A DNA stretch of 64,000 bases from Herbaspirillum sp. AP02 (GTDB lineage Bacteria; Pseudomonadota; Gammaproteobacteria; Burkholderiales; Burkholderiaceae_D), in assembly GCF_015767275.1 (NCBI RefSeq), contig NZ_JADWMY010000004.1:1-64000 (forward strand). Reading direction: 5' to 3'. A program made the translations under genes and the position numbers. Shown piece after piece: positions 1-64,000 of the stretch; the first letter of the stretch is position 1, and each line of letters opens with the position of its first letter. The notes beneath the pieces are model-generated. The model saw only the letters and a list, made by a program, of their open reading frames with translations, ran no database searches and was not told where the DNA came from.

Positions 1-1
1 C

Positions 2-136
2 CTGAAACAGATGTTCCTGGACCTGAAAGAGCTGGGATATGAGGGGTCGTATGACCGCGTAGCTGCCTTCGGAAGGCAGTGGAAAGTGGGTCAGATGGCG
101 AGGGTCAATTCTGCGAGCAAATCAACACGAATATAG
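2..136 (+). pseudogene. IS21-type transposase (IstA-like) fragment
   Basis: The window opens inside an open frame of 44 codons ending at a TAG. It contains the segment ELGYEGSYDRVAAFGRQWK, which resembles the region just after the helix-turn-helix in IS21-family IstA transposases. Those proteins normally continue through a Lys/Ser-rich stretch into the DDE catalytic domain. Here the frame stops about 17 residues after the conserved block, so the catalytic domain is absent and this copy cannot be active. The 5' part lies outside the window. No IstB ATPase gene follows. An ISL3-type origin is possible but fits less well. Confidence 0.5.
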
Positions 137-438
137 ACAGATTTCAACATATGGACGCCTGAGGCCCGGGAAGCAAAAGATTGACGGGAATAGTATCAAC
201 CGCTCCGTTAATACGCCAGAAGCAACAGCGCGGCAGGTTTCATAATGGCAACATTATGACAAGATTGACTCTGAAACCTGCCTTGGAACGCTTTTGTGAG
301 GATATTCAATTCCCCCTCCTCGCACCAGAATCACGCAGCGCCACCATCGGCCCGACAAGACAGGATAACCATCCCGTCAGGCAGGCCGATCGTGTCCCCA
401 ACACCCCCGCAAGCAGATAGCGCAGCCCCGCTGCCGCA
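137..438. other. Gene-free stretch between IS remnant and SDR gene
   Basis: About 300 bases with no convincing gene. Short open frames here have no recognisable product and no ribosome-binding site. The one visible structure is the nested inverted repeat at 232-282. The stretch probably contains the junction where the transposon was cut off, near base 128. Confidence 0.5.
232..282. repeat. Nested inverted repeat near the IS remnant
   Basis: Perfect 11-bp arms GGCAGGTTTCA (232-242) and TGAAACCTGCC (272-282) enclose a second hairpin, CATAATG-GCAA-CATTATG (241-258), with a GNRA-type loop. The two stems overlap at the left arm and so are mutually exclusive. There is no U-run, so it is not a standard terminator. 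It could be a remnant transposon end, an operator or a structured leader; I cannot decide which. Confidence 0.6.
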
Positions 439-1188
439 TCACTTCACCGCACTGTTTCCCCCATCCGCAAATAGCGCCGCGCCCGTCACGAAACTGGACA
501 TCGGACTGACCAGAAACAGTGCCGCTGCAGCGATCTCTTCCGGTTGCGCGATCCGCTTCATCGCATGCAGGCCGGCAGCCCACTGCTTCTGCTCCGGGCT
601 GCCGCCCATGTCGGTATCGACGCCACCAGGCAGCAAGGCATTGGCCCGTATCCCCTGCACCGCATAGTCCGCCGCAATGCCCTTGACCAGCCCCATCAGC
701 CCGGCCTTTGCCGAGCCATAGGCCGCCATGCCGGCAATGCCTGCGCTGGTCCCCACAAAGCTTGAGGTGAACACGATGGCGCCACCACCACGCGCCAGCA
801 TGGCCGGGATCTGGCTGCGCGCGCCGAGATAGGCAGCGGTGAGATTGGCATGCAGGGTATGTTGCCACTCATCCGGGGTGATCTCCGCAAGCGGCTTGAG
901 CGCTCCCAGTGCCCCGGCATTGTTGACGGCGATGTCCAGCCCGCCGAACTCCTTCATGGCAAGCTCCACGCACTGCTGGTGGGTCGTGGGCTGCCCGACG
1001 TCTCCTGCCAGCACGCCTGCCTTGCCGCCACTACTGCTGATGGTGGCCGCAAGCTGCTCCAGGCTTTCCCGGTTCCTCGCATTCAGGATCACCGACGCGC
1101 CCTGCGCGGCCAATAGCAAGGCAGTCGCCCTGCCGATCCCGGCTGACGCTCCAGTGACGAGCGCGACCTTTCCTGCCAGTAGAGCCAT
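439..1188 (-). CDS. SDR family NAD(P)-dependent oxidoreductase
   Basis: A 249-residue short-chain dehydrogenase/reductase, the usual length of classical SDRs. It has the N-terminal cofactor motif TGASAGIG (about residues 13-20), the structural NNAG motif (about 89-92), a Ser in the TSSF stretch, and the catalytic YGSAK pair. The C-terminal FVTGAALFADGG is typical of the FabG-like subgroup. The start at 1188 has a good AGGAG ribosome-binding site (AGAAGGAGAAACACC before ATG). The gene stands alone, so the substrate cannot be inferred; annotation as FabG proper would be overreach. Confidence 0.9.
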   Translation of the reverse strand: MALLAGKVALVTGASAGIGRATALLLAAQGASVILNARNRESLEQLAATISSSGGKAGVLAGDVGQPTTHQQCVELAMKEFGGLDIAVNNAGALGALKPLAEITPDEWQHTLHANLTAAYLGARSQIPAMLARGGGAIVFTSSFVGTSAGIAGMAAYGSAKAGLMGLVKGIAADYAVQGIRANALLPGGVDTDMGGSPEQKQWAAGLHAMKRIAQPEEIAAAALFLVSPMSSFVTGAALFADGGNSAVK

Positions 1189-1304
1189 GGTGTTTCTCCT
1201 TCTGTTGTCATCGGAGACCGCACTCTATGGGGCTTGCCGCTCGGCGCCACTCGATTTCTTGCTATCGAAATCGACCGCCCGACCGGCCGCCCGGCAACGC
1301 CACA

Positions 1305-1330
1305 TCACCCCCATAGCTGCTACAATCCGC
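1305..1330 (+). promoter_or_regulatory. Candidate promoter of the 94-residue small protein gene
   Basis: An extended -10 element TGCTACAAT (TACAAT at 1321-1326) lies about 70 bases before the start at 1397. No good -35 is present at 17 bp, consistent with an extended -10 promoter. Seen in sequence only. Confidence 0.35.
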
Positions 1331-1396
1331 GCCTTTGCGGGGCACACGTCCGTTTGAGACCGCCCACCGTCCAGCCCCAACCTCCGAGAACCTCCC

Positions 1397-1681
1397 ATGC
1401 CCACCCAGGAAGAATTCGACGCCCTCAAGCAAAGCCACAATGCGCTGCTGAACAAGTTCATCGAAAACAACACCGCCGACCAGATCCTGTTCTCCACCCT
1501 CTTCACGGCCGCGGCCGTGTTGTCCAAGGATGGCAAGCAGTTCACCGAAGGCGCCATGGGCATCGCCCGCTCGCTTGCCGCGCAACTCAATGCCGGCGGC
1601 ACCATGCCCAAGGCCCTGCTGGAGACCGTGGAAACCCGCATCGCCACCATTGAGGCGCTGCTCAAGGACAAGTTCGACTGA
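1397..1681 (+). CDS. Conserved hypothetical protein (94 aa)
   Basis: A soluble, probably helical 94-residue protein starting MPTQEEFDALKQ and ending in ALLKDKFD. I do not recognise a named domain. It has no signal peptide or membrane segment. It lies 23 bases upstream of hpnC on the same strand and is likely co-transcribed, but nothing links it directly to terpenoid metabolism. The ribosome-binding site is weak (CCTCCGAGAACCTCCC before ATG). Codon usage matches its neighbours, which supports a real gene. Confidence 0.7.
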   Translation: MPTQEEFDALKQSHNALLNKFIENNTADQILFSTLFTAAAVLSKDGKQFTEGAMGIARSLAAQLNAGGTMPKALLETVETRIATIEALLKDKFD

Positions 1682-1704
1682 GTCCGCCACTCTGAGCGCC
1701 CCCC

Positions 1705-2514
1705 ATGGCCGTCGACCATTACGAGAACTTCCCCGTGGCCTCGCTGCTGCTGCCGGCGCGCCTGCGCCCGGCGGTGGGCGCGATCTATGCCTTCGCCCGC
1801 AGCGCCGACGATATCGCCGATGAAGGCGACGCCGAACCGGCGCAGCGGCTGGCGGCCCTGCAGGCCTACGAAGCACAACTGGACCTGATCGCCGCCGGCA
1901 CCCCCTGCACCACGCCGATCTTCCAGCGCCTGCAGCAGACCATCGCCGACCATGCGCTGCCGCTGCAGCCGTTCCGCGATCTGCTCTCGGCCTTCCGCCA
2001 GGATGTAGTGACCACCCGCTATGCCCGCTACGAGGACTTGCTGGATTACTGCCGCCGCTCTGCCAATCCGGTCGGCACGCTGATGCTTCACCTCTACGGC
2101 GCAGCAACTGACGAGAACCTGCGCGATTCGGATGCCATCTGCAGTGCCCTGCAATTGATCAATTTCTGGCAAGACGTGGCCATCGACTGGGAAAAGGAAC
2201 GCATCTACCTCCCCCTGGAAGACCTGGCGCGCTTCGGCGTGAGTCCGCAAGACATCGCCGAAGCCTCTGACGCAGCGCGTTGGCAACAGCTCATGCATTT
2301 CGAGCTCAAGCGTGCGCGCGAACTGATGCTCTCCGGTGCACCACTGGCGCGCCGACTGCCGGGGCGCATCGGACTAGAGCTGCGTATGGTGGTGCAAGGC
2401 GGCCTGCGCATCCTCGAGCGCATCGAACGCGTGCAGGGGGATGTCTTCAGGCAGCGTCCCAAGCTGGGCAAGCGCGACTGGCTGATCGTCGGCTGGCGCG
2501 GGCTGATCAGGTAG
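1705..2514 (+). CDS. hpnC: Squalene synthase-like protein HpnC
   Basis: A 269-residue trans-isoprenyl diphosphate synthase. It has the first Asp-rich motif SADDIADE (about residues 32-39) and a second diphosphate-binding stretch NFWQDVAIDWEKERIYLP (about 152-169). In the HpnCDE pathway, HpnD makes presqualene diphosphate from two farnesyl diphosphates, HpnC converts it to hydroxysqualene, and HpnE reduces that to squalene. The opening MAVDHYENFPVASLLLP is typical of HpnC rather than HpnD. The partners hpnD and hpnE lie about 1.2 kb downstream on the same strand, separated by a reverse-strand HDOD gene. Confidence 0.93.
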   Translation: MAVDHYENFPVASLLLPARLRPAVGAIYAFARSADDIADEGDAEPAQRLAALQAYEAQLDLIAAGTPCTTPIFQRLQQTIADHALPLQPFRDLLSAFRQDVVTTRYARYEDLLDYCRRSANPVGTLMLHLYGAATDENLRDSDAICSALQLINFWQDVAIDWEKERIYLPLEDLARFGVSPQDIAEASDAARWQQLMHFELKRARELMLSGAPLARRLPGRIGLELRMVVQGGLRILERIERVQGDVFRQRPKLGKRDWLIVGWRGLIR

Positions 2515-2528
2515 CTGCGGCCGGACAT

Positions 2529-2553
2529 GAAAAAGTCCCACAGGGCGGGACTT
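2529..2553 (-). terminator. Rho-independent terminator of the HDOD gene
   Basis: Read on the minus strand, a 7-bp stem AAGTCCC/GGGACTT with a 7-base loop is followed directly by TTTTT. It sits between the convergent ends of hpnC and the HDOD gene and serves the latter. A second hairpin, CACACCC-GCAAA-GGGTGTG (2569-2587), lies between it and the HDOD stop codon but has no U-run. Confidence 0.75.
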
Positions 2554-2604
2554 GTGGGGCTCGGCATCCACACCCGCAAAGGGTGTGCAACAACGACAAT
2601 CGAT

Positions 2605-3444
2605 TCAGACCAGCAGCGCCGCCGTCAAGGTACGGATCTGCTCTTCCGAATCGTCCAGCATCTCACGCAGCGATTGATCACCGATGTAGTCATCCACCAG
2701 GTTCTCGCCGCCGATGCCGGCTTCGGCCACAGCCGCGCGCTGCAGGGGTGATGGCACCGGCGAGAGCTCCTTGGCCAGCAACAGCACGTCGCCGATGGTC
2801 TGCGGCGGCAGTACCCGTACGCCGTGCCACAGCGATTCGATGGCATCCACCACCGGCTGCGGCACGCCCAGCTTCTTGAGCACGGCGCGGCCGATCATCT
2901 TTTCGCCGTATTCCATCCAGTCCTCGGTACCGCCGTCGAGCAGGCCCGGGTAATCATCGGTACGCGACAACAGGTAGAAGCCCCCCACCTCGTGCACGAT
3001 GCCGGCAAACATCGCCGTCTCCGGGTCAGCCTTGGTCAGCTTGGAGGTCAGCACATAGGCCGTGGCCGCCACATGGGCGCAGTGCTCCCACAGCTGCGCG
3101 GACTTGATGCGCATGCCCGGGTTATTGATGGTGCGGCCCAGCTGGCGCACGATCACCGAGGTGGTGATGGTATTGAGGGTACGGAACCCCAGGCGCATCA
3201 CCGCGGCCCGCACATTGTTGATTTCCCCGCCGGAACGGTTGTAGGCCGCCGAATTGGCGATGGCGACCGTCCGCGCCGACACCAGCGGCTCGGCCATCAC
3301 CAGCTTGGCCGCCAGCTCCAGGTGGCAATCGGGGTCGGCCAGGGCCTTCTGCAGCTTGATCGACGCGCTGACGTTGGCCGGGAACACCAGCTCCCCACGT
3401 CCGGCCTGCGAGGCGATATTACGAAAGATTTCCAGTCTGTCCAT
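2605..3444 (-). CDS. HDOD domain-containing protein
   Basis: A 279-residue protein dominated by an HDOD domain, the metal-less relative of HD phosphohydrolases used in signalling and chemotaxis-linked proteins. Typical signs are the opening LVFPANVSASIKLQKALADPD, the helix LVMAEPLVSARTVAIANSAAYN and FAGIVHEVGG. The frame stays open to 3561 (318 aa). I prefer ATG 3444 because AGGAGGCTGGAGACATC precedes it, while 3561 has no ribosome-binding site and adds a basic, unconserved-looking N-terminus. The gene sits between hpnC and hpnD on the opposite strand. Its partners are unknown; a second HDOD protein is at 31764. Confidence 0.85.
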   Translation of the reverse strand: MDRLEIFRNIASQAGRGELVFPANVSASIKLQKALADPDCHLELAAKLVMAEPLVSARTVAIANSAAYNRSGGEINNVRAAVMRLGFRTLNTITTSVIVRQLGRTINNPGMRIKSAQLWEHCAHVAATAYVLTSKLTKADPETAMFAGIVHEVGGFYLLSRTDDYPGLLDGGTEDWMEYGEKMIGRAVLKKLGVPQPVVDAIESLWHGVRVLPPQTIGDVLLLAKELSPVPSPLQRAAVAEAGIGGENLVDDYIGDQSLREMLDDSEEQIRTLTAALLV

Positions 3445-3663
3445 GATGTCTCCAGCCTCCTGTACGTCGTCCAGTCCCGCTCGGGGTGACTTTTTGCTGC
3501 GCCGCAGCTTTAATGCCGTTGCGGTGGGCGGTGCGTCCTCTCCATTATCGGCAAAATTCATCCGGATTTGATGTTATGTGAATTTATTTTCCGGATGACA
3601 TCAGCTTGAGCTTAAAGGACAACGTCAGGCGCCGCAATACATGCCCAATGCGGAAAGCCCGAT

Positions 3664-3692
3664 TTGCCCTGCCGGGCGCACTCGGCTAGCAT
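3664..3692 (+). promoter_or_regulatory. Candidate sigma70-type promoter for hpnDE
   Basis: TTGCCC (3664-3669), 17-bp spacer, TAGCAT (3687-3692): each hexamer matches four of six consensus positions at ideal spacing, 67 bases before the hpnD start. It suggests that hpnDE has its own promoter rather than depending on hpnC transcription. Confidence 0.4.
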
Positions 3693-3758
3693 AGCGCCTT
3701 TGCCGCAACAGGCCTCAATGGCGCGTTTGCGGCCCGCATCAACCGCAGCCACGCATCC

Positions 3759-4592
3759 ATGTCTCCAGACGAATACTGCCAGCAGAAGGCCGCCGCCAGC
3801 GGTTCCAGTTTCTATTACAGCTTCCTGTTCCTGCCACCGCAACGCCGGCTGGCGATCACGGCGCTGTATGCCTTTTGCCGCGAAGTCGACGATACCGTCG
3901 ATGAAATCGAAGATCCCATGGTGGCGCGCACCAAGCTGATGTGGTGGCGCAAGGAAATCGCCGCCATGCTGGAAGGCCAGCCCACCCACCCGGTGACCAA
4001 GGCCCTGCATCCCCATGTGGCCACCTACCAGCTCAAGGGCGAGCACCTGCAGGCCATCATCGATGGCATGGAAATGGACCTCGACCAGAGCCGCTACCTC
4101 GATTATCCCGGTCTGCAGCGCTATTGCTGGCACGTGGCCGGCGTGGTCGGTGTGCTCTCGGCCAGCATCTTCGGCCACACCCAGCCCGGCACCCTGCTCT
4201 TCGCCGAAAAACTGGGACTGGCCTTCCAGCTCACCAATATCATCCGCGACGTCGGCGAGGATGGTCGCAAGGGCCGCATCTACCTGCCGGTCAACGAACT
4301 GCAGCAATTCAACGTCACCGCCGCCGACATCCTCAATGCCCGCCACAGCGAGCGTTTCGAGGCGCTCATGAAATTCCAGGTGGAACGCGCCCAGACGGTC
4401 TACGACGAAGCCTTCGCCCTGCTGCCCAAAGAAGACCGGCGCGCCCAACGCCCCGGCCTGATGATGGCCGCCATCTACCGCACCCTGCTCGACGAGATCA
4501 CCCGCGATGGCTATCACGTGCTCAACCAGCGCATCTCGCTCACGCCCATCCGCAAGCTGTGGCTGGCCTGGAAGACCTATGTCTTCGGCTGA
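3759..4592 (+). CDS. hpnD: Presqualene diphosphate synthase HpnD
   Basis: A 277-residue squalene/phytoene synthase family protein. It has both Asp-rich diphosphate/Mg-binding motifs: CREVDDTVDE (about residues 43-52) and NIIRDVGEDGRKGRIYLP (about 160-177). In the three-enzyme route it condenses two farnesyl diphosphates to presqualene diphosphate. The length is standard, and the start MSPDEYCQQKAAASGSSFYYSF is typical of HpnD. hpnE follows after an 18-base gap, so the two are an operon. Confidence 0.95.
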   Translation: MSPDEYCQQKAAASGSSFYYSFLFLPPQRRLAITALYAFCREVDDTVDEIEDPMVARTKLMWWRKEIAAMLEGQPTHPVTKALHPHVATYQLKGEHLQAIIDGMEMDLDQSRYLDYPGLQRYCWHVAGVVGVLSASIFGHTQPGTLLFAEKLGLAFQLTNIIRDVGEDGRKGRIYLPVNELQQFNVTAADILNARHSERFEALMKFQVERAQTVYDEAFALLPKEDRRAQRPGLMMAAIYRTLLDEITRDGYHVLNQRISLTPIRKLWLAWKTYVFG

Positions 4593-4610
4593 TCCGCGAT
4601 CGACACCGGC

Positions 4611-5942
4611 ATGAGCGACGCCCCGCGTCACTACGCCGTGATCGGTGCCGGCTGGGCCGGCTGCGCCGCTGCCGTGGCGCTGGCCGCCGGCGGACATCGG
4701 GTCAGCCTGTTTGAAGCCGCCCGCACCCTGGGCGGCCGGGCGCGCCGCCTCGAACTCGATGGCCGCACGCTGGACAATGGCCAGCACATCCTGCTGGGCG
4801 CCTACCGCGCCACCCTGGCCCTCATGAAACAGGTCGGCGTCGATCCCGCCGCAGCCCTGCTGCGACTCCCCCTGCAGATGCGCTACCCGCTGGCCAACCA
4901 GGCCGACGGCATGGACTTCGTTGCGCCACGCCTGCCCGCGCCCTGGCATGTGGCCGTGGCCCTGCTGCGCGCCAAGGGACTGGCGCGCGAGGACAAGATG
5001 GCCTTGGCCCGCTTTTCCACCACGGCTCGCTGGATGGGCTGGCAATTGCACGAGGATTGCAGCGTGGCCGACCTGCTCCAGCGCTTCGACCAGACTGACC
5101 GCGTCACCCGCCTGATGTGGCGCCCGCTGTGCATCGCCGCCCTGAACACGCCACCCGAACGGGCTTCGGCGCGAGTATTCCTGAACGTGCTGCGCGACAG
5201 TCTGGGCGCACGCCGGGCCGCTTCCGACATGCTGATCCCGCGCCTGGACCTGGGCGCCCTGCTGCCCGATGCCACCGAAGCCTACCTGGCCCGCCATGGC
5301 GGGCTGGTCCGACCGGGCGTGGCGGTCATGCGCCTGCTGACAGGCAGCGAGCCGAGTACCTGGCGCCTGGAAGACCGCCAGGGCGAAAGCCTGGGCGAAT
5401 TCTCCGGCGTGGTACTGGCCACCGGCCCCGAGGCTGCCGCGCAACTGCTGGACGGCCTGCACGACACCCACCTGCTGCAAGCCCTGGAACATGAGCCCAT
5501 CACCACCTGCTATCTGCAGTATGGCCAGCAGATGCGCCTGCCGGCCCCCTTCCTGGCCTTGCTGGACGCACCGGAACGCCAGGCCTGGGGCCAGTTCGTC
5601 TTCGACCGCGGGCAACTGGGCGGCGAGCAGGGCCTGCTGGCGGTGGTGGTCAGCGCCGCCGGGCAGGCCATCGCCGACGGTCATGCCACCCTGACGGCGG
5701 GCATCACCCGCCAGCTCGCACAAGACTTCGGCCAGCCGGCCCTGGCCACACCCCACTGGAGCAAGGTCATCACCGAAAAGCGCGCCACCTTCGCCTGCAC
5801 ACCCGGCCTGCAGCGACCCGATAACACGGCCATGCCAGACGGACTGGCGCTGGCCGGCGACTACGTGGCCGGCGACTATCCCGCCACGCTGGAAGGCGCG
5901 GTGCGCAGCGGCACTGCAGCGGCCAGGCTGCTGGCGGGCTAG
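4611..5942 (+). CDS. hpnE: Hydroxysqualene dehydroxylase HpnE
   Basis: A 443-residue FAD-dependent amine-oxidase/desaturase-fold enzyme. The N-terminus has the dinucleotide motif VIGAGWAGCAAAVALAAGG, then an acidic residue and GGRARR, as in phytoene-desaturase relatives. The C-terminal LALAGDYVAGDYPATLEGAVRSG is the FAD-contacting closing motif. In the HpnCDE pathway it reduces hydroxysqualene to squalene. It directly follows hpnD. No squalene-hopene cyclase gene is in the window, so the end product is not shown here. Confidence 0.94.
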   Translation: MSDAPRHYAVIGAGWAGCAAAVALAAGGHRVSLFEAARTLGGRARRLELDGRTLDNGQHILLGAYRATLALMKQVGVDPAAALLRLPLQMRYPLANQADGMDFVAPRLPAPWHVAVALLRAKGLAREDKMALARFSTTARWMGWQLHEDCSVADLLQRFDQTDRVTRLMWRPLCIAALNTPPERASARVFLNVLRDSLGARRAASDMLIPRLDLGALLPDATEAYLARHGGLVRPGVAVMRLLTGSEPSTWRLEDRQGESLGEFSGVVLATGPEAAAQLLDGLHDTHLLQALEHEPITTCYLQYGQQMRLPAPFLALLDAPERQAWGQFVFDRGQLGGEQGLLAVVVSAAGQAIADGHATLTAGITRQLAQDFGQPALATPHWSKVITEKRATFACTPGLQRPDNTAMPDGLALAGDYVAGDYPATLEGAVRSGTAAARLLAG

Positions 5943-5976
5943 ACCTCCCGCACCGGCTGGCCTGCCCTAAAATTTT

Positions 5977-6011
5977 CATGGATGGTGGCAAAGGGATTCA
6001 CCCCATCCATG
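5977..6011. repeat. Inverted repeat upstream of the 2-hydroxyacid dehydrogenase gene
   Basis: Perfect 9-bp arms CATGGATGG (5977-5985) and CCATCCATG (6003-6011), 17 bases apart and about 130 bases before the dehydrogenase start. There is no U-run, so an operator is more likely than a terminator. It does not resemble the LldR-type operator. Confidence 0.5.
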
Positions 6012-6135
6012 CCGGCGATGCACTACGATAGCGGTCCATCAGCATTACGCATCAGCAGTCCCGATTCCGGTTCGTGTCTGCACCACCATCGCCCGGCGGC
6101 GCCAAGCCGCGTTGAATAATTACGGAGAAAACAAT

Positions 6136-7278
6136 ATGCCGGTCATGACCTGTATCGAAGACTTTCGCCTGCTGGCCAAGAAACGTGTCCCCAAGGCCTT
6201 CTACGACTACGCCGACAGCGGCTCCTACACCGAGAGCACCTATCGCGCCAACACCAAGGACCTGGCCTCGCTCAAGCTGCGCCAGCGCGTGGCCATCAAT
6301 GTCGACGAACGCAGCACCCGCACCACCATGATCGGCCACGATGTCAGCATGCCAGTGGCCATCGCCCCCACCGGCCTGACCGGCATGCAGTGGGCCAACG
6401 GCGAGATGCTGGGCGCGATCGCGGCCGAGAAGTTCGGCATCCCCTTCACCCTGTCCACCATGAGCATCTGCTCCATCGAGGACGTCGCCAGCGTGACCAC
6501 CAAGCCGTTCTGGTTCCAGCTCTATGTGATGCGTGACCGTGGCTTCGTGAAGTCGCTGATCGACCGCGCCAAGGCCGCCAAGTGTTCGGCACTGGTGCTC
6601 ACACTGGACCTGCAGATCCTCGGCCAGCGCCACAAGGACCTCAAGAACGGCATGTCGGTCCCGCCCAAGCTGACCCTGGACACCCTGCTCGACCTGGCCA
6701 GCAAGCCCGGCTGGGCGCTGCGTGCCCTGGGCGGCCGCAAGACCTTCGGCAACCTGGCCGGCCACATCAAGGGCGGTGAAGGCGCCGGCGGCGTGCAGAC
6801 ACTGTCGAAGTGGACTGCCAGCCAGTTCGACCCCACCCTGAACTGGGACGACGTGGCCTGGATCAAGCAGCAATGGGGTGGCAAACTGATCCTCAAGGGC
6901 ATTCTCGACGTGGAAGATGCCAAGCTGGCCGTGCAGACCGGCGCTGACGCCATCGTCGTCTCCAACCACGGCGGCCGCCAGCTGGATGGCGCAATGTCCT
7001 CCATCGAAGCCCTGCCGGCCATTGCCGAAGCCGTGGGTGACCAGATCGAAGTCTGGTTCGACGGCGGCATCCGTTCCGGCCAGGACGTGCTCAAGGCGGT
7101 GGCCCTGGGCGCGCGCGGCACCATGATCGGCCGTGCCTTCCTCTACAGCCTGGGCGCCATGGGCGGCGACGGCGTCTCGCAGATGCTGGAAATCATGCGC
7201 AAGGAGCTCGATGTCAGCATGGCCCTCACCGGCACCAAGGACATCAAGGATGTCGGCCCGCAGATCCTGATCCGCTAA
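6136..7278 (+). CDS. lldD: FMN-dependent alpha-hydroxy acid dehydrogenase (LldD-like)
   Basis: A 380-residue protein of the L-lactate dehydrogenase/glycolate oxidase family, which oxidises 2-hydroxyacids with FMN. Visible landmarks are PVAIAPTGLTGMQWANGE near the flavin, LILKGILDVEDA, the catalytic His in VVSNHGGRQLDGA, and the phosphate-binding VWFDGGIRSGQDVLKA...GRAFLY. I start it at ATG 6136, after ACGGAGAAAACAAT, not at the TTG 24 bases upstream. It is monocistronic, with a strong terminator behind it. Substrate specificity (L-lactate versus another 2-hydroxyacid) cannot be read from sequence alone. Confidence 0.88.
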   Translation: MPVMTCIEDFRLLAKKRVPKAFYDYADSGSYTESTYRANTKDLASLKLRQRVAINVDERSTRTTMIGHDVSMPVAIAPTGLTGMQWANGEMLGAIAAEKFGIPFTLSTMSICSIEDVASVTTKPFWFQLYVMRDRGFVKSLIDRAKAAKCSALVLTLDLQILGQRHKDLKNGMSVPPKLTLDTLLDLASKPGWALRALGGRKTFGNLAGHIKGGEGAGGVQTLSKWTASQFDPTLNWDDVAWIKQQWGGKLILKGILDVEDAKLAVQTGADAIVVSNHGGRQLDGAMSSIEALPAIAEAVGDQIEVWFDGGIRSGQDVLKAVALGARGTMIGRAFLYSLGAMGGDGVSQMLEIMRKELDVSMALTGTKDIKDVGPQILIR

Positions 7279-7298
7279 GCCACCCATCCCATAAGGAA

Positions 7299-7338
7299 AA
7301 CGTCCCGGTCCACCGCAAGGTGGCCGGGACGTTTTTTT
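7299..7338 (+). terminator. Strong Rho-independent terminator
   Basis: A GC-rich stem (ACGTCCCGGTCCACC pairing, with one offset, to GGTGGCCGGGACGT) around a GCAA loop, followed by eight T. It ends the lldD-like gene. On the other strand four T follow the stem, so it may also weakly terminate the ankyrin gene. Confidence 0.85.
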
Positions 7339-7361
7339 GACTCTGCGGGATCAGCCTACTG

Positions 7362-8060
7362 CTACTGGCGCGGCTTTTCGTTCAGGGCATCGATCACGCC
7401 CTCCTGGCCGTAACGGCGGGCCAGGTCCATGGCGGTGAGACCGTCCTTGTTCTTCAGCGTCAGGTCAGCGCCATTGTCACGCAGCACCTCGACCGCCGCC
7501 ACCCGCCCGCGCATGGCGGCGAGCATCACCGGCGTCATCTTGTCGTCGGGCGATTCGGCATCCACGTAGGCCGAGGCATCCAGCAAGAGCTTGACGATCT
7601 CCGAGCTGCCATTGATGGCCGCATAGTGCAGTGCGGTCCAGCCCGGGCGATTGACTTCTACCTCGCGCGCGAGCAACAGCTTGACCACCGGTATGTTGCC
7701 GTAGAAGGAGGCCAGCATCAGCGGCGTGTCGCCATTGGTGGCCTGGGCCTCCAGGTTGACGTCCGGCGCATTGACCAGCACTTCGAAGGCCTTCATCGAG
7801 TCTTCGCGGATGGACAGCATCAGGCCGGTGTAGCCGCGCTTGGGCTCGATCAGGTTGGGCCCCATGCCCCGCTGCATCAATTGCTTGAGGAAGTACACGT
7901 TATCCATGCGGATGGCCTGGAAATACTCTTCATAGGCGCCAGCGCGGGCGGCACCTGGCAACAGCAGCGAGGTGTAGAGCACGATGCGGCCGATACGGCC
8001 CATACCACCGATAGCGCCCAGCCCGCGCCAGCGGGAACGCAGCTTTTCCAGCAGGGTCAT
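7362..8060 (-). CDS. Periplasmic ankyrin-repeat protein
   Basis: A 232-residue protein. The N-terminus is basic, then a hydrophobic segment IVLYTSLLLPGAARAGA ends in a likely signal-peptidase site, so the mature protein should be exported. The rest is four to five ankyrin repeats with the usual phrases: GDTPLMLASFYGNIPVVKLLLA, GWTALHYAAINGSSEIVKLLLD, MTPVMLAAMRGRVAAVEVL and GLTAMDLARRYG. Ankyrin repeats bind other proteins, and the partner is unknown. Its ATG overlaps the tatD stop as ATGA, so it is translationally coupled to tatD. Confidence 0.88.
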   Translation of the reverse strand: MTLLEKLRSRWRGLGAIGGMGRIGRIVLYTSLLLPGAARAGAYEEYFQAIRMDNVYFLKQLMQRGMGPNLIEPKRGYTGLMLSIREDSMKAFEVLVNAPDVNLEAQATNGDTPLMLASFYGNIPVVKLLLAREVEVNRPGWTALHYAAINGSSEIVKLLLDASAYVDAESPDDKMTPVMLAAMRGRVAAVEVLRDNGADLTLKNKDGLTAMDLARRYGQEGVIDALNEKPRQ

Positions 8061-8836
8061 GGTGTGATTCCGAACAGCTTGAAGAAATTGTCAGAGGTCT
8101 GGCGTGCCACCTCGGCCACCGGGATGCCGCGCAGGTCGGCGATGAATTCACCCACATGGCGTACATAGCCCGGCTCGTTGGTCTTGCCGCGAAATGGCAC
8201 CGGTGCCAGGTAGGGCGAATCGGTCTCGATGAGCATGCGCTCCAGCGGGATGGTGCGCGCCACCTGCTGCAGGTCCTTGGCAGACTTGAAGGTGACGATG
8301 CCCGAAAACGAGATGTAGAAACCCAGTTCGATGGCCGCATCGGCCACTTCCTGCGATTCCGTGAAGCAATGCATGACCCCCGCCGCGCCACCGGCCGCCG
8401 GACTGGCCCCCTCTTCGCGCAGGATGCGGATGGTGTCCTCGGAGGCCGAGCGGGTATGGATGATCAGCGGCTTGCCGGTGGCCCGCGACGCGCGGATATG
8501 GGTGCGGAAGCGCTCGCGCTGCCATTCCAGGTCACCCTGCAGGCGGTAGTAATCCAGCCCGGTCTCGCCGATGGCGACGATGCGCGGATGGTCGGCCAGC
8601 GCCACCAGCTGCTCCACCGAGGGCTCAGGCGTATCTTCGTAGTCAGGATGCACGCCCACCGAGGCATAGACGTTGGGATACTGCTCGGCCAGGGCCAATA
8701 CCTGCGGAAAATCGGGCAGGTCGACCGACACGCACAGGGCGTGGCTGACCTGGTTTTCGGCCATCTTGCCGAAGATCTCCGGCAAACGCGCCGCCAGGTC
8801 GGGAAAATTGATGTGGCAATGGGAATCGATATACAT
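8057..8836 (-). CDS. tatD: TatD family metal-dependent hydrolase (DNase)
   Basis: A 259-residue TIM-barrel metallohydrolase. The metal-binding HxH pair is in DSHCHINF near the N-terminus. Further ligands are seen in IGETGLDYY, LIIHTRSA, MHCFTES and LIETDSPYLAP, the TatD signature set. Family members are magnesium-dependent 3'-5' exonucleases or deoxyribonucleases. The start at 8836 is fixed by the early HxH motif, yet no ribosome-binding site precedes it. A promoter lies so close that the transcript is probably leaderless. It is coupled to the downstream ankyrin gene. Confidence 0.93.
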   Translation of the reverse strand: MYIDSHCHINFPDLAARLPEIFGKMAENQVSHALCVSVDLPDFPQVLALAEQYPNVYASVGVHPDYEDTPEPSVEQLVALADHPRIVAIGETGLDYYRLQGDLEWQRERFRTHIRASRATGKPLIIHTRSASEDTIRILREEGASPAAGGAAGVMHCFTESQEVADAAIELGFYISFSGIVTFKSAKDLQQVARTIPLERMLIETDSPYLAPVPFRGKTNEPGYVRHVGEFIADLRGIPVAEVARQTSDNFFKLFGITP

Positions 8837-8843
8837 GGCCGCT

Positions 8844-8872
8844 ATTGTAAAGCGATGCCGACAGCCTGTCGC
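8844..8872 (-). promoter_or_regulatory. tatD promoter (leaderless transcript predicted)
   Basis: On the minus strand: GCGACA, a 17-bp spacer, TACAAT (8844-8849), then only 7 bases before the tatD ATG. The expected transcription start therefore falls on the start codon itself. The absence of any Shine-Dalgarno sequence agrees. Confidence 0.6.
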
Positions 8873-8932
8873 CCCTGAGCGCGGCCCGCTTACCTTTGGT
8901 TACAGCCGCGCCGGCATGCCCGGCGCCCGCCC

Positions 8933-9481
8933 TCAGCGCGCCACCGGCCGCTTGGCCAGCTTGCGCTGCAGGGTGCGGCGATGCATGTTCAGCGCCCGCG
9001 CCGTGGAAGAGACATTGCCCTCATGCTCAGCCAGCACGCGCTGGATGTGTTCCCACTCCAGTCTTTCCAGCGACAGCGGCGACGCATCTTCCATCGCCGA
9101 CACTGGCTCGGCAGTACTCTCGCCGCCACTGGCATGGTTCAGGGCCGAGAGGATGGAATCGACATTGGCCGGCTTGGCCAGGTAGTTGTCGGCCCCCGAC
9201 TTGATCGCCTGCACCGTGGTGGCAATGCTGGCGTAGCCGGTCAGCACCAGCAGGCGGGCCTCAGGCAAGGCCTGGCGCAGGGGCGACACCCACTGCAGGC
9301 CGGAATCCTTTTCCAGCTGCAGGTCGATGGTGGCGTAGTCGAAGCGTTCACGACGCGCCGCCTCCAGCGCTTCCTCGCCACTGTGCGCCACGGTCGGGCG
9401 GAAACCCCGGCGCGCCAGCGACCTGGCCAGGGTACTGGCAAAGACATCGTTATCGTCGAGGATCAGGAAAGCTGCACTCAT
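8933..9481 (-). CDS. regA: Redox response regulator RegA/PrrA/ActR
   Basis: A 182-residue response regulator. The receiver has the acidic pocket LDDND, the phospho-acceptor Asp53 in YATIDLQL, the Thr of VLTGYAS and the Lys of YLAKPAN. The C-terminal Fis-type helix-turn-helix, WEHIQRVL...STARALNMHRRTLQRKLAKRP, is nearly invariant in RegA/PrrA/ActR proteins. These globally adjust respiration and carbon and nitrogen metabolism to redox state. I use ATG 9481; a TTG directly before it is in frame but unlikely. It lies 60 bases after its kinase regB in the same direction. Confidence 0.93.
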   Translation of the reverse strand: MSAAFLILDDNDVFASTLARSLARRGFRPTVAHSGEEALEAARRERFDYATIDLQLEKDSGLQWVSPLRQALPEARLLVLTGYASIATTVQAIKSGADNYLAKPANVDSILSALNHASGGESTAEPVSAMEDASPLSLERLEWEHIQRVLAEHEGNVSSTARALNMHRRTLQRKLAKRPVAR

Positions 9482-9541
9482 CAAAAAGCCTGCAATAAAA
9501 GAAACATCACATCAGTCGATCAAAACAGGAAACAAAAACAT

Positions 9542-10897
9542 TCAGCGCAAGGGGAAGCGCAACTGTGCCACGGTGCCCTCACCCGGCACGGAACGCAAGC
9601 GTAGCTTGCCACCCAGATGCCTGGCACTGGCAAACGCCAGCATCAGACCAATCCCCGAACCGCCGGAACTGCTGACGACCGGCCCATGACCCAGGCGCTG
9701 GAGCAGCTCCGGCGCGATACCACTGCCATTGTCGGAGACCTCGATGATAGCCGTCTTCTTGCCCGACCTGGATGACGCCCCGCCAAGCGGCGATGGCGCT
9801 TCGGTAAGCTTGGTGGCATCGGCCGCATCAGCGGAGAGCAGCCGCAGCCGGATCTCCCCCTGATGACCCCGCCCGCGCACCGCATGGGCGGCATTGTCCA
9901 GCAGGGTCAAGAGGATCTGCGACAGGTCCTGCAACTGGCTGGCGACCCACCCCGGCTGATGTACCTCGGCCACTAGCAGCACGGCGGGGTGACGCAGGCG
10001 CCAGCCCTCCAGCAGGCTGGTCAGCCAGGGCGTGATGGCCGCGCTGTCCTCGTTGCGCAACTGGGCATCGGCGTCCAGGCGCATGCTGTCCAGCGCTGCC
10101 TTGCAGACCGCGATCTGTTCCTCGACGATGCGCAGGTCTTCGTCATAGACACTCAGCGCAGGGTTGTCGGCCATCTCGCGTCGCAACTCCCCGGCGATCA
10201 CCGCCACCGTTGACAATGGCGTATTGAGTGCGTGGGCGGCACCTGCAGCCTGGGTACCCAGCGCCAGGATGCGATGGCTCTGCAGCTGGCGTTCGCGGGC
10301 CTGGCCAAGTTGCCGGTCACGCGAGCGCACCGCAGCGGCGATACGACTGACGAACCAGGTGATCAACAGCGCCGAGATCGTGAAATTGATCCACATCCCC
10401 GCCAGGTGATAGGCCATTGCCTGGCCATGGTCGTGGATATGCAGGGGCTGGTAGAAATACACCAGCCCGGAATAGCCACCCAGCGCGCACAGCGCCAGCA
10501 GCAAGGCATAGGGCCAGTTGAGGGTGGCCGCGCCGGCCGCCAGCGCCGGCAGGTAGAAGGACACGAAGGGATTGGTCGAGCCGCCCGAGAAATACAGCAA
10601 GGCCGTCAATACCGCCACGTCCAGCCACAACTGCATGAACAGTTCGCCCTGCTCCGCCGGCCGCGCCCAGCGCATGCGCAGCCAGGTTCCCGCATTGATG
10701 AGCAGCTGCAGCAGGATCAACCCCAGCAAGGGCGACATCGGCAAGGCGATATGCAGCCAGGCGTGGGCACCGGCCAGCACCAGCAGTTCGCCGGCCACCA
10801 TCGCCCAGCGCAGCCAGAACAGGCGCGACAGCAGCAGATGCTGCGGCGGTTCGACTGGTAGCGACGCCGCCGCCAGGAAGGAGCTCGGGGAATTCAT
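9542..10897 (-). CDS. regB: Redox sensor histidine kinase RegB/PrrB
   Basis: A 451-residue kinase with about six N-terminal membrane helices (to about residue 185), a dimerisation/phosphoacceptor helix and an HATPase domain. It carries the RegB quinone-contact motif GGSTNPF (105-111). The H-box is AAHALNTPLSTVAVIAGEL, with His222. Cys265, in EEQIAVCKAALDSM, aligns with the redox-active cysteine of Rhodobacter RegB. The ATP-lid motifs are DNAAHAV, DNGSGI and GSGIGL. It forms an operon with regA. No ribosome-binding site precedes the ATG and a perfect TATAAT is 7 bases upstream, so the message is probably leaderless. Confidence 0.93.
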   Translation of the reverse strand: MNSPSSFLAAASLPVEPPQHLLLSRLFWLRWAMVAGELLVLAGAHAWLHIALPMSPLLGLILLQLLINAGTWLRMRWARPAEQGELFMQLWLDVAVLTALLYFSGGSTNPFVSFYLPALAAGAATLNWPYALLLALCALGGYSGLVYFYQPLHIHDHGQAMAYHLAGMWINFTISALLITWFVSRIAAAVRSRDRQLGQARERQLQSHRILALGTQAAGAAHALNTPLSTVAVIAGELRREMADNPALSVYDEDLRIVEEQIAVCKAALDSMRLDADAQLRNEDSAAITPWLTSLLEGWRLRHPAVLLVAEVHQPGWVASQLQDLSQILLTLLDNAAHAVRGRGHQGEIRLRLLSADAADATKLTEAPSPLGGASSRSGKKTAIIEVSDNGSGIAPELLQRLGHGPVVSSSGGSGIGLMLAFASARHLGGKLRLRSVPGEGTVAQLRFPLR

Positions 10898-10904
10898 GGC
10901 CGGA

Positions 10905-10933
10905 ATTATACGGGCTTGAGTACGGGCTTGAGA
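10905..10933 (-). promoter_or_regulatory. regBA promoter with tandem 12-bp repeat
   Basis: On the minus strand a perfect -10 TATAAT (10905-10910) sits 7 bases before the regB ATG. A tandem duplication of a 12-bp unit (plus strand TACGGGCTTGAG at 10909-10920 and again at 10921-10932) spans the -10 edge, spacer and -35 zone. The -35 is poor, so a regulator or the duplication itself may set activity. Confidence 0.55.
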
Positions 10934-11084
10934 CGGGCCGGACGCGAATACCTGGCCTCCCGCCTCGGTTCAGCACGTCCCGTCCACCACCCAGCCACCT
11001 CCCCGTCTCTCTCATTGAGCCAGCGGTGACCACCGTTTCATCGCACTTTCCCAACACGTCACATCCATTCATTAAAAAATGAAT

Positions 11085-11112
11085 GCAAATGATAACGATT
11101 TTTAATTATACT
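11085..11112 (+). promoter_or_regulatory. Fur box overlapping the receptor promoter
   Basis: Bases 11085-11103 match 13 of 19 positions of the classical Fur consensus, with the core AAATGATAACGATT. A -10-like TATACT follows at 11107-11112, so bound Fur would block the polymerase. This is the expected control of a siderophore receptor. Confidence 0.65.
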
Positions 11113-11168
11113 TTGCGCCGTTTTGCTCTACTTCTTCATTCCCACAGGAAATTCTAGAAAGAATCTTC

Positions 11169-13385
11169 ATGTCCATGCCCTTCACTGCGCGTCTTAATCC
11201 GCTGGCCGCCGCCCTCGCGCTGGCTTTCCTGGCTCCCCTGCCGGCGCTGGCCCAGACCACCGCCACCACTGCCACCACTGACTCCAAGGACCAGGCTGCC
11301 CTGCCCACGGTCACCGTCAATGCCTCCGCCGACGCCTCGGCCGAGGGCTTGCCGGCCGAATTCGCCGGCGGCCAGGTGGCGCGCGGCAGCCGCCTGGGCG
11401 TGCTGGGCAATGTCGACAACCTGGACAGCCCGGTGCGTTCGGTGGCCTACACCCGCCAGTTGATCGCCGACCAGCAGGCCCACGGCGTGGGCGACGTGCT
11501 CAAGAACGATCCGGTGGTGCGCACCACCCGCGGCTTCGGCAACTTCCAGGAGTCGTACATGATCCGCGGCTTCATCGCCAACTCGGACGACCTGATGTAC
11601 AACGGCCTGTTCGGCATCCTGCCGCGCCAGTACGTCGCCTCGGAAATGATCGAGCGCGTCGAGGTGCTGTACGGCGCCAGCGCCTTCCTCAATGGCGCCA
11701 CTCCCGGCGATGCGGGCCTGGGCGGCACCATCAACATCCTGCCCAAGCGCGCCTCCAGCGAAGCCCTGACCGAAGTGACCCTGGGCTACGAGTCGGGCAA
11801 CAGCAAGTCCGCCGCCATCGACGTCTCGCGCCGCCTGGGCGCCGATGAACGCCTGGGCGTGCGCGTCAATGCCGCCCGTCATGCAGGTGGCACGGGCGTG
11901 TCCAACGAAAAGCGCGAGACCAATGTCTTCTCCCTGGGCGTAGACTATCGCGGCAATGACTTCCGTCTCTCGGCCGACCTCGGCGTGCAGGAAAACAACC
12001 TCAGCAACATGCGTCCCAGCGTCACCATCGGCAGCGGCGTGACGGCAGTACCGACCGCTCCCAGCGGCTCGTCCAACTACGCGCAGCCCTGGTCGTATTC
12101 CAATGCCCGCGACATCTTCGGCACCGTACGCGGCGAGTGGGACCTGTCGGCCAGCACCACTGCCTGGGCCGCCTTCGGCGCACGCCAGGGCACCGAGAAC
12201 AACTCGCTGTCGGGCGTACGCGTGAACAACGCCAGCACCGGCGCCGCCGCCACCTATCGCTTCGACAATGCCCGCCAGGATGACGTCGCCACCGGCGAAA
12301 TCGGCGTGCGCACCCAGTTCCACACCGGCACCGTCTCGCACAAGCTGGTGGCCGCCGCCTCGGCGTATTCGCTGGATTCGCGCAATGCCTACGGCACGTC
12401 CACCTCCTACGCCCTGGCCACCAACCTGTACAACCCGAGCACCTACGCACGCCCGGCCCTGGTCTCGCTGGGCAACGATCTGTCCGATCCGCAGACCACC
12501 ATCAAGACCCAGCTGATGAGCGCCGTGGTCTCCGACACCCTGGGCTTCTACGACAACCGCCTGCTGGTGACGCTGGGCGTACGCCAGCAGCAGTTGAAGT
12601 CGGATGGCTACGCCTACAACACCCACGTCAACAACAGCCACTATGACCAGAGCGCCACCTCGCCCATGGCTGGCGTGGTGTTCAAGGTGCTCAAGAACCT
12701 GTCCCTGTACGGCAACTACATCGAAGGTCTGCAGCAGGGCAAGCAGATCACCGATACCACCGCCGCCAACTACGGCCAGATCCTGGCGCCCTACAAGTCC
12801 AAGCAGAAGGAAGTCGGCGTGAAGTACGAACTGGGCGGACTGGGCCTGGGCGCAGCCTTCTTCACCACCGATCGTCCGCTGTCGTACAAGGACGTGTCCA
12901 CCGGCATCGAATCCACCAACGGCAAGCAACGCAACCGTGGCGTCGAACTGACCGCCTACGGCGAAGTGACCAGGGGCGTGCGCCTGCTGTCGGGCATTAC
13001 CTTCCTCGATGCCAAGCAGCTGCAGACCAATGGCGGCACCAACAATGGCAAGTACGCCATCGGTGTGCCCAAGATGCAGGCCAATGCCGGCGTCGAATAT
13101 GACATCCCCGGCGTACGCGGCCTGACCGTCAATGGCCGCGCCACCTACACCGCGACCCAGTACGTGGATGCCGCCAACAAGCTGGAAGTACCGTCCTGGG
13201 TGCGCTACGACCTGGGTGCGCGCTACCTGACCGACATCGGCGGTCGCGCCGTCACCTTCCGCGCCGCCATCGAGAACCTGGCCAACCGCAATTACTGGCA
13301 GTCGGCGGGTGGTGCCTCCAACTCGGGCTACCTGGTACTGGGCAATCCGCGTACCTTCAGCACCTCGGTATCGGTGGCCTTCTGA
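11169..13385 (+). CDS. TonB-dependent siderophore receptor
   Basis: A 738-residue outer-membrane receptor. The signal peptide ends near residue 28 (LPALAQ). A TonB-box-like LPTVTVNA follows, then the plug domain with the phrases DVLKNDPVVRTTRGFG, YMIRGF and ERVEVLYGASAFLNGATPGDAGLGGTIN. The rest is a beta-barrel ending in VSVAF, with the terminal Phe required for membrane insertion. It most resembles ferric-siderophore (FhuA/FpvA-like) receptors of foreign siderophores. The Fur box upstream supports iron repression. No siderophore biosynthesis, inner-membrane transporter or FecIR-type regulator is adjacent, and there is no N-terminal signalling extension. Confidence 0.93.
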   Translation: MSMPFTARLNPLAAALALAFLAPLPALAQTTATTATTDSKDQAALPTVTVNASADASAEGLPAEFAGGQVARGSRLGVLGNVDNLDSPVRSVAYTRQLIADQQAHGVGDVLKNDPVVRTTRGFGNFQESYMIRGFIANSDDLMYNGLFGILPRQYVASEMIERVEVLYGASAFLNGATPGDAGLGGTINILPKRASSEALTEVTLGYESGNSKSAAIDVSRRLGADERLGVRVNAARHAGGTGVSNEKRETNVFSLGVDYRGNDFRLSADLGVQENNLSNMRPSVTIGSGVTAVPTAPSGSSNYAQPWSYSNARDIFGTVRGEWDLSASTTAWAAFGARQGTENNSLSGVRVNNASTGAAATYRFDNARQDDVATGEIGVRTQFHTGTVSHKLVAAASAYSLDSRNAYGTSTSYALATNLYNPSTYARPALVSLGNDLSDPQTTIKTQLMSAVVSDTLGFYDNRLLVTLGVRQQQLKSDGYAYNTHVNNSHYDQSATSPMAGVVFKVLKNLSLYGNYIEGLQQGKQITDTTAANYGQILAPYKSKQKEVGVKYELGGLGLGAAFFTTDRPLSYKDVSTGIESTNGKQRNRGVELTAYGEVTRGVRLLSGITFLDAKQLQTNGGTNNGKYAIGVPKMQANAGVEYDIPGVRGLTVNGRATYTATQYVDAANKLEVPSWVRYDLGARYLTDIGGRAVTFRAAIENLANRNYWQSAGGASNSGYLVLGNPRTFSTSVSVAF

Positions 13386-13412
13386 TCTGAACGCAAGCGT
13401 TTGCCGCAATGA

Positions 13413-13452
13413 GAATCGCCCGGCCCCACAGCGTGGGGACCGGGCGATTTTT
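13413..13452 (+). terminator. Rho-independent terminator of the siderophore receptor gene
   Basis: A stem of AATCGCCCGG(T)CCCCAC type around AGC is closed by GTGGGG-ACCGGGCGATT, followed by TTTT. It lies 28 bases after the receptor stop codon. Confidence 0.85.
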
Positions 13453-13495
13453 CATGCGCCTGGGCGCAAGCGGAGCGCGTCGCAGCAGCTCTGTC

Positions 13496-14533
13496 TCAGT
13501 CGAACAACCGCGCGTAATCGATCAGCATTTCCTCGATGAACAGCTTGGCCGACAAGGGATGATCGGCGATGGCGCGACGGTCACCCATGCCACGCAGCGC
13601 CTTGGACAGGGCCAGCGCATCGACCCGTTCGGCCAGCCGCCCCAGTTCCTTGCCGTAGCGCGGGTAATAGCGCACCACCCCGGCCGATTTCAGCGACAGC
13701 AGATCATAGAGCCAGCGCTGCACCCAGCCCACCAGCTCGGCGGCGGGCGTCTTCTGCAACTTGTCGGCGGCACGCAGGGCGCCATCCACGCCAGGCTGGG
13801 CCAGTTGCCGCAGCAGCTCGTCGAGCGCCTCGCGCCCTTCGCCCTGTGCCGCCTCCAGCGCCGCCAGCGGCGCACCACCCTGCTCGGCCAGCCAGGCATC
13901 GGCATCCTTGACGCCCTGCTGTTTGAGCCAGGCCAGCGCCTCGTCGTGGCCCGGCGCGGTCAGGGCAAACTTGCGGCAACGCGAGAGAATGGTCGGCAGC
14001 AACCGGTCCAGACGATTGGACAGCAGCAGGAACATGGTCCCCGGCGGCGGCTCTTCCAGCGTCTTGAGCAAGGCATTGGCTGCGGCCGTATTGAGCGCCT
14101 CGGCCGGATACAGCATCACCACCCGCAGGCCGGAACGGTGGGTGGAAACGTTCATGAAATCGGCCAGCGCACGGATCTGGTCGATCTTGATGTCCTTGGA
14201 GGGCGCCTTGCTGGCCTTGGCGGTCTTCTTTTCCTCGCCACTTTCGTCCTCGCCGGGCTCATCCTCCAACATCTCGGGACGCACCCGGCGATAGTCCGGA
14301 TGATTGGATTGCGAAAACCAGTTGCAGGACGGGCAGACGCCGCAGGCATGCGCCTCGGGCGTAGGCGACTCGCACAGCAGCGACTTGGCGAAGGCCTCCA
14401 CGAAGCGGGTCTTGCCGGTGCCGGCCGCGCCATAGAACAGCAGCGCATGCGGCAGGCGCTCGCGCAACTGCTGCAGCTGACGCCAGCTCTCGCCCTGCCA
14501 GGGCAGCAAGGGATCGGTCGAAGTCACGGACAT
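13496..14533 (-). CDS. holB: DNA polymerase III subunit delta'
   Basis: A 345-residue AAA+ clamp-loader subunit. It shows a P-loop-like GAAGTGKT (about residues 36-43), a four-Cys zinc module (C-ESPTPEAHAC-GVC-PSC) and the SRC motif LSRCRKFAL. In the clamp loader, delta' works with delta and tau/gamma to place the beta sliding clamp on DNA. It is the last gene of the mltG-tmk-holB run, 10 bases after tmk, a very common bacterial arrangement. A Lys/Glu-rich insertion (GEDESGEEKKTAKASKA) lies between the zinc module and the next core segment. Confidence 0.95.
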   Translation of the reverse strand: MSVTSTDPLLPWQGESWRQLQQLRERLPHALLFYGAAGTGKTRFVEAFAKSLLCESPTPEAHACGVCPSCNWFSQSNHPDYRRVRPEMLEDEPGEDESGEEKKTAKASKAPSKDIKIDQIRALADFMNVSTHRSGLRVVMLYPAEALNTAAANALLKTLEEPPPGTMFLLLSNRLDRLLPTILSRCRKFALTAPGHDEALAWLKQQGVKDADAWLAEQGGAPLAALEAAQGEGREALDELLRQLAQPGVDGALRAADKLQKTPAAELVGWVQRWLYDLLSLKSAGVVRYYPRYGKELGRLAERVDALALSKALRGMGDRRAIADHPLSAKLFIEEMLIDYARLFD

Positions 14534-14543
14534 GCGGCGCCCC

Positions 14544-15152
14544 TCACAGTGCGGCCACGATGGCGCGCAATTCGTCCTGGATCACCGGGATCGGACGGGT
14601 GGAATCGACAATGCGGAAACGCTGCGGGAATTGCGCGGCGCGGCGCAGGTATTCGGCGCGGGTGTTGGCGAAGAAGTCCGCCTTTTCCTGCTCGAACTTG
14701 TCCAGCGTACGTTCCGCATCCAGGCGCGCGCGTGCCACTTCCAGCGGCACGTCGAAGAGCAGCGTCAGGTCCGGTTGCAGATGCGGATGCACCCACTGCT
14801 CCAGGCGCTCCAGCTTGTCCAGCGCCAGCTTGCGGCCACCGCCCTGATAGGCGAAGGTGGCATCGGTGAAGCGGTCGGAAATCACCCACTCGCCGCGTTC
14901 CAGCGCCGGGGCAATCACCTGCGCCAGGTGTTCGCGCCGCGAGGCAAACATCAGCAGGGCCTCGGTTTCCAGGTGCATGGGATGATGCAGGACCAGTTCG
15001 CGCAGGCGCTCACCCAGTTCGGTGCCACCCGGCTCGCGGGTGGCCACCACCGTCAGGCCGCGCGCGCGCAGCAGCTCGGTGACGAAGGGAATATGGGTCG
15101 ACTTGCCGGCGCCGTCGATGCCTTCGAAGGTAATGAATTTGCCTGATGCCAT
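14544..15152 (-). CDS. tmk: Thymidylate kinase
   Basis: A 202-residue dTMP kinase that makes dTDP. The P-loop is [11 protein letters not shown]. The DR motif with the following LID is [18 protein letters not shown], and [11 protein letters not shown] is the family phrase contacting dTMP. It lies between mltG (42 bases upstream) and holB, in one minus-strand operon. Confidence 0.97.
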
Positions 15153-15194
15153 GAAGGTATCGCTACAGAATGAATCGGTGAAAAGAAAGGCGCA

Positions 15195-16175
15195 TCAACG
15201 CTGGTAGCGGTTGACGGCCTGGTTGTGCTCGTTCAGGTTGCTGGAGAAATGGCTGGTGCCATCCCCCCGCGCCACGAAGTATAAGGCCTCGGTCTTGTCC
15301 GGGTTCAGCGCGGCCGCCAGCGAGGCTGCGCCCGGCAAGGCAATGGGCGTGGGCGGCAGGCCGGCACGGGTATAGGTGTTATAGGGCGTATCGGTCAGCA
15401 GGTCGACCTTGCGGATCTTGCCCTGGTAACGTTCGCCCATGCCATAGATCACGGTCGGATCGGTCTGCAGCAGCATGCCGGTACGCAAGCGGTTGACGAA
15501 CACCCCGGCCACCATGCCGCGCTCGGATTTCTGCCCGGTCTCCTTTTCCACGATGGACGCCATCACCAGCGCCTCATAGGGCGTGCGATACGGCAGCGAC
15601 AGATCGCGCCGCGCCCAGGCTTCGTTGAGCTTCTTGCTCATCAGCGCGAAGGCCTGCTTGTAGACCTGCATATCGCTGGCGCCCTTGGCGAAGAGATAGG
15701 TATCAGGGAAGAACAGGCCTTCCGGATAGGTGTATTCGTTGGTCAGCTTGGCCAGGATCTGCTGGTCGGTCCAGCCGGCGGTATCGTGCTTCAGCGCGGG
15801 CTGGTCGGCGATGGCACGGCGCATCTGCTTGAAAGTCCAGCCCTCGATGACGGTCAGCGCCTCCTGCGCGAACTCGCCGCGCACCAGTTGCAGCAGCAGC
15901 CGCTGCGGGGTGTAACCGGGCTTGATCTCGTAGCTGCCGGCCTTGATGCGGCCGCCCTCGCCGGACAGGCGCGCATAGAGCGTGAACAGGTCAGGATTGA
16001 GCGGCACCCCGGCCGCCGCAATCTGCTGGGCAGCCCCCGATACGCCCGCCCCCGGCGTGATGGTGAAGGCGATCAACTGACCATTGGCCGCCACGATGGG
16101 CTGCTTGGTCCAGTAGAGGCCGGCACCGGCCACCAGCGCGGCCAGCACGAACAATGTTGCCAATAACTTCTTCAT
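15195..16175 (-). CDS. mltG: Endolytic murein transglycosylase MltG
   Basis: A 326-residue YceG-family enzyme that cleaves nascent glycan strands and may set strand length. One N-terminal membrane anchor (LLATLFVLAALVAGAGLYW, residues 4-22) places the catalytic domain in the periplasm. A LysM-like segment follows. The catalytic glutamate region ASIVEKETGQKSER is at about 207-219, and the closing PTPIALPGAASLAAALNP is typical. The frame is open further upstream to 16256, but MKKLLATLF at 16175 gives the proper anchor. First gene of mltG-tmk-holB, divergent from ygfZ. Confidence 0.94.
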   Translation of the reverse strand: MKKLLATLFVLAALVAGAGLYWTKQPIVAANGQLIAFTITPGAGVSGAAQQIAAAGVPLNPDLFTLYARLSGEGGRIKAGSYEIKPGYTPQRLLLQLVRGEFAQEALTVIEGWTFKQMRRAIADQPALKHDTAGWTDQQILAKLTNEYTYPEGLFFPDTYLFAKGASDMQVYKQAFALMSKKLNEAWARRDLSLPYRTPYEALVMASIVEKETGQKSERGMVAGVFVNRLRTGMLLQTDPTVIYGMGERYQGKIRKVDLLTDTPYNTYTRAGLPPTPIALPGAASLAAALNPDKTEALYFVARGDGTSHFSSNLNEHNQAVNRYQR

Positions 16176-16328
16176 ACCTGATGCGAAATCCCTGTAGTTC
16201 CGACGCGATTTTTCGGAGATCACTATAATCGAGGCATCAATGATAATCGCTGGCACGACAGTTGCCTAATTTGCCGGGGACTTCACCCCGGCAAGACGTA
16301 ATCCGACGTAATCCGTAAAAGATTTCCT

Positions 16329-17393
16329 ATGACAGACATCACCGCATCGCCTACCGCCTGGCGCGACTTCCTCGCGCAGCAAGGCGCCCAGTTTGACGAT
16401 CAGGGCCAGGACGTCCTCGGCTTCGGCCCTGCTGCCGCCGCGCCGCAGAGCCTGGAAAGTTTCGTGGCCCCTCTGACCGACCTGGGCCTGATCGCGGCCA
16501 CCGGCGAAGAAGCCGCCGCCTTCCTGCACGGCCAGCTCACCAATGATGTGCAGCACCTCACCGCCGATGCCGCCCGCCTGGCCGGCTATTGCTCGCCCAA
16601 GGGCCGACTGCTGGCCACCCTGCTGATGTGGCGCGATGAAGCCGGCATCTTCCTGCAGCTGCCGCGCACGCTGCAGCCGGCCATCCAGAAGCGCCTGCAG
16701 ATGTTCATCCTGCGCGCCAAGGCCAAGCTGGCCGACGTCAGCGCCGAGCGCGCCGTGCTGGGCCTGGTCGGACCGGCCAGCGCCAACGCCCTGGCCGAGT
16801 GGTTCCCGGTCTTGCCGGCCGCCCCCTATGACAAGCTCGACAACAGCCATGGCACCCTGATCCGCATGGCCGATGCCGGCGGCAGCCCGCGCTATCAATG
16901 GATTGCCGCCGTTGACACCCTGAGCACCGCCTGGCCGAAGCTGGTGCAGCACCTTAAGCCCACCGCCACCCTGGCCTGGCGCCTGTCCGACATCCGCGCC
17001 GGTGTACCCGGCATCCTCGCCGCCACGCAGGAGCAGTTCGTACCGCAGATGATCAATTTCGAACTGATCGGCGGCGTCAATTTCAAGAAAGGCTGCTACC
17101 CCGGTCAGGAAATCGTGGCCCGCAGCCAGTACCTGGGCAAGCTCAAGCGCCGCACCATGCTGGCCACCATCGCCAGCGCCAGCGCCCGAGCCGGCGACGA
17201 GGTCTTTGCCGCCGCCGATCCTGGCCAGCCCTGCGGCATGGTGGTCAATGCCGAACCGCTGGACCAGGATCACGCGCTGGCCCTGGTGGAAATGAAACTG
17301 ACCGCCGCCGCGGATGCCGTCCATCTGGGCGCAGCCGAAGGCCCGGCCCTGCATTTCCACGACCTGCCCTATGTGCTGGCCGATCCGCAATAA
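16329..17393 (+). CDS. ygfZ: Folate-binding protein YgfZ (Fe-S cluster maintenance)
   Basis: A 354-residue relative of the glycine-cleavage T protein and dimethylglycine oxidase. The diagnostic motif KGCYPGQE, with the conserved Cys256, is present. YgfZ binds tetrahydrofolate and supports assembly or repair of certain iron-sulfur enzymes such as MiaB. The early phrase FLHGQLTNDVQHL is also typical. It starts 153 bases from the divergent mltG and leads a run with the DUF4936 and NRDE genes. Confidence 0.94.
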   Translation: MTDITASPTAWRDFLAQQGAQFDDQGQDVLGFGPAAAAPQSLESFVAPLTDLGLIAATGEEAAAFLHGQLTNDVQHLTADAARLAGYCSPKGRLLATLLMWRDEAGIFLQLPRTLQPAIQKRLQMFILRAKAKLADVSAERAVLGLVGPASANALAEWFPVLPAAPYDKLDNSHGTLIRMADAGGSPRYQWIAAVDTLSTAWPKLVQHLKPTATLAWRLSDIRAGVPGILAATQEQFVPQMINFELIGGVNFKKGCYPGQEIVARSQYLGKLKRRTMLATIASASARAGDEVFAAADPGQPCGMVVNAEPLDQDHALALVEMKLTAAADAVHLGAAEGPALHFHDLPYVLADPQ

Positions 17394-17427
17394 GCGGCGC
17401 CAAGCGTTCAAGCCATAGGGACTCACC

Positions 17428-17727
17428 ATGGACCTCTACATCTACTACCGGGTCGCCAGCGCCCATGCGCCCGCGCTGCTGGGCAAGATCCAGAGCGTGC
17501 AGACCACCCTGCAGACACGCCAGCAAGTGGCCGGCGCACTCAAGCGCCGCCCTGGCGAACAAGACGGCCTGCAGACCTGGATGGAAATCTACCCGGGCAT
17601 CGCCGACACCGATGCCGAGGGATTCACCCACGCCCTGGAGCAGGCCCTGACCGAGGCTGGTGCGCTGCCCCTCATCAGCGGTGCGCGTCACGTAGAACAG
17701 TTCGAGGATATCGCCCCATGTGCCTGA
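17428..17727 (+). CDS. DUF4936 family protein
   Basis: A 99-residue protein beginning MDLYIYYRV, a small family seen mainly in Burkholderiales directly after ygfZ. It looks like an alpha/beta ferredoxin-like fold: a strand, a long helix rich in Gln, then WMEIYPGI. No catalytic motif is evident and function is unknown. Its 3' end overlaps the next start by 10 bases, so it is coupled to the NRDE gene. Confidence 0.85.
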   Translation: MDLYIYYRVASAHAPALLGKIQSVQTTLQTRQQVAGALKRRPGEQDGLQTWMEIYPGIADTDAEGFTHALEQALTEAGALPLISGARHVEQFEDIAPCA

Positions 17728-18566
17728 TCATCTTCGCCTGGAAAGTCATCCCCGGCATGCCGCTGATCCTGGCCGCCAATCGCGACGAATTCTACGCCCG
17801 TCCGGCGGCCGACGCCGCCTGGTGGAACGATCATCCCCAGGTCTATGCCGGCCGTGACCTGCAAGGCGGCGGCACCTGGCTGGGCGTGACCCGCGATGGC
17901 CGTTTTGCCGCCCTGACCAACGTGCGCGCCCCCTCCGAGCGACGAACGGATGCCCCCACCCGGGGCCAACTGGTGGCCGACTACCTGGCCGGCGACATGA
18001 CGCCGCAGGACTACCTGCGCCAGATCGAGCCCCGCGCCCAGCAATACAACGGCTTCAACCTCCTCTTGGGCAACCCCGAGACCATGCTGTGGTATTCCAA
18101 TCGCGGCAGCGAAGATCCCCGCAATGGCCAGCCGCTGGAATACGGCGTCTATGGTGTCTCCAATGCCCTGCTCGACACCCCCTGGCCCAAGCTCACCCGC
18201 GCCAAGGCGCAATTCGCCAGCCTGCTGTGCCAGGGCGCGCCGGAAGAGACCTTCTTCGAGATGCTCACCGACGGCACCCGCGCCAACGACTGCCGCCTGC
18301 CCGACACCGGCATCGGCCTGGAAAAGGAGCGCATGCTCTCGCCCATCTTCATCCGTTCGCCCGACTATGGCACCCGCTGCTCCACGGTCCTGCGCGTACC
18401 CATCGTCGGCGAACCGGTCCTGACCGAACACGTGGTCGATCCTATGGCGATGCAATATAGCGGCGAGGCCGCTACCGACAAGGCCTGCCGTATCCCCTGC
18501 AAGCCCAAGGTGCAAGATGCTTCACCCGGCGGCGACCAGCCTGGCGCAAAGCCGCACAGCGCCTGA
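17718..18566 (+). CDS. NRDE family protein
   Basis: A 282-residue protein of the NRDE (transport and Golgi organisation 2/TANGO2-like) family. It is named for the Asn-Arg-Asp-Glu motif, here in ILAANRDEFYARP. The protein starts MCLIIFAW; the second-residue cysteine would become N-terminal after Met removal, as in Ntn-type hydrolases. Other typical phrases are GRDLQGGGTWLGVTRDGRFAALTNVR and STVL. Biochemical activity is not established; TANGO2 has been linked to heme and lipid handling. The last ~35 residues are low-complexity and probably unstructured. Overlaps DUF4936 by 10 bases. Confidence 0.9.
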   Translation: MCLIIFAWKVIPGMPLILAANRDEFYARPAADAAWWNDHPQVYAGRDLQGGGTWLGVTRDGRFAALTNVRAPSERRTDAPTRGQLVADYLAGDMTPQDYLRQIEPRAQQYNGFNLLLGNPETMLWYSNRGSEDPRNGQPLEYGVYGVSNALLDTPWPKLTRAKAQFASLLCQGAPEETFFEMLTDGTRANDCRLPDTGIGLEKERMLSPIFIRSPDYGTRCSTVLRVPIVGEPVLTEHVVDPMAMQYSGEAATDKACRIPCKPKVQDASPGGDQPGAKPHSA

Positions 18567-18639
18567 CCCAGGGCCCTCATTCCTTGCCCACGTGAAATAA
18601 CCAAAGTGTATATCTGATATTTGGAAGATAAATTGGCCT

Positions 18640-18736
18640 GATTTGATGCGGAGCAGTAAAGTTACACCTGTCTCCTCCAATTTCCTCCTAAAGAATTGGA
18701 TTCAAGCCCACACCGCAAGGTCGTGGGCTTTTTTTT
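18640..18736 (+). ncRNA. Candidate small RNA with anti-Shine-Dalgarno loop
   Basis: Three consecutive hairpins. Hairpin 1: GGAGCAG (18651-18657) with CTGTCTCC (18668-18675, one bulged T). Hairpin 2: TCCAATT (18676-18682) with AATTGGA (18694-18700), exposing TCCTCCT in its loop. Then the terminator at 18705-18736 with eight T. An exposed CCUCC can pair with ribosome-binding sites, as in known families of anti-SD small RNAs. The 5' end is only estimated because no convincing promoter is visible. It could instead be the 3' UTR and terminator of the NRDE operon. Confidence 0.35.
18705..18736 (+). terminator. Rho-independent terminator
   Basis: AGCCCAC-ACC-GCAA-GGT-C-GTGGGCT stem with one bulge, followed by TTTTTTTT. 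It ends either the NRDE operon, 139 bases after its stop, or the candidate small RNA. Confidence 0.85.
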
Positions 18737-18849
18737 CGCCTGTACCCGGCCTGCCCGTAGCAAGAGGTACAAACCTCCCCAAGACGGTGGACTGCATCCA
18801 CTGTTCCCGCCGATCCCGGACCTAACCCGATTCCGCCATTTCCGCCACC

Positions 18850-18904
18850 CAAAAACACATCGGCCCCACCACCACGCCAGGCAAGGCGCGGGGATGGGGC
18901 CGAT
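18850..18904 (-). terminator. Terminator of dctA
   Basis: On the minus strand a 9-bp perfect stem, ATCGGCCCC (18859-18867 plus strand) with GGGGCCGAT (18896-18904), encloses a GC-rich loop. It is followed by GTGTTTTT. It lies 38 bases after the dctA stop codon. Confidence 0.7.
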
Positions 18905-18942
18905 CAGGCCAGCCTGGCGGGAGCGACTCCCGCTGTGGTGAC

Positions 18943-20268
18943 TTAGTGATGCATCTTGGCTTCGTTGCGGTCCAGCACCGCTTCCGGTGCCTGCGCCTCT
19001 TCCACGGTCTCGTTGTTCAAGACCTTGGTCAGGCGCTCGCTATCGAGCTCGCCACTCCACTTGGCCACCACCAGGGTCGCCACGCCGTTGCCGATGGTGT
19101 TGGTCAGGGCACGCGCTTCGGACATGAAGCGGTCGATACCCAGGATCAGCGCCAGGCCGGCCACCGGCACGTGGCCCACCGCCGACAGCGTCGCCGCCAG
19201 CACGATGAAGCCGGAACCGGTGATACCCGCCGCGCCCTTGGAGGTCAGCAGCAGCACGCCCAGCAGCGTCAGTTCCTGCACGAAGGTCATGGGCGTGTTG
19301 GTGGCCTGGGCGATGAACACGGCCGCCATGGTCAGGTAGATCGCGGTGCCGTCCAGGTTGAAGGAGTAACCGGTCGGGATCACCAGACCCACCACGGTCT
19401 TCTTGGCGCCGGCATTTTCCATCTTGGCCAGCATGCGCGGCAGCACCGATTCCGAGGAAGAGGTGCCCAGCACGATCAGCAGTTCTTCCTTGATGTACTT
19501 GACGAACTTCCAGATCGAGAAGCCGTGCAGGCGGGTAATGATCCCCAGCACCACGAAGATGAACAGCAGGCAGGTCAGGTAGAAGGTACCCATCAGCTTG
19601 GCCAGCGAGAACAGCGAACCCACGCCGTACTTGCCGATGGTGAAGGACATCGCACCGAAGGCACCGATCGGGGCTACCTTCATGATCGCGCCCACCACCG
19701 AGAACAGCACGTGCGAGATCTTCTCGATGAAGTCGAACACCAGCGTGCCGCGGCCGCCGAACTTGTGCAGGGCGAAGCCGAACAGCACCGCCACCAGCAA
19801 CACCTGCAGCACGTCACCCTTGGCAAAGGCATCCACCATGCTGGTGGGGATGATGCCCAGGACGAACTCGGTCACCGAACCCATCTTGCCCGGCGCGGTA
19901 TAGGCCGCAATGCTCTTGGTATCAAGCGCCGCCGGATCGACGTTCATGCCCACGCCAGGCTGCAGGAAGTTCACCAGCAGCAGGCCGATGATCAGCGCCA
20001 CCGTGCTGACGACTTCGAAATACAGCAGTGCCAGGCCGCCGGTCTTGCCGACCTTCTTCATGTCTTCCATGCCGGCAATGCCGATGACGACGGTACAGAA
20101 GATCACCGGTGCGATGATCATCTTGATCAGTTTGACGAAGCCGTCGCCGAGCGGCTTCATGGCTTCACCCGTGGATGGGTAGAAATGGCCCAGCAGGACG
20201 CCAATCACAATGGCGACCAGAACCTGGAAATAAAGCGACTTGTAAAGGGGCGGTTTTTGCGCCGTCAT
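18943..20268 (-). CDS. dctA: C4-dicarboxylate:cation symporter DctA
   Basis: A 441-residue member of the dicarboxylate/amino acid:cation symporter (glutamate-transporter) family. It has about eight membrane helices plus two re-entrant loops: the serine-rich [12 protein letters not shown] hairpin and the second hairpin [17 protein letters not shown]. The family motif around NLDGTAIY is intact. Such proteins import succinate, fumarate and malate. The start at 20268 follows TTGGAGAAATCATA; a start 21 bases earlier lacks one. No dctB/dctD sensor pair is adjacent. Confidence 0.94.
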
Positions 20269-20434
20269 TATGATTTCTCCAAGAAACATCGAATATCAGC
20301 CGGTCCATAGGGACCCGCCGCCTGCCGTTGCCGGATCGTCGTCCGTTCGGGCTTTTGCTTGTTTTATCTATCCGGGAGAACTCCCCCTCCCCGGTTCGGC
20401 CGCAAGTATCTCGCAGTCGCTCCGGGGCTGGTAT

Positions 20435-20448
20435 TGTGGGAAACCACA
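20435..20448. promoter_or_regulatory. Candidate operator between dctA and the chemoreceptor gene
   Basis: A perfect 5-bp inverted repeat, TGTGG-GAAA-CCACA. On the minus strand it overlaps a possible dctA promoter: TTACTG, 16 bp, CACAAT. It would fit a dimeric repressor site. The -10 and -35 are weak matches, so the call is tentative. Confidence 0.35.
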
Positions 20449-20565
20449 TAACTTCAGTAAACAGCTGTTCAAACTGCTCTTTTCTTCATTCTGTATTGCA
20501 ACAGTATTCGCTATAGTCTGCCCTGAACTGAAAGAAAGCTCACGGGCACTCACAAGGAAAATATC

Positions 20566-22143
20566 GTGCGACGAAAATTGACGGTCACCGCCCGCCTCGG
20601 GATTCTGGTAGCGGTACTGTGCGGAAGCGTGGTCCTCCTGGCCTGGCGCGACATGCTGGGGATGGCCTCCAGCAACGACAAGCTGCGTTATGTCTATGAA
20701 GACCGGACCATGGCGCTGATCCACATCGCCCGGGTGCGCGATGCCTTGTACATGAATCGCGACGTCATGGGACGCGCCCTGATGATGGCCAACGTGCCGA
20801 CCGAACCGGGGCCCGACGGCGTCAGCGGCAACGAACAGATCAAGCAGTGGCTGGGCCGCCTGGCCGGCCTGGACGCCAGTTTCGACCAGGGCTGGCAGGC
20901 CTACCGCGCCACCCGCCTGACCCCTGAGGAAATCACCGAGGCCGCCCGCTTCGAGCAAAGCTGGAAAATCTATCTGCAGGAACGCAACCAGGTCATCGAA
21001 CTGATCGCCAGCACCCAGGTATTGCAGGCCAACCGCAGCTGGACCCAGCTCACACCGCGCCTGGCGGCCCTGGCCACGCAACTGGCCACCCTCGGTCGCC
21101 TGCAGGAAACCATGACCCGCGGCGCCTATGACAATGCCCTGCGGGAATACAGCGAACTGCGCCGCCACAACCTGGAAATCGCCTGCATGGCCCTGATCGT
21201 GGGCATTGCCCTGGCGCTGTGGATCATCATCAGCCTGCGCCGCCAGCTCGGGGGCGAACCGGATTACGCCGCCGACATCGTGCGCCAGATCGCCGACGGC
21301 AACCTCGGCGTGGCGGTGCGCCTGCGCCGCAACGACCGTGGCAGCCTGCTCTACGCCATGCACACCATGCGCGAACGGCTCACCGAGATCATGCGCAGCG
21401 TCACCCTATCGACCCAGTCGCTGGGCGACTCGTCACGCCAGCTCAACGCCACCGCGCACGCCCTGGCGGGCGCCTCCAGCGAACAGGCGGCAGCGGTGGA
21501 AGAAGTCCACAGTGCCATCGCCAGCATGAGCCTGGCCATCCAGCAGACCGGCGAACACGCCCGCCGCACCGACCAGATCGCGCTGGCCGCCGCGGCCGAC
21601 GCCGACAAGAGCGGCGCAGCGGTACAGACCACGGTGGCTGCCATGCGCGGCATCGCGCGCCAGGTCGGGGTGATCGACGACATCGCCTACCAGACCAACC
21701 TGCTGGCCCTGAATGCGGCCATCGAAGCCGCCCGTGCCGGCGAGCACGGGCGCGGCTTCTCGGTGGTGGCCGCAGAAATCCGCAAGCTGGCCGAGCGCAG
21801 CCAGGGCAGCGCCCACGAAATCAGCGTGATTGCACAGGAAAGCGTGGACATGGCCGAGGAAACCAGCCAGCGCCTGGCCCAAGGCACCCTGCAGGGAATC
21901 CGCGAAGCCTCGCAGCAGATCAACCAGATCACGCTGTCCTCGCGCATGCAGGAAGAAGGGGTACAGGAAATCGGCGCCGCCGTCGCGCAGCTCAACGACA
22001 CCACGCAGCGCAATGCGGCCGCCTCGGAAGAACTGGCCTCCACCGCCGAAGTGGTGGCCGAACGGGCGCGCGAACTGGGCGCCCAGCTGTGTTATTTCAG
22101 ACTGGAAGACGGCAAGCCGCCGGCCCGCGTGCGGCCGGCCTGA
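20566..22143 (+). CDS. Methyl-accepting chemotaxis protein
   Basis: A 525-residue transmembrane chemoreceptor. Helix 1 is about residues 8-28 ([15 protein letters not shown]). A periplasmic four-helix-bundle ligand domain follows (to about 205), then helix 2 ([18 protein letters not shown]), a HAMP-like linker and the cytoplasmic coiled coil. The kinase-control tip reads [47 protein letters not shown], nearly the family consensus. The start is GTG 20566 after AAGGAAAATATC. The ligand is unknown; the divergent neighbour is dctA, which makes a dicarboxylate possible but unproven. There is no C-terminal CheR-docking pentapeptide. Confidence 0.93.
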
Positions 22144-22160
22144 AACGTCGGCCCTGACGG

Positions 22161-22589
22161 CTAGGCCTGCTGGCGCAGGCTGGCCCGCATGGTGATGTGG
22201 GGGATGCCGGCTTCCATGAACGCATCACCCTCACGGGCAAAGCCGTGGGCATTGTAGAAGCCCTCGGCATGGATCTGCGCATTGAGGATCACCTCGCCGT
22301 CACCGCGCTCGCGCGCTGCCTGGATCAACGCCTGCAACACCGCTCCGCCCACGCCCTGGCCGCGCCCGCCCTTGCGCACCGCCATGCGGCCGATGTGGCC
22401 GTCCGGCAGCAGGCGACCGGTGGCCAGCGGCTGGCCGGCCTCGTCATAGGCCACCGCATGCACGCACAGCGGGTCCATCTCGTCCAGCTCGATCTCGGCT
22501 GGCACCTTCTGTTCATCGACAAAGACTTCGAAGCGGATAGGCTGGGCGTGTGCGCGCAGCGCTTCCCAACTGCCTACGGTGATTTTCAT
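22161..22589 (-). CDS. GNAT family N-acetyltransferase
   Basis: A 142-residue acetyltransferase of the ElaA/YjcF-like GNAT type. It has the acetyl-CoA binding stretch IGRMAVRKGGRGQGVGGAVL (R/Q-x-x-G-x-G/A motif) and the C-terminal FYNAHGFAREGDAFMEAGIPHITM. The opening RFEVFVDEQKVPAEIELDEMD is characteristic of the subgroup. The start is ATG 22589 after CAGGAATTCCCGC; upstream in-frame sequence to 22763 looks non-coding. The target of acetylation is unknown. Last of three minus-strand genes. Confidence 0.9.
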   Translation of the reverse strand: MKITVGSWEALRAHAQPIRFEVFVDEQKVPAEIELDEMDPLCVHAVAYDEAGQPLATGRLLPDGHIGRMAVRKGGRGQGVGGAVLQALIQAARERGDGEVILNAQIHAEGFYNAHGFAREGDAFMEAGIPHITMRASLRQQA

Positions 22590-22651
22590 GCGGGAATTCC
22601 TGCTGAGGGTTGAAACGGAAACGCCATGAGGCCCTACGGGTGAATGACGGC

Positions 22652-23086
22652 TCACTCGTGATCCAGCTTCCTGGAAATATCCAGGCGGCGGATCAGCTTG
22701 AAGGTGCCCATGGCCTTGGCCACCAGGCGCTCGCCATTCCACAGTTCGGCCTGGCAGAAGCACATGGTGGTGGAGCGATGGTAGGTATGGCCGCGCGCCA
22801 CGATGGTCTCGCCGGCATGACCGGCCGGCTGCAGGAAGCTGGTGCTCATCTCGACGGTCGCCGAGGACTTGGCGTCCGGTACGCCGGCTCTCGCCGACAG
22901 GCCCATGGCCACGTCCAGCAGGGTCATCGAGATGCCGCCCTGCGCCACCTGCCAGCTGTTCATGAATTCCGGCTTGAGAAGCAGCGACATCACGGCGCGG
23001 TCGTCGCCATATTCCAGCACCTCCACGCCCAGTGCATGCAGGTAGGGATTACCTTGCGGGAAGACCTCGGTCAACGGCAGACTCAT
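22652..23086 (-). CDS. PaaI-type hotdog thioesterase
   Basis: A 144-residue hotdog-fold protein. The conserved FMNSWQVAQGGISMTLLDVAMGL contains the helix-capping position used by PaaI/YigI thioesterases, and the strand VEMSTSFLQPAG is also typical. Such enzymes hydrolyse acyl- or aryl-CoA. The start at 23086 is chosen at MSLPLTEVF; sequence upstream of it overlaps the preceding gene. It lies 10 bases after the Dabb gene. Confidence 0.88.
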   Translation of the reverse strand: MSLPLTEVFPQGNPYLHALGVEVLEYGDDRAVMSLLLKPEFMNSWQVAQGGISMTLLDVAMGLSARAGVPDAKSSATVEMSTSFLQPAGHAGETIVARGHTYHRSTTMCFCQAELWNGERLVAKAMGTFKLIRRLDISRKLDHE

Positions 23087-23096
23087 TGCAGCGGCC

Positions 23097-23399
23097 TCAG
23101 ATCTCGTAATCCATGCACTGGCGCGCCTCGCGCACGGCACCGATGAAGGGCTTGATGGCGATATGGTCGGGATGGTCCTGGTAGGCATCCAGCGCCGCCT
23201 TGGATTCGAACTCCGAATACAGCACCACGTCATAGCTGGCTTCCAGACCCGGTTGCGCCAATACCGCTTCGAACTTCAGGATACCCGGTACGACGTCGGC
23301 ACAGCTGTCCAGCAATTGCTTCATCTTCAGCAGGTTGGTGGCTTTGTCAGCGCCTTCTGCGTGGTCCTTCAGTTTCCACATCACGATATGCTTGATCAC
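23097..23399 (-). CDS. Dabb (stress-responsive alpha/beta-barrel) family protein
   Basis: A 100-residue dimeric alpha-beta-barrel protein beginning VIKHIVMWKLKD, the usual Dabb opening with its conserved His. YDVVLYSEFESKAALDAYQDHPDHIAIKPFI is the family's closing half. The start is GTG 23399, preceded by GGAAG at seven bases. The longer open frame upstream overlaps the LysR gene in another frame and is not real. Function is generally unknown. Probably co-transcribed with the thioesterase and acetyltransferase genes. Confidence 0.88.
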   Translation of the reverse strand: MIKHIVMWKLKDHAEGADKATNLLKMKQLLDSCADVVPGILKFEAVLAQPGLEASYDVVLYSEFESKAALDAYQDHPDHIAIKPFIGAVREARQCMDYEI

Positions 23400-23473
23400 G
23401 GTCGGTCTTCCTTGGTCGAAAATGGGATAAATCGCAATGATAAGCGAAAGCGCCGACCACGACCGGCACCCCG

Positions 23474-24334
23474 TCAGCCACGCGCGGCGATCTTCATGAA
23501 GGACCCGACCAGCCGCCCTTCCCGGCGCTCGGCCAGGCAATAGACATAGGTGTGGGTGCTCACCGGGTCGCCCGCGATGCGCACCATGCGGAAACGCTCG
23601 TCGGGAATGAACTCCGCCTCCGACACCGCCGCCAACCCCAGGCCGCGTGCCACCGCCTCGCGCAGGGCCTCGCGGCTGCCGATCTCCATCACCACGCGGG
23701 GCTTCACGCCGGCCTGCTGCAACACCTTTTCCAGCGCCAGCCGGGTGGTCGAGCCCCGTTCGCGCATGAGCATCGGCTGCTGCTCCAGCTCGGCCAGCGC
23801 GACCGTCTCGCGCTGGTAGAAGGGATGATTCTGATGGGCAAACAGCACTACAGCGTGATCGGCATAGGGCAGAGCATGGAATCGCGCATCGTCGGTCACG
23901 CTGGCCAGCACCGCGACATCGGTCACGTAGTTCTCCAGATCGGCCAGTGACTGTGCCGAGTTGCCCAGCTTGATCGACAGTTCGACCTGCGGATAACGGG
24001 CGCGGTAGGCGTCCACCATCTCGATCACGTGGAACGGCCCGACCGCGCCAATGCGCAGATGCCCCACATGCAGCGCCCCGGAATTGACCAGCAGGTTCAG
24101 CGCGTCCAGCTCCAGCTCGGCAATGTTCTGCGCGATCGGCAACAGGCGCTGCGCCGTTTCCGACAGGTCGACCCGCCGGCCTCGCCGGAAGAACAGTTCC
24201 ACATTGTGTTCGCGCTCCAGCGATTGCACCTGGGTGGTCAGGGTCGGCTGGCTCACGCCCAAGGCCCGGGCCGCCGCCGAAAAACCGCGATGGCGGGCCA
24301 CGGCGAGGAAGGCGCGCAGTTGTGAAGGAGTCAT
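23474..24334 (-). CDS. LysR family regulator, likely for the phosphonate genes
   Basis: A 286-residue LysR-type regulator. The N-terminal winged HTH is AFLAVARHRGFSAAARALGVSQPTLTTQVQSLERE. The effector domain starts near residue 92 (LRIGAVGPFHV). Start ATG 24334 follows GAGG at six bases. It is divergent from phnD with 174 bases between them. LysR regulators usually control the divergent neighbour, so it probably senses 2-aminoethylphosphonate or a related phosphonate. That link is inferred from position. Confidence 0.92.
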   Translation of the reverse strand: MTPSQLRAFLAVARHRGFSAAARALGVSQPTLTTQVQSLEREHNVELFFRRGRRVDLSETAQRLLPIAQNIAELELDALNLLVNSGALHVGHLRIGAVGPFHVIEMVDAYRARYPQVELSIKLGNSAQSLADLENYVTDVAVLASVTDDARFHALPYADHAVVLFAHQNHPFYQRETVALAELEQQPMLMRERGSTTRLALEKVLQQAGVKPRVVMEIGSREALREAVARGLGLAAVSEAEFIPDERFRMVRIAGDPVSTHTYVYCLAERREGRLVGSFMKIAARG

Positions 24335-24390
24335 CTATAGCCTCAATCAATAGCTTCGTCGAATTTTAACGATTATATCGATAATAGGGC
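24332..24390. promoter_or_regulatory. Candidate LysR-binding region upstream of phnD
   Basis: The A/T-rich part of the divergent region holds a near-perfect dyad ATTAT-ATCG-ATAAT (24372-24385) and a CTATAG/CAATAG pair next to the LysR start codon. LysR proteins bind such T-N11-A-like dyads between divergent genes. Confidence 0.4.
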
Positions 24391-24508
24391 CGTCATAAAG
24401 CCCCCGTAAGCTCCCTTCCTGTCAGTACCGGCCCGACCAACTCGCCCGACACTGCGCCGCCGATCACCCACTGCGTCCACCGTCGGACGCCCACGACAAG
24501 GATCCACC

Positions 24509-25375
24509 ATGCAACGACGTTCCCTGCTCGCCCTGTGCCTGGGCGCCCTGACCTCCCTCCTGCTGAGCCAGCCGGTGCGCGCCGCCCAGCCCCTGACCGT
24601 GGGCCTGATCCCGGCCGAAGACGCGCAGGCCATGCTGGAAAACAGCAAGACCGTCATCGACAGCCTGCAGCAGCAGCTGGGCATGCCGGTCAAGCCCTTC
24701 ATCGCCACCGACTACAACGGCATCATCGAGGCGCTGCGCTCGCGCAAGCTGGACGTGGCCTACCTCGGACCCTTCTCCTACGTGCTGGCCAGCTCGGTGG
24801 CCAATGTCGAAGCCTTCGCCGTGGCCGAGACCAAGAAGAGCGGCCGCAGCTTCTACAAGAGCCTGATCATCACCCGCAAGGACAGCGGCCTGCAGAGCGT
24901 GGAACAGCTGAAGGGCCGCACCATGGCCTTCGTTGACCCGTCCTCGGCCTCCGGCCACCTGTTTCCCAGCGCCGGCCTGCAAAAACTCAATATCGATCCC
25001 AACAAGTATTTTTCCCGGGTGATCTTCTCCGGCTCGCATGACGCCAGCATCCTGGCCGTGGCCAACAAGAAGGTCGATGCCGCCGCCGTGGCCGACCGCA
25101 TCCTGGCGGCCGCCGTGGCCAAGGGCGTGGTCCAGCAATCGGACCTGAATGTGGTCTGGACCTCGCCCGACATCCCCGAGTCGCCCATGGTCTGGCGCCG
25201 CGACCTGGACCCGGCCCTGAAACAGAAGATCGCCGCCGCCTTCGCCAACATCAAGGACGTGAAATGGGGTGACCAGGGCGTCCTGAACGGCTTCGTCCCC
25301 ACCACCGACGGCGCCTACGACGTGGTGCGCGAGACCGCCAAGATCCTCAACCTGGACCTGAAGGCCATGAAATGA
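24509..25375 (+). CDS. phnD: Phosphonate ABC transporter substrate-binding protein
   Basis: A 288-residue periplasmic binding protein. The signal peptide ends near residue 25 (VRA-AQP). The PhnD core follows: LTVGLIPAEDAQ, DYNGIIEALRSRKLDVAYLGPFSYVLA, FVDPSSASGHLFP and GSHDASILAVANKKVDAAAV. Start ATG 24509 after AAGGATCCACC. The following phnC overlaps its stop as ATGA. By context with phnX the substrate is 2-aminoethylphosphonate or a related two-carbon phosphonate. Confidence 0.94.
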   Translation: MQRRSLLALCLGALTSLLLSQPVRAAQPLTVGLIPAEDAQAMLENSKTVIDSLQQQLGMPVKPFIATDYNGIIEALRSRKLDVAYLGPFSYVLASSVANVEAFAVAETKKSGRSFYKSLIITRKDSGLQSVEQLKGRTMAFVDPSSASGHLFPSAGLQKLNIDPNKYFSRVIFSGSHDASILAVANKKVDAAAVADRILAAAVAKGVVQQSDLNVVWTSPDIPESPMVWRRDLDPALKQKIAAAFANIKDVKWGDQGVLNGFVPTTDGAYDVVRETAKILNLDLKAMK

Positions 25376-26181
25376 TCCAGCTCCGCGCCCTCGCCAAGCA
25401 CTACGGCAGCCATGCCGTGCTGCGCGGGATCGACCTGGACGTGCCGGCCGGCCAGTTCCTGGTGGTGCTGGGCCCGTCCGGGGCCGGCAAGTCCACCCTG
25501 CTGCGCTGCATGAACGGTCTGGTCCAGCCCAGTTCGGGTGAACTCCGGATCGCCGGCTTCGACGCCACCGATCCGCGCGCCCGCCAGGTCCGCCAGTTGC
25601 GCCGCCAGGTGGCGATGATCTTCCAGCATCACAATGTGGTGCCGCGCCTGTCGGTACTGAAGAACACCCTGACCGGCCGCCTCGGCCAGGTCCCGAGCTG
25701 GTCTTCGATCCTGCAACTGTTCAGCCGCCAGGACGTGGCCCTGGCCATGGACTGCCTGCGCCGCGTGGAACTGGAACACAAGGCCCACCAGCGTACCGAT
25801 GCCCTCTCCGGCGGCCAGCGCCAGCGGGTCGGCATCGCTCGTGCCCTGGCCCAGCAGCCGCAGGTGATCCTGGCCGATGAACCGGTGGCCAGCCTGGACC
25901 CAAAAACCTCGCGCCTGGTGCTGCACTATCTGCGTGCCGCCTCGCGCGAGCTGGGTATCACCGTGGTCTGCAACCTGCACCAGGTGGACTACGCCCGCGA
26001 ATTCGGCGACCGCATCATCGGCCTGTCCGGTGGCGAGCTGGTCTTCGACGGCCCCGGCACGGCGCTGGACCAGCATCACCTGGACCGCATCTATGCCAGC
26101 CCCGGTCACGTGCCGCACCCGGCTTCCCACGCCACCGCCACCGCTGCCACCAGCCTTGCACCGGCGATCCAAGGAACCTGA
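25372..26181 (+). CDS. phnC: Phosphonate ABC transporter ATP-binding protein
   Basis: A 269-residue ABC ATPase. Walker A is GPSGAGKST (about residues 36-44), the Q-loop lies in IFQHHNVVP, the signature is LSGGQRQRVGIARAL, Walker B is VILADEPVASLDP, and the switch His is in CNLHQVDYA. It energises uptake through PhnE. The C-terminal ~20 residues are Ala/Thr-rich and likely unstructured. It overlaps phnD by 4 bases and is followed by phnE after one base. Confidence 0.95.
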   Translation: MIQLRALAKHYGSHAVLRGIDLDVPAGQFLVVLGPSGAGKSTLLRCMNGLVQPSSGELRIAGFDATDPRARQVRQLRRQVAMIFQHHNVVPRLSVLKNTLTGRLGQVPSWSSILQLFSRQDVALAMDCLRRVELEHKAHQRTDALSGGQRQRVGIARALAQQPQVILADEPVASLDPKTSRLVLHYLRAASRELGITVVCNLHQVDYAREFGDRIIGLSGGELVFDGPGTALDQHHLDRIYASPGHVPHPASHATATAATSLAPAIQGT

Positions 26182-26182
26182 C

Positions 26183-27040
26183 ATGAACAGTCCCTCCTCC
26201 TCTCCCTCCGCCTCCCCTTCTTCGGCCGCCCCCGGCTATCTCTGGACCGGCCCCCGTCCGCAGACGCTGCGCGCCTGGCTGGGCTACGCCGCCCTGGTGG
26301 CGCTGATCGCCTGGCTGCTCGGCTGGAGCGCCCAGGGCACGCAACTGTCGTGGAGCGAACTGGCCAATGGCCTGCCGCAGATCGGCGACTTCCTGGCCCG
26401 CTCCTTCCCGCCCAACTGGTCCTTGCTGCCGGCGCTGCTGGCTCCGGCCATCGAGACCCTGCAGATCGCGCTGTGGGGAACCTTGCTGGGCGTGCTCGGC
26501 GCCGTGCCGGTGGCCCTGCTGGCAGCGCGCAACCTCAATCCGAACCGTACCCTGCATGCCCTGGTGCGCCAGGGCCTCAACGTCACCCGCAGCATCAATG
26601 AACTGATCCTGGCGCTGGTGTTCGTCTCGGCGGTGGGGCTGGGCCCCTTCCCGGGCGTGCTGGCACTGGCCGTACACGGCGTGGGCATGGTCGGCAAATT
26701 CTTCGCCGAAAGCATCGAGGAAATCGACCAGGGTCCGCTGGAAGCACTGCGCGCCACCGGGGCCAGGCCGCTGCAGGTGATCATCTTCGGCGTACTGCCG
26801 CAGGTCGCCACGGCCTGGATCGCCACCGTGCTCTACCGCTTCGAGGTCAACCTGCGCCAGGCCACCGTGCTGGGCATGGTCGGAGCCGGCGGCCTCGGCT
26901 TCGAACTGGTCAACAGCCTCAAGCTGTTCAAGTACCAGGACACCGCCACCTGCATCGTCGTGGTGACCCTGATGGTGGTGGCCGCCGATGCGCTCTCCAG
27001 CCACCTGCGGCGCCTGATCCAGGATGGCAGCACGCATTAA
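26183..27040 (+). CDS. phnE: Phosphonate ABC transporter permease
   Basis: A 285-residue inner-membrane permease with about six helices. The EAA-type loop that docks the ATPase reads EALRATGARPLQVIIFGVLPQV. Other PhnE phrases are RQGLNVTRSINELILALVFVSAVGLGPF and ATVLGMVGAGGLGFEL. The N-terminal ~25 residues are Ser/Pro-rich. The frame is open into phnC, but ATG 26183 is the natural start and gives the family length. Confidence 0.94.
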   Translation: MNSPSSSPSASPSSAAPGYLWTGPRPQTLRAWLGYAALVALIAWLLGWSAQGTQLSWSELANGLPQIGDFLARSFPPNWSLLPALLAPAIETLQIALWGTLLGVLGAVPVALLAARNLNPNRTLHALVRQGLNVTRSINELILALVFVSAVGLGPFPGVLALAVHGVGMVGKFFAESIEEIDQGPLEALRATGARPLQVIIFGVLPQVATAWIATVLYRFEVNLRQATVLGMVGAGGLGFELVNSLKLFKYQDTATCIVVVTLMVVAADALSSHLRRLIQDGSTH

Positions 27041-27092
27041 GCCCTGAGCCCTGAGCTCCCCATCGAACACCGAGAACCCCGAGAACAGACTC

Positions 27093-28190
27093 ATGTGGAA
27101 TTTCCATAACCCGGTCGCCATCCATGCCGGCGCCGGCAGCCTCGCCACCCTGCCGCAATTGCTGGCTGGCCGGCGCGCCGTCCTGATCACCTTCCCCGAA
27201 GCCGCCGCGCTGGGACTGGAGCAGGCCATCGCCGGGCTGCTCGGCCCGCAACTGGTGGCCATCGAAAACAACGTCCAACCCAATCCCGACGTCGCCTGGC
27301 TGGGCGCCATGCACGAGCGCCTGTGGCAACAGCACCCTGACGTCCCCTGCCTGATCGCGCTGGGCGGTGGCAGCGTCATCGACTGCGCCAAGGCCATGCT
27401 GGCGCCCACGCCCTCGGGCCGCTTCGCGGAACTGCTCACCCATCTGCGCCAGGACAGCGCCTTCCGGCCCGACCCCGCCCGCATCAAGACGCTCATCGCC
27501 ATTCCCACCACCGCCGGTACCGGCAGCGAAGTCACGCCCTGGGCCACCCTCTGGGATGCCGCCGGCGGCCACAAGTATTCGCTGCATCGTCCCTGGACTT
27601 GGCCCGAGGCCGCCCTCATCGATGCCGAACTGATGCGCAGCCTGCCCCCGGCCGCCACGCTGGCCAGCGCCCTGGACGCGCTGTCGCACGCCCTGGAGGC
27701 GATCTGGAACCGGCACCGCAATCCGGTCTCCTCGACCCTGGCGGCCAGTGCCGCGCGCAGCATCCTCGCCACATTGCCGGCCCTCATGCGCCAGCCCGAC
27801 GCACTGGCCCTGCGCGAGCAGATGGCGCTGGCGGCGCTGCAGGCCGGCCTGGCCTTTTCCAATACCCGCACCGCCCTGGCGCACTCGCTGTCCTATGACA
27901 TCACGCTGCGGCAAGGGGTGGTCCACGGCATCGCCTGCTCGTTCTCGCTGCCGCACATCCTGCGCCTGGCGCTGGGCCGCGATCCGGCCGTGGATGCGCT
28001 GCTGCTGGAGATCTTCGACGCCGGCGACGCCCACCAGGCCGTGGCCCGGCTCACCGCCTTCCTGGAAGCGCTGGGCGTGTCCACCGACCCGGCCCGCTAT
28101 GGCCTGGGTGAAGGCGAGCGCTGGGACGCCGCCCTGCAGCAGGCCCTGCAAGGTCCACGCGGGCGCAACTTCATCGCGGCCGCGCCCTGA
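27093..28190 (+). CDS. psrA: Iron-containing alcohol dehydrogenase, phosphonate-associated (PsrA-like)
   Basis: A 365-residue group III metal-dependent alcohol dehydrogenase. It has the NAD(P) motif [13 protein letters not shown], the family signature [13 protein letters not shown], and metal-ligand positions in [11 protein letters not shown] and [25 protein letters not shown]. Relatives in phn clusters interconvert phosphonoacetaldehyde and 2-hydroxyethylphosphonate. It stands between phnE and phnX. With no 2-aminoethylphosphonate transaminase present, it could feed phnX by oxidising hydroxyethylphosphonate, or it could remove the acetaldehyde phnX makes. The direction is inference. Confidence 0.82.
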
Positions 28191-28245
28191 TCAGCACGAT
28201 AGCCCACCCAACACTGCACACCGCCATCCGACAAGGAGAATATTC

Positions 28246-29073
28246 ATGCACACCACCCCACAGCCCGGCCGCAACCTGCAAGCCGTCATCTTCGACTGGG
28301 CCGGCACGCTGGTCGACTTCGGCTCCCTGGCGCCGACCCAGATCTTCGTGGACGCCTTCAAGAGCTTCGACATCGACATCACCCTGCAACAGGCACGCGG
28401 CCCGATGGGCTTGTCCAAGTGGCAGCACATCCGGGTGCTGCTGGACGACGCCGACATCGCCGCCCAATGGCAGCGCCACGCCGGCCGGCCCGCCAGCGAT
28501 GCCGATGTCGACGCCATCTATGCCCATTTCATGCCCATGCAGATCGCCAAGGTCGGCCAGTATTCGCAGCCCATCGAGGGCGCGGCGCAGGTGCTGGCCT
28601 GGTTGCGTGGTCAGGGACTCAAGATCGGCTCCTGTTCCGGCTATCCACGTCAGGTGCTGGACGTGCTGCTGCCGCTGGCAGCCGAACAGGGTATCCGCCC
28701 GAACCACGTGGTGGCCGGCGACGAACTGCAGGCCGGTGGCCGCCCCGGCCCTTACATGGCGCTGGCCAACATGCTGGCGCTGAAGATCGATGACGTCGCC
28801 GGCTGCATCAAGGTAGACGACACCGTACCCGGTATCGAGGAAGGTCTGCGCGCCGGCATGTGGAGCGTGGGAGTCTCGCTGTCAGGCAATGAAGTGGGAC
28901 TCACCCAGGCAGAACTGCTCGCCCGGCCGGCGGAGGAAGTGACGCGTTTGAAGCAACAGGCCGAAGCGCGCCTGCGCGCAGCCGGCGCCCACTATGTGAT
29001 CGATTCGGTGGCGACGCTGCCGGAGGTGGTGGCCCACATCCGCGCCCGCCTGGCCAGCGGCGAGCGCCCCTGA
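28246..29073 (+). CDS. phnX: Phosphonoacetaldehyde hydrolase (phosphonatase)
   Basis: A 275-residue HAD-superfamily enzyme that cleaves the C-P bond of phosphonoacetaldehyde to acetaldehyde and phosphate. The nucleophile Asp17 is in [12 protein letters not shown], where the Ala two residues on is diagnostic of phosphonatase. The Schiff-base Lys58 is in [12 protein letters not shown]. The SCSGYPRQV and [12 protein letters not shown] motifs complete the HAD core. Start ATG 28246 follows AAGGAGAATATTC. Last gene of the operon; it ends 19 bases from the convergent DUF3141 gene with no visible terminator. Confidence 0.96.
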
Positions 29074-29092
29074 AGCCCGCGAAGCCCCTGGT

Positions 29093-31603
29093 TCAGCTGC
29101 GCGGCTTGCGCGACCGGGGGCTGGCGGCGGCAGCCTTCTTCGGCGCTGCGCTGCGCTTGGGAGCAGTGGTCTTGGCCGCTGGCTTGGCGGCCTGGGCAGC
29201 GGTCGCCGTCTTGGCCGTCTTTGCCGTCCTGGCTGCCGTAGTCGGCGTGGTTGCCTGAACAGTACGGTTGCTCTTGCGCGGCGCCCTGGCGGCCTTGCGT
29301 GGCGGCGCAATGGCCCCGGCATCCGCATCGGCATCCACCGTGATCTCATCACCGGTCTCGCCGAGGGCCGTTGTCAGCTTGCGCGCCAGCGCGATCACCT
29401 TGCCGGGATCGACATCAAGGGTGCCGATCAGCAGCTCGATGATTTCCGAACGCGGGTTGGCCAGCGTCGGCTCGATCATCATCACCGCCGCCGACAAGGC
29501 CAACGCCCGTTCGCGGCTGGCGCGGTCGGGCAGCATCTGCTGCAGGGCATTCAGGGCTTCCACCGGCGCCACGGCGGTCACGCGTGCCTGCTCCTTCAGC
29601 AGCTGCACCCAGTTGGTCTGCGGCGACACGCTGGCATGCATGCCCGGCAATTGTGCCAGCAGGCGCGCCAGGCGCAGACTGCGCCGCTCGAACACGCCCA
29701 CCGAGATCATTCCCGAGATGACGATGCGGCACACCGCCTCGGCAAAGCCACCGTTGGCGATGTCCTCGATGACGGCAGTACGGTAGCGTCCCAGTTCTTC
29801 CTGCGCCCAGCGCTGCGCCACCTCGGCATCGGCCTCGCGTGGCGGCAATACGGCGCCCAGTCCATTGGGACCGAACACCTGGCGCGTCATGCGTACCGTG
29901 CGGGCGTCCCGCTGGTCGCGCCAGGCATTGAGTTCATCGGTGATCTTCTGCGCCATGCGCTGCTCGTAGCGCTTCAGCGGATGCTGGGCATCCAGCTGCA
30001 CCCGCCGGGCCCGCGCCTGCGCCGCCTGCTGGCGGATGAACGACGCCGCCGGATGCGCATCCGAAAACAGTTGGCGCTGCATGCGCAACGGGTTCAGGCG
30101 CATCAACGTATTGGCGCTTTCGCGGGTGGCCGTCATGCGCACCCAGGGGCGTACCCAGGTCTTGTAGAACTGCGCATTGATCTGAGACCACTGGCTCACC
30201 GTCGAGAAGACGGATTCCTCCTCGCGCCCCTCGGGATTGAGCCGGCGCAGATCGTCCATGGTGCGGTGCTGGTATTGCACGGTATAGTCGCCCGGCTCCA
30301 GCGCGTCCCAGCGCTGGGCCTGCTGGCCGTCCTTGCGCTCCAGCTTCATCTCGTAGAGGCCCGGCGGCAGGCTTTCGATCACGTCCAGTGAGCTCACCAG
30401 CTGGTCGTGTTCCTTGAGCGCCACCGATCCGCCCACGAAGATGCCCAGGTGCCCCACGCTCTCGTGCAGCACGTAGATGATGGTGCGCCCGGCGGCGGCG
30501 ATGGCGCGCTCGTCGCCCCAGGTATCGATGATCCAGTTCAGGGCCTGCGGCGGCGGCGTGATGTTGTCGCCCCAGGAGGCGAAGACCACGATGGGCGCCA
30601 CGATATCGCGCAGGCTGACCGCCTTGCCGCGCACCTCCAGCTCACCCCGCGCCAGCTTGTTGCCGACGAACAGGTTTTCGGTGATGGCCTCGATCTCGGC
30701 CCCGGTCATGCGGAAGAAGCCGCCCCACCAGCGTTCGAACTCCAGGAAGCGCGGCGCCTCCTGATCGACCCCGGCCCACAGGTTGTAATACTTGTTCCAG
30801 AAGGTATTGGCCGGGTTGAGCTTCTCAAAATTCTCCACCAGGCTGGCGCCATCGAAGCGGTCCGCCCCGAGATCGGCCGCCAGCGAGGCCAGCCAGGTAC
30901 CGCCCAGCGTGGCGCCGCTGTAGCGCATGGGATTCAAGGTGGAACTGCCGGCCCAGTAGGAAGCGGGCGCGCCCACCATCATCAGCGGGCCGAACAGTTC
31001 CGGCCGTACCGCGTCCAGCGTCATCATGGCCCAACCGGCCTGGCAATTGCCGATCACCACCGGCTTGGCGGCACATTGCGGATGACGGCGGATCACCTCC
31101 TCCAGGAAGCGCGCCTCGGCCTCCATCACAGTGACCAGGGTCTGGCCATCCTCCGGCTCCGGCCGGAAGGTCACGAAATAGACCGGATGCCCGGCCTTCA
31201 TCGCCATGCCCACCTCGGAATCGAACTTGAAGCCGCCAATCCCAGGGCCATGCCCGGCCCGGGGATCGACCACCACCACCGGTCGCGCCGCAGGATCGAC
31301 CGGCAGCTCCGGCGGCGGTTGCAGCAATAGCAAGGCGTAGTTGCAGGGTGCCGGCAGGTCCTTTCCGTCCAGCACCAGGGTATGGTCGAACTTCAGCAGC
31401 GGCGGCGTGCCCTGCTCCAGGTGTTCCAGGTAATCGTTGCCCCGGTCCAGCAGGGTATCGAGGAAGAGGAAACTGCGCTGCACGCAATCCTCCACATACG
31501 CCTGCACATCGCCCCAGGCCAGGGCTGGCGCGGCGGCAGGGCCGGCTGCAGCACCGGTGGCGGCATCAGGGTGGAGGGATTCAGCGTTCTTGCGACTTGC
31601 CAT
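29093..31603 (-). CDS. DUF3141 alpha/beta-hydrolase with basic Lys/Ala-rich tail
   Basis: An 836-residue protein. The first ~450 residues are an alpha/beta-hydrolase domain related to polyhydroxyalkanoate synthases: FDHTLVLDGKDL, VVVDPRAGHGPGIGG, then the nucleophile-elbow region VVIGNCQAGWAMMTL with Cys in place of Ser, and a late HESVGHLGIFVGG. A helical region follows (about 500-750), with a TerB-like feel. The last ~78 residues (about 759-836) are a Lys/Ala/Thr/Pro-rich tail like histone H1, AlgP or the PAKKA tails of PHB-granule proteins. The biological role is not established. It is monocistronic and convergent with phnX. Confidence 0.88.
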   Translation of the reverse strand: MASRKNAESLHPDAATGAAAGPAAAPALAWGDVQAYVEDCVQRSFLFLDTLLDRGNDYLEHLEQGTPPLLKFDHTLVLDGKDLPAPCNYALLLLQPPPELPVDPAARPVVVVDPRAGHGPGIGGFKFDSEVGMAMKAGHPVYFVTFRPEPEDGQTLVTVMEAEARFLEEVIRRHPQCAAKPVVIGNCQAGWAMMTLDAVRPELFGPLMMVGAPASYWAGSSTLNPMRYSGATLGGTWLASLAADLGADRFDGASLVENFEKLNPANTFWNKYYNLWAGVDQEAPRFLEFERWWGGFFRMTGAEIEAITENLFVGNKLARGELEVRGKAVSLRDIVAPIVVFASWGDNITPPPQALNWIIDTWGDERAIAAAGRTIIYVLHESVGHLGIFVGGSVALKEHDQLVSSLDVIESLPPGLYEMKLERKDGQQAQRWDALEPGDYTVQYQHRTMDDLRRLNPEGREEESVFSTVSQWSQINAQFYKTWVRPWVRMTATRESANTLMRLNPLRMQRQLFSDAHPAASFIRQQAAQARARRVQLDAQHPLKRYEQRMAQKITDELNAWRDQRDARTVRMTRQVFGPNGLGAVLPPREADAEVAQRWAQEELGRYRTAVIEDIANGGFAEAVCRIVISGMISVGVFERRSLRLARLLAQLPGMHASVSPQTNWVQLLKEQARVTAVAPVEALNALQQMLPDRASRERALALSAAVMMIEPTLANPRSEIIELLIGTLDVDPGKVIALARKLTTALGETGDEITVDADADAGAIAPPRKAARAPRKSNRTVQATTPTTAARTAKTAKTATAAQAAKPAAKTTAPKRSAAPKKAAAASPRSRKPRS

Positions 31604-31763
31604 GGACTCGCTCCCAGCGGGGGTCAGGGGAATGAAACGGAGCTAACCAGTCCATGATACGGAGAAAGGTGAAAGCAAATCGTCCGATCTCTGAGACAAT
31701 AAAACCGCTTTTCCCTGCTTTGGCCCAGCCGGCACAACAAAATCATTGCGTGGAGGAATTCTC

Positions 31764-32636
31764 ATGGAGCTCAAGAGCCTGGTGGACCAGCCCGGCAAGT
31801 TGCCGACCATTCCCAAGGTGGTGCAGCAACTGATGGCCAGTTTCAATGCCGAGGATGTCTCGGCTCAGGACATCGCCCAGCAGATCGCCGCCGATCCGGC
31901 GCTCACCGCCAAGGTGCTGCGGCTGGCCAATTCGGCCTTCTTCCACGCCTCGCGCACCATCGGCACGGTCGACGACGCGCTGCGTATGCTGGGTTTCATC
32001 ATGGTGCGCAATCTGGTGCTGGGCAACGGCATGGTGGCCGCCTTCAAGAACACGCGCGGCATGGACCTGCACCAGTTCTGGCTGCATACCCTCTATACCG
32101 CCGTCGCCTCCCGCTGGCTGGCCATGCACGCCGGCCATGCCGGTGAAGACAATGGCGACGCCGTCTTCACGGTCGCCATGATGCATGGCATCGGCCAGTT
32201 GCAACTGCATGCCGTGGCCGCAGCAGCGGTAGCGCCCCTGGACAAGCAATGCAATGTGCTCGACGACGACCGCGCCGAGCGTGAGAAAGCCGCCTGGGGC
32301 TTCCACTACGCCGATGTCTCGGCCGAACTGGCCACCCTCTGGCACTTCCCCGACGCCATGACCAATGCCCTGCGCAGCACTCCCGATCCCCTGGCTGCCG
32401 GCCGCCTGGAGCGCGCCGCCGCCTGGGTCCACCTGGGTGCCTGGGCGGCCCGCGTCGAGGTACTTGCGCTGGAGGATGCGGCGGCCCTGGCCAGCTATCC
32501 CGCTGCGCTGGCCAAAAAACTGGGCGTGGACGCGGCGTGGCGCCCGGTGCTGGTGAAACATGCTCCCGATCAGGCCGAGCGCGCCATGCCCTCCTTCAGC
32601 GAGCTGTCGGCCGGGCTGGATGCCATGCTGGAATAA
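31764..32636 (+). CDS. HDOD domain-containing protein
   Basis: A 290-residue protein that is almost entirely one HDOD domain: LPTIPKVVQQLMASFN, QIAADPALTAKVLRLANSAFF, TVDDALRMLGFIMVRNLVLGN and AMMHGIGQLQL. The catalytic HD pair of true phosphohydrolases is absent, as usual. Such proteins act in signalling, often next to chemotaxis or c-di-GMP genes, but no such partner is adjacent. Start ATG 31764 after GGAGGAATTCTC. A small membrane protein gene follows after 10 bases. Confidence 0.9.
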   Translation: MELKSLVDQPGKLPTIPKVVQQLMASFNAEDVSAQDIAQQIAADPALTAKVLRLANSAFFHASRTIGTVDDALRMLGFIMVRNLVLGNGMVAAFKNTRGMDLHQFWLHTLYTAVASRWLAMHAGHAGEDNGDAVFTVAMMHGIGQLQLHAVAAAAVAPLDKQCNVLDDDRAEREKAAWGFHYADVSAELATLWHFPDAMTNALRSTPDPLAAGRLERAAAWVHLGAWAARVEVLALEDAAALASYPAALAKKLGVDAAWRPVLVKHAPDQAERAMPSFSELSAGLDAMLE

Positions 32637-32646
32637 GGCCGTCACC

Positions 32647-32883
32647 ATGGAGACCTTCATCGGCCTGGTGCTGGGCCTGCTACGCCATCTGGCCTTCAAT
32701 GCCGTCTTCTACGCCATCGGCTGCGGCCTGCTCAAGCTGGTCACGCTGGGCCGCTACCCGCGCCTGATGCCGCTGCGCGGCGAACACTGGCGCCACCAGG
32801 TGCAGGACGTCGACCTGGTCACCCTGCTGGGCTTGCTGGCCACGGTAGCGCTGCTGATCCTGATGGCGCATTGGCTCGGCTGA
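32647..32883 (+). CDS. Small two-helix membrane protein
   Basis: A 78-residue hypothetical protein with two predicted membrane helices (about 5-30, FIGLVLGLLRHLAFNAVFYAIGC, and about 56-76, LVTLLGLLATVALLILMAHWL). They are separated by a basic loop, RYPRLMPLRGEHWRHQ. It begins 10 bases after the HDOD gene, so it is probably translated from the same message. The function is unknown. Confidence 0.7.
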   Translation: METFIGLVLGLLRHLAFNAVFYAIGCGLLKLVTLGRYPRLMPLRGEHWRHQVQDVDLVTLLGLLATVALLILMAHWLG

Positions 32884-32912
32884 CCCGCTTCGGGCGGCAG
32901 CCTGCAGCGACA

Positions 32913-33209
32913 TCAGGTCGCACAGATGCTGCAGCTATGTCCCTTGCAGTTGTGCAGCACGCTGCTGCGCCCCGCCCCGGCATGGGTACCGGGGCCGGTG
33001 GCCCCCTGACCGGCCAGTTGTTCGGCCCCGTTGCGCGGTTGCCAGCGCTGTTTGACCTGCAAGCCCACATGGCCGCCGGTGAGCATGGGTGCCGCCGCCG
33101 TCGCTTGCTTGCAATAGGGACAGCTGGTGTCGCCATGCAAGGCCTGCAGGGGAATCAGTCGTTCGAAGATGCCGTCGCAATGGCTGCAACGAATGTCGTA
33201 CAAGGGCAT
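32913..33209 (-). CDS. fmdB: FmdB family zinc-ribbon protein
   Basis: A 98-residue protein. The N-terminal zinc ribbon MPLYDIRCSHCDGIFE...SCPYCK has the paired CxxC motifs of the FmdB/CxxC_CxxC_SSSS family, first described as a regulator in the Methylophilus formamidase operon. A second small Cys/His group, HNCKGHSCSIC, sits at the C-terminus. Start ATG 33209 after AGGAGGGGAC. It is the last gene of the amide operon, 97 bases after fmdA. Its regulatory role here is inferred from the family. Confidence 0.88.
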   Translation of the reverse strand: MPLYDIRCSHCDGIFERLIPLQALHGDTSCPYCKQATAAAPMLTGGHVGLQVKQRWQPRNGAEQLAGQGATGPGTHAGAGRSSVLHNCKGHSCSICAT

Positions 33210-33306
33210 GTCCCCTCCTGAAGAATCCCGACCCGAAAAGACCCGACCGGAAAGACAACCGGCCGGGAACACACTACACACCACGCACAACAAACAAGCT
33301 CAGCCT

Positions 33307-34485
33307 TCAGCCCTTGCGCCCCCAATAGGACTTGTCGTTCAACATGCCCTTGGGCGTGATGTCCTGATCGAAGATCGAGGTCGGCAAGGCCACCGTGCAG
33401 GCGCAGTTGGGAATATCGACGATACCGCCGATGCGCCCTTCCACCGGTGCGGCCGTGAGCAGCATGTAGGCCTGGCTGCCGGTGTAGCCGAAGTGGGTCA
33501 GGTAGTCGATGGCCTTGAGGCAGGCCTGGCGATAGGCCACGGTGGCGTCGAGGTAGTAGTTCACGCCGTTTTCCACGCTGATGCCCTCGAAGGTCAGCCA
33601 CTGCTCGTAATGCGGCTTGACGATGCTGGGCATGAAGATGGGCGACGTGATGTTGTACTTCGCCATGCCGCCCTTGATGAGGTCGAAGCCGACGTGGCTC
33701 ACGCCATCCATCTCGATGGCGCCGCAGAAGCCGATCTCGCCATCGCCCTGCGAGAAGTGCAGGTCACCCATCGAGAAGCCCGCACCCTTCACATACACAG
33801 GGAAGAAGATGCGCGTACCGGCCGACAGGTCCTTGATATCGGTATTGCCGCCATGCTCGCGCGGCGGCACGGTGCGCGCGGCGACCTTGGCCATCTCGTC
33901 GAACTTGGCGCCGGTCAGGCCGCGCAGCACGGCGGTGCTCGGATCGGGCGGCTTGGCCAGGCCCTTGGCGGCCAGCGGCGCTTCGCGGCGGTTCCATTCG
34001 GCCAGCAACTCATGCGACGGCAGGCAACCCATCAGGCCCGGGTGGGTCAGGCCGGCGATGCGCACGCCCGGGATATGGCGCGAGGTGGCATACAGCCCCT
34101 TCAGGTCCCAGATGGCCTTGTCGGCCTCGGGGAAGTAATCGGCCAGGAAGCCGCCGCCATTTTCCTTGGAGAACACGCCCGAAAAACCGACCGGGGTCAC
34201 CGGCTTGATGTCCAGCAGGTCGATCACCAGCAGGTCGCCCGGTTCGGCGCCTTCGACGTGGAAGGGACCGGTCAGCGGGTGGGCGCGGGTCAGGTCGACA
34301 TTCTTGACGTCGGAGACGTCATCGGTGTCCTTGATCTGGGCATCCAGGAAGTCCAGTGATTCGATCAGGATGGATTCACCGGGCTTGACCGAGGCCAGGA
34401 AAGGCAGGTCCGGGTGCCAGCGGTTGTGGCCCAGTTCAGGCTGCTCTGCCAGCGGGACGCCGGGCTTGATCTTGAAGTGTTGCAT
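33307..34485 (-). CDS. fmdA: Formamidase FmdA
   Basis: A 392-residue acetamidase/formamidase family enzyme that hydrolyses formamide (and some short amides) to ammonia and the acid. Family phrases include HNRWHPDLP, GPFHVEGAEPGDLLVIDLLDI, GDLHFSQGDGEIGFCGAIEM and YGFTGSQAYMLLTAAPVEGRIGGIVD-like text near the end. The start is MQHFKIKPG at 34485, preceded by AAGGAGATCGC; in-frame sequence to 34584 has no such site. It is preceded by an unrelated amidase (AmiE type), so the operon encodes two non-homologous amide hydrolases. Confidence 0.93.
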   Translation of the reverse strand: MQHFKIKPGVPLAEQPELGHNRWHPDLPFLASVKPGESILIESLDFLDAQIKDTDDVSDVKNVDLTRAHPLTGPFHVEGAEPGDLLVIDLLDIKPVTPVGFSGVFSKENGGGFLADYFPEADKAIWDLKGLYATSRHIPGVRIAGLTHPGLMGCLPSHELLAEWNRREAPLAAKGLAKPPDPSTAVLRGLTGAKFDEMAKVAARTVPPREHGGNTDIKDLSAGTRIFFPVYVKGAGFSMGDLHFSQGDGEIGFCGAIEMDGVSHVGFDLIKGGMAKYNITSPIFMPSIVKPHYEQWLTFEGISVENGVNYYLDATVAYRQACLKAIDYLTHFGYTGSQAYMLLTAAPVEGRIGGIVDIPNCACTVALPTSIFDQDITPKGMLNDKSYWGRKG

Positions 34486-34544
34486 GCGATCTCCTTGGTG
34501 GTAGGTGCGTGATGAGCGTGAAGCATTGGCCAGCGAGGCAGTGC

Positions 34545-35576
34545 TCAGGGCGCCGGCTCGGTGGGAATCCCCGGCATCGGACATTCAGGCGTGCCGGCGC
34601 TGTTGCGGGTGAGCGCCTCGACCTGGGCGCGGGCGGCCTGCGGGTCATTGACCCAGGTGCGATAGAAATCGAAGGGACACTCGGCCACACCGGCCGGAGA
34701 TTCGCCCGAATTGATCTTGCCGGTATAGCCCCGGTGCAGCAGCTTGTAGAGATGGTTCTGGGATTGCCAGTTGCGCCGTGCATCGCGGATGGCGCCGATG
34801 GACAGCTCGGCATACTGGATGCCCATTTCCTCGGTGCCGCATTCGCCCAGCGTGCGGCCGTCGAAACCGACGATGGCCGAGTGGCCGAAGTAGGAATACA
34901 CGCCGTCGAAGCCGGCCGCATTGGCCACCGCCACATAGAGGTTGTTCATCCAGGCCATGGCCTTGGAGACCATGATCTGCTGTTCCTTGGCCGGGTACAT
35001 GTAACCCTGGCAACGCACCACCAGTTCCGCGCCCTTCATGGCGCAGTCACGCCAGATTTCGGGATAGTTGCCGTCGTCGCAGATGATCAGGCTCACCTTC
35101 AGGCCCTTGGGACCATCGCAGACATAGGTGGTGTCCCCCGGATACCAGCCCTCGATGGGCGTCCAGGGCATGATCTTGCGGTACTTCTGCACGATCTCGC
35201 CCTGGTCGTTGATGAGGATCAGGGTGTTGTAGGGGACCTTGCGCGGATGCTCTTCATGGCGTTCGCCGGTCAGCGAAAACACGCCCCACACACCGGCGAT
35301 GCGGCAGGCCTCCGCGAAGATGGCGGTCTCCTCGCCGGGGATGGTGGCGGCGGTCTCGAACATCTCCTCACGGTCGTACATGATGCCGTGGGTGGAATAC
35401 TCCGGGAACACCACCAGGTCCAGCCCCGGCAGGCCCTGCTTCATGCCCACCAGCATGGCGGCGATCTTCCTGGCGTTCTCCAGCACCTCGGCCCGCGTAT
35501 GCAGGCGCGGCATCTTGTAGTTGACTACCGCTACGCCGACGGCGTCCTTGCTGCTTGAAATGTCTCCGTGTCTCAT
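34545..35576 (-). CDS. amiE: Aliphatic amidase AmiE
   Basis: A 343-residue nitrilase-superfamily amidase hydrolysing short aliphatic amides. The catalytic triad sits exactly where expected: Glu59 (FPEYSTHG), Lys134 (YRKIMPW) and Cys166 ([12 protein letters not shown]). The opening MRHGDISSS and overall length are those of AmiE; the sister formamidase AmiF is close, so formamide or acetamide are the likely substrates. It lies between the ABC transporter genes and fmdA, so imported amide is cleaved in the cytoplasm to ammonia. Confidence 0.93.
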
Positions 35577-35618
35577 GGACTGGCTCCTTCTGCAAAACGG
35601 GTTAATTCAGATTGACGA

Positions 35619-36308
35619 TCAGACCGACAGGTACTTGCTGATGGTGGGTGCATCGACATTGGCCCGCGTGTCTTCGTAGACGAAGCGCCCCTTGTCGATC
35701 ACCAGGAAACGGTCAGCAATCTCCAGCGTGAAGCTCAACACCTGCTCCGAGACCACGATGGTGAGGGCGCGGATCTTGCGGATTTCCTTCAGGCTCCGGG
35801 CGATGTCCTTGATGATGGAAGGCTGGATGCCCTCGGTCGGCTCATCCAGCAACAGCACCCGGGGATTGGTGGCCAGCGCCCGCGCAATGGCCAGTTGCTG
35901 CTGCTGGCCGCCGGAGAGGTTGCCGCCCTTGCGGGTGCGCATGTCGTAGAGCACGGGGAAGAGCGAATACAGCTCGTCCGGCACCTTGCCCCGGGCCGAA
36001 GCCGGCAAGCCGGTCTGGATGTTTTCCAGCACCGTCATGTGCGAAAAGATCATCCGCCCCTGCGGCACGTAGGCCACGCCGCGCTCCACGCGCTGGTGGC
36101 TTTCCAGGGCGCCCAATTCGACGCCATCGATGCTGATGCTGCCGCCGCGCAGCGGCAGGATGCCCATCAGGGTCTTGAACAGCGTGGTCTTGCCCATGCC
36201 GTTGCGGCCCATGACGGCGACGATTTCTTCCTTGGCCACCGACAGGTTGACGTCGTGGATGACCTTGCTCTGGCCGTAGCCGGAGGCGAGTTGCGAGACT
36301 TTGAACAT
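35619..36308 (-). CDS. urtE: Urea/amide ABC transporter ATP-binding protein UrtE-like
   Basis: A 229-residue LivF/UrtE-type ABC ATPase. Walker A is GRNGMGKTT, the signature LSGGQQQQLAIARAL, Walker B VLLLDEPTEGIQPS. The EGIQPSIIKDI stretch is typical of urea/amide (UrtE, FmdF) rather than amino-acid carriers. Start ATG 36308 after GGAGCCTGCC. It lies 25 bases after urtD and 42 before amiE. Confidence 0.92.
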   Translation of the reverse strand: MFKVSQLASGYGQSKVIHDVNLSVAKEEIVAVMGRNGMGKTTLFKTLMGILPLRGGSISIDGVELGALESHQRVERGVAYVPQGRMIFSHMTVLENIQTGLPASARGKVPDELYSLFPVLYDMRTRKGGNLSGGQQQQLAIARALATNPRVLLLDEPTEGIQPSIIKDIARSLKEIRKIRALTIVVSEQVLSFTLEIADRFLVIDKGRFVYEDTRANVDAPTISKYLSV

Positions 36309-36333
36309 GGCAGGCTCCGGGTTGGGTAGGCGT

Positions 36334-37101
36334 TCAGTGGCCGAGATAGACATCGATCACCTTGGGATCGGATTGCACCTTCTCCATGCTGCCCTCGGCC
36401 AGGATCTTGCCCTGGTGCAGCACGGTCACCTTGTGGGCGATGCTCTTGACGAAATCCATGTCGTGCTCGATCACCACCACCGAGCGACCCTGGCTGATGC
36501 GGCCCAGCAGTTCGGCGGTCTTTTCGCGCTCGGACACGCTCATGCCGGCCACCGGCTCGTCCAGCATCAGCAGTTCGGGCTCCTGCATCAGCAGCATGCC
36601 GATCTCCAGCCACTGCTTCTGCCCGTGCGAGAGCAGGTCGGCCTGGGTGTGCAACTGCTGGTCGAGGAAGATATCGGCGGCCACCGCCTCCACCCGTGCC
36701 ACCACGTCCGGCGAGCGCTGGAAGGTCAGCGCACCGAACACCTTGCGGCCACGCGGGAAGGACATTTCCAGGTTCTCGAAGACGGAAAGGTTTTCGTAGA
36801 TGGACGGCGTCTGGAACTTGCGCCCCACCCCTGCCCGCACGATGGCGTGCTCGCTCATCCTGGTCAGCTCATGGCTGTTGAACTTGATGCTGCCGGAGGT
36901 GGCGCGGGTCTTGCCGCAGATCAGGTCCAGTACGGTGGTCTTGCCGGCACCGTTGGGGCCGATCACCACGCGCACCTCGTTGCGCTGCACGTAGAGATTG
37001 AGGCCGTCCACCGCCTTGAAACCGTCGAAGGACACGGTCAGCTCTTCGATGGCCAGGACCGGATGGGCATCCGATTCGAAACCGATGGGGTTCTCGCTCA
37101 T
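36334..37101 (-). CDS. urtD: Urea/amide ABC transporter ATP-binding protein UrtD-like
   Basis: A 255-residue LivG/UrtD-type ABC ATPase. Walker A is GPNGAGKTT. The signature is the degenerate LSHGQKQWLEIGMLLMQ, which is diagnostic of UrtD. Walker B is LLMLDEPVAGMS. The phrase VGRKFQTPSIYENLSVFENLE is also UrtD-like. Its ATG overlaps the urtC stop as ATGA. It pairs with UrtE to power the UrtBC permease. Confidence 0.93.
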   Translation of the reverse strand: MSENPIGFESDAHPVLAIEELTVSFDGFKAVDGLNLYVQRNEVRVVIGPNGAGKTTVLDLICGKTRATSGSIKFNSHELTRMSEHAIVRAGVGRKFQTPSIYENLSVFENLEMSFPRGRKVFGALTFQRSPDVVARVEAVAADIFLDQQLHTQADLLSHGQKQWLEIGMLLMQEPELLMLDEPVAGMSVSEREKTAELLGRISQGRSVVVIEHDMDFVKSIAHKVTVLHQGKILAEGSMEKVQSDPKVIDVYLGH

Positions 37102-38318
37102 TTGCTGGCCTCCAGGGTAGCGCCGGGCTCGATGCCGTCGCGCTTGGGTTCAGGGGTGGATGGACGGGCCGCTGCGGCAGCAGCTGGTACAACAGTTGGC
37201 GCAACCACGACCGCCGCCGGCTTGACCTCACCACGCAGCCGCGCCATCAGCCGCTTGCCCTGGGTCTGCCAGAGACCGGCCAAGCCATTGGGGAAGTACA
37301 TCACCACCGCGATGAAGAGGCCGCCCATCAGGAACAGCCACAGCTCGGGGAAGGTCTCGGAAAAATAGGTCTTGCCGAAGTTCACCAGCAACGTGCCGTA
37401 CACCGCGCCCAGCAGCGACATGCGACCACCGACGGCGGCATAGATCACCATCTCGATGGACGGCACGATGCCCACGAAGGAGGGCGACATGAAGCCCACC
37501 TGCAGCGTGAACATGGCCCCGCCGATGGCCGAGAACATGGCCGCCGCGCAGAACACGAAGACCTTGAAGCTGGCCACGTCATAGCCCGAGAAGCGCACGC
37601 GCTCCTCCTTGTCGCGCATGGCCACCAGCAGGCGCCCCAGCTTGGAGCCGAGCACATAGCGGCCGAACAGGATGCAAGCGAACAGCAGGCCCGCATTGAC
37701 GAAGTACAGCACCAGCTTGGCATGGTCGGTGCGGATGTCCCAACCCATCAGGGTCTTCAGGTCGGTGATGCCGTTGACGCCGCCGGTCAGGCCCTGCTGG
37801 CCGATGATCAGGATGGACAGGATGGCGGCGATGGCCTGCGTGACGATGGAGAAATACACATCCCCCACCCGGCGCTTGAACATGGCCAGCCCGATCAGCA
37901 TGGCCAGCAGGGTGGGCACCACCAGCACTGCCAGCACCGTGAAGCCGAAGCTATGGAAGGGCTCCCACATGGCCGGCAAGGCGGTGATCTGGTTCCAGTC
38001 CATGAAGTCGGGAATCCCCGGCGTGGACTGGATCTTGGTGCTGATGGGGTCGGAGGCTTCGAGCTTGAGGAACATGGCCATGCAATATCCGCCCAGGCCG
38101 AAGAACACCCCCTGTCCCAGGCTGAGGATGCCGCCATAGCCCCAGCACAGCACCAGGCCCACCGCCACGAAGGCGTAGGACAGGTACTTGCCCACCAGGT
38201 TGAGACGGAACATGTCCAGCGTCAGCGGAAACACCAGCAGCAACAGCACCGCCATCACCAGCAGGCCCACCGCCCCGGAGCGCCCGCCCAACAGTTTTTC
38301 ATAGGCTGCATGCATCAT
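37098..38318 (-). CDS. urtC: Urea/amide ABC transporter permease UrtC-like
   Basis: A 406-residue LivM/UrtC-type permease with about ten membrane helices. Family phrases are LVLCWGYGGILSLGQGVFFGLGGYCMAMF, GGVNGITDLKTLMGW and FSAIGGAMFTLQVGFMSPSFVGIVPSIEMVIYAAVGGR. The final ~45 residues are a Pro/Ala/Val-rich, likely unstructured cytoplasmic tail not needed for transport. I start at ATG 38318 (GAGGTCCG before it); a GTG 12 bases upstream is also in frame. Confidence 0.92.
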   Translation of the reverse strand: MMHAAYEKLLGGRSGAVGLLVMAVLLLLVFPLTLDMFRLNLVGKYLSYAFVAVGLVLCWGYGGILSLGQGVFFGLGGYCMAMFLKLEASDPISTKIQSTPGIPDFMDWNQITALPAMWEPFHSFGFTVLAVLVVPTLLAMLIGLAMFKRRVGDVYFSIVTQAIAAILSILIIGQQGLTGGVNGITDLKTLMGWDIRTDHAKLVLYFVNAGLLFACILFGRYVLGSKLGRLLVAMRDKEERVRFSGYDVASFKVFVFCAAAMFSAIGGAMFTLQVGFMSPSFVGIVPSIEMVIYAAVGGRMSLLGAVYGTLLVNFGKTYFSETFPELWLFLMGGLFIAVVMYFPNGLAGLWQTQGKRLMARLRGEVKPAAVVVAPTVVPAAAAAARPSTPEPKRDGIEPGATLEASK

Positions 38319-38358
38319 CGGACCTCGCACGGGTTGTTGGAGAAAGAGAAGCCGGCCA

Positions 38359-39276
38359 TCACTTGCGCACCTTGGCCGAGAACAGGCCCTGCGGACGCAG
38401 CATCAGGATCAGGATCACTGCCGACAGCGTGAGCACCTTGGCCATGGAACCGGTCAGGAAGAACTCCGCCGTGGACTGCGTCTGCGCAATCGAGAAGGCC
38501 GAGGCGATGGTGCCGATCAGGCTTTGCGCGCCGCCGAAGACCACCACCAGGAAGGTATCGACGATGTAGAGCGAACCGCTGGTGGGACCGGTGGAACCGA
38601 TGGTGGTGAAGGCCGCCCCGGCCACCCCGGCCACGCCGCAACCGAGCGCGAAGGTGGTGCGATCGACCTTGCGGGTATTGATGCCCACCGCCCCGCTCAT
38701 GACCCGGTTCTGCATCGTGGCGCGCACCTGCAGGCCCCAGCGCGAGCGGAACAGCAGCACGAAGATGGAGCCCGTCAGCAGCGCCGTGATGCCCATCATG
38801 AACAGGCCATTGATGGGAATGTCGATGGCATCGGTCGGCTTGAAGGACCCCATCAACCAGTCCGGCAAGGTGGCGCTGACTTCCTTGGCACCGAAGATGG
38901 AACGGAAGGTCTGCTGCATCGCCAGCGACAGGCCCCAGGTGGCCAGGAGCGTATCGAGCGGGCGCTTGTAGAGGCGGCTGATCAGCAGCAGCTCGGTCAG
39001 GTAGCCCACGCCATAGGCCACCGCGAAGGACAGCACGATGGCCACGAAGAAATAGAACGGCTGAAAGGCCGGCGCATAGGTGGTGGTCAGGTGCGAGAGC
39101 AGATAGGTGATGTAGGCGCCGATGGTGAGGAATTCACCGTGGGCCATGTTGATCACGCCCATCTGCCCGAAGATGATGGCCAGGCCCAGCGCCATGAGCA
39201 GCAGGACGCAGAACACCGAGAGGCCATTGAAGCCCTGCATGGCGAAGATGGCGCCGAATTCGGATAGAGAAACCAT
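38359..39276 (-). CDS. urtB: Urea/amide ABC transporter permease UrtB-like
   Basis: A 305-residue LivH/UrtB-type permease with about eight membrane helices. Landmarks: MQGFNGLSVFCVLLLMALGLAIIFGQMGVINMAHGEFLTIGAY, LLATWGLSLAMQQTFRSIFG, RATMQNRVMSGAVGINTRKVDRTTF and DTFLVVVFGGAQSLIGTI. Forms the translocation pore with UrtC. It follows urtA after 106 bases; 40 bases separate it from urtC. Confidence 0.93.
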   Translation of the reverse strand: MVSLSEFGAIFAMQGFNGLSVFCVLLLMALGLAIIFGQMGVINMAHGEFLTIGAYITYLLSHLTTTYAPAFQPFYFFVAIVLSFAVAYGVGYLTELLLISRLYKRPLDTLLATWGLSLAMQQTFRSIFGAKEVSATLPDWLMGSFKPTDAIDIPINGLFMMGITALLTGSIFVLLFRSRWGLQVRATMQNRVMSGAVGINTRKVDRTTFALGCGVAGVAGAAFTTIGSTGPTSGSLYIVDTFLVVVFGGAQSLIGTIASAFSIAQTQSTAEFFLTGSMAKVLTLSAVILILMLRPQGLFSAKVRK

Positions 39277-39382
39277 GTTGACTCCCGATGGGCAAGGATG
39301 AATTGACCGATGAGGGGCGGCAGCGCCCGCATGTCACTACAGACGCCGCCGCTTTGCTACGCAGTGAACAGACGCTTACTGC

Positions 39383-40639
39383 TTACTGGTAACCCTTGGG
39401 GAAGGGATTCGGTTCGATCAGATCGGACTCGTAGACCACCTTGAACTGGCCATCCTTCTGGGCTTCGCCGATGCGGGTCTTGCTCCACAGGTGATGGTTC
39501 TCGTGGACCTTGACGTAGCCTTCCGGGGCGGTCTTGAGTTCGATGCCGGGGGAGGCCGCCACCACCTTGTCGACGTCGAAGCTGCCGGCCTTTTCCACCG
39601 CCGCCTTCCACAACCAGGGACCGAGATAGGCGGCCTGGGTGACGTCGCCGATGACCGAATTGGCACCGAACTTGGCCTTGAACTCGGCCACGAATTTCTT
39701 GTTGTTGGCGTTGTCCAGGCTCTGGAAATACTTCATGGAAGCAAAGAAGCCCTCCACGTTCTCGCCGCCGATGCCCAGCATTTCATCTTCGGTGACCGAG
39801 ATGGTCAGCAGGTTCTGGGTCTTGGCGGTGACGCCGGCCGCCTTCAGCTGCTTGTAGAAGGCGACGTTGGAGCCGCCCACCACGTCGGCGAAGATGACGT
39901 CCGGTTTCTTGAGCTTGATCTTGTTGATCAGCGAGCCGAACTGGGTATTGCCCAGCGGATAGTATTCCTCGCCCACCACCGAGCCCTTGAGCACGTTCTC
40001 GATGTGCTTGCGGGCGATCTTGTTGGAAGTGCGCGGCCAGATGTAGTCCGAGCCGACCAGGAAGAAGGTCTTGGCCTTCTTTTCCTTGGCCACCCAGTTC
40101 AGGCCTGCCAGCACCTGTTGCGTCGCCTCCTGCCCGGTATAGAAGACGTTCTTGGACTGCTCCAGGCCTTCGTAGAAGGTCGGGTAGTAGAGCAGGCCGT
40201 TATCCTTCTCGAACACCGGCAGCACCGCCTTGCGCGAGGCCGAGGTCCAGCAGCCGAAGACGGCCGCCACGCGGTCGTTCTCCAGCAGCTTCTTGGCCTT
40301 TTCGGCGAAGGTCGGCCAGTCGCTGGCGCCGTCTTCCTGGATGATCTTGATCTTGCGACCGAGGATGCCGCCCATGGCATTGATCTGGTCGATGGCCAGG
40401 CGCTCGGCCTGGATCGACCCGGTCTCGCTGATGGCCATGGTGCCGGTGGCCGAGTGCAGCTGGCCCACGGTGACTTCGGTATCGGTGATGGCCAGCTTGG
40501 TGGTATTGACCTTGGCGGTCGGATACTGCTGGGCCGAGGCCATGCCCGGCAGGGCAGCAGCGGCGGCACCAGCGGCCAGGCCCATGAGGACCTTGCGGCG
40601 CGGCAGCGAGGGCGGGTTGGAAGACGAGGAATGCGACAT
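39383..40639 (-). CDS. urtA: Urea/amide ABC transporter substrate-binding protein UrtA-like
   Basis: A 418-residue periplasmic binding protein. The twin-arginine-like N-terminus (PRRKVLMGLAAGAAAAALPGMASA, Arg14-Arg15, cleavage near residue 36) suggests Tat export. The mature part is the UrtA/FmdC type: VGQLHSATGTMAISETGSIQAERLAIDQINAMGGILG, FGCWTSASRKAVLPVFE, LLYYPTFYEGLEQSKNVFYTG. Urea and short amides are the family's ligands. The two amidases downstream favour an amide. First gene of the operon, behind a dyad-controlled promoter. Confidence 0.93.
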   Translation of the reverse strand: MSHSSSSNPPSLPRRKVLMGLAAGAAAAALPGMASAQQYPTAKVNTTKLAITDTEVTVGQLHSATGTMAISETGSIQAERLAIDQINAMGGILGRKIKIIQEDGASDWPTFAEKAKKLLENDRVAAVFGCWTSASRKAVLPVFEKDNGLLYYPTFYEGLEQSKNVFYTGQEATQQVLAGLNWVAKEKKAKTFFLVGSDYIWPRTSNKIARKHIENVLKGSVVGEEYYPLGNTQFGSLINKIKLKKPDVIFADVVGGSNVAFYKQLKAAGVTAKTQNLLTISVTEDEMLGIGGENVEGFFASMKYFQSLDNANNKKFVAEFKAKFGANSVIGDVTQAAYLGPWLWKAAVEKAGSFDVDKVVAASPGIELKTAPEGYVKVHENHHLWSKTRIGEAQKDGQFKVVYESDLIEPNPFPKGYQ

Positions 40640-40849
40640 GCGGTACTCCTTTCGGTCGTTGTTGTTGGATGCCGGCCGGACAAACGTGGCGTCGTGCAGA
40701 AAAAAAGCCGGTCAAAAAACGGAAAAGTGAACAAACGAGGGAAAGGCCCGCCACTGGCATGGCGTTCAGGAAAACCGCTCCTGCCACATATGAATATTCC
40801 TTCAAGCCCGCCTCTAGCTGTGCTGGCCCTGCCCTTCGTTCTGGGAGGC

Positions 40850-40895
40850 AGAATAGGATCGGCGGTGCGGCGCAACAATACGTTGTTTGACGTAA
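40850..40895 (-). promoter_or_regulatory. urtA promoter with upstream activator dyad
   Basis: Plus-strand 40878-40895 reads ATACGTTGTTTGACGTAA, an imperfect dyad. On the minus strand it overlaps by one base a -35 TTGTTG (40873-40878), then a 17-bp spacer and a -10 TATTCT (40850-40855). The dyad centre would lie about 43 bases upstream of transcription start, the usual place of a class II activator. Confidence 0.55.
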
Positions 40896-41050
40896 GCCCC
40901 CGACCGCTGCAGCCCGGCCGCCTGCACAGCTTTTGCCCGCCCGCCGCCTGCTGTTGGTGCAGGCCCATGACGGGGTGCGCGGCGATGCTCTTGCCGGGCC
41001 GGCAAGTCCTGCTGCGTTTTGGTGAATTCCCGTGGGATGCGGCAACGCCT

Positions 41051-41096
41051 ATACGTCATTTGACGTATGCCCGTGCTGCGCGAATGGTTTGAAAAT
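41051..41096 (+). promoter_or_regulatory. Permease-kinase gene promoter with activator dyad
   Basis: ATACGTCATTTGACGTAT (41051-41068) has perfect 8-bp arms around TT and matches the urtA-side dyad at 15 of 18 positions. It abuts a very poor -35 (TGCCCG, 41068-41073), then 17 bp, then GAAAAT (41091-41096). Geometry is the same as at urtA. The weak -35 suggests that activation depends on a bound regulator, most simply the LuxR-type protein encoded downstream. Confidence 0.5.
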
Positions 41097-41181
41097 TGCT
41101 TGCACATGAACGCGAGCGGTCCTGCCAGCCGGCGTGCTGACAAGGACCTGACGAGATGCCCCGACCTTACCCAGAGCCAAC

Positions 41182-44100
41182 GTGACCCATCCCGCCACAC
41201 AACGCATCGTCAAGGTCCGCCGCGACTACAACACCTGGGTCGCCAACGAGACCCTGGAAGATTACGCGCTGCGCTACACGCCGCTGTCGTTTCGCCGCTG
41301 GTCCGAATTCCGGCTGGCCAACACGGCCCTGGGCGCGACCTCCTTCCTGGCCCTGGAAGCCATCAGCGGCGCCATCACCCTGAGCTACGGCTTTACCAAT
41401 GCCTTCTGGGCCATCGTCTGCGTGGTGGTGCTGTTCTTCCTGACCGGCCTGCCGATCAGCTACTACGCTGCCCGCTACGGGGTGGACATGGACCTGCTCA
41501 CGCGCGGCGCCGGCTTCGGCTACATCGGCTCGACCATCACCTCGCTGATCTATGCCAGCTTCACCTTCATCTTCTTCGCGCTGGAAGCGGCCATCATGGC
41601 CCAGGCCATCGAGATCTACTTCGGCCTGCCACTGGTGTATGGCTACGTGCTCTGTTCGCTGATCATCATCCCCATGGTGGCCTACGGCATCACCCTCATC
41701 AACCGCCTGCAGATGTGGACCCAGCCGCTGTGGCTGGTGCTGCTGGTACTGCCCTACCTGTGCGTGCTGTACAAGGAGCCCGACGCCCTGCGCAACCTGA
41801 TGAGCTTTGCCGGCCGTGCCGAGGAAGGCAGCTCCTTCAACCTGCTGCTGTTCGGCGCGGCCGCGACGGTGGCCTTTTCGCTGATCGCCCAGATCGGCGA
41901 GCAGGTCGACTTCCTGCGCTTCCTGCCGGAGAAGACCGCCGCCAATCGCGGCCGCTGGTGGAGCGCCCTGCTGCTGGCCGGCCCCGGCTGGATTCTGCTG
42001 GGCGGCGCCAAGATGCTGGGCGGCGCGCTGCTGGCCTTCCTGGCCATCCAGCACGAGGTGCCGATGGCGCGCGCCGTGGAACCGACCCAGATGTACCTGA
42101 TCGGTTACCAGTACGTGTTCGGCAATCCGGCCCTGGCGCTGGGGGCGGTGGTGCTGTTCGTGGTGGTGTCGCAGATCAAGATCAATGTCACCAATGCCTA
42201 TGCCGGTTCGCTGGCCTGGTCCAATTTCTTTGCGCGCCTGACCCACAGTCACCCCGGCCGCGTGGTGTGGCTGGTGTTCAATGTCCTGATCGCAGTGCTG
42301 CTGATGGAGCTGGGCGTCTTCAATGCCCTGGAACACGTGCTGGCGCTCTACAGCCTGGTGGCGATCTCCTGGATCGGCGCGGTGGTGGCCGATCTGGTGA
42401 TCAACAAGCCGCTGCGCCTGAGCCCGGCGCATATCGAGTTCAAGCGCGCCCATCTGTATGACGTCAACCCGGTCGGCGTGGGCTCGATGGTGATCGCCAC
42501 CCTGCTCTCCACGCTGGCCATGTCCGGCGTGCTGGGCAAGACGGTGGCAGCACTCTCCCCCTTCATCGCCCTGGGGACAGCCCTGGTGAGCGCGCCGTTG
42601 ATCGCGGTGGCCACCGGCAGCCGCTACTACATCGCCCGCCGCGATACGCTGTCCGAACAGAGCTACCGCCCCTATACGCCCGGCCACAGCCCCTCGGTGC
42701 TGGACTGCGTCATCTGCGGCAATGCCTTCGAAACCCCGGACATGGCGCACTGCCCGGCCTACCAGGGCGCCATCTGCTCGCTGTGCTGTTCGCTCGATGC
42801 ACGTTGCAAGGACCGCTGCAAGACCCCGCGCGCGCGGCTGCCCAACCAGATCCTGCACACCCTGCGCCAGTTGATCCCGGCGCGCTTCGCGCTCAAGCTC
42901 AATACCCGTATCGGTCATTACCTGAGCGTCTTCGGTCTCTTGGCCGGTGGCCTGGCCATCGTGCTGTGGATGCTGTACTTCCAGCAGATGGCCGACCTCT
43001 CCGGCCTCACCCTGGCCGCGCCCGACTCGCTGCGGGGCGTCTTCATCAAGCTGTTCTGTCTGTTGCTGGTGGTGGTCGGCGTGGGCGCATGGTGGCTGGT
43101 GCTGACCAATGAAAGCCGCGCCGTCGCGCAGGAAGAATCGGAACGCCAGACCAACCTGCTGCTGCAGGAAATCGAGGCCCACAAGCAGACCGACGCCGAA
43201 CTGCAGCGCGCCAAGGAGGCCGCCGAATCGGCCAACCTGGCCAAGAGCCGCTTCGTGGCCGGCATGAGCCATGAACTGCGCACACCCTTGAACAGCATCC
43301 TCGGCTATGCGCAGATCCTGCACGTGGACGCCACCATTCCGCCGGCCCGCAAGGAAGCCATCGCCATCATCCGCCGCAGCGGCGAACACCTGCTGAGCCT
43401 GATCGACGGCCTGCTCGACATCGCCAAGATCGAAGCCGGCAAGATGCGCCTGGCCTCCGACGAACTGGCGCTGGAAGCCTTCCTGGAACAGATCGTGGGC
43501 ATGTTCGCGCCGCAGGCAGAACAGAAGGGCCTGCAGTTCCGCTTCGAAAAAACCGGCCGCCTGCCGCACATCGTGCATGCCGACCAGAAGCGGCTGCGGC
43601 AGATCCTCATCAACCTGCTGGGCAATGCCGTCAAGTTCACCGACCGTGGCGGGGTCACCCTGAAGGTGCGCTACGCGCGCGAGATTGCCTGGTTCGACGT
43701 GGTCGACACCGGCATCGGCATCGCCGACGACGACCTGGAACGCATCTTCCTGCCCTTCGAACGCAGCAACGCGGCCAGCCTGCGCGAGGACATCGGCACC
43801 GGGCTGGGGCTGGCCATCAGCCGCATGCTGGTCCACATCATGGGCGGTGAGCTGAGCGTGCAGAGCACGGTCGGCGCCGGCAGCAGCTTCCACCTCAAGC
43901 TCTACCTGCCGGAGGTGCATGTGCCGCGCCCCAGACTACAACTGGAAGACCAGATGTCCGGCTACGCCGGCCCCTCGCGCCACATCCTGGTGGTGGACGA
44001 CCAGGCCTCGCAGCGCCGCCTCCTGAAGGACATGCTGGCCCCGCTGGGCTTTGCGGTCAGCGAGGCCGACAGCGGCCTGGCCTGCATGGAAAGACTGGCG

Positions 44101-44637
44101 CACGAGGTGCCGGACCTGATCCTGCTCGACATCGCCATGCCGCAGATGGACGGCTGGAGCGTGGCCCGCGCCATCCGCGCGCGGGGTCTGACGCAGTTGC
44201 CCATCCTGCTGGTCTCGGCCAATGCCTTCGAGAACCTGCACGAGCGCAACGGCGCGCCGCTGGTCAACGATTTCCTGGTCAAGCCGGTGTCGTACAACGA
44301 GCTGCTGGGCAAGATCAGGCAGCACCTGCAACTGGACTGGGTGGCGCCGGGCACAAGCGCCTCGGCGCCCGCTGCCACACCGCCCACCGCCACCACCATC
44401 ACGGCCAAGCCGCTGATGCTGGTGCCGGGCCAGGACAGGCTGGCCGCCCTGCTGCAACTGGGCAGCATCGGCTATGCCAAGGAAATTCTGCGCCAGCTGG
44501 ACGCCATGGACCGCCAGAACCCGGCCTACCTGCCCTTCACCACGGAGCTGCGGCAACTGGTCAGGCAATTCCGACTCAATGAATATGTCACCCGCATCAA
44601 GGAGCTGATCCGCCATGATCTCAACGACGTTCGATAG
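41182..44637 (+). CDS. NCS1 permease-like / histidine kinase / receiver fusion (sensor)
   Basis: A 1151-residue hybrid. Residues ~25-490 form an NCS1-type (cytosine/purine/hydantoin) transporter domain with about 12 helices (TPLSFRRWSEFRLANTALGATSFLALE, TRGAGFGYIGSTITSLIYASFTF, INVTNAYAGSLAWSNFF). Residues 509-546 hold eight cysteines in the pattern CxxC-x11-C-x7-CxxCC-x5-C-x3-C, likely a metal or Fe-S site. Two more helices follow (~578-600 and 620-642) and a coiled coil. The kinase has His697 in GMSHELRTP and N/G boxes NLLGNAVKF, DTGIGIADDD and GTGLGL. A receiver has Asp983. The C-terminal ~90 residues are of unknown type. The start is GTG 41182. The context suggests sensing of an amide or related nitrogen compound by the transporter domain. 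Confidence 0.85.
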   Translation: MTHPATQRIVKVRRDYNTWVANETLEDYALRYTPLSFRRWSEFRLANTALGATSFLALEAISGAITLSYGFTNAFWAIVCVVVLFFLTGLPISYYAARYGVDMDLLTRGAGFGYIGSTITSLIYASFTFIFFALEAAIMAQAIEIYFGLPLVYGYVLCSLIIIPMVAYGITLINRLQMWTQPLWLVLLVLPYLCVLYKEPDALRNLMSFAGRAEEGSSFNLLLFGAAATVAFSLIAQIGEQVDFLRFLPEKTAANRGRWWSALLLAGPGWILLGGAKMLGGALLAFLAIQHEVPMARAVEPTQMYLIGYQYVFGNPALALGAVVLFVVVSQIKINVTNAYAGSLAWSNFFARLTHSHPGRVVWLVFNVLIAVLLMELGVFNALEHVLALYSLVAISWIGAVVADLVINKPLRLSPAHIEFKRAHLYDVNPVGVGSMVIATLLSTLAMSGVLGKTVAALSPFIALGTALVSAPLIAVATGSRYYIARRDTLSEQSYRPYTPGHSPSVLDCVICGNAFETPDMAHCPAYQGAICSLCCSLDARCKDRCKTPRARLPNQILHTLRQLIPARFALKLNTRIGHYLSVFGLLAGGLAIVLWMLYFQQMADLSGLTLAAPDSLRGVFIKLFCLLLVVVGVGAWWLVLTNESRAVAQEESERQTNLLLQEIEAHKQTDAELQRAKEAAESANLAKSRFVAGMSHELRTPLNSILGYAQILHVDATIPPARKEAIAIIRRSGEHLLSLIDGLLDIAKIEAGKMRLASDELALEAFLEQIVGMFAPQAEQKGLQFRFEKTGRLPHIVHADQKRLRQILINLLGNAVKFTDRGGVTLKVRYAREIAWFDVVDTGIGIADDDLERIFLPFERSNAASLREDIGTGLGLAISRMLVHIMGGELSVQSTVGAGSSFHLKLYLPEVHVPRPRLQLEDQMSGYAGPSRHILVVDDQASQRRLLKDMLAPLGFAVSEADSGLACMERLAHEVPDLILLDIAMPQMDGWSVARAIRARGLTQLPILLVSANAFENLHERNGAPLVNDFLVKPVSYNELLGKIRQHLQLDWVAPGTSASAPAATPPTATTITAKPLMLVPGQDRLAALLQLGSIGYAKEILRQLDAMDRQNPAYLPFTTELRQLVRQFRLNEYVTRIKELIRHDLNDVR

Positions 44638-45598
44638 GCAAGTCGTGCTGATCGTCGATGACATGCCCGACAACCTGGCCATGTTGTCCGACGCCCTCGA
44701 CGAGAGCGGCCACATCGTGCTGGTCGCCACAGACGGTCTCTCGGCGCTGCAGCGGCTGGACCACATCACGCCCGACCTGATCCTGCTGGACGCCATGATG
44801 CCCGGCATCGATGGCTTCGAGACCTGCCGCCGCATCAAGCAGTTGCGGCAGGTGAGTCACGTGCCGGTAGTCTTCATGACCGGCCTGTCGGAGACCGAGC
44901 ACGTGGTGCGCGGCTTCGAGGTCGGCGGCATCGACTACGTCACCAAGCCGATCCGTCCGCAGGAAGTGGTGGCCCGCATCGGCGCCCACATCCGCACCGG
45001 GCGCATGATGTCGCAGGCACGTGGGGTCCTGGAACAGGCCGCGCACGCGGTGATCGTCCTGGGCGGTAATGGCTTGCCGACCTGGCAGACCAGCAAGGCC
45101 TCGCAATGGCTGGAGAAGTATTTCGGCGCCCCCGCACCGGGCAGCCAGCGGCTGCCGGCGGCACTGCAGGTGTGGCTGAACGAACAACTGGTGCGCCAGC
45201 GCCAGGGCGAGAACCTGGACCAGTTGCCCCCGCTGGTGGTACGCCTGGACCAGGGCGAACTGCACATCACCCTGTGCGGCCCCGGCCAGGGGCATGGTGC
45301 CAGCCTGCTGCTGGAAGAAAAGACCGGCGCCGCCGCGCTGGCACGGCCGGAGGACGGCCCGGCGCTACCGGCCTCGCTGGAAGCCTGCCGGCTCACCCCG
45401 CGCGAGAGCGACGTCCTGCTGTGGCTGGGCAAGGGCAAGACCAACCGCGACATTGCCGACATCCTCGGCATGAGCCCGCGCACGGTGAACAAGCATCTGG
45501 AACATATCTTCGTGAAACTGGGCGTGGAAACGCGCTCGGCGGCGGCGGTGCTGGCCAGTAGCGTGGCGGCGGGAAGTGGGGGGCAGTTGCTGCAATGA
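44615..45598 (+). CDS. LuxR family response regulator
   Basis: A 327-residue regulator. The receiver (about 1-130) has IVDDMPDN, phospho-acceptor Asp59 (LILLDAMMPGIDGF) and Lys in YVTKPIRP. A middle ~120-residue segment, which includes QAAHAVIVLGGNGLPTW, resembles a PAS-like or linker domain and is longer than in NarL-type regulators. The LuxR HTH starts at residue 260: LTPRESDVLLWLGKGKTNRDIADILGMSPRTVNKHLEHIFVKL. It overlaps the kinase gene by 23 bases, so the two are a cognate pair. The duplicated dyad upstream of the cluster is its probable target. Confidence 0.9.
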   Translation: MISTTFDRQVVLIVDDMPDNLAMLSDALDESGHIVLVATDGLSALQRLDHITPDLILLDAMMPGIDGFETCRRIKQLRQVSHVPVVFMTGLSETEHVVRGFEVGGIDYVTKPIRPQEVVARIGAHIRTGRMMSQARGVLEQAAHAVIVLGGNGLPTWQTSKASQWLEKYFGAPAPGSQRLPAALQVWLNEQLVRQRQGENLDQLPPLVVRLDQGELHITLCGPGQGHGASLLLEEKTGAAALARPEDGPALPASLEACRLTPRESDVLLWLGKGKTNRDIADILGMSPRTVNKHLEHIFVKLGVETRSAAAVLASSVAAGSGGQLLQ

Positions 45599-45690
45599 CC
45601 CCGTCAGCATAAACCCGGGCAGACCGGGCCGCTTTGCCCTATCCTTGCACAGGGCACTTACGCCCATCATCACCGAAGCAAGGAGTCATC

Positions 45691-45888
45691 ATGCCCAAGA
45701 AAGAGAAACTGGACCCGGAAACCGAAGCCCTGATCCAATGGTGTACCGAAGTCGAGCAATTCCTGGTCAAGGGCGGCGCCACGCTGGACCAGGCGCAGGA
45801 GCACATCGAAGAACAGGTGGAATGGTTCACCGACCTGTACTACGACGGCCTGACCCCGGAAGAAGCCGCCAAGGAAGCCCTGGCCTGA
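45691..45888 (+). CDS. Small acidic conserved protein (65 aa)
   Basis: A 65-residue acidic protein beginning MPKKEKLDPETEALIQWC and ending TPEEAAKEALA, mostly helical by composition, with no membrane segment. I do not recognise the family. The gene call rests on a clear AAGGAGTCATC ribosome-binding site and a strong terminator 32 bases after the stop. It sits alone between the response regulator and the convergent cobalamin operon. Confidence 0.75.
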   Translation: MPKKEKLDPETEALIQWCTEVEQFLVKGGATLDQAQEHIEEQVEWFTDLYYDGLTPEEAAKEALA

Positions 45889-45919
45889 AGCAGGTTCCGC
45901 CAACCTCCCCCTACCACCA

Positions 45920-45953
45920 GCATCCCGGCCCGCAAGGCCGGGATTTTCTTTTC
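45920..45953 (+). terminator. Rho-independent terminator
   Basis: ATCCCGGCC-CGCAA-GGCCGGGAT stem followed by TTTCTTTT. It ends the 65-residue protein gene. The opposite strand lacks a U-run, so it is not a good terminator for cobQ. Confidence 0.8.
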
Positions 45954-45958
45954 ATGGT

Positions 45959-47447
<1,489 letters not shown>

Positions 47448-47455
<8 letters not shown>

Positions 47456-48458
47456 GTCGGCTCCATGTATCCAGGGCTTGTTGCAGGCGCTCCCAGCCGG
47501 CTTCGTCAGGCGGCAGGCCAAGGCGGATGCCACCGGCGCCACGGGTGAAGAGGCGTATCCAGATGCCCTCTTGCGCCATGGCCTGGTGAAACGCCACGGC
47601 CTGCGGTTCGGGCCACCACTGGAACAGCGCCGTGCCATGGGCGGCGATGCCGTGGGTGGCCAGCAGGGCCTGCAGGCGTTCGCCCGCGGCCAGCAGTTGC
47701 TGCAGAGTGACCTGCTGCCACTTCCGGTCGCCGAGGGCCGCGCAGCCGATCTGCTGGGCCGGGCCGCTGATGGCCCAGGGTCCCAGCCAGTCGGCCAGCG
47801 CATCCAATAACGGCGGCGCGGCGGCGACGAAGCCCAGCCGCAGGCCGGCCAGGCCGAAGAACTTGCCCACTGAGCGCAATACGATCAGGCCGGCATCGGC
47901 CGTGTGGGCGGCCACGCTCTGCCCGGATAACGTATCGCCGAAGGCTTCGTCCACCACCAGCCAGCCACCGCGTGCGGCCAGTTGCGCGGCCCATTGCATG
48001 AGCTGGCCCGGGGCCACCCGCGCACCGGTGGGATTGTTGGGATTGCAGAGCACCAGCACGTCGCAGGCGCCACCTTGCACTGCTTCCTCCAGCGCGGTGT
48101 AAGGGACTTCGCGTACCGCATGGCCGGCACGCTGCCAGCAGTGCGCATGTTCGGCGTAGATGGGCGCGGCCACCACCACCTGGGCCGGACGTCCATCCTG
48201 CCGCAGGCGCAGTTGCGGCAGGGCCTGGATGGCGGCCTGGGTGCCGGCCACGGCCAGCATGCGGGGCGCACCGTAGTAGGTGCAGGCGGCCTGCTCCAGC
48301 GCCGGCGAGGCTTCGGGCAGGCGATGCCAGGCGTCGGCGGCGATGGCGGGCGCCGGATAGGGCCGCGGATTGATGCCGGTGGACAGGTCCAGCCATTGGC
48401 TGCGGGGGCGGCCGTAGTGGCGCGCCGCGTCGTTGAGGTTGCCGCCGTGTTCAAGCAT
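47448..48458 (-). CDS. cobD: Threonine-phosphate decarboxylase
   Basis: A 336-residue PLP-dependent aminotransferase-fold enzyme. It makes (R)-1-aminopropan-2-ol phosphate, the linker of the cobalamin lower ligand. The opening [28 protein letters not shown] is diagnostic. Also visible are [17 protein letters not shown] and the PLP-lysine in [17 protein letters not shown]. The gene is called cobC in the Pseudomonas denitrificans naming. It overlaps cbiB (8 bases) and cobQ. Confidence 0.94.
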
Positions 48459-49398
48459 GCAGGCCTCCCAGGCAGAGCAGCGCCACGGCGCTGATGACGG
48501 CCAGCCACAGGGCGGTGCTCATGGCCACCAGTCGCCAGGCGCGCACGATGTCCGGTCCTTGCGGCAAGGGGCCGCGCCCCAGTGGCGGGCGCTGTTCCAG
48601 TTCGCCGTCATAGATCGCTGGTCCGCCCAGGGCCAGGCCCAGGGCGCCGGCACCGGAGGCCATCACCGGCCCGGCATTGGGGCTGCTCCAGGTCGGGGCC
48701 TGTTCCTTCCAGCAGGCCATGGCCTGGCGCCGCTGGCCCAGCCAGGCGTAGGACAAGGCGGTCAGGCGCGCCGGCAGCCAGTTCAGCGCATCGTCGATGC
48801 GCGCCGCGGCCCAGCCGAAGTGCAGGAAGCGCGCCGTGCGGTAGCCCCACATCGCATCCAGGGTATTGGCCAGACGGAACAGCAAGGCCCCGGGGCCGCC
48901 GGCCACCAGGAACCAGAACAGCGTGCCGAAGACGGCGTCGTTGCCATTCTCCAGCAGCGATTCGACGCCGGCCTTGGCCAGGTCCTGCTCGCTGGATTGA
49001 CGCGTGTCGCGACTGACGATGTAGGAGGTCAGGCGGCGCGCCAGCGGCAGGTCGCCACTCGCCAGTGCCTGGGCGATGGGCAGGGTATGTTCGCGCAGGC
49101 TGCGCAGGCCGATGCAGAAGTACAGCAGCGCCGCATGCAGCAAGGCGGCCAGCCACCAGGGCGCGGCCGCCAGCAGACACGCGGCCACCAACACCGGCGG
49201 CAGCACCGCCAGGCTCCAGGCCAGCACGCCGCGCAGGCGCAATGCCGGTCGCTGGTTGAGCACGCGCTCGATGGTCTTGGCCAGGTTGCCGAAACCGACC
49301 AGCGGATGCCAGCGGCGCGCCTCGCCCAGAGCCAGGTCCAGCGCCACGCCGAGCGCCATCAACACGGCCAGCCAGGGCCAGGACAGGCCGCTCAGCAT
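48451..49398 (-). CDS. cbiB: Adenosylcobinamide-phosphate synthase
   Basis: A 315-residue integral membrane protein with five or so helices that joins aminopropanol phosphate to adenosylcobyric acid. Family phrases are [81 protein letters not shown] and [18 protein letters not shown]. Start ATG 49398 after AAGGACAGCGC, overlapping the cobU stop by 7 bases. (Also named cobD in some schemes.). Confidence 0.94.
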
Positions 49399-50003
49399 GC
49401 GCTGTCCTTCAGGTTCAGGGGCAGCCCGGCGGCGACCCATTGCACCCGTTCGCAGAGGGCGGCCACGGCCTGGTTCAGACGGCCGGCCTCGTCCACGAAC
49501 CAGCGCGAGATGGCGCCCTGCGGGATGATGCCCATGCCCACTTCATTGGAGACGATGATCACCGGCCCGGCGGCCTCCTGCAAGGCGCGCAGGAAATCCA
49601 CCCGCTGCAGCGTGAATGCCGCTGGCGGGTCGATCGGCCCCAGTTCAGGAAATGCGATGCCGTCGGCAAACAGCAGGTTGGCCAGCCACACGGTCAGGCA
49701 ATCGACCAGCACCACGCGATCGGGGCGGCTGTGATCGCGCAGGGCCTGGCCCAGGGCCAGCGGTTCTTCCACCGTGCGCCATGGGCCACCCAGGGCCAGG
49801 CGGCGTTGCTGGTGGTGGTCGATGCGGGCCCGCATCTCGGCATCGTCACTGCTGGCGCGACGGCTGGCGGTGGCGAGATAGACGATCTCGCTGGCGCCGG
49901 CCTGCCAGGCGGCCAGTGCCAGTTTCTCGGCATGCGCGCTCTTGCCGGAGCGGGCGCCACCGAATACCAGGGTGCGCTGCGGTGGGCGGGAAGCGGGCTT
50001 CAT
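49392..50003 (-). CDS. cobU: Adenosylcobinamide kinase/guanylyltransferase
   Basis: A 203-residue bifunctional enzyme of nucleotide-loop assembly (CobU/CobP). The P-loop is [13 protein letters not shown] near the N-terminus. [14 protein letters not shown] and the conserved [13 protein letters not shown]...[15 protein letters not shown] identify the family. Start ATG 50003, which overlaps the bluB stop as ATGA. Confidence 0.95.
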
Positions 50004-50698
50004 GCTTGCGGTTCTCCCTGGGCGGGCCAACGGTCCTGATAGACCAGATCGGCCAGTGACTGGCGTGTGGCCCAGTGCTCCTGTTCCAGCATGGGCCGTT
50101 CGTAGAAGGCGGGGACGTGGCCCAGGCACAGCACCGCCACCGGCTCGGCACCGGCGGGCATCTGCAGCAGCCGGGCCAGGGCCAGCGGATCGAACAACGA
50201 CACCCAGCCCATGCCCAGGCCTTCGGCACGGGCGGCCAGCCACATGTTCTGCAGCGCGCAGGAAAGCGAGGCCAGGTCCATCTGCGGCAGCGTGCGGCGG
50301 CCGAAGACGTGGGCGTCGCGGCGGTCCATCAGGGCGGCGACCAGCACTTCGCCGCAGTCCAGGATGCCTTCCACCTTCAGGCGCATGAACTCGTCCTCGC
50401 GCTGGCCCAGCGCCTGCGCGGTGGCCACGCGTTCCTGCTCGACCAGTGCGTGGATGGCCTGGCGCACGCCGCGATCAGCGATGCGGATGAAGCGCCAGGG
50501 CTGCATGAAACCCACGCTGGGCGCATGGTGCGCAGCCTGTAGCAGACGTTCCAGCAGAGTTGGCTCGACCGGGTCGGGCAGGAAGTGGCGCATGTCACGC
50601 CGCTCGCGGATGACGCGATAGAGGGCGTCGATCTGCTCCTGCGGATAGCGATGGGCCGGCTGGGGCGAGGCCGGCTGAGGCGAGGCCGTCGGGTTCAT
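50000..50698 (-). CDS. bluB: 5,6-dimethylbenzimidazole synthase
   Basis: A 232-residue flavin-destructase of the nitroreductase fold, which converts reduced FMN with oxygen into the lower ligand base DMB. BluB hallmarks are RVIRERRDMRHFLPDPV, HHAPSVGFMQPWRFI and LASLSCALQNMWLAARAEGLGMGWVSLFDP. Needing oxygen, it implies that the complete coenzyme is made aerobically. The N-terminus has a Pro/Gln-rich leader of ~18 residues. Overlaps its neighbours on both sides as ATGA. Confidence 0.95.
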   Translation of the reverse strand: MNPTASPQPASPQPAHRYPQEQIDALYRVIRERRDMRHFLPDPVEPTLLERLLQAAHHAPSVGFMQPWRFIRIADRGVRQAIHALVEQERVATAQALGQREDEFMRLKVEGILDCGEVLVAALMDRRDAHVFGRRTLPQMDLASLSCALQNMWLAARAEGLGMGWVSLFDPLALARLLQMPAGAEPVAVLCLGHVPAFYERPMLEQEHWATRQSLADLVYQDRWPAQGEPQA

Positions 50699-52029
50699 GC
50701 GACCGCGCCTCCCAGCAGGGCCGCCACGGTGCGTGGAGCGGAACGGAAATAGGCGTGCAGGTAGCTGGCGGTGACCTGCTGCTGGCGATAGACCACCTCG
50801 CCCTCGGAAGAATCGAACAGGCGCTCGCCCCGTGCCATGAATTGCGCGCCCACCACCGCCCGCGAATAGTGGAAGGTGTGGCAGCGCAGATGCTCGCCCA
50901 CGGCGCCCGGCAGGTTCAATTTCAGGGTCTGGTAACCCAGTCCCTGCAGGCGTGGCTGTACCGTGGCCTGGCCGGGCAGCACGCCGCACATCTGCCCGCT
51001 GCTGCCATCCTGGCCGACGATGCCCTCCAGCAGGAACAGCATGCCGCCGCACTCGGCATAGAGCGGCTTGCCGGCGGCCGCATGCGCGCGCAGGCTGGAC
51101 TGGGTGACTTGCGCGGCCTGCAGCGTGGCGAGGTAGAGCTCGGGATAGCCACCCGGCAGCCACACCGCATCGCAGGGCGGCAGGGCTTCGTCGGCCAGCG
51201 GCGAAAAGAAGGCCAGGCTGGCGCCCATCTGTTGCAGCAATTCCAGGTTGGCGGTGTAGATGAAGGAAAACGCCAGGTCGCGCGCCACGGCGATGGTCTT
51301 GCCTGCCAGCAGGCGCGGGAAGTCCCGTTCCGGCGGTGGTGTGCCGAAGTCCACCGGGTCCGGCGGCGTGGCCAGGGAGGTGCTGGACATGCGCTCAGCC
51401 ACCGCGTCCAGTCGCGCATCGAGGTCGGCGATCTCGGGTGCGGCCACCAGGCCGAGGTGGCGCTCCGGCAGGGCGAACTGCATGTCGCGCTGCAAGCCGG
51501 TCAGCAGCGGCACCGATGGCCGGGCGTTGCGCAGGCCCTGGCGCAGCATCTGCGCATGGCGCGGACTGGCCACGCCATTGGCCAGCACGCCGGCAAACTT
51601 CAGTTCGGGACGGTAGGCCAGCAGCCCCTGCGCCAGCGCGCCGATGGTCTGGCCCATGCCACGCGCATTGATCACCGCCACCACCGGGATGCCCAGCAAC
51701 TGGGCCAGGTCGGCACTGCTGGGCTCGCCATCGTAGAGGCCCATGACGCCCTCCACCAGTAGCACGTCAGCCTCGGCCGCAGCCAGCGCCACCTGGCGCC
51801 GGCAGTGGTCTTCGCCGCCCAGCCACAGGTCGAGATTGACCACCGGCTGGCCGCTGGCCTGCTCCAGCACCATGGGATCGAGGAAATCGGGGCCGGTCTT
51901 GAACACCCGCACGCGCTTGCCCTGGTTGCGATAGAGACGCGCCAGCGCGGCCGTGATGGTGGTCTTGCCGTGGCCGGAGGCCGGGGCCGAGATGAACAGG
52001 GCCGGACAGCTGTGATGAAGTTCGGACAT
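50695..52029 (-). CDS. cobB: Cobyrinate a,c-diamide synthase
   Basis: A 444-residue glutamine-dependent amidotransferase (CobB/CbiA) acting on the a and c side chains. N-terminal ATP domain: PALFISAPASGHGKTTITAALARLY, KTGPDFLDPMVLE and LLVEGVMGLYDG. C-terminal amidotransferase domain: VWLPGGYPELY and the nucleophile in LYAECGGMLFL, with HTFHYS near the end. The TGATG junction with cobO indicates coupling. Confidence 0.95.
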   Translation of the reverse strand: MSELHHSCPALFISAPASGHGKTTITAALARLYRNQGKRVRVFKTGPDFLDPMVLEQASGQPVVNLDLWLGGEDHCRRQVALAAAEADVLLVEGVMGLYDGEPSSADLAQLLGIPVVAVINARGMGQTIGALAQGLLAYRPELKFAGVLANGVASPRHAQMLRQGLRNARPSVPLLTGLQRDMQFALPERHLGLVAAPEIADLDARLDAVAERMSSTSLATPPDPVDFGTPPPERDFPRLLAGKTIAVARDLAFSFIYTANLELLQQMGASLAFFSPLADEALPPCDAVWLPGGYPELYLATLQAAQVTQSSLRAHAAAGKPLYAECGGMLFLLEGIVGQDGSSGQMCGVLPGQATVQPRLQGLGYQTLKLNLPGAVGEHLRCHTFHYSRAVVGAQFMARGERLFDSSEGEVVYRQQQVTASYLHAYFRSAPRTVAALLGGAVA

Positions 52030-52631
52030 CAGAATTCCACGCCTTTCTGCGCCTTCACGCCCTGCTCCTTGTAGGGGTGCTTCACGGGGCGCATCTCGCT
52101 GACCAGGTCGGCCTGCTCGATCAGCGCCTCGGGCGCGTGACGGCCGGTGACGACGATGTGCAGCATCTCGCGACGGGTGGCGAAGACGCGCAGCACGTCC
52201 TCCAGATCGAGGTATTGGTATTTCAGGACGATGTTGAGTTCGTCCAGGATCACCATGTCGTAGGACGGGTCGTTGATCATGCGCACCGCCTCGGTCCAGC
52301 CGCGTGCAGCCGTGCGCATGTCGGCCTCGCGGTCCTGGGTATCCCAGGTATAGCCCGCGCCGACGACGTGGAAGTCGCAATTCGCATGGCTGCCCAGGAA
52401 GTCGCGTTCGGCGCTGTAGAGCGCGCCCTTGATGAACTGCACCACGCCCAGTTTCATGCCATGGCCGAGGATGCGCATGCCCATGCCGAAGGCGGCGCTG
52501 GACTTGCCCTTGCCAGTGCCGGTGTTGACGATCAGCAGACCCTTTTCCAGTTGGGCGGCGGCCTTCTTCTTTTCAAAGCCTTCCTTGTGGCGCTGGGTCA
52601 TGCGCTTGTGGGAGTCGGGATCGGTTTTCAC
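52029..52631 (-). CDS. cobO: Cob(I)yrinic acid a,c-diamide adenosyltransferase
   Basis: A 200-residue CobO/BtuR-type corrinoid adenosyltransferase that adds the upper adenosyl ligand. The P-loop, unusual in orientation for ATP, is NTGTGKGKSSAAFGMGMRILGHG. VVQFIKGAL, VILDELNIVLKYQYL and VVTGRHAPEALIEQADLVSEM are family text. The start is GTG 52631. It is 25 bases after cobW. Confidence 0.95.
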   Translation of the reverse strand: MKTDPDSHKRMTQRHKEGFEKKKAAAQLEKGLLIVNTGTGKGKSSAAFGMGMRILGHGMKLGVVQFIKGALYSAERDFLGSHANCDFHVVGAGYTWDTQDREADMRTAARGWTEAVRMINDPSYDMVILDELNIVLKYQYLDLEDVLRVFATRREMLHIVVTGRHAPEALIEQADLVSEMRPVKHPYKEQGVKAQKGVEF

Positions 52632-52656
52632 GGTCGGGTTCTTTCCAAAGTGTCGT

Positions 52657-53793
52657 TCAGGTCCAGTCCGCACCGGTGCGCTCGGCAAGAATGCGGGCGA
52701 CCTTGCTGCGACTGGGATGGTAGCCGATGAAGACCAGTTCGCTGTGATTGCCGCGACCGACGGCACTGCCCTGCCCGCTTGCGGCCGCCACCACGCGGGC
52801 ACGCACGGCCTGCAGCAGCAGCGGTCCGTCGGCACCGTGCACGAAGCCCTTGGTGCGCAGGATGGGCTCGGCCAGGGCCGCGGCGGCCACGGCCTGGCGC
52901 AGACGCTCCGGGTCTTGCGGCACCGTGCTGCGCAGCGTGAAGGATTGCCAGCCGGGGTCTTGCTCGTGGAAATGCTTGTGGGTGGACAGCCCGTGGCTGT
53001 GCACGCCCAGGCCGGAGTGGGCATGGCCATTGAAGCGGCGCTGGTTGGCGGCCACCGTGGCGCGCTCGCCCGGCATGCCCACCGGGGTGTAGTGGTGATG
53101 CACCGTCGCGCCCGCCTGGTGCAGGCGCAGGCCCAGTGCCAGGCGGATATCCAGCCGGGCGCCATAGGCCAGTTCCAGGAAGCGCACATTGGGCGCCAGT
53201 GCGCGCACGACCGCTTCGGCCTGCAGCAGCGGGGCTTCGTCCATGCCGTCGATCTTGTTGAGCACCACCACGTCGGCGCATTCGAGTTGCTGGCGGAACA
53301 GGCTGGCGGTGGCATCGCGTACCACGTTGCCACTGGCGAAGGCCTCTTCCAGCAGCAACGGGGTATCGACCACGGCCAGGGTGGCATCCAGCACGAAGTG
53401 CGGCGCCAGCTCGGGCGACTGCAGCACCTCCATCACGGCGCTGGGCAGGGCCAGACCGGAGGTTTCGATCAGCACATGGTCGATCTGCGCACGGCGGGCG
53501 GCCAGCGCCAGCATGGCCGGCACGAACTGCTCGTCGTCACCATAGGCGATCAGGCCATGGGCAAAGTCCTGGATCTGCACCTGGCCCTGGCCATCGCCCT
53601 CGGCGCGCAGCAGGTCGCCATCGATGGCGACCTCACCGAATTCATTGATCAGCAGCGCCAGCCGGCGCGACTGGCGGCGCTGCACCAGGGCACGCAGCAG
53701 CGTGGTCTTGCCGGCCCCGAGGAAGCCGGTGACCACGGTCACCGGGATGGGCGGCGTGGCGTTGGCCAGTGCCGGAGCCGATGCGGCGCTCAT
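52657..53793 (-). CDS. cobW: CobW-type GTPase lacking the CxCC motif
   Basis: A 378-residue G3E/COG0523 GTPase, the group of metal chaperones associated with cobalt and zinc. Walker A is GFLGAGKTT (23-31), the switch region NEFGEVAIDGDLL, the ETSG motif IETSGLALP and the guanine motif NKID (179-182). The conserved metal-binding CxCC, normally in NGCICC, is replaced by HGLIAY (79-84). A His-rich loop at 232-276 (three adjacent His and seven more) may bind metal instead. Located in the cob operon, it may deliver cobalt to the CobN chelatase. That role is inferred. Confidence 0.9.
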   Translation of the reverse strand: MSAASAPALANATPPIPVTVVTGFLGAGKTTLLRALVQRRQSRRLALLINEFGEVAIDGDLLRAEGDGQGQVQIQDFAHGLIAYGDDEQFVPAMLALAARRAQIDHVLIETSGLALPSAVMEVLQSPELAPHFVLDATLAVVDTPLLLEEAFASGNVVRDATASLFRQQLECADVVVLNKIDGMDEAPLLQAEAVVRALAPNVRFLELAYGARLDIRLALGLRLHQAGATVHHHYTPVGMPGERATVAANQRRFNGHAHSGLGVHSHGLSTHKHFHEQDPGWQSFTLRSTVPQDPERLRQAVAAAALAEPILRTKGFVHGADGPLLLQAVRARVVAAASGQGSAVGRGNHSELVFIGYHPSRSKVARILAERTGADWT

Positions 53794-53795
53794 CG

Positions 53796-55364
53796 TCAGG
53801 CTCCCGCCAGTGCCGCCAATGCCGCCAGGCGGGCATGGACTTCAGCGAAATCATGGGCCACCTGGGGGTAGTCCAGGCGTGGACGGCGCACCGTCAGCAG
53901 GGGGATGCCCAGGGCGCGCGCCGCCTCGACCTTGGCCCGATAGCCGCCGGCCTCGCCGGAGTCCTTGGTGACCACGCAGTCGATACCCCAGTCGCGCCAC
54001 AGCGCTTCGTTGAAGGTTTGCGAGAACGGCCCCTGCATGGCGCACAGCTGCGCGCGCGGCAGGCCCAGTTCCAGGGCGCGACGCAGGAAGTCGGGATCGG
54101 CCGTGACACGGGCGAACCATTGGCGCTCCTGCGCGCCGGGCGCCTGCAGGAAAGTCGCCAGGTCCTTGGAGCCGGTGGCCAGGAAGATGCGGCGCCCCAT
54201 GGCGACCGCCCGGGCGGCGGCCTCCTGCATGTCGGCGCAGGCGTGGGGATCATCGGCGGCGATCTCGCTGGGGCGCTCATAGCGCAGATAGGGAATGCCC
54301 AGCTCCTGCGCCAGCGTCATCAGTTGCTGCGACATCTGTACGGCAAAGGGATGGGTGGCATCCACCAGCACCCGGGCCTGGCTATCGCGCAGGGCCTGGC
54401 GGCGCGCCTCCACGCCCTGGCGGCCGGACCAGACGAACGCGCCCGGGCAATCGCCGCGCGCCAGCTGGCCGCCATAGTCGGTGGCGGTGGAGACCACGAC
54501 GCTGCGGCCCTGGCCGGCCAGCTCGCCGGCCAGCGCATTGCCGTCGCTGGTGCCGGCGAACACCCATACCGCCTGCGGCGGCAATTGCGCGGCCGCCTGG
54601 GCCTGGGATTCTTCGCTCCAGTCGTTGTAGCCACGCGGGGTGAAAATCCAGTCGCGCTTGCGCTGGGTGAAGCGGTTGCCGATGACGATCGAGGTCAGCA
54701 TGTCGAACTGCAGGCCCGGCAATTCATCCAGGCGATGGATGGAGACCTGCTGGCCCGGGCGGTAGGCATTGCGCACCACGCCGCACAGGGTATGCGGCGC
54801 CTTGTGCTGCAGCATCAGTTGCAGGATGCGATAGACGCCCTCCTGCCGGCCGGCGCTCTGCACGTTGTAGAGCACGCAGGCCAGGTCGGCCTGGGCGATG
54901 TGGCTGGCGCGCTGTTCGATCCACGACCACGGGCATAGCAGATTGGACAGCGACAGCGTGGCGAAGTCGTGCGATAGCGGCGAGCCCAGGAGCGATGCAC
55001 AGGCATTGGCCGAGGTCACGCCGGGGATGACATTGACCTCGTAGGTGTCGTCCTCGCGCATGTCGTCGAAGGCCAGCGCCGCCATGGCGTAGATGCCGAT
55101 GTCACCGCTGGAGATGAGCGCCACCCGGCGCCCGGCGCGGGCCTGTTCGATGGCCAGCAGGGCGCGCTCGCGCTCTTGCGTCAGCGGCGGGGTATGGATT
55201 TCCTTGCCCTCGATGTGCGCGGCGATCCAGCGCAGGTACAACTCGTAGGCGACGATGACCTCGCTCTCGCGCAAGGCCTCGATGGCGCGCGGGATGATCA
55301 TCTCTTCGAAACCGGGACCGACCGAGACCAGGTTCAATACGCCTTTTTTCTTGACTGCTTCCAT
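53796..55364 (-). CDS. cobJ: CobJ-CobK fusion: C17-methyltransferase / precorrin-6A reductase
   Basis: A 522-residue fusion. Residues ~1-250 are precorrin-3B C17-methyltransferase (CobJ/CbiH): LNLVSVGPGFEEMIIPRAIEALRESEVIVAYELYL, ISSGDIGIYAMA and VIPGVTSANACASLLGSPLSHDF. Residues ~265-522 are precorrin-6A/cobalt-precorrin-6A reductase (CobK/CbiJ): VWVFAGTSDGNALAGELAGQG, LVDATHPFAVQMSQQ, FLATGSKDLATF and VTKDSGEAGGYRAKVEAARALGIPLLTVRRP. Start ATG 55364 (AGGA seven bases before). CobJ contracts the ring and CobK reduces the product two steps later. It ends two bases before cobW. Confidence 0.93.
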   Translation of the reverse strand: MEAVKKKGVLNLVSVGPGFEEMIIPRAIEALRESEVIVAYELYLRWIAAHIEGKEIHTPPLTQERERALLAIEQARAGRRVALISSGDIGIYAMAALAFDDMREDDTYEVNVIPGVTSANACASLLGSPLSHDFATLSLSNLLCPWSWIEQRASHIAQADLACVLYNVQSAGRQEGVYRILQLMLQHKAPHTLCGVVRNAYRPGQQVSIHRLDELPGLQFDMLTSIVIGNRFTQRKRDWIFTPRGYNDWSEESQAQAAAQLPPQAVWVFAGTSDGNALAGELAGQGRSVVVSTATDYGGQLARGDCPGAFVWSGRQGVEARRQALRDSQARVLVDATHPFAVQMSQQLMTLAQELGIPYLRYERPSEIAADDPHACADMQEAAARAVAMGRRIFLATGSKDLATFLQAPGAQERQWFARVTADPDFLRRALELGLPRAQLCAMQGPFSQTFNEALWRDWGIDCVVTKDSGEAGGYRAKVEAARALGIPLLTVRRPRLDYPQVAHDFAEVHARLAALAALAGA

Positions 55365-55404
55365 CCTGTATTCCTGCAAAAAATTGAGCGACGACTACCA
55401 AAAC

Positions 55405-55434
55405 TTCTCATGCCCGTTATTTCTCATGCCCGTT
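55405..55434. repeat. Tandem 14-bp direct repeat beside the palindrome
   Basis: TTCTCATGCCCGTT occurs at 55405-55418 and again at 55421-55434, two bases apart. The second copy runs into the left arm of the large palindrome. Confidence 0.7.
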
Positions 55435-55512
55435 CGGACTGAGTAGCGGCGAAGCCGCGTATCGAAGACGCGCCTTCGATACGGCCCTGCAGGGCCTACT
55501 CAGTCCGAACGG
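55430..55512. repeat. Large palindromic (REP-like) element inside the cob operon
   Basis: Perfect 17-bp outer arms, CCGTTCGGACTGAGTAG (55430-55446) and its complement (55496-55512). They enclose three further inverted repeats: CGGC-gaa-GCCG, GTATCGAAG...CTTCGATAC and GGCCCTGCAGGGCC. The whole 83 bases can fold into a multi-branched cruciform or RNA structure. It fills the only sizeable gap (162 bases) in the operon, between cbiG and cobJK. No U-run follows on either strand. It looks like a dispersed extragenic palindrome, but only one copy is in this window. Confidence 0.8.
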
Positions 55513-55526
55513 TATTGAATTCATCC

Positions 55527-56366
55527 CTAAGCTGGGTCATGCAAATTTTCAATGAAACTGCGCCAGCCCTCGCCATCATCCACGATGGCCACCGTCACCC
55601 CATCCAGCGCCGTCTTGCCCAGCAGCAGGCGGCCACGCGGGCTGGCAATGAGCGCCGCCGGTTCGCACACGCCGTCCACGCCGATGTTCTGCCGCACCCA
55701 CTCCGAGGGCTGGCCGACCCAGGCGCGCTGGGCGATCTGCTCGCGGGCGATCACCCGCAGCGGCAAGCCATGGGTGGCGCAGAAGGCCAGCAGGCCGGGC
55801 TCCTCGGCCTTGAGGTCGATGGTGGCGACTTCGCGCACCTGGGCCAGTGTGGCGCCGGGGCATTGCTGCAGCGCCTGCGCGACGGCCGCACCGATCTGTT
55901 CGACCGAGGCCAGCTTGCGGCAGCCTATTCCCAGCACCAGCGGCTTGAGGGCTTCGGTGGCGGTGGTCACGACCGGCTGCGCGCCCGTCAACTGCGCCAC
56001 CCGATAGGCCAGGCTGTTGGCCCCGCCCTCATGGCCAGCCAGCAGGGAGATGGCGAAACGGGCCGCTTCATCCACCACCACCACGGCCGGGTCGCTGTGC
56101 TTGTCCTGCGGCAGGCCGTCGAGGAAACGCACGGCGATGCCGGTGGCGCCGATCATGATCCACTGGCGATGGCGGCGATAGGCCAGCGCGAACTGCTGGC
56201 GCTGCGACTGCGATGTGCCTGCCTCGCTGTTGAGCCAGGGCTGGTACAACTGGCAGGACTGGGCCAACTGGCCGCCCAGCCTGTCCTGCAGGTACATGGC
56301 CAGCGGCGCGGCTTCGGCGCGCACCGGCCACAGGCCGAGTTCAGGCAGGGCGACCGGCGGGTTCAT
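55527..56366 (-). CDS. cbiG: Cobalamin biosynthesis protein CbiG
   Basis: A 279-residue cobalt-precorrin-5A hydrolase-type protein, which opens the delta-lactone left by ring contraction in the early-cobalt route. CbiG marks: IMIGATGIAVRFL, the DPAVVVVDEAARFAISLLAGHEGGANSLA block and the C-terminal VLGIGCRKLASVEQI...ATIDLKAEEPGLLAFC. It is shorter than many CbiG proteins. Start ATG 56366 overlaps the cobM stop as ATGA. Confidence 0.9.
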   Translation of the reverse strand: MNPPVALPELGLWPVRAEAAPLAMYLQDRLGGQLAQSCQLYQPWLNSEAGTSQSQRQQFALAYRRHRQWIMIGATGIAVRFLDGLPQDKHSDPAVVVVDEAARFAISLLAGHEGGANSLAYRVAQLTGAQPVVTTATEALKPLVLGIGCRKLASVEQIGAAVAQALQQCPGATLAQVREVATIDLKAEEPGLLAFCATHGLPLRVIAREQIAQRAWVGQPSEWVRQNIGVDGVCEPAALIASPRGRLLLGKTALDGVTVAIVDDGEGWRSFIENLHDPA

Positions 56367-57139
56367 GCGGCGTCCTTGTTCTTCTTCACCACGCGGAACA
56401 GATGCGTGAAGTCCTTGGAATAGAGGCTGGACTCGGCCACCTGTGCCTTGTCCAGCGCCGCACCGACCAACATCATGGTGGTCAGGTTCCATTCGCCGCG
56501 CTTGTTCTCTTCCAATACCTTGTCCAGCTGTCCCTGGTAGACGCGCTGCTCGGGCCAGGTGGCGCGATAGACCAGGGTCACCGGGGTCTCGGGCGGATAG
56601 TGCAGCAGCAGGTCGGTGACGATCTTCTTCAGGTGCGGGCCGGAGAGGAAGATGCACATCGTGGCGCGGTGTGCTGCCAGGGAGGCGATGGATTCCGATT
56701 CCGGCACGGCCGAGGCACGGCCGGAGACGCGGGTCAGGATCACGCTCTGCGACACTTCCGGCTTGGTCAGCTCGGCCGAGACCGCAGCGGCAGCGGCCGT
56801 GAAGGAGGATACGCCCGGCACCACCTCATAGGCGATGCCCAGCGTGTCGAGGCGGCGCATCTGTTCGGCGGTGGCGCCATAGATGGCGGGGTCGCCGGAG
56901 TGCAGGCGCACGACGTCGATGCCCTGCTCCCGGGCGCGCTCATAGCAGGCCTGTTGCTGCTCCAGATCCAGCGCGGCGGTATCGATGATCTCGGCATCGG
57001 CGCGGCAATGTTCCAGCAAGGCGGTGGGTACCAGCGAACCGGCATACAGCACCATCTGCACCTGGCCCAGCAAGCGCGCACCGCGCAGGGTGATGAGGTC
57101 GGCCGCACCGGGGCCGGCACCGACGAAATAGACTTTCAT
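56363..57139 (-). CDS. cobM: Precorrin-4 / cobalt-precorrin-4 C11-methyltransferase
   Basis: A 258-residue SAM-dependent tetrapyrrole methylase. The N-terminal VYFVGAGPGAADLITLRGARLL is the family motif, followed by VVRLHSGDPAIYGA and YEVVPGVSSFTAAAAAVSAELT. TMCIFLSGPHLKKIV is typical of CobM/CbiF. It works directly after CobJ. ATGA overlaps on both sides couple it to cobI and cbiG. Confidence 0.95.
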   Translation of the reverse strand: MKVYFVGAGPGAADLITLRGARLLGQVQMVLYAGSLVPTALLEHCRADAEIIDTAALDLEQQQACYERAREQGIDVVRLHSGDPAIYGATAEQMRRLDTLGIAYEVVPGVSSFTAAAAAVSAELTKPEVSQSVILTRVSGRASAVPESESIASLAAHRATMCIFLSGPHLKKIVTDLLLHYPPETPVTLVYRATWPEQRVYQGQLDKVLEENKRGEWNLTTMMLVGAALDKAQVAESSLYSKDFTHLFRVVKKNKDAA

Positions 57140-57903
57140 GCACTTCCTTTCAATGATGCTGGCGGGCGATGGCGCTGCACCTGCGCGGTCTTGCGGATCA
57201 GCAGCACGGCCAGATAGCCGCTGGCCTCGGCGGCATCGAGCGAACTCAGGTCGCTCGCCAGTACCTCGCCTTCCAGGCCGATGCGGCGGGCAAAGCAGCA
57301 GTGTCGGGCGATGTCCATCTCGCGCAGCAGATCCAGTACCCAGGGCAGGCGCGCCCCAACCTTCATCAGCACGACGATGTCATGGCTCTCGATCTCGGTG
57401 CGCAGGGTGGCGGCGTCTTCCGGGCAGGGCAGGATCAGGGTGCGTTCCTTGCCCACGCCCAGCGGCCATTCCAGCGCCGCGGCAGCGGCCGCGTAGCTGG
57501 TGATGCCGGGCAAGGTGACGCAATCGCATTGCGGATAGAGGTCGCGCACGGCCGCCAACACGTAGCCATAGGTCGAGTAGGTCAGCGCGTCGCCGATGGT
57601 GAGGTACACCAGTTGCTGGCCGGCGCGCAGTTGCGCCGCCAGCTGCTGGCCCAGTTGGGCGTAGTGCTCCTGCAGGACCTGGCGGTCGGGGTCCATGTTG
57701 AACTCGATCTCGCGCAGGCGGCTGCGGTCGAACTCCACGCCTTCCAGGCATTGCAGGGCGACCGACAGGTCGGCGCCACGCGCCCGGGGAATGTAGATCA
57801 GGTCGGCGCTGCGCAATGCGGCCAGCGCCGCCAGCGGCAGGTAGCCCGCCGGGCCGGGGCCGACGCCGATGCCGGTGAGGCGGCCGCTGATGGGGTCGGT
57901 CAT
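57136..57903 (-). CDS. cobI: Precorrin-2 / cobalt-factor II C20-methyltransferase
   Basis: A 255-residue SAM-dependent methylase (CobI/CbiL). It opens GRLTGIGVGPGPAGYLPLAALAALRSADLIYIPRAR, has LTIGDALTYSTYGYVL and TLPGITSYAAAAAALEWPL, and ends with RKTAQVQRH. It commits the ring to the corrin branch. Start ATG 57903; the preceding cbiD stop overlaps as ATGA. Confidence 0.94.
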   Translation of the reverse strand: MTDPISGRLTGIGVGPGPAGYLPLAALAALRSADLIYIPRARGADLSVALQCLEGVEFDRSRLREIEFNMDPDRQVLQEHYAQLGQQLAAQLRAGQQLVYLTIGDALTYSTYGYVLAAVRDLYPQCDCVTLPGITSYAAAAAALEWPLGVGKERTLILPCPEDAATLRTEIESHDIVVLMKVGARLPWVLDLLREMDIARHCCFARRIGLEGEVLASDLSSLDAAEASGYLAVLLIRKTAQVQRHRPPASLKGSA

Positions 57904-59105
57904 GCCAGTGCTCCCAGGTGACGGCCGTCGAGGTCGAACAGGCGCACTTCGATGCGCGAGACTGCCGGTACGCGGACCTGCGCCAGCGCGGCGATGCGGG
58001 TTTCGATCCCGCTCCAGAGGCGACGCGAGAGCGCGGCATCCTGCTGGCGGACCAGGTCTATGATTGCTTCCACCGTATTGGCTTCCTTCATCTGCTGCAA
58101 CAGCGCGGGAGTGAACAGCTCGCCCTCGCCTGTCGCGTTCATGTCTTGCGCCACGCGGGCCACACCCTGCATGGCCATGTTGCTCTTGCTGGAGTGGGTG
58201 TCCCACACGCCATCCAGTACCTTGGCCAGCTTGCCCGGATGGCCGGCCAGCCACAGCAGCGGCAGCCTGCGGCCTTCTTCGCTCAGGGCCTGCTGCGTGA
58301 AGTCCAGCGCATCGCCGAGGAAATTGGCGATCTGCACGCTGCGCTTGTCCGGCAGGCCCAGGGTCTGCGCCACGAACACGCGACCGATCTTGCCCGGCAG
58401 GTAGGCCACGGCATCAGCCTCATCGTCACCTGGCGTGCAGGCCGCCAGCGCCACGCGGATATAGACCTCGATGGAGGCGATCCAGGAGGCCATCGACATC
58501 GGCTCGACGATGCCCGAAGTCCCCAGGATCGAGATACCGCCCACGATGCCCAGCTTGGGGTTGAAGGTCTTGGGCGCGATGGCCCTGCCCTCGCGGCAGC
58601 CGATGTGCAGGTCGAAGCCGGGTACGTCAGCCTGACCGGGCTGCAGTTCCTCCCATATCTCCGCGACGGCAGCGCGCATCATGGCACGCGGCACCGGGTT
58701 GATGGCAGGCTCGCCGACGGCCACGCGCAGGCCGGGCATGGTGGCCGTCCCTACGCCTTCACCGGCGAAGAAGCGGACTTCGCCGAGCGCATTGCGCCGC
58801 ACCCGGGCGACGATGGTGGCGCCATGGGTGTTGTCGGGATCGTCGCCGCCGTCCTTCAGGACTTCGGCCTCGGCCATGCCCTCTTCCACCATGCGCACCG
58901 CCTTGATCGGCACGCACAGGTAATGCCGGCCGTCAGGCAGGCTGACGTCGGTCTGTTGCAGCGTCACGCCGCCCAGCAGGCGATAGAGCGCGGCGCGTGC
59001 CGCCGCCGTGGCGCAACTGCCGGTGCTGCGACCACGCCGCAGACCATTGGGCGCGAGCACGGCCAGGTCATATTCGGCGCGTTGCAGTTCGCCCGGGTGC
59101 TCCAT
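57900..59105 (-). CDS. cbiD: Cobalt-precorrin-5B C1-methyltransferase
   Basis: A 401-residue CbiD protein, the methylase of the early-cobalt (anaerobic-type) pathway with its own fold, unrelated to the other ring methylases. Family text: GSCATAAARAALYRLLGG, VRRNALGEVRFFAGEGVGTATMPGLRVAVGEPAINPVPRAMM, ISILGTSGIVEPMS and LAGHPGKLAKVLDG. Its ATG at 59105 overlaps the preceding stop as TGATG. Confidence 0.95.
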   Translation of the reverse strand: MEHPGELQRAEYDLAVLAPNGLRRGRSTGSCATAAARAALYRLLGGVTLQQTDVSLPDGRHYLCVPIKAVRMVEEGMAEAEVLKDGGDDPDNTHGATIVARVRRNALGEVRFFAGEGVGTATMPGLRVAVGEPAINPVPRAMMRAAVAEIWEELQPGQADVPGFDLHIGCREGRAIAPKTFNPKLGIVGGISILGTSGIVEPMSMASWIASIEVYIRVALAACTPGDDEADAVAYLPGKIGRVFVAQTLGLPDKRSVQIANFLGDALDFTQQALSEEGRRLPLLWLAGHPGKLAKVLDGVWDTHSSKSNMAMQGVARVAQDMNATGEGELFTPALLQQMKEANTVEAIIDLVRQQDAALSRRLWSGIETRIAALAQVRVPAVSRIEVRLFDLDGRHLGALA

Positions 59106-60694
59106 CACTGCACGCCTTCGGCTTGTGCTTCCTGCTGCACCAGCCAGGCGATGGCGTCGATCATCAGGGCATTGACCACGCTGGCGGCCCAGGGCGAGCC
59201 GCCCCGGGTGCCGCTGTTGGTGATGCGCGGCACCTGCAGGCAGCGGCGCAGTTCGTCCTTGCTCTCGCGGGTGCCGACAAAGCCGACCGGCAGGCCGATC
59301 ACCAGTTGCGGCCGCCAGCCGTGTTCGCGGATCAGGCGCACGGCTTCGGTGATGGCGGTGGGCGCGTCGCCGATGGCCAGCACGATGTCGTTGCCGAACT
59401 TCTGCCAGGCGCGCCGGATGCCGGCGGCCGAGCGGGTCATGCCCAGGTTCTGGGCCATCAGGTGCGACTCGGGATCATGCACGCCGCACCAGGTCTCCAC
59501 GCCCAGCTGTTCCAGCACGGCGCGCTTGAGGCCGGTCTGCACCATGGTCACATCGGTGACCACGCGCTTGCAGCGCAGCAGGGCCTTCATGCCGGCCTGG
59601 GCGGCACCGGCGGAGAAATAGATTTCATCGGCCACGGCGAAGTCACCGCTGGTATGCACCAGGCGCTGCAGCACGGTCAGGTGGTCCGGCGGGAAACTGC
59701 TCCACTCGCGCCCGGCCTGGATGATCTCCATGCTCTCGGCCTCGATGGGATGCGGTACATAGGGCGCGGTGCGCGCCGGCAAGGCCGCCGACTGGGCACG
59801 GGCAGTCAGATCACGCACCTGCAGATGATGGGCGCGCTGCGGCTCGCCGACCTGCTGCTCGAAGCCGACGATCTGCACGCGGTACTTGCACAGAGTGCAG
59901 TTCATCGCGGCGCGGCCTTCGACGGCCTCGCGGGCGCGCTCCAGCATGACATCGGCGACATGGGCATGCACGCCCAGGTAGGCGGCCTTGAGCACTTCCA
60001 CGCCGGGCTCGCGCGCGGCCTGTTCGTCGGCGACGGCATAGATGCGCTTGACCAGCACGCCATCGAAGAGGAAGAACGGCAGCACCACCAGGCGCTGCCA
60101 GCCCTGGCCGGCGGCCAGCGACAGGCCTTCGCGCACCAGCGGCGTGGCCGTGCCCGAGAAGCAGACCTTGACGCCGCCGAAGCCCATGCCTTCCTGCACC
60201 ATGCGGGCCAGCTTGGCGATCTCGCCATTGGCGTCGGGGTCCGTGGTGCCACGGCCGACCAGCACCAGGCAACTGTCGTTGCGGTGGATGATTTCCTCCG
60301 AGCTGGCCTCGGCCTCGACCACACGCTGCTGCACCAGTTGCAGCAGCAGCGGATGCAGGTCCATCGGCGCGCCGAAGTGGAAATCCACCTGCGGGTAATC
60401 CTGCGCCAGGGCCAGCAGTTCGGCCGGCATGTCGTTCTTGGCATGGCGCGCGCCCAGCAGCACGCCGGGCACCACGGCCACCTCGGTGGCGCCTTCGGCC
60501 ACGCAGGCGGCGGCGGCCTCGGCAATGGTGGGAGCGGCGAACTCCAGGTAGCCATGACGCACGATGCGCCCCTGGGCGCGCTGGCGCACCAGCTCCACCA
60601 GCGCCTCGAACTCGCGCAGGGAATCGGGATCACGGCTGCCATGGCCGGCGATGACGACCGCCGACATGGCCCGCTGCGGGGTGAGCTCCCTCAT
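59105..60694 (-). CDS. cbiXC: CbiX-CbiC fusion: sirohydrochlorin cobaltochelatase / precorrin-8X methylmutase
   Basis: A 529-residue fusion. Residues ~1-300 are a long-form CbiX with a duplicated chelatase core: [21 protein letters not shown] with the first active His, [15 protein letters not shown] with the second, and [27 protein letters not shown]. The CbiX part closes with [16 protein letters not shown], the MxCxxC Fe-S motif of long CbiX. Residues ~330-529 are CbiC/Cob[15 protein letters not shown], the catalytic His in [19 protein letters not shown], and [18 protein letters not shown]. It inserts cobalt early and performs the late methyl shift, two distant steps. Confidence 0.92.
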
Positions 60695-61446
60695 GCCGCT
60701 GCTCCTGTCGCTGCTACTGCCGCCACTCCCGCTACTGCGGCCGCGGCTGCAGGCGGCGGTTCGATCTGGCTGGCCATGGGGGTCAGGGTGCGGATGAGCA
60801 TGATGCTCATGTCGCTGAATTCGACATCGACGCAATCGGCCAGCTTGCCGTGCCATTCGGCGTCGCCCCGGGTCAGGTTTTCCCAGACCTCGGTGGGGTG
60901 ATCGGGACTGACGCCCTGCTGCAGCAGATAGCCGGCGATGTGGCGCGGCATGAAGGAGCGCGCCGCATCCCAGGGGCAAGGGATGACGATGGCATTGCGA
61001 CCGTCATTGAGGACATGCACCAGATGGCGCTTGAAGGGCTCCAGGTCGCCACGGCGGTGGAAGGTGATGAAGGTGGTCTCGTCGAAGCAGACGCGGGCGC
61101 GGGAGGCCAGGATCTGGGCCGAGGAAATGCCGGGCAGGGTTTCCACCCGGTGGCTGCAGGCGCGTTCCACGCGTTCCAGGTACTGGAAGCCGCTGAAGTG
61201 GATGTCCCCCATGAAGACCACCACGCAGCGCTTGCCGGCGTGATGCAGGGCCGCCACTTCGTCGAGCTTGGCGACCTGGTCGCGGTAGCCCATCAGCACC
61301 ACCTGGGCGCTGGCGGGGATCAGTTCCTTGACTACGTCCACCACGGCGTTGAAGCCGGCCACCACGTCGGCGTTGCGGATCAGTTCGGCGCCGCGCAGGG
61401 TGAGATAGGAGTGGTCGCCGGGGCCGGCACCGATACAGATGATCAT
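60691..61446 (-). CDS. cbiE: Cobalt-precorrin-7 C5-methyltransferase CbiE
   Basis: A 251-residue SAM-dependent methylase: [38 protein letters not shown] and [17 protein letters not shown]. It corresponds to the N-terminal half of CobL. The CbiT half (C15-methylation and decarboxylation) is not fused and no separate cbiT is in the window. The last ~20 residues are almost pure Ala/Val/Gly and extend past the normal end of the domain. The stop overlaps the cbiXC start. Confidence 0.9.
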
Positions 61447-61457
61447 GGTCTTTCCTT

Positions 61458-63506
61458 TCAGCGCTTGCCCAGTTGGGCGCGCACGGTCAACGCCAGGGCG
61501 TCGCCGGTCAATTGTTCCAGGGTCAGGCAGGGCGCACCCAGCGCCTCGGCCAGTTGGGCCGCACGGCCCAGGCGCAGGTAGCCCGATTCGGTATCGAGCA
61601 CCAGCGCTGGTATGGCTTGCGCGGCCAGGTTGGCGGCCGCTTCCAGGGTCTGCGTCCAGGCGTCGCCCTGGCTGCCGGGCAGGCTGACGTTGGCCTTGCC
61701 ATCGGACAGGATCACCAGCAGCGGCGGCAGCTCATCGCTGGCCTGGCTGGTCTGCTGCAGCAGTTGCGCCGCCAGTTGCAGCGCGTGCGGCAGTGGCGTG
61801 CGTCCACCGGTGGGCAGTTCGCGCAGGCCCTGTTCGGCCAGGTCGGCACTGCGGGTCGGCGCCAGCAGCAGTTGCGCCTGTTCGCCACGAAAGCCGATCA
61901 CGGCCAGCTGGTCGCGACGCTGGTAGGCGTCGGTCAGCAGCGCCAGCACGGCGCCCTTGACCGCTTCCATACGGCGCTGCGCGGCCATGGAGCCGGAGGC
62001 ATCGACCACGAAGATGATCAGGTTGGCGCCCCGGCCGCTACGCACCTGGCGATGCAGGTCTTCGCGGGTGACCTGCAGGCGCTCGCCGGCCTCGCCTGCG
62101 AGGGCGCCCCGCACGGCGGCGCTGCGCAGTGTAGCACCGACGGCCAGGCGGTCCGGATTGGCGTCCGGCACGGCGCGCAGGGCGCTGCCCCGGCTGGCGT
62201 CGGCCACCGCGCTGCGGCGACCGCTGGCCGAGGAGGTCGAAAAGCTCGTGGTGGGCGTGACCACGCTGATCTTGCGGGCCGGACCGGCGGTGCCGATGGC
62301 GAAGGTCTGCTGGGCGCCCTCGCCTTCGTTGTTCTGTTGCTCTTGCTGGTCTTGCTGCTCCTTCTGCTCCTGCTGATCCTGCGGTTCTAGCCCTTCCTGT
62401 TCATCCGGGGAGGCATCGGGTGGTGCGCCTTCGCTGCCCTGTCCGCCCTGCCCCTGGCTTTCTCCCTGCGCTTGCCGCGCCTGATCGACCAGCTCATCGA
62501 GCTTGTCCTGATCCATGCCGCTCTGTTCGAAAGGCTTGCGGCGACGGCGATGCGGCAGCACCAGGAGCGCGGCGGCGCGCACATCGTCGGGCGTGACGCG
62601 CGCGCGGGCCTGCAAGGCGGCAATGGCGCGGGCGGTCTTGTGCATGACGATGTCGGCGCGCAGGCTGGCCACCTCGAACTCGCAGCAGAGATGGCTGATC
62701 AGCTCCAGCATGGTGTCGTCCAGCGCCACGCCGGGCAGCAGGCGCTGGGCCTGGGCCACCTGGGCGCGCAGGGCATCCTGCTGGGCCTGCCACTGGATGG
62801 TGAAGGCCTGCGGGTCGGCTTCGTAGGCGATGCGTCGGCGCACCACCTCGGCCCGTACCGATTTGTCGGTGGGTGCGGTCACCTCCACCATCAGGCCGAA
62901 GCGGTCCAGCAGTTGCGGGCGCAGGTCGCCCTCTTCCAGGTTCATGGTGCCGATCAGGGTGAAACGGGCCGGATGGCTGACCGAGAGTCCTTCTCTCTGC
63001 ACCGCATTGACGCCCATGGCAGCCACGTCCAGCAGCACATCGACGAGGTGATCGGCCAGCAGGTTGACTTCATCGATGTAGAGGATGCCGCGATGGGCCG
63101 CCGCCAGCAGCCCCGGCTGGAAGGCGCGCTGGCCGCCCTGCAGGGCTAGCTGCAGGTCCAGCGAGCCCAGCACGCGGTCTTCGGTGGCGCCCAGGGGCAA
63201 GGTGATGAAGGGAACCTCGGCCAGCGTGGCGGTGGGTGGCTCCTGCGCGCTGCAGACCGCACAGGCCGCAGTGGGCTGGTCGGGCGCGCAGTTGAAGGCG
63301 CAACCAGGCTTGCGCAGGATGGCCGGCAGCACCTGGGTCAGGCCGCGTGCGGCGGTGCTCTTGGCGCTGCCCTTGTCGCCGCGCACCAGCACGCCGCCGA
63401 GGCCGGGATCCACCGCGCACAGCAGCAGCGCCTCTTTCAGCAGGGGCTGGCCGACGATGGCTGAAAAGGGATAACCGGGGTGGGCGTAAGTCGGGGCCGC
63501 GCTCAT
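61458..63506 (-). CDS. ChlI/ChlD-type cobaltochelatase subunit (AAA+ and VWA fused)
   Basis: A 682-residue fusion of the two small subunits of magnesium-chelatase-like enzymes. Residues ~1-340 are a ChlI-type AAA+ ATPase: [17 protein letters not shown], Walker [23 protein letters not shown] and [19 protein letters not shown]. Residues ~350-420 are a Gln/Glu/Asp-rich linker. Residues ~490-680 are a ChlD-type VWA domain with the MIDAS motif VVDASGSMA. It works with CobN, whose gene overlaps it upstream, as the ATP-dependent late cobalt-insertion complex in place of the separate CobS and CobT subunits. Confidence 0.93.
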
Positions 63507-64000
63507 TGCAGGTCCTTGGTGTGTTCACTGCCGCGCACGGTTTCGCCACGGGCTTCGAGCAGGGTTTCGCTGTGCAGGTAGAGGGCCCGCAATTGTTCCA
63601 GCGTCTGCGCGTCGGGCTCATGCCACATGCCGCGGCTGGCCGCTTCCAGCAGGCGCTCGGCGATGGCGTTCTGGGCCCAGGGGTTGGCCTGTTCCAGGAA
63701 TTCACGCATGGTCGGGTCGAAGCCATAGGTCTCGGCCAGTTGCTGGTACATCCAGTCGTCCAGCACCTGGGCGGTGGCGTCGTAGCCGAACAGGTAATCG
63801 ACGGTGGCCGTCAGTTCCAGGCCACCCTTGTAGCCATGGCGACGGATGCTGGCCAGCCACTTGGGATTGACCACCCGGGCGCGGAAGACGCGCAGGGTTT
63901 CTTCCTTCAGGTCGCGCACGGCGGCGCGTTGCGGGTCGTGGCTGTCGCCGAAGTAATGGCGTGGCTGCTGGCCCGACAGGGCGCGGATGGTGGCGATCAT
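63503..64000 (-). CDS. cobN: Cobaltochelatase subunit CobN (C-terminal part)
   Basis: The C-terminal 165 residues of the large chelatase subunit; the gene enters from the right edge of the window. Text typical of the CobN/BchH end: [78 protein letters not shown] and [21 protein letters not shown] are clear in shorter pieces. The stop overlaps the ChlI/ChlD start by 4 bases. CobN binds hydrogenobyrinic acid a,c-diamide and receives cobalt. Confidence 0.94.

Follow-up and report, generated by a model that had tools for sequence, protein, structure and literature searches.

The closest described systems are fusions of a transporter-like domain to a kinase. CbrA is termed a rare transceptor whose site of signal perception, the transporter or the cytoplasmic PAS domain, is still unclear (excerpt of PMC13022988); an excerpt of another report describes its transporter domain as non-essential for signal perception (PMC9100948). 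In Ks-Amt5, a transporter domain has been repurposed as an ammonium sensor (excerpt of PMC5764959). With respect to amide utilization, the fmd genes of Methylophilus are induced by formamide and urea (excerpt of PMC10781810), and AmiC/AmiR are reported to be absent from the amiE-fmdA-urt cluster of P. veronii (excerpt of PMC13209695). Among the matches listed for PMC, outside which subscription papers lie, no account of the protein described here, its locus or its regulation was found.

This protein is a hybrid sensor kinase encoded in the window, the whole 64,000-nucleotide stretch of Herbaspirillum sp. AP02 DNA that was analysed (Table 1). It is probably a transceptor-type sensor kinase for short amides, acting via a LuxR-type regulator on its own locus.

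Table 1. Features of the sensor locus, with positions in the window
Feature	Position	Strand	Basis
Formamidase FmdA	33307..34584	-	557 bits, cut-off 500; long start, family match from residue 37
Aliphatic amidase AmiE	34545..35576	-	710 bits, cut-off 427
UrtE-like ATPase	35619..36353	-	domain/family matches
UrtD-like ATPase	36334..37101	-	domain/family matches
UrtC-like permease	37098..38330	-	domain/family matches
UrtB-like permease	38359..39276	-	domain/family matches
UrtA binding protein, amide-type	39383..40639	-	domain/family matches, UrtA comparison
Second palindrome copy, 3 mismatches, urtA side	40878..40895	.	motif search
Perfect 18-bp palindrome ATACGTCATTTGACGTAT, putative operator, sensor side	41051..41068	.	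motif search
Hybrid sensor kinase, 1151 aa	41182..44637	+	ORF, domain scan, model, alignment
NCS1-like 12-helix permease domain, about residues 27-483	41260..42630	+	profile comparison, predicted fold; Pfam blank
Eight-cysteine module, residues 509-546	42706..42819	+	sequence pattern, alignment
Two extra helices and coil before kinase, about residues 576-696	42907..43269	+	predicted structure
HisKA (His697) and HATPase_c	43240..43908	+	Pfam; His697 in 83/83 sensors
Receiver domain (Asp983, Lys1034)	43984..44316	+	Pfam; both residues in 83/83 sensors
Response regulator, receiver and LuxR/GerE helix-turn-helix	44615..45598	+	ORF, Pfam; overlaps sensor gene by 23 bp

Sensor architecture and the NCS1-like membrane domain

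The sensor gene is a single open frame with a GTG start that joins a permease domain, a cysteine cluster, two helices, a histidine kinase and a receiver, as the first-pass annotation had read it; the cysteine pattern C509-xx-C512-x11-C524-x7-C532-xx-C535-C536-x5-C542-x3-C546 given there is exact in the translation. A full-length Pfam scan (E 0.01) assigns HisKA to residues 687-753, HATPase_c to 801-909 and Response_reg to 935-1045, and detects no PAS and no other known sensor domain. With the phospho-His of HisKA, HATPase_c and the phospho-Asp of the receiver identified by Pfam and alignment, the protein is a hybrid histidine kinase. In the predicted model the extra helices span residues 576-606 and 614-697, the second continuing as coil. 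The sole Pfam match within residues 497-683 is a weak one to DUF4131 (E 0.051), from a library that may not include a STAC model. The opposite strand carries an ORF of 917 aa (41167-43920), taken as a probable high-GC shadow frame.

Conservation was assessed in 83 complete sensors, namely the window's copy and closed frames of >1050 aa from loci L009-L130, a set that excludes kinase-free and kinase-swapped forms. The eight cysteines, His697, Asp983 and Lys1034 are kept in all of them, and permease and kinase form one gene in these relatives; conservation and fusion, on which the initial reading depended, both hold. Strict expressions matched only 39/83 sensors for the receiver and 61/83 for the kinase box; since the alignment finds Asp983 and His697 in every sensor, the low counts are attributed to faulty expressions. 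A C-terminal HPt relay was rejected, as no column from 1050 on has His in more than 30 of the 83 sensors. Kinase-free permeases occur among the relatives as additional, separate genes.

NCS1 transporters such as Mhp1 and CodB are tied to nucleobases or hydantoins. The membrane domain of the sensor shares their fold and a weak sequence profile; it differs from them in lying below Pfam detection, in being fused to a kinase and in its linkage to amides or urea. Residues 1-503 have zero matches to Pfam, including Transp_cyt_pur, even at E 10; Transp_cyt_pur matches 0 of 57 family members at E 0.01, and a profile of the first 10 alignment rows has no permease match in the PDB. Despite the blank Pfam result, comparison by hhalign with an NCS1 alignment gives 99.7% (E 5e-26, 426 columns), this alignment being built from 38 loci found with PF02133 and omitting L199 (a PF02133 match under its cut-off) and L187. 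The SLC5 control alignment (14 loci) gives 3%, and an SLC5 origin of the domain was rejected on this comparison. The predicted fold matches CodB (7qoa) at Z 34.2 (394 aligned, 3.2 A) and Mhp1 (4d1a) at Z 29.5 (428 aligned, 4.1 A); AgcS is the best other family by fold at Z 26.1, tied with the lowest Mhp1 entry (26.7). Judged by profile and predicted fold, the permease domain is NCS1-like, as first proposed, and the proposed difference in build from CbrA is supported, with a low SLC5 value and no detected PAS.

The cysteine module and relatives with other kinases or none

The predicted model of the cysteine module (pLDDT 77.5, pTM 0.54) has its best Foldseek match at E 0.5 and resembles FYVE 2yw8 at Z 3.2 over 41 residues (2.1 A), with nothing at Z 5. 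Two kinds of profile scraps were not counted as evidence: RING scraps alone for the cysteine part of the first-10-row profile (E 1.9 and worse), and zinc-finger scraps for the isolated module (best whole-sequence E 0.002, no single stretch passing). The cysteines may fall into the groups 509/512/532/535 and 524/536/542/546, a division drawn from just one pair of kinase-free sequences, which share 90% identity. A redox input through the cluster, as suggested at first, is not supported by pattern and model, which lean weakly to zinc fingers, and is further disfavoured by the presence of the tail on kinase-free permeases; structural zinc sites are more likely. That the cluster is itself the primary metal or redox sensor, with the permease only as an anchor, is very improbable: its eight cysteines are invariant in the complete sensors and 57 of its 58 matches across 398 genomes fall within the sensor family, but the module also terminates kinase-free permeases, two of which lack four of the eight cysteines, and the recurrent neighbours are amide/urea genes (metal and redox genes lay outside that search).

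In the tree, kinase-free relatives with the cysteine tail branch outside the sensors, and the tail therefore seemingly belongs to the permease; how these forms are ordered at the base hinges on NCS1 outgroup branches of great length. Two contigs from cyanobacteria and two genomes from another class also keep the permease-cysteine part but join it to a different kinase, and two such forms, whose kinases are 25-27% identical, adjoin fmdA. This persistence of the amide-gene linkage after a kinase swap counts for sensing by the input domain. The permease could instead be dispensable and the kinase answer a signal from the cytoplasm, either nitrogen status or internal amide; this has been argued for CbrA, whose SLC5 domain is reportedly not essential for signal perception (excerpt of PMC9100948). 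Sigma-54-like elements in part of the regions would fit such an arrangement; it appears unlikely, as the sensor has no PAS domain by Pfam and conservation of the permease-cysteine part despite other kinases argues for selection on the input part.

Amide and urea genes, the palindrome and the response regulator

The amide-type UrtA encoded here shares 41% identity with the second UrtA of the genome, whose gene has a urease alpha match at a distance of about 6 kb. Because the 'urt' operon is of amide type and is followed by amiE and fmdA, formamide or acetamide is a likelier ligand than urea at this locus. The initially proposed sensing of a nitrogen compound (amide, urea or hydantoin type) is favoured by the gene linkage and is narrowed accordingly. 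Hydantoin or nucleobase regulation was set aside; none of the annotated neighbourhoods examined, of sensors and kinase-free relatives and not in a systematic search, suggested either.

The sensor family is no local oddity, being present in 54 of 398 Pseudomonadota genomes. The sensor is present in all 38 genomes in which an amide-type UrtA was matched at E 1e-120 or better, versus the 54/398 overall (hypergeometric p 1e-40, relatedness of genomes not corrected for). In the phylum sample, amide/urea genes occur within the fetched 9 kb for 52/52 sensor copies whose upstream sequence extends over at least 8 kb. The named set contains 5 exceptions among 62 copies with 8 kb upstream (L070, L071, L085, L086, L087, without the searched genes nearby); the locus sets overlap in part (the contigs of L025 and L137 share a length of 371,884), and counts from the named and unnamed sets are not independent. 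The plasmid-set locus L017 has no searched amide/urea gene nearby except a paralogous permease. Since most relatives adjoin formamide, acetamide or urea genes, the sensor probably switches those genes on. In separate clades of the tree its partners change from one kind of gene to the other, amide or urea, as would be expected if the ligands are chemically close; L064_10001 carries label A by rule, yet falls in the urease clade of sensors while lying near a locus of amide type.

It is possible, if less probable than sensing by binding, that amide or urea is also carried across the membrane by the permease domain and that signalling reports this transport, a view discussed for CbrA as well. Kinase-free relatives are found directly ahead of urease genes in L013, close to an amidase in L012 and opposite a sensor in L017, and Glu135, Glu240, Asp243 and Lys333 are invariant in the 83 sensors and in all 10 rows of a smaller alignment, two of them kinase-free. 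Against transport, an ABC uptake system already adjoins most copies and could make uptake by the sensor redundant, and Ks-Amt5 lost transport on becoming a sensor (excerpt of PMC5764959).

The 18-bp palindrome ATACGTCAnnTGACGTAT between urtA and the sensor gene is the sole exact match in this genome, and recurs elsewhere ahead of urtA, fmdA and amiE. At three or fewer mismatches it is found in 60/83 amide-type divergent regions versus 0/415 shuffles; 97 of 98 such sites (90 loci) lie directly before an amide-locus gene or a sensor, in zones covering 13.4% of the bases. The palindrome is weak or absent in 15 of the 83 amide-type regions, appears in urease-type regions at 4 mismatches in 3/25 and none lower, and in canonical-urt regions at 4 or fewer in only 3/18. 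Locus L271, an amide-type urt/fmdA stretch with the sensor on another contig, yields only sites with 6 or more mismatches over 9 kb. An NtrC-like TGCAC-N7-GTGCA element was rejected (1/83 amide-type, 0/25 urease-type regions). General nitrogen control may act in addition, as the sigma-54-like elements seen in some of the regions hint.

The phospho-Asp is kept in 102 of 102 extracted response regulators, and their recognition helix differs between amide-type and urease-type forms, as does the palindrome motif. This parallel speaks against the palindrome belonging to another regulator, with the sensor pair acting elsewhere. So do the position of the only exact copy in the sensor's own intergenic region and two urtA copies, 75% and 57% identical, that have no sensor next to them and no site below 6 mismatches over 8-10 kb. 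Canonical-urt-type regulators, however, share the amide-type recognition helix although their regions mostly lack the palindrome; on balance, we doubt that another regulator is involved.

Proposed mechanism and relation to known systems

In the preferred reading, the substrate site of the NCS1-like domain would be filled by a small amide, at this locus most likely formamide or acetamide, and by urea in urease-linked relatives. The conformational change would pass through the probably cytoplasmic and zinc-holding cysteine module and helices 13-14 to the kinase, where His697 would be phosphorylated. The branched relay suggested at first may exist, since the locus encodes both a fused receiver and a separate regulator; phosphate would reach the LuxR-type regulator from the overlapping gene, and the fused receiver would serve as an intermediate or a regulatory site. 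This regulator would then bind the palindrome in the urtA-sensor intergenic region, turning on the divergent amide-uptake/amidase/formamidase operon, probably along with its own genes.

More tentatively, and with not quite even confidence, the family may form a third class of transporter-kinase transceptors, in which an NCS1-like head gained a zinc-type tail, then a second four-cysteine site, then a kinase, and has since been joined to clearly different kinases and has moved between regulons for amides and for urea. If so, the family would fill the place of a missing bacterial membrane sensor for formamide and urea, and about one in seven of the sampled Pseudomonadota genomes carry it. For many bacteria of soil and plants, the sensor is a candidate regulator behind formamide/urea induction, as it is for some 'urea transport' loci on plasmids.

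AmiC/AmiR resembles the present system in that an amide ligand regulates an aliphatic amidase; it is a ligand-binding negative regulator with an antiterminator, unlike the sensor kinase here. The Methylophilus fmdCABDEF and amide-type urt clusters hold the same kind of amide uptake and formamidase genes, with FmdB alone named as putative positive regulator and no comparable sensor mentioned in the excerpt (PMC10781810). Ks-Amt5 likewise wires a nitrogen-compound transporter fold to a kinase without PAS, HAMP or STAC, but is an Amt trimer with a 269-residue kinase part and no response regulator identified, and the excerpt mentions neither a cysteine module nor a receiver (PMC5764959). In CbrA, CrbS/MxtR and RpuS the N-terminal domain is likewise transporter-like, belongs to the same broad fold class and is fused to a kinase; CrbS and RpuS are also hybrids, work with a LuxR-family regulator and control the use of a small nutrient (excerpt of PMC9100948). 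Whereas the SLC5/STAC kinases combine SLC5 (13 helices), STAC and PAS and have other substrates, the present sensor has 12 NCS1-like helices, the eight-cysteine module, two more helices and no detectable PAS. With a candidate operator and kinase-free permease relatives in addition, the transporter-or-PAS question becomes directly testable here, and the family varies the known theme of transporter-kinase fusion, as in CbrA and Ks-Amt5, in a new way.

Sensor architecture and spread of the family

The sensor, a hybrid histidine kinase of 1151 aa, occupies one continuous frame, as the first-pass annotation had described, and its kinase and receiver give clear domain matches. Residues 1-503 have no Pfam match, and the NCS1 Pfam model matches none of the 57 members of alignment A2 at E 0.01. 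In a profile-profile comparison the sensor family nevertheless aligns to NCS1 proteins (38 loci) across 426 columns at a probability of 99.7%, compared with 3% for SLC5 proteins (14 loci). Residues 1-698, as modelled by AlphaFold2 (57 rows, mean pLDDT 84.1, pTM 0.84), superimpose on CodB with Z 34.2 (394 residues, 3.2 A) and on Mhp1 with Z 29.5 (428 residues, 4.1 A); the top non-NCS1 family reaches Z 26.1, level with the lowest Mhp1 entry (26.7). Profile comparison and predicted fold therefore bear out the earlier assignment to the NCS1 type, although Pfam is silent.

The family is matched in 54 of the 398 genomes of the Pseudomonadota sample at E 1e-10, at least two of which (G194, G236) hold fragments only. 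A scan of named genomes gave at least 589 confirmed relatives, of which the best 80 were kept; its search patterns were drawn from the permease, so that conservation of the cysteines is not built in. All 83 complete sensors (>1050 aa) share the eight cysteines, Glu135, Glu240, Asp243, Lys333, His697, Asp983 and Lys1034; the conservation of cysteines and kinase motifs by which the proposed fusion was to be judged thus holds, and we regard the architecture as solid. The C-terminal tail following the receiver (residues 1053-1140) is also conserved, with Trp1053 and Gly1097 invariant in 83 of 83. Among plasmid records, 534 match sensor residues 1-606 (tblastn), 342 of them from Klebsiella and 521 reaching a query coverage of 80% or more. 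Of 5426 complete E. coli genomes, 6 match the Klebsiella version (L014:8989-12369) at no less than 99%, four of them along 80% or more of its length; six of the seven places are plasmid-borne.

Amide and urea genes around the sensor

The divergent operon of the window consists of UrtABCDE-like genes together with an aliphatic amidase and a formamidase. The same genome has another UrtA, 41% identical to that of the window and located some 6 kb away from a urease alpha match; NCBIfam likewise names the window's UrtA a urea protein. Urt-like genes adjoining formamidase and amidase are argued, in a passage of PMC3098086, to carry other amides. For P. veronii Yu15, with the order amiE-fmdA-fmdB-urtABCDE, growth on formamide and acetamide is reported, and the locus is reported to lack amiC/amiR (PMC13209695).

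For the matches in the 54 genomes, 60 stretches were fetched; four were dropped (L187, a 27% NCS1 relative, and the fragments L188-L190). The remaining 56 copies comprise 37 of amide type, 9 with urease, 8 with canonical urt and two, truncated by contig ends, in which no searched gene is present (L141, L186). Amide or urea genes lie near all 52 copies that have 8 kb or more upstream, 54 of 56 copies are followed by a related response regulator, and every one of the 38 genomes with an amide-type UrtA (E 1e-120) belongs to the 54 sensor-holding genomes. These counts take genomes as independent although they are related. Such neighbours are present without exception in the phylum sample where 8 kb upstream is available, but not in the named set, where they were found in 72 of 82 loci and in 57 of 62 with 8 kb upstream (the five exceptions were viewed as open frames only). 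In hand-picked plasmid loci the count is 11 of 13. We consider the gene linkage solid.

The sensor pair is also part of the urt-amiF locus on a Klebsiella pneumoniae plasmid (L014, 2897-13252), where UrtA shares 75% identity with the amide-type UrtA of the window and 41% with the canonical one. The UrtABC/AmiF set of lineage CG307, treated as a urea transporter in the portion of a preprint that concerns it (PMC13060141), may carry other amides if it is the same locus. Many relatives have an FmdB-type gene; none was recognised among the frames scanned beside the window's fmdA (31700-33300), nor found in L131 of the same family.

Of the 83 rows in the main tree, 79 are family members (134 less near-copies) and four are NCS1 proteins. 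One clade of 15 (100/100) holds most urease-linked rows, 7 in number, beside 3 canonical-urt rows, 4 lacking any searched gene and 1 mislabelled as amide; the two other urease-linked rows are L013 and L182. Further canonical-urt rows form two clades of three (100/100), nested within the second large clade, which has 30 rows. Amide and urea groups differ cleanly at several positions, e.g., permease 141, 231, 368 and 378 and Cys-module 516; these candidate specificity positions are leads, since the groups were assigned manually on the basis of the tree.

A putative operator palindrome

Upstream regions were obtained for 144 of 152 copies (132 once near-copies were removed). The 18-bp palindrome ATACGTCAnnTGACGTAT occurs in 60 of 83 amide-type regions at up to three mismatches and in 68 at up to four, a descriptive count because the consensus was read from the same regions; shuffled controls gave 0 of 415 at up to three and four at 4. 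At up to four mismatches it is found in 3 of 18 canonical-urt regions (shuffles 0/90), 3 of 25 urease regions (0/125) and 1 of 6 unassigned regions, namely L017 (0/30).

Features of the window
Feature	Position	Strand	Remark
Sensor frame	41182-44637	+	
Palindrome, perfect copy	41051-41068		
Palindrome, second copy	40878-40895		
GG-N10-GC spacing	41086-41099		weak -24/-12-like, by eye; between palindrome and sensor start
DUF3141 protein	29093-31603	-	beyond amide genes
cobQ, cobD, cbiB (cobalamin)	45959-49440	-	after sensor locus

The window holds two copies where 0.03 are expected, and 1 of 100 shuffles reached two. Genome-wide, the perfect copy is the sole exact match, and two of the four places at up to three mismatches lie between urtA and the sensor gene; a reversed-pattern control gave three places, so the genome-wide total is not raised. 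Scanned entire, 90 amide-type loci (1.71 Mb) contain 98 sites at up to three mismatches: 74 in the urtA-sensor gap, 17 before fmdA, 2 before amiE, one each before fmdB, urtC, urtA and a sensor alone, and one elsewhere, such upstream zones making up 13.4% of the bases. The fmdA and amiE sites are independent of motif discovery; distances to fmdA are understated, as the window's FmdA start is long. No site below six mismatches was found in L268 and L269 (urt copies without an adjacent sensor) or in L271 (sensor on another contig), and L270, 11 kb from its own sensor, has one at three mismatches some 1.3 kb ahead of fmdA. Among urease-type divergent regions, 14 of 25 (e.g., L076, L156) have a sigma-54-like GGCA-N6-TTGC that points toward the partner operon; in 18 of the 83 regions of amide type such an element points toward the sensor.

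Across 102 regulators (from 152 copies) the recognition helix parallels the motif: most amide-type loci have RTVNKHLE and most urease-type loci xTVKKHLE. Canonical-urt regulators also have RTVNKHLE, yet the palindrome is mostly missing from their regions. This break makes slightly likelier the alternative that the palindrome is another regulator's site, which we still hold to be unlikely, and slightly lowers our confidence in the main reading, an amide/urea transceptor-type kinase acting on its own locus, for which ligand, operator binding and metal are what we infer; we continue to think it probable.

The Cys module, kinase-free relatives and the proposed sensing step

Searched alone in the 398 genomes, the Cys-module profile gave 58 matches, 57 within the sensor family and one in a weak 41-residue frame. 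The isolated model (49 rows, pLDDT 77.5, pTM 0.54) consists of two short hairpins and a helix and matches RING and FYVE zinc fingers weakly only. Of the eight cysteines, two four-Cys forms (L013, L017) retain only C509, C512, C532 and C535, from which we take as a lead that the module may combine an older zinc site with a second one added in sensors.

Kinase-free permeases occur on a Methylovirgula plasmid (L012; eight Cys, between the regulator and an aliphatic amidase gene), in Acinetobacter ursingii (L013:7950-9557; an NCS1-like candidate urea permease with a four-Cys tail, directly upstream of urease genes) and in L017 (four Cys, opposite the sensor), whose source record NZ_CP064203.1 is filed as a plasmid and is, at 3.97 Mb, chromosome-sized. 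In a quick NCS1-rooted tree with very long outgroup branches, L013 and L017 branch first and L012 next, followed by all sensors shown; this order suggests that the permease with its Cys tail may be older and the kinase a later gain. The kinase also varies: two cyanobacterial contigs combine a permease 66-68% identical to the window's with a different kinase (26% or no match), and in L040 the gene that follows codes for a receiver and then a part that is MarR-like by eye only. In L181 and L184, where fmdA adjoins, the kinase is 25-27% identical.

The family is conserved and common rather than strange, and the circuit is open to testing. The signal would be ligand binding in the NCS1-like site, a step we favour by analogy: Ks-Amt5 shows that loss of transport can turn a transporter domain into a ligand sensor (PMC5764959), while for CbrA the trigger is described as unsettled in a preprint (PMC13022988).
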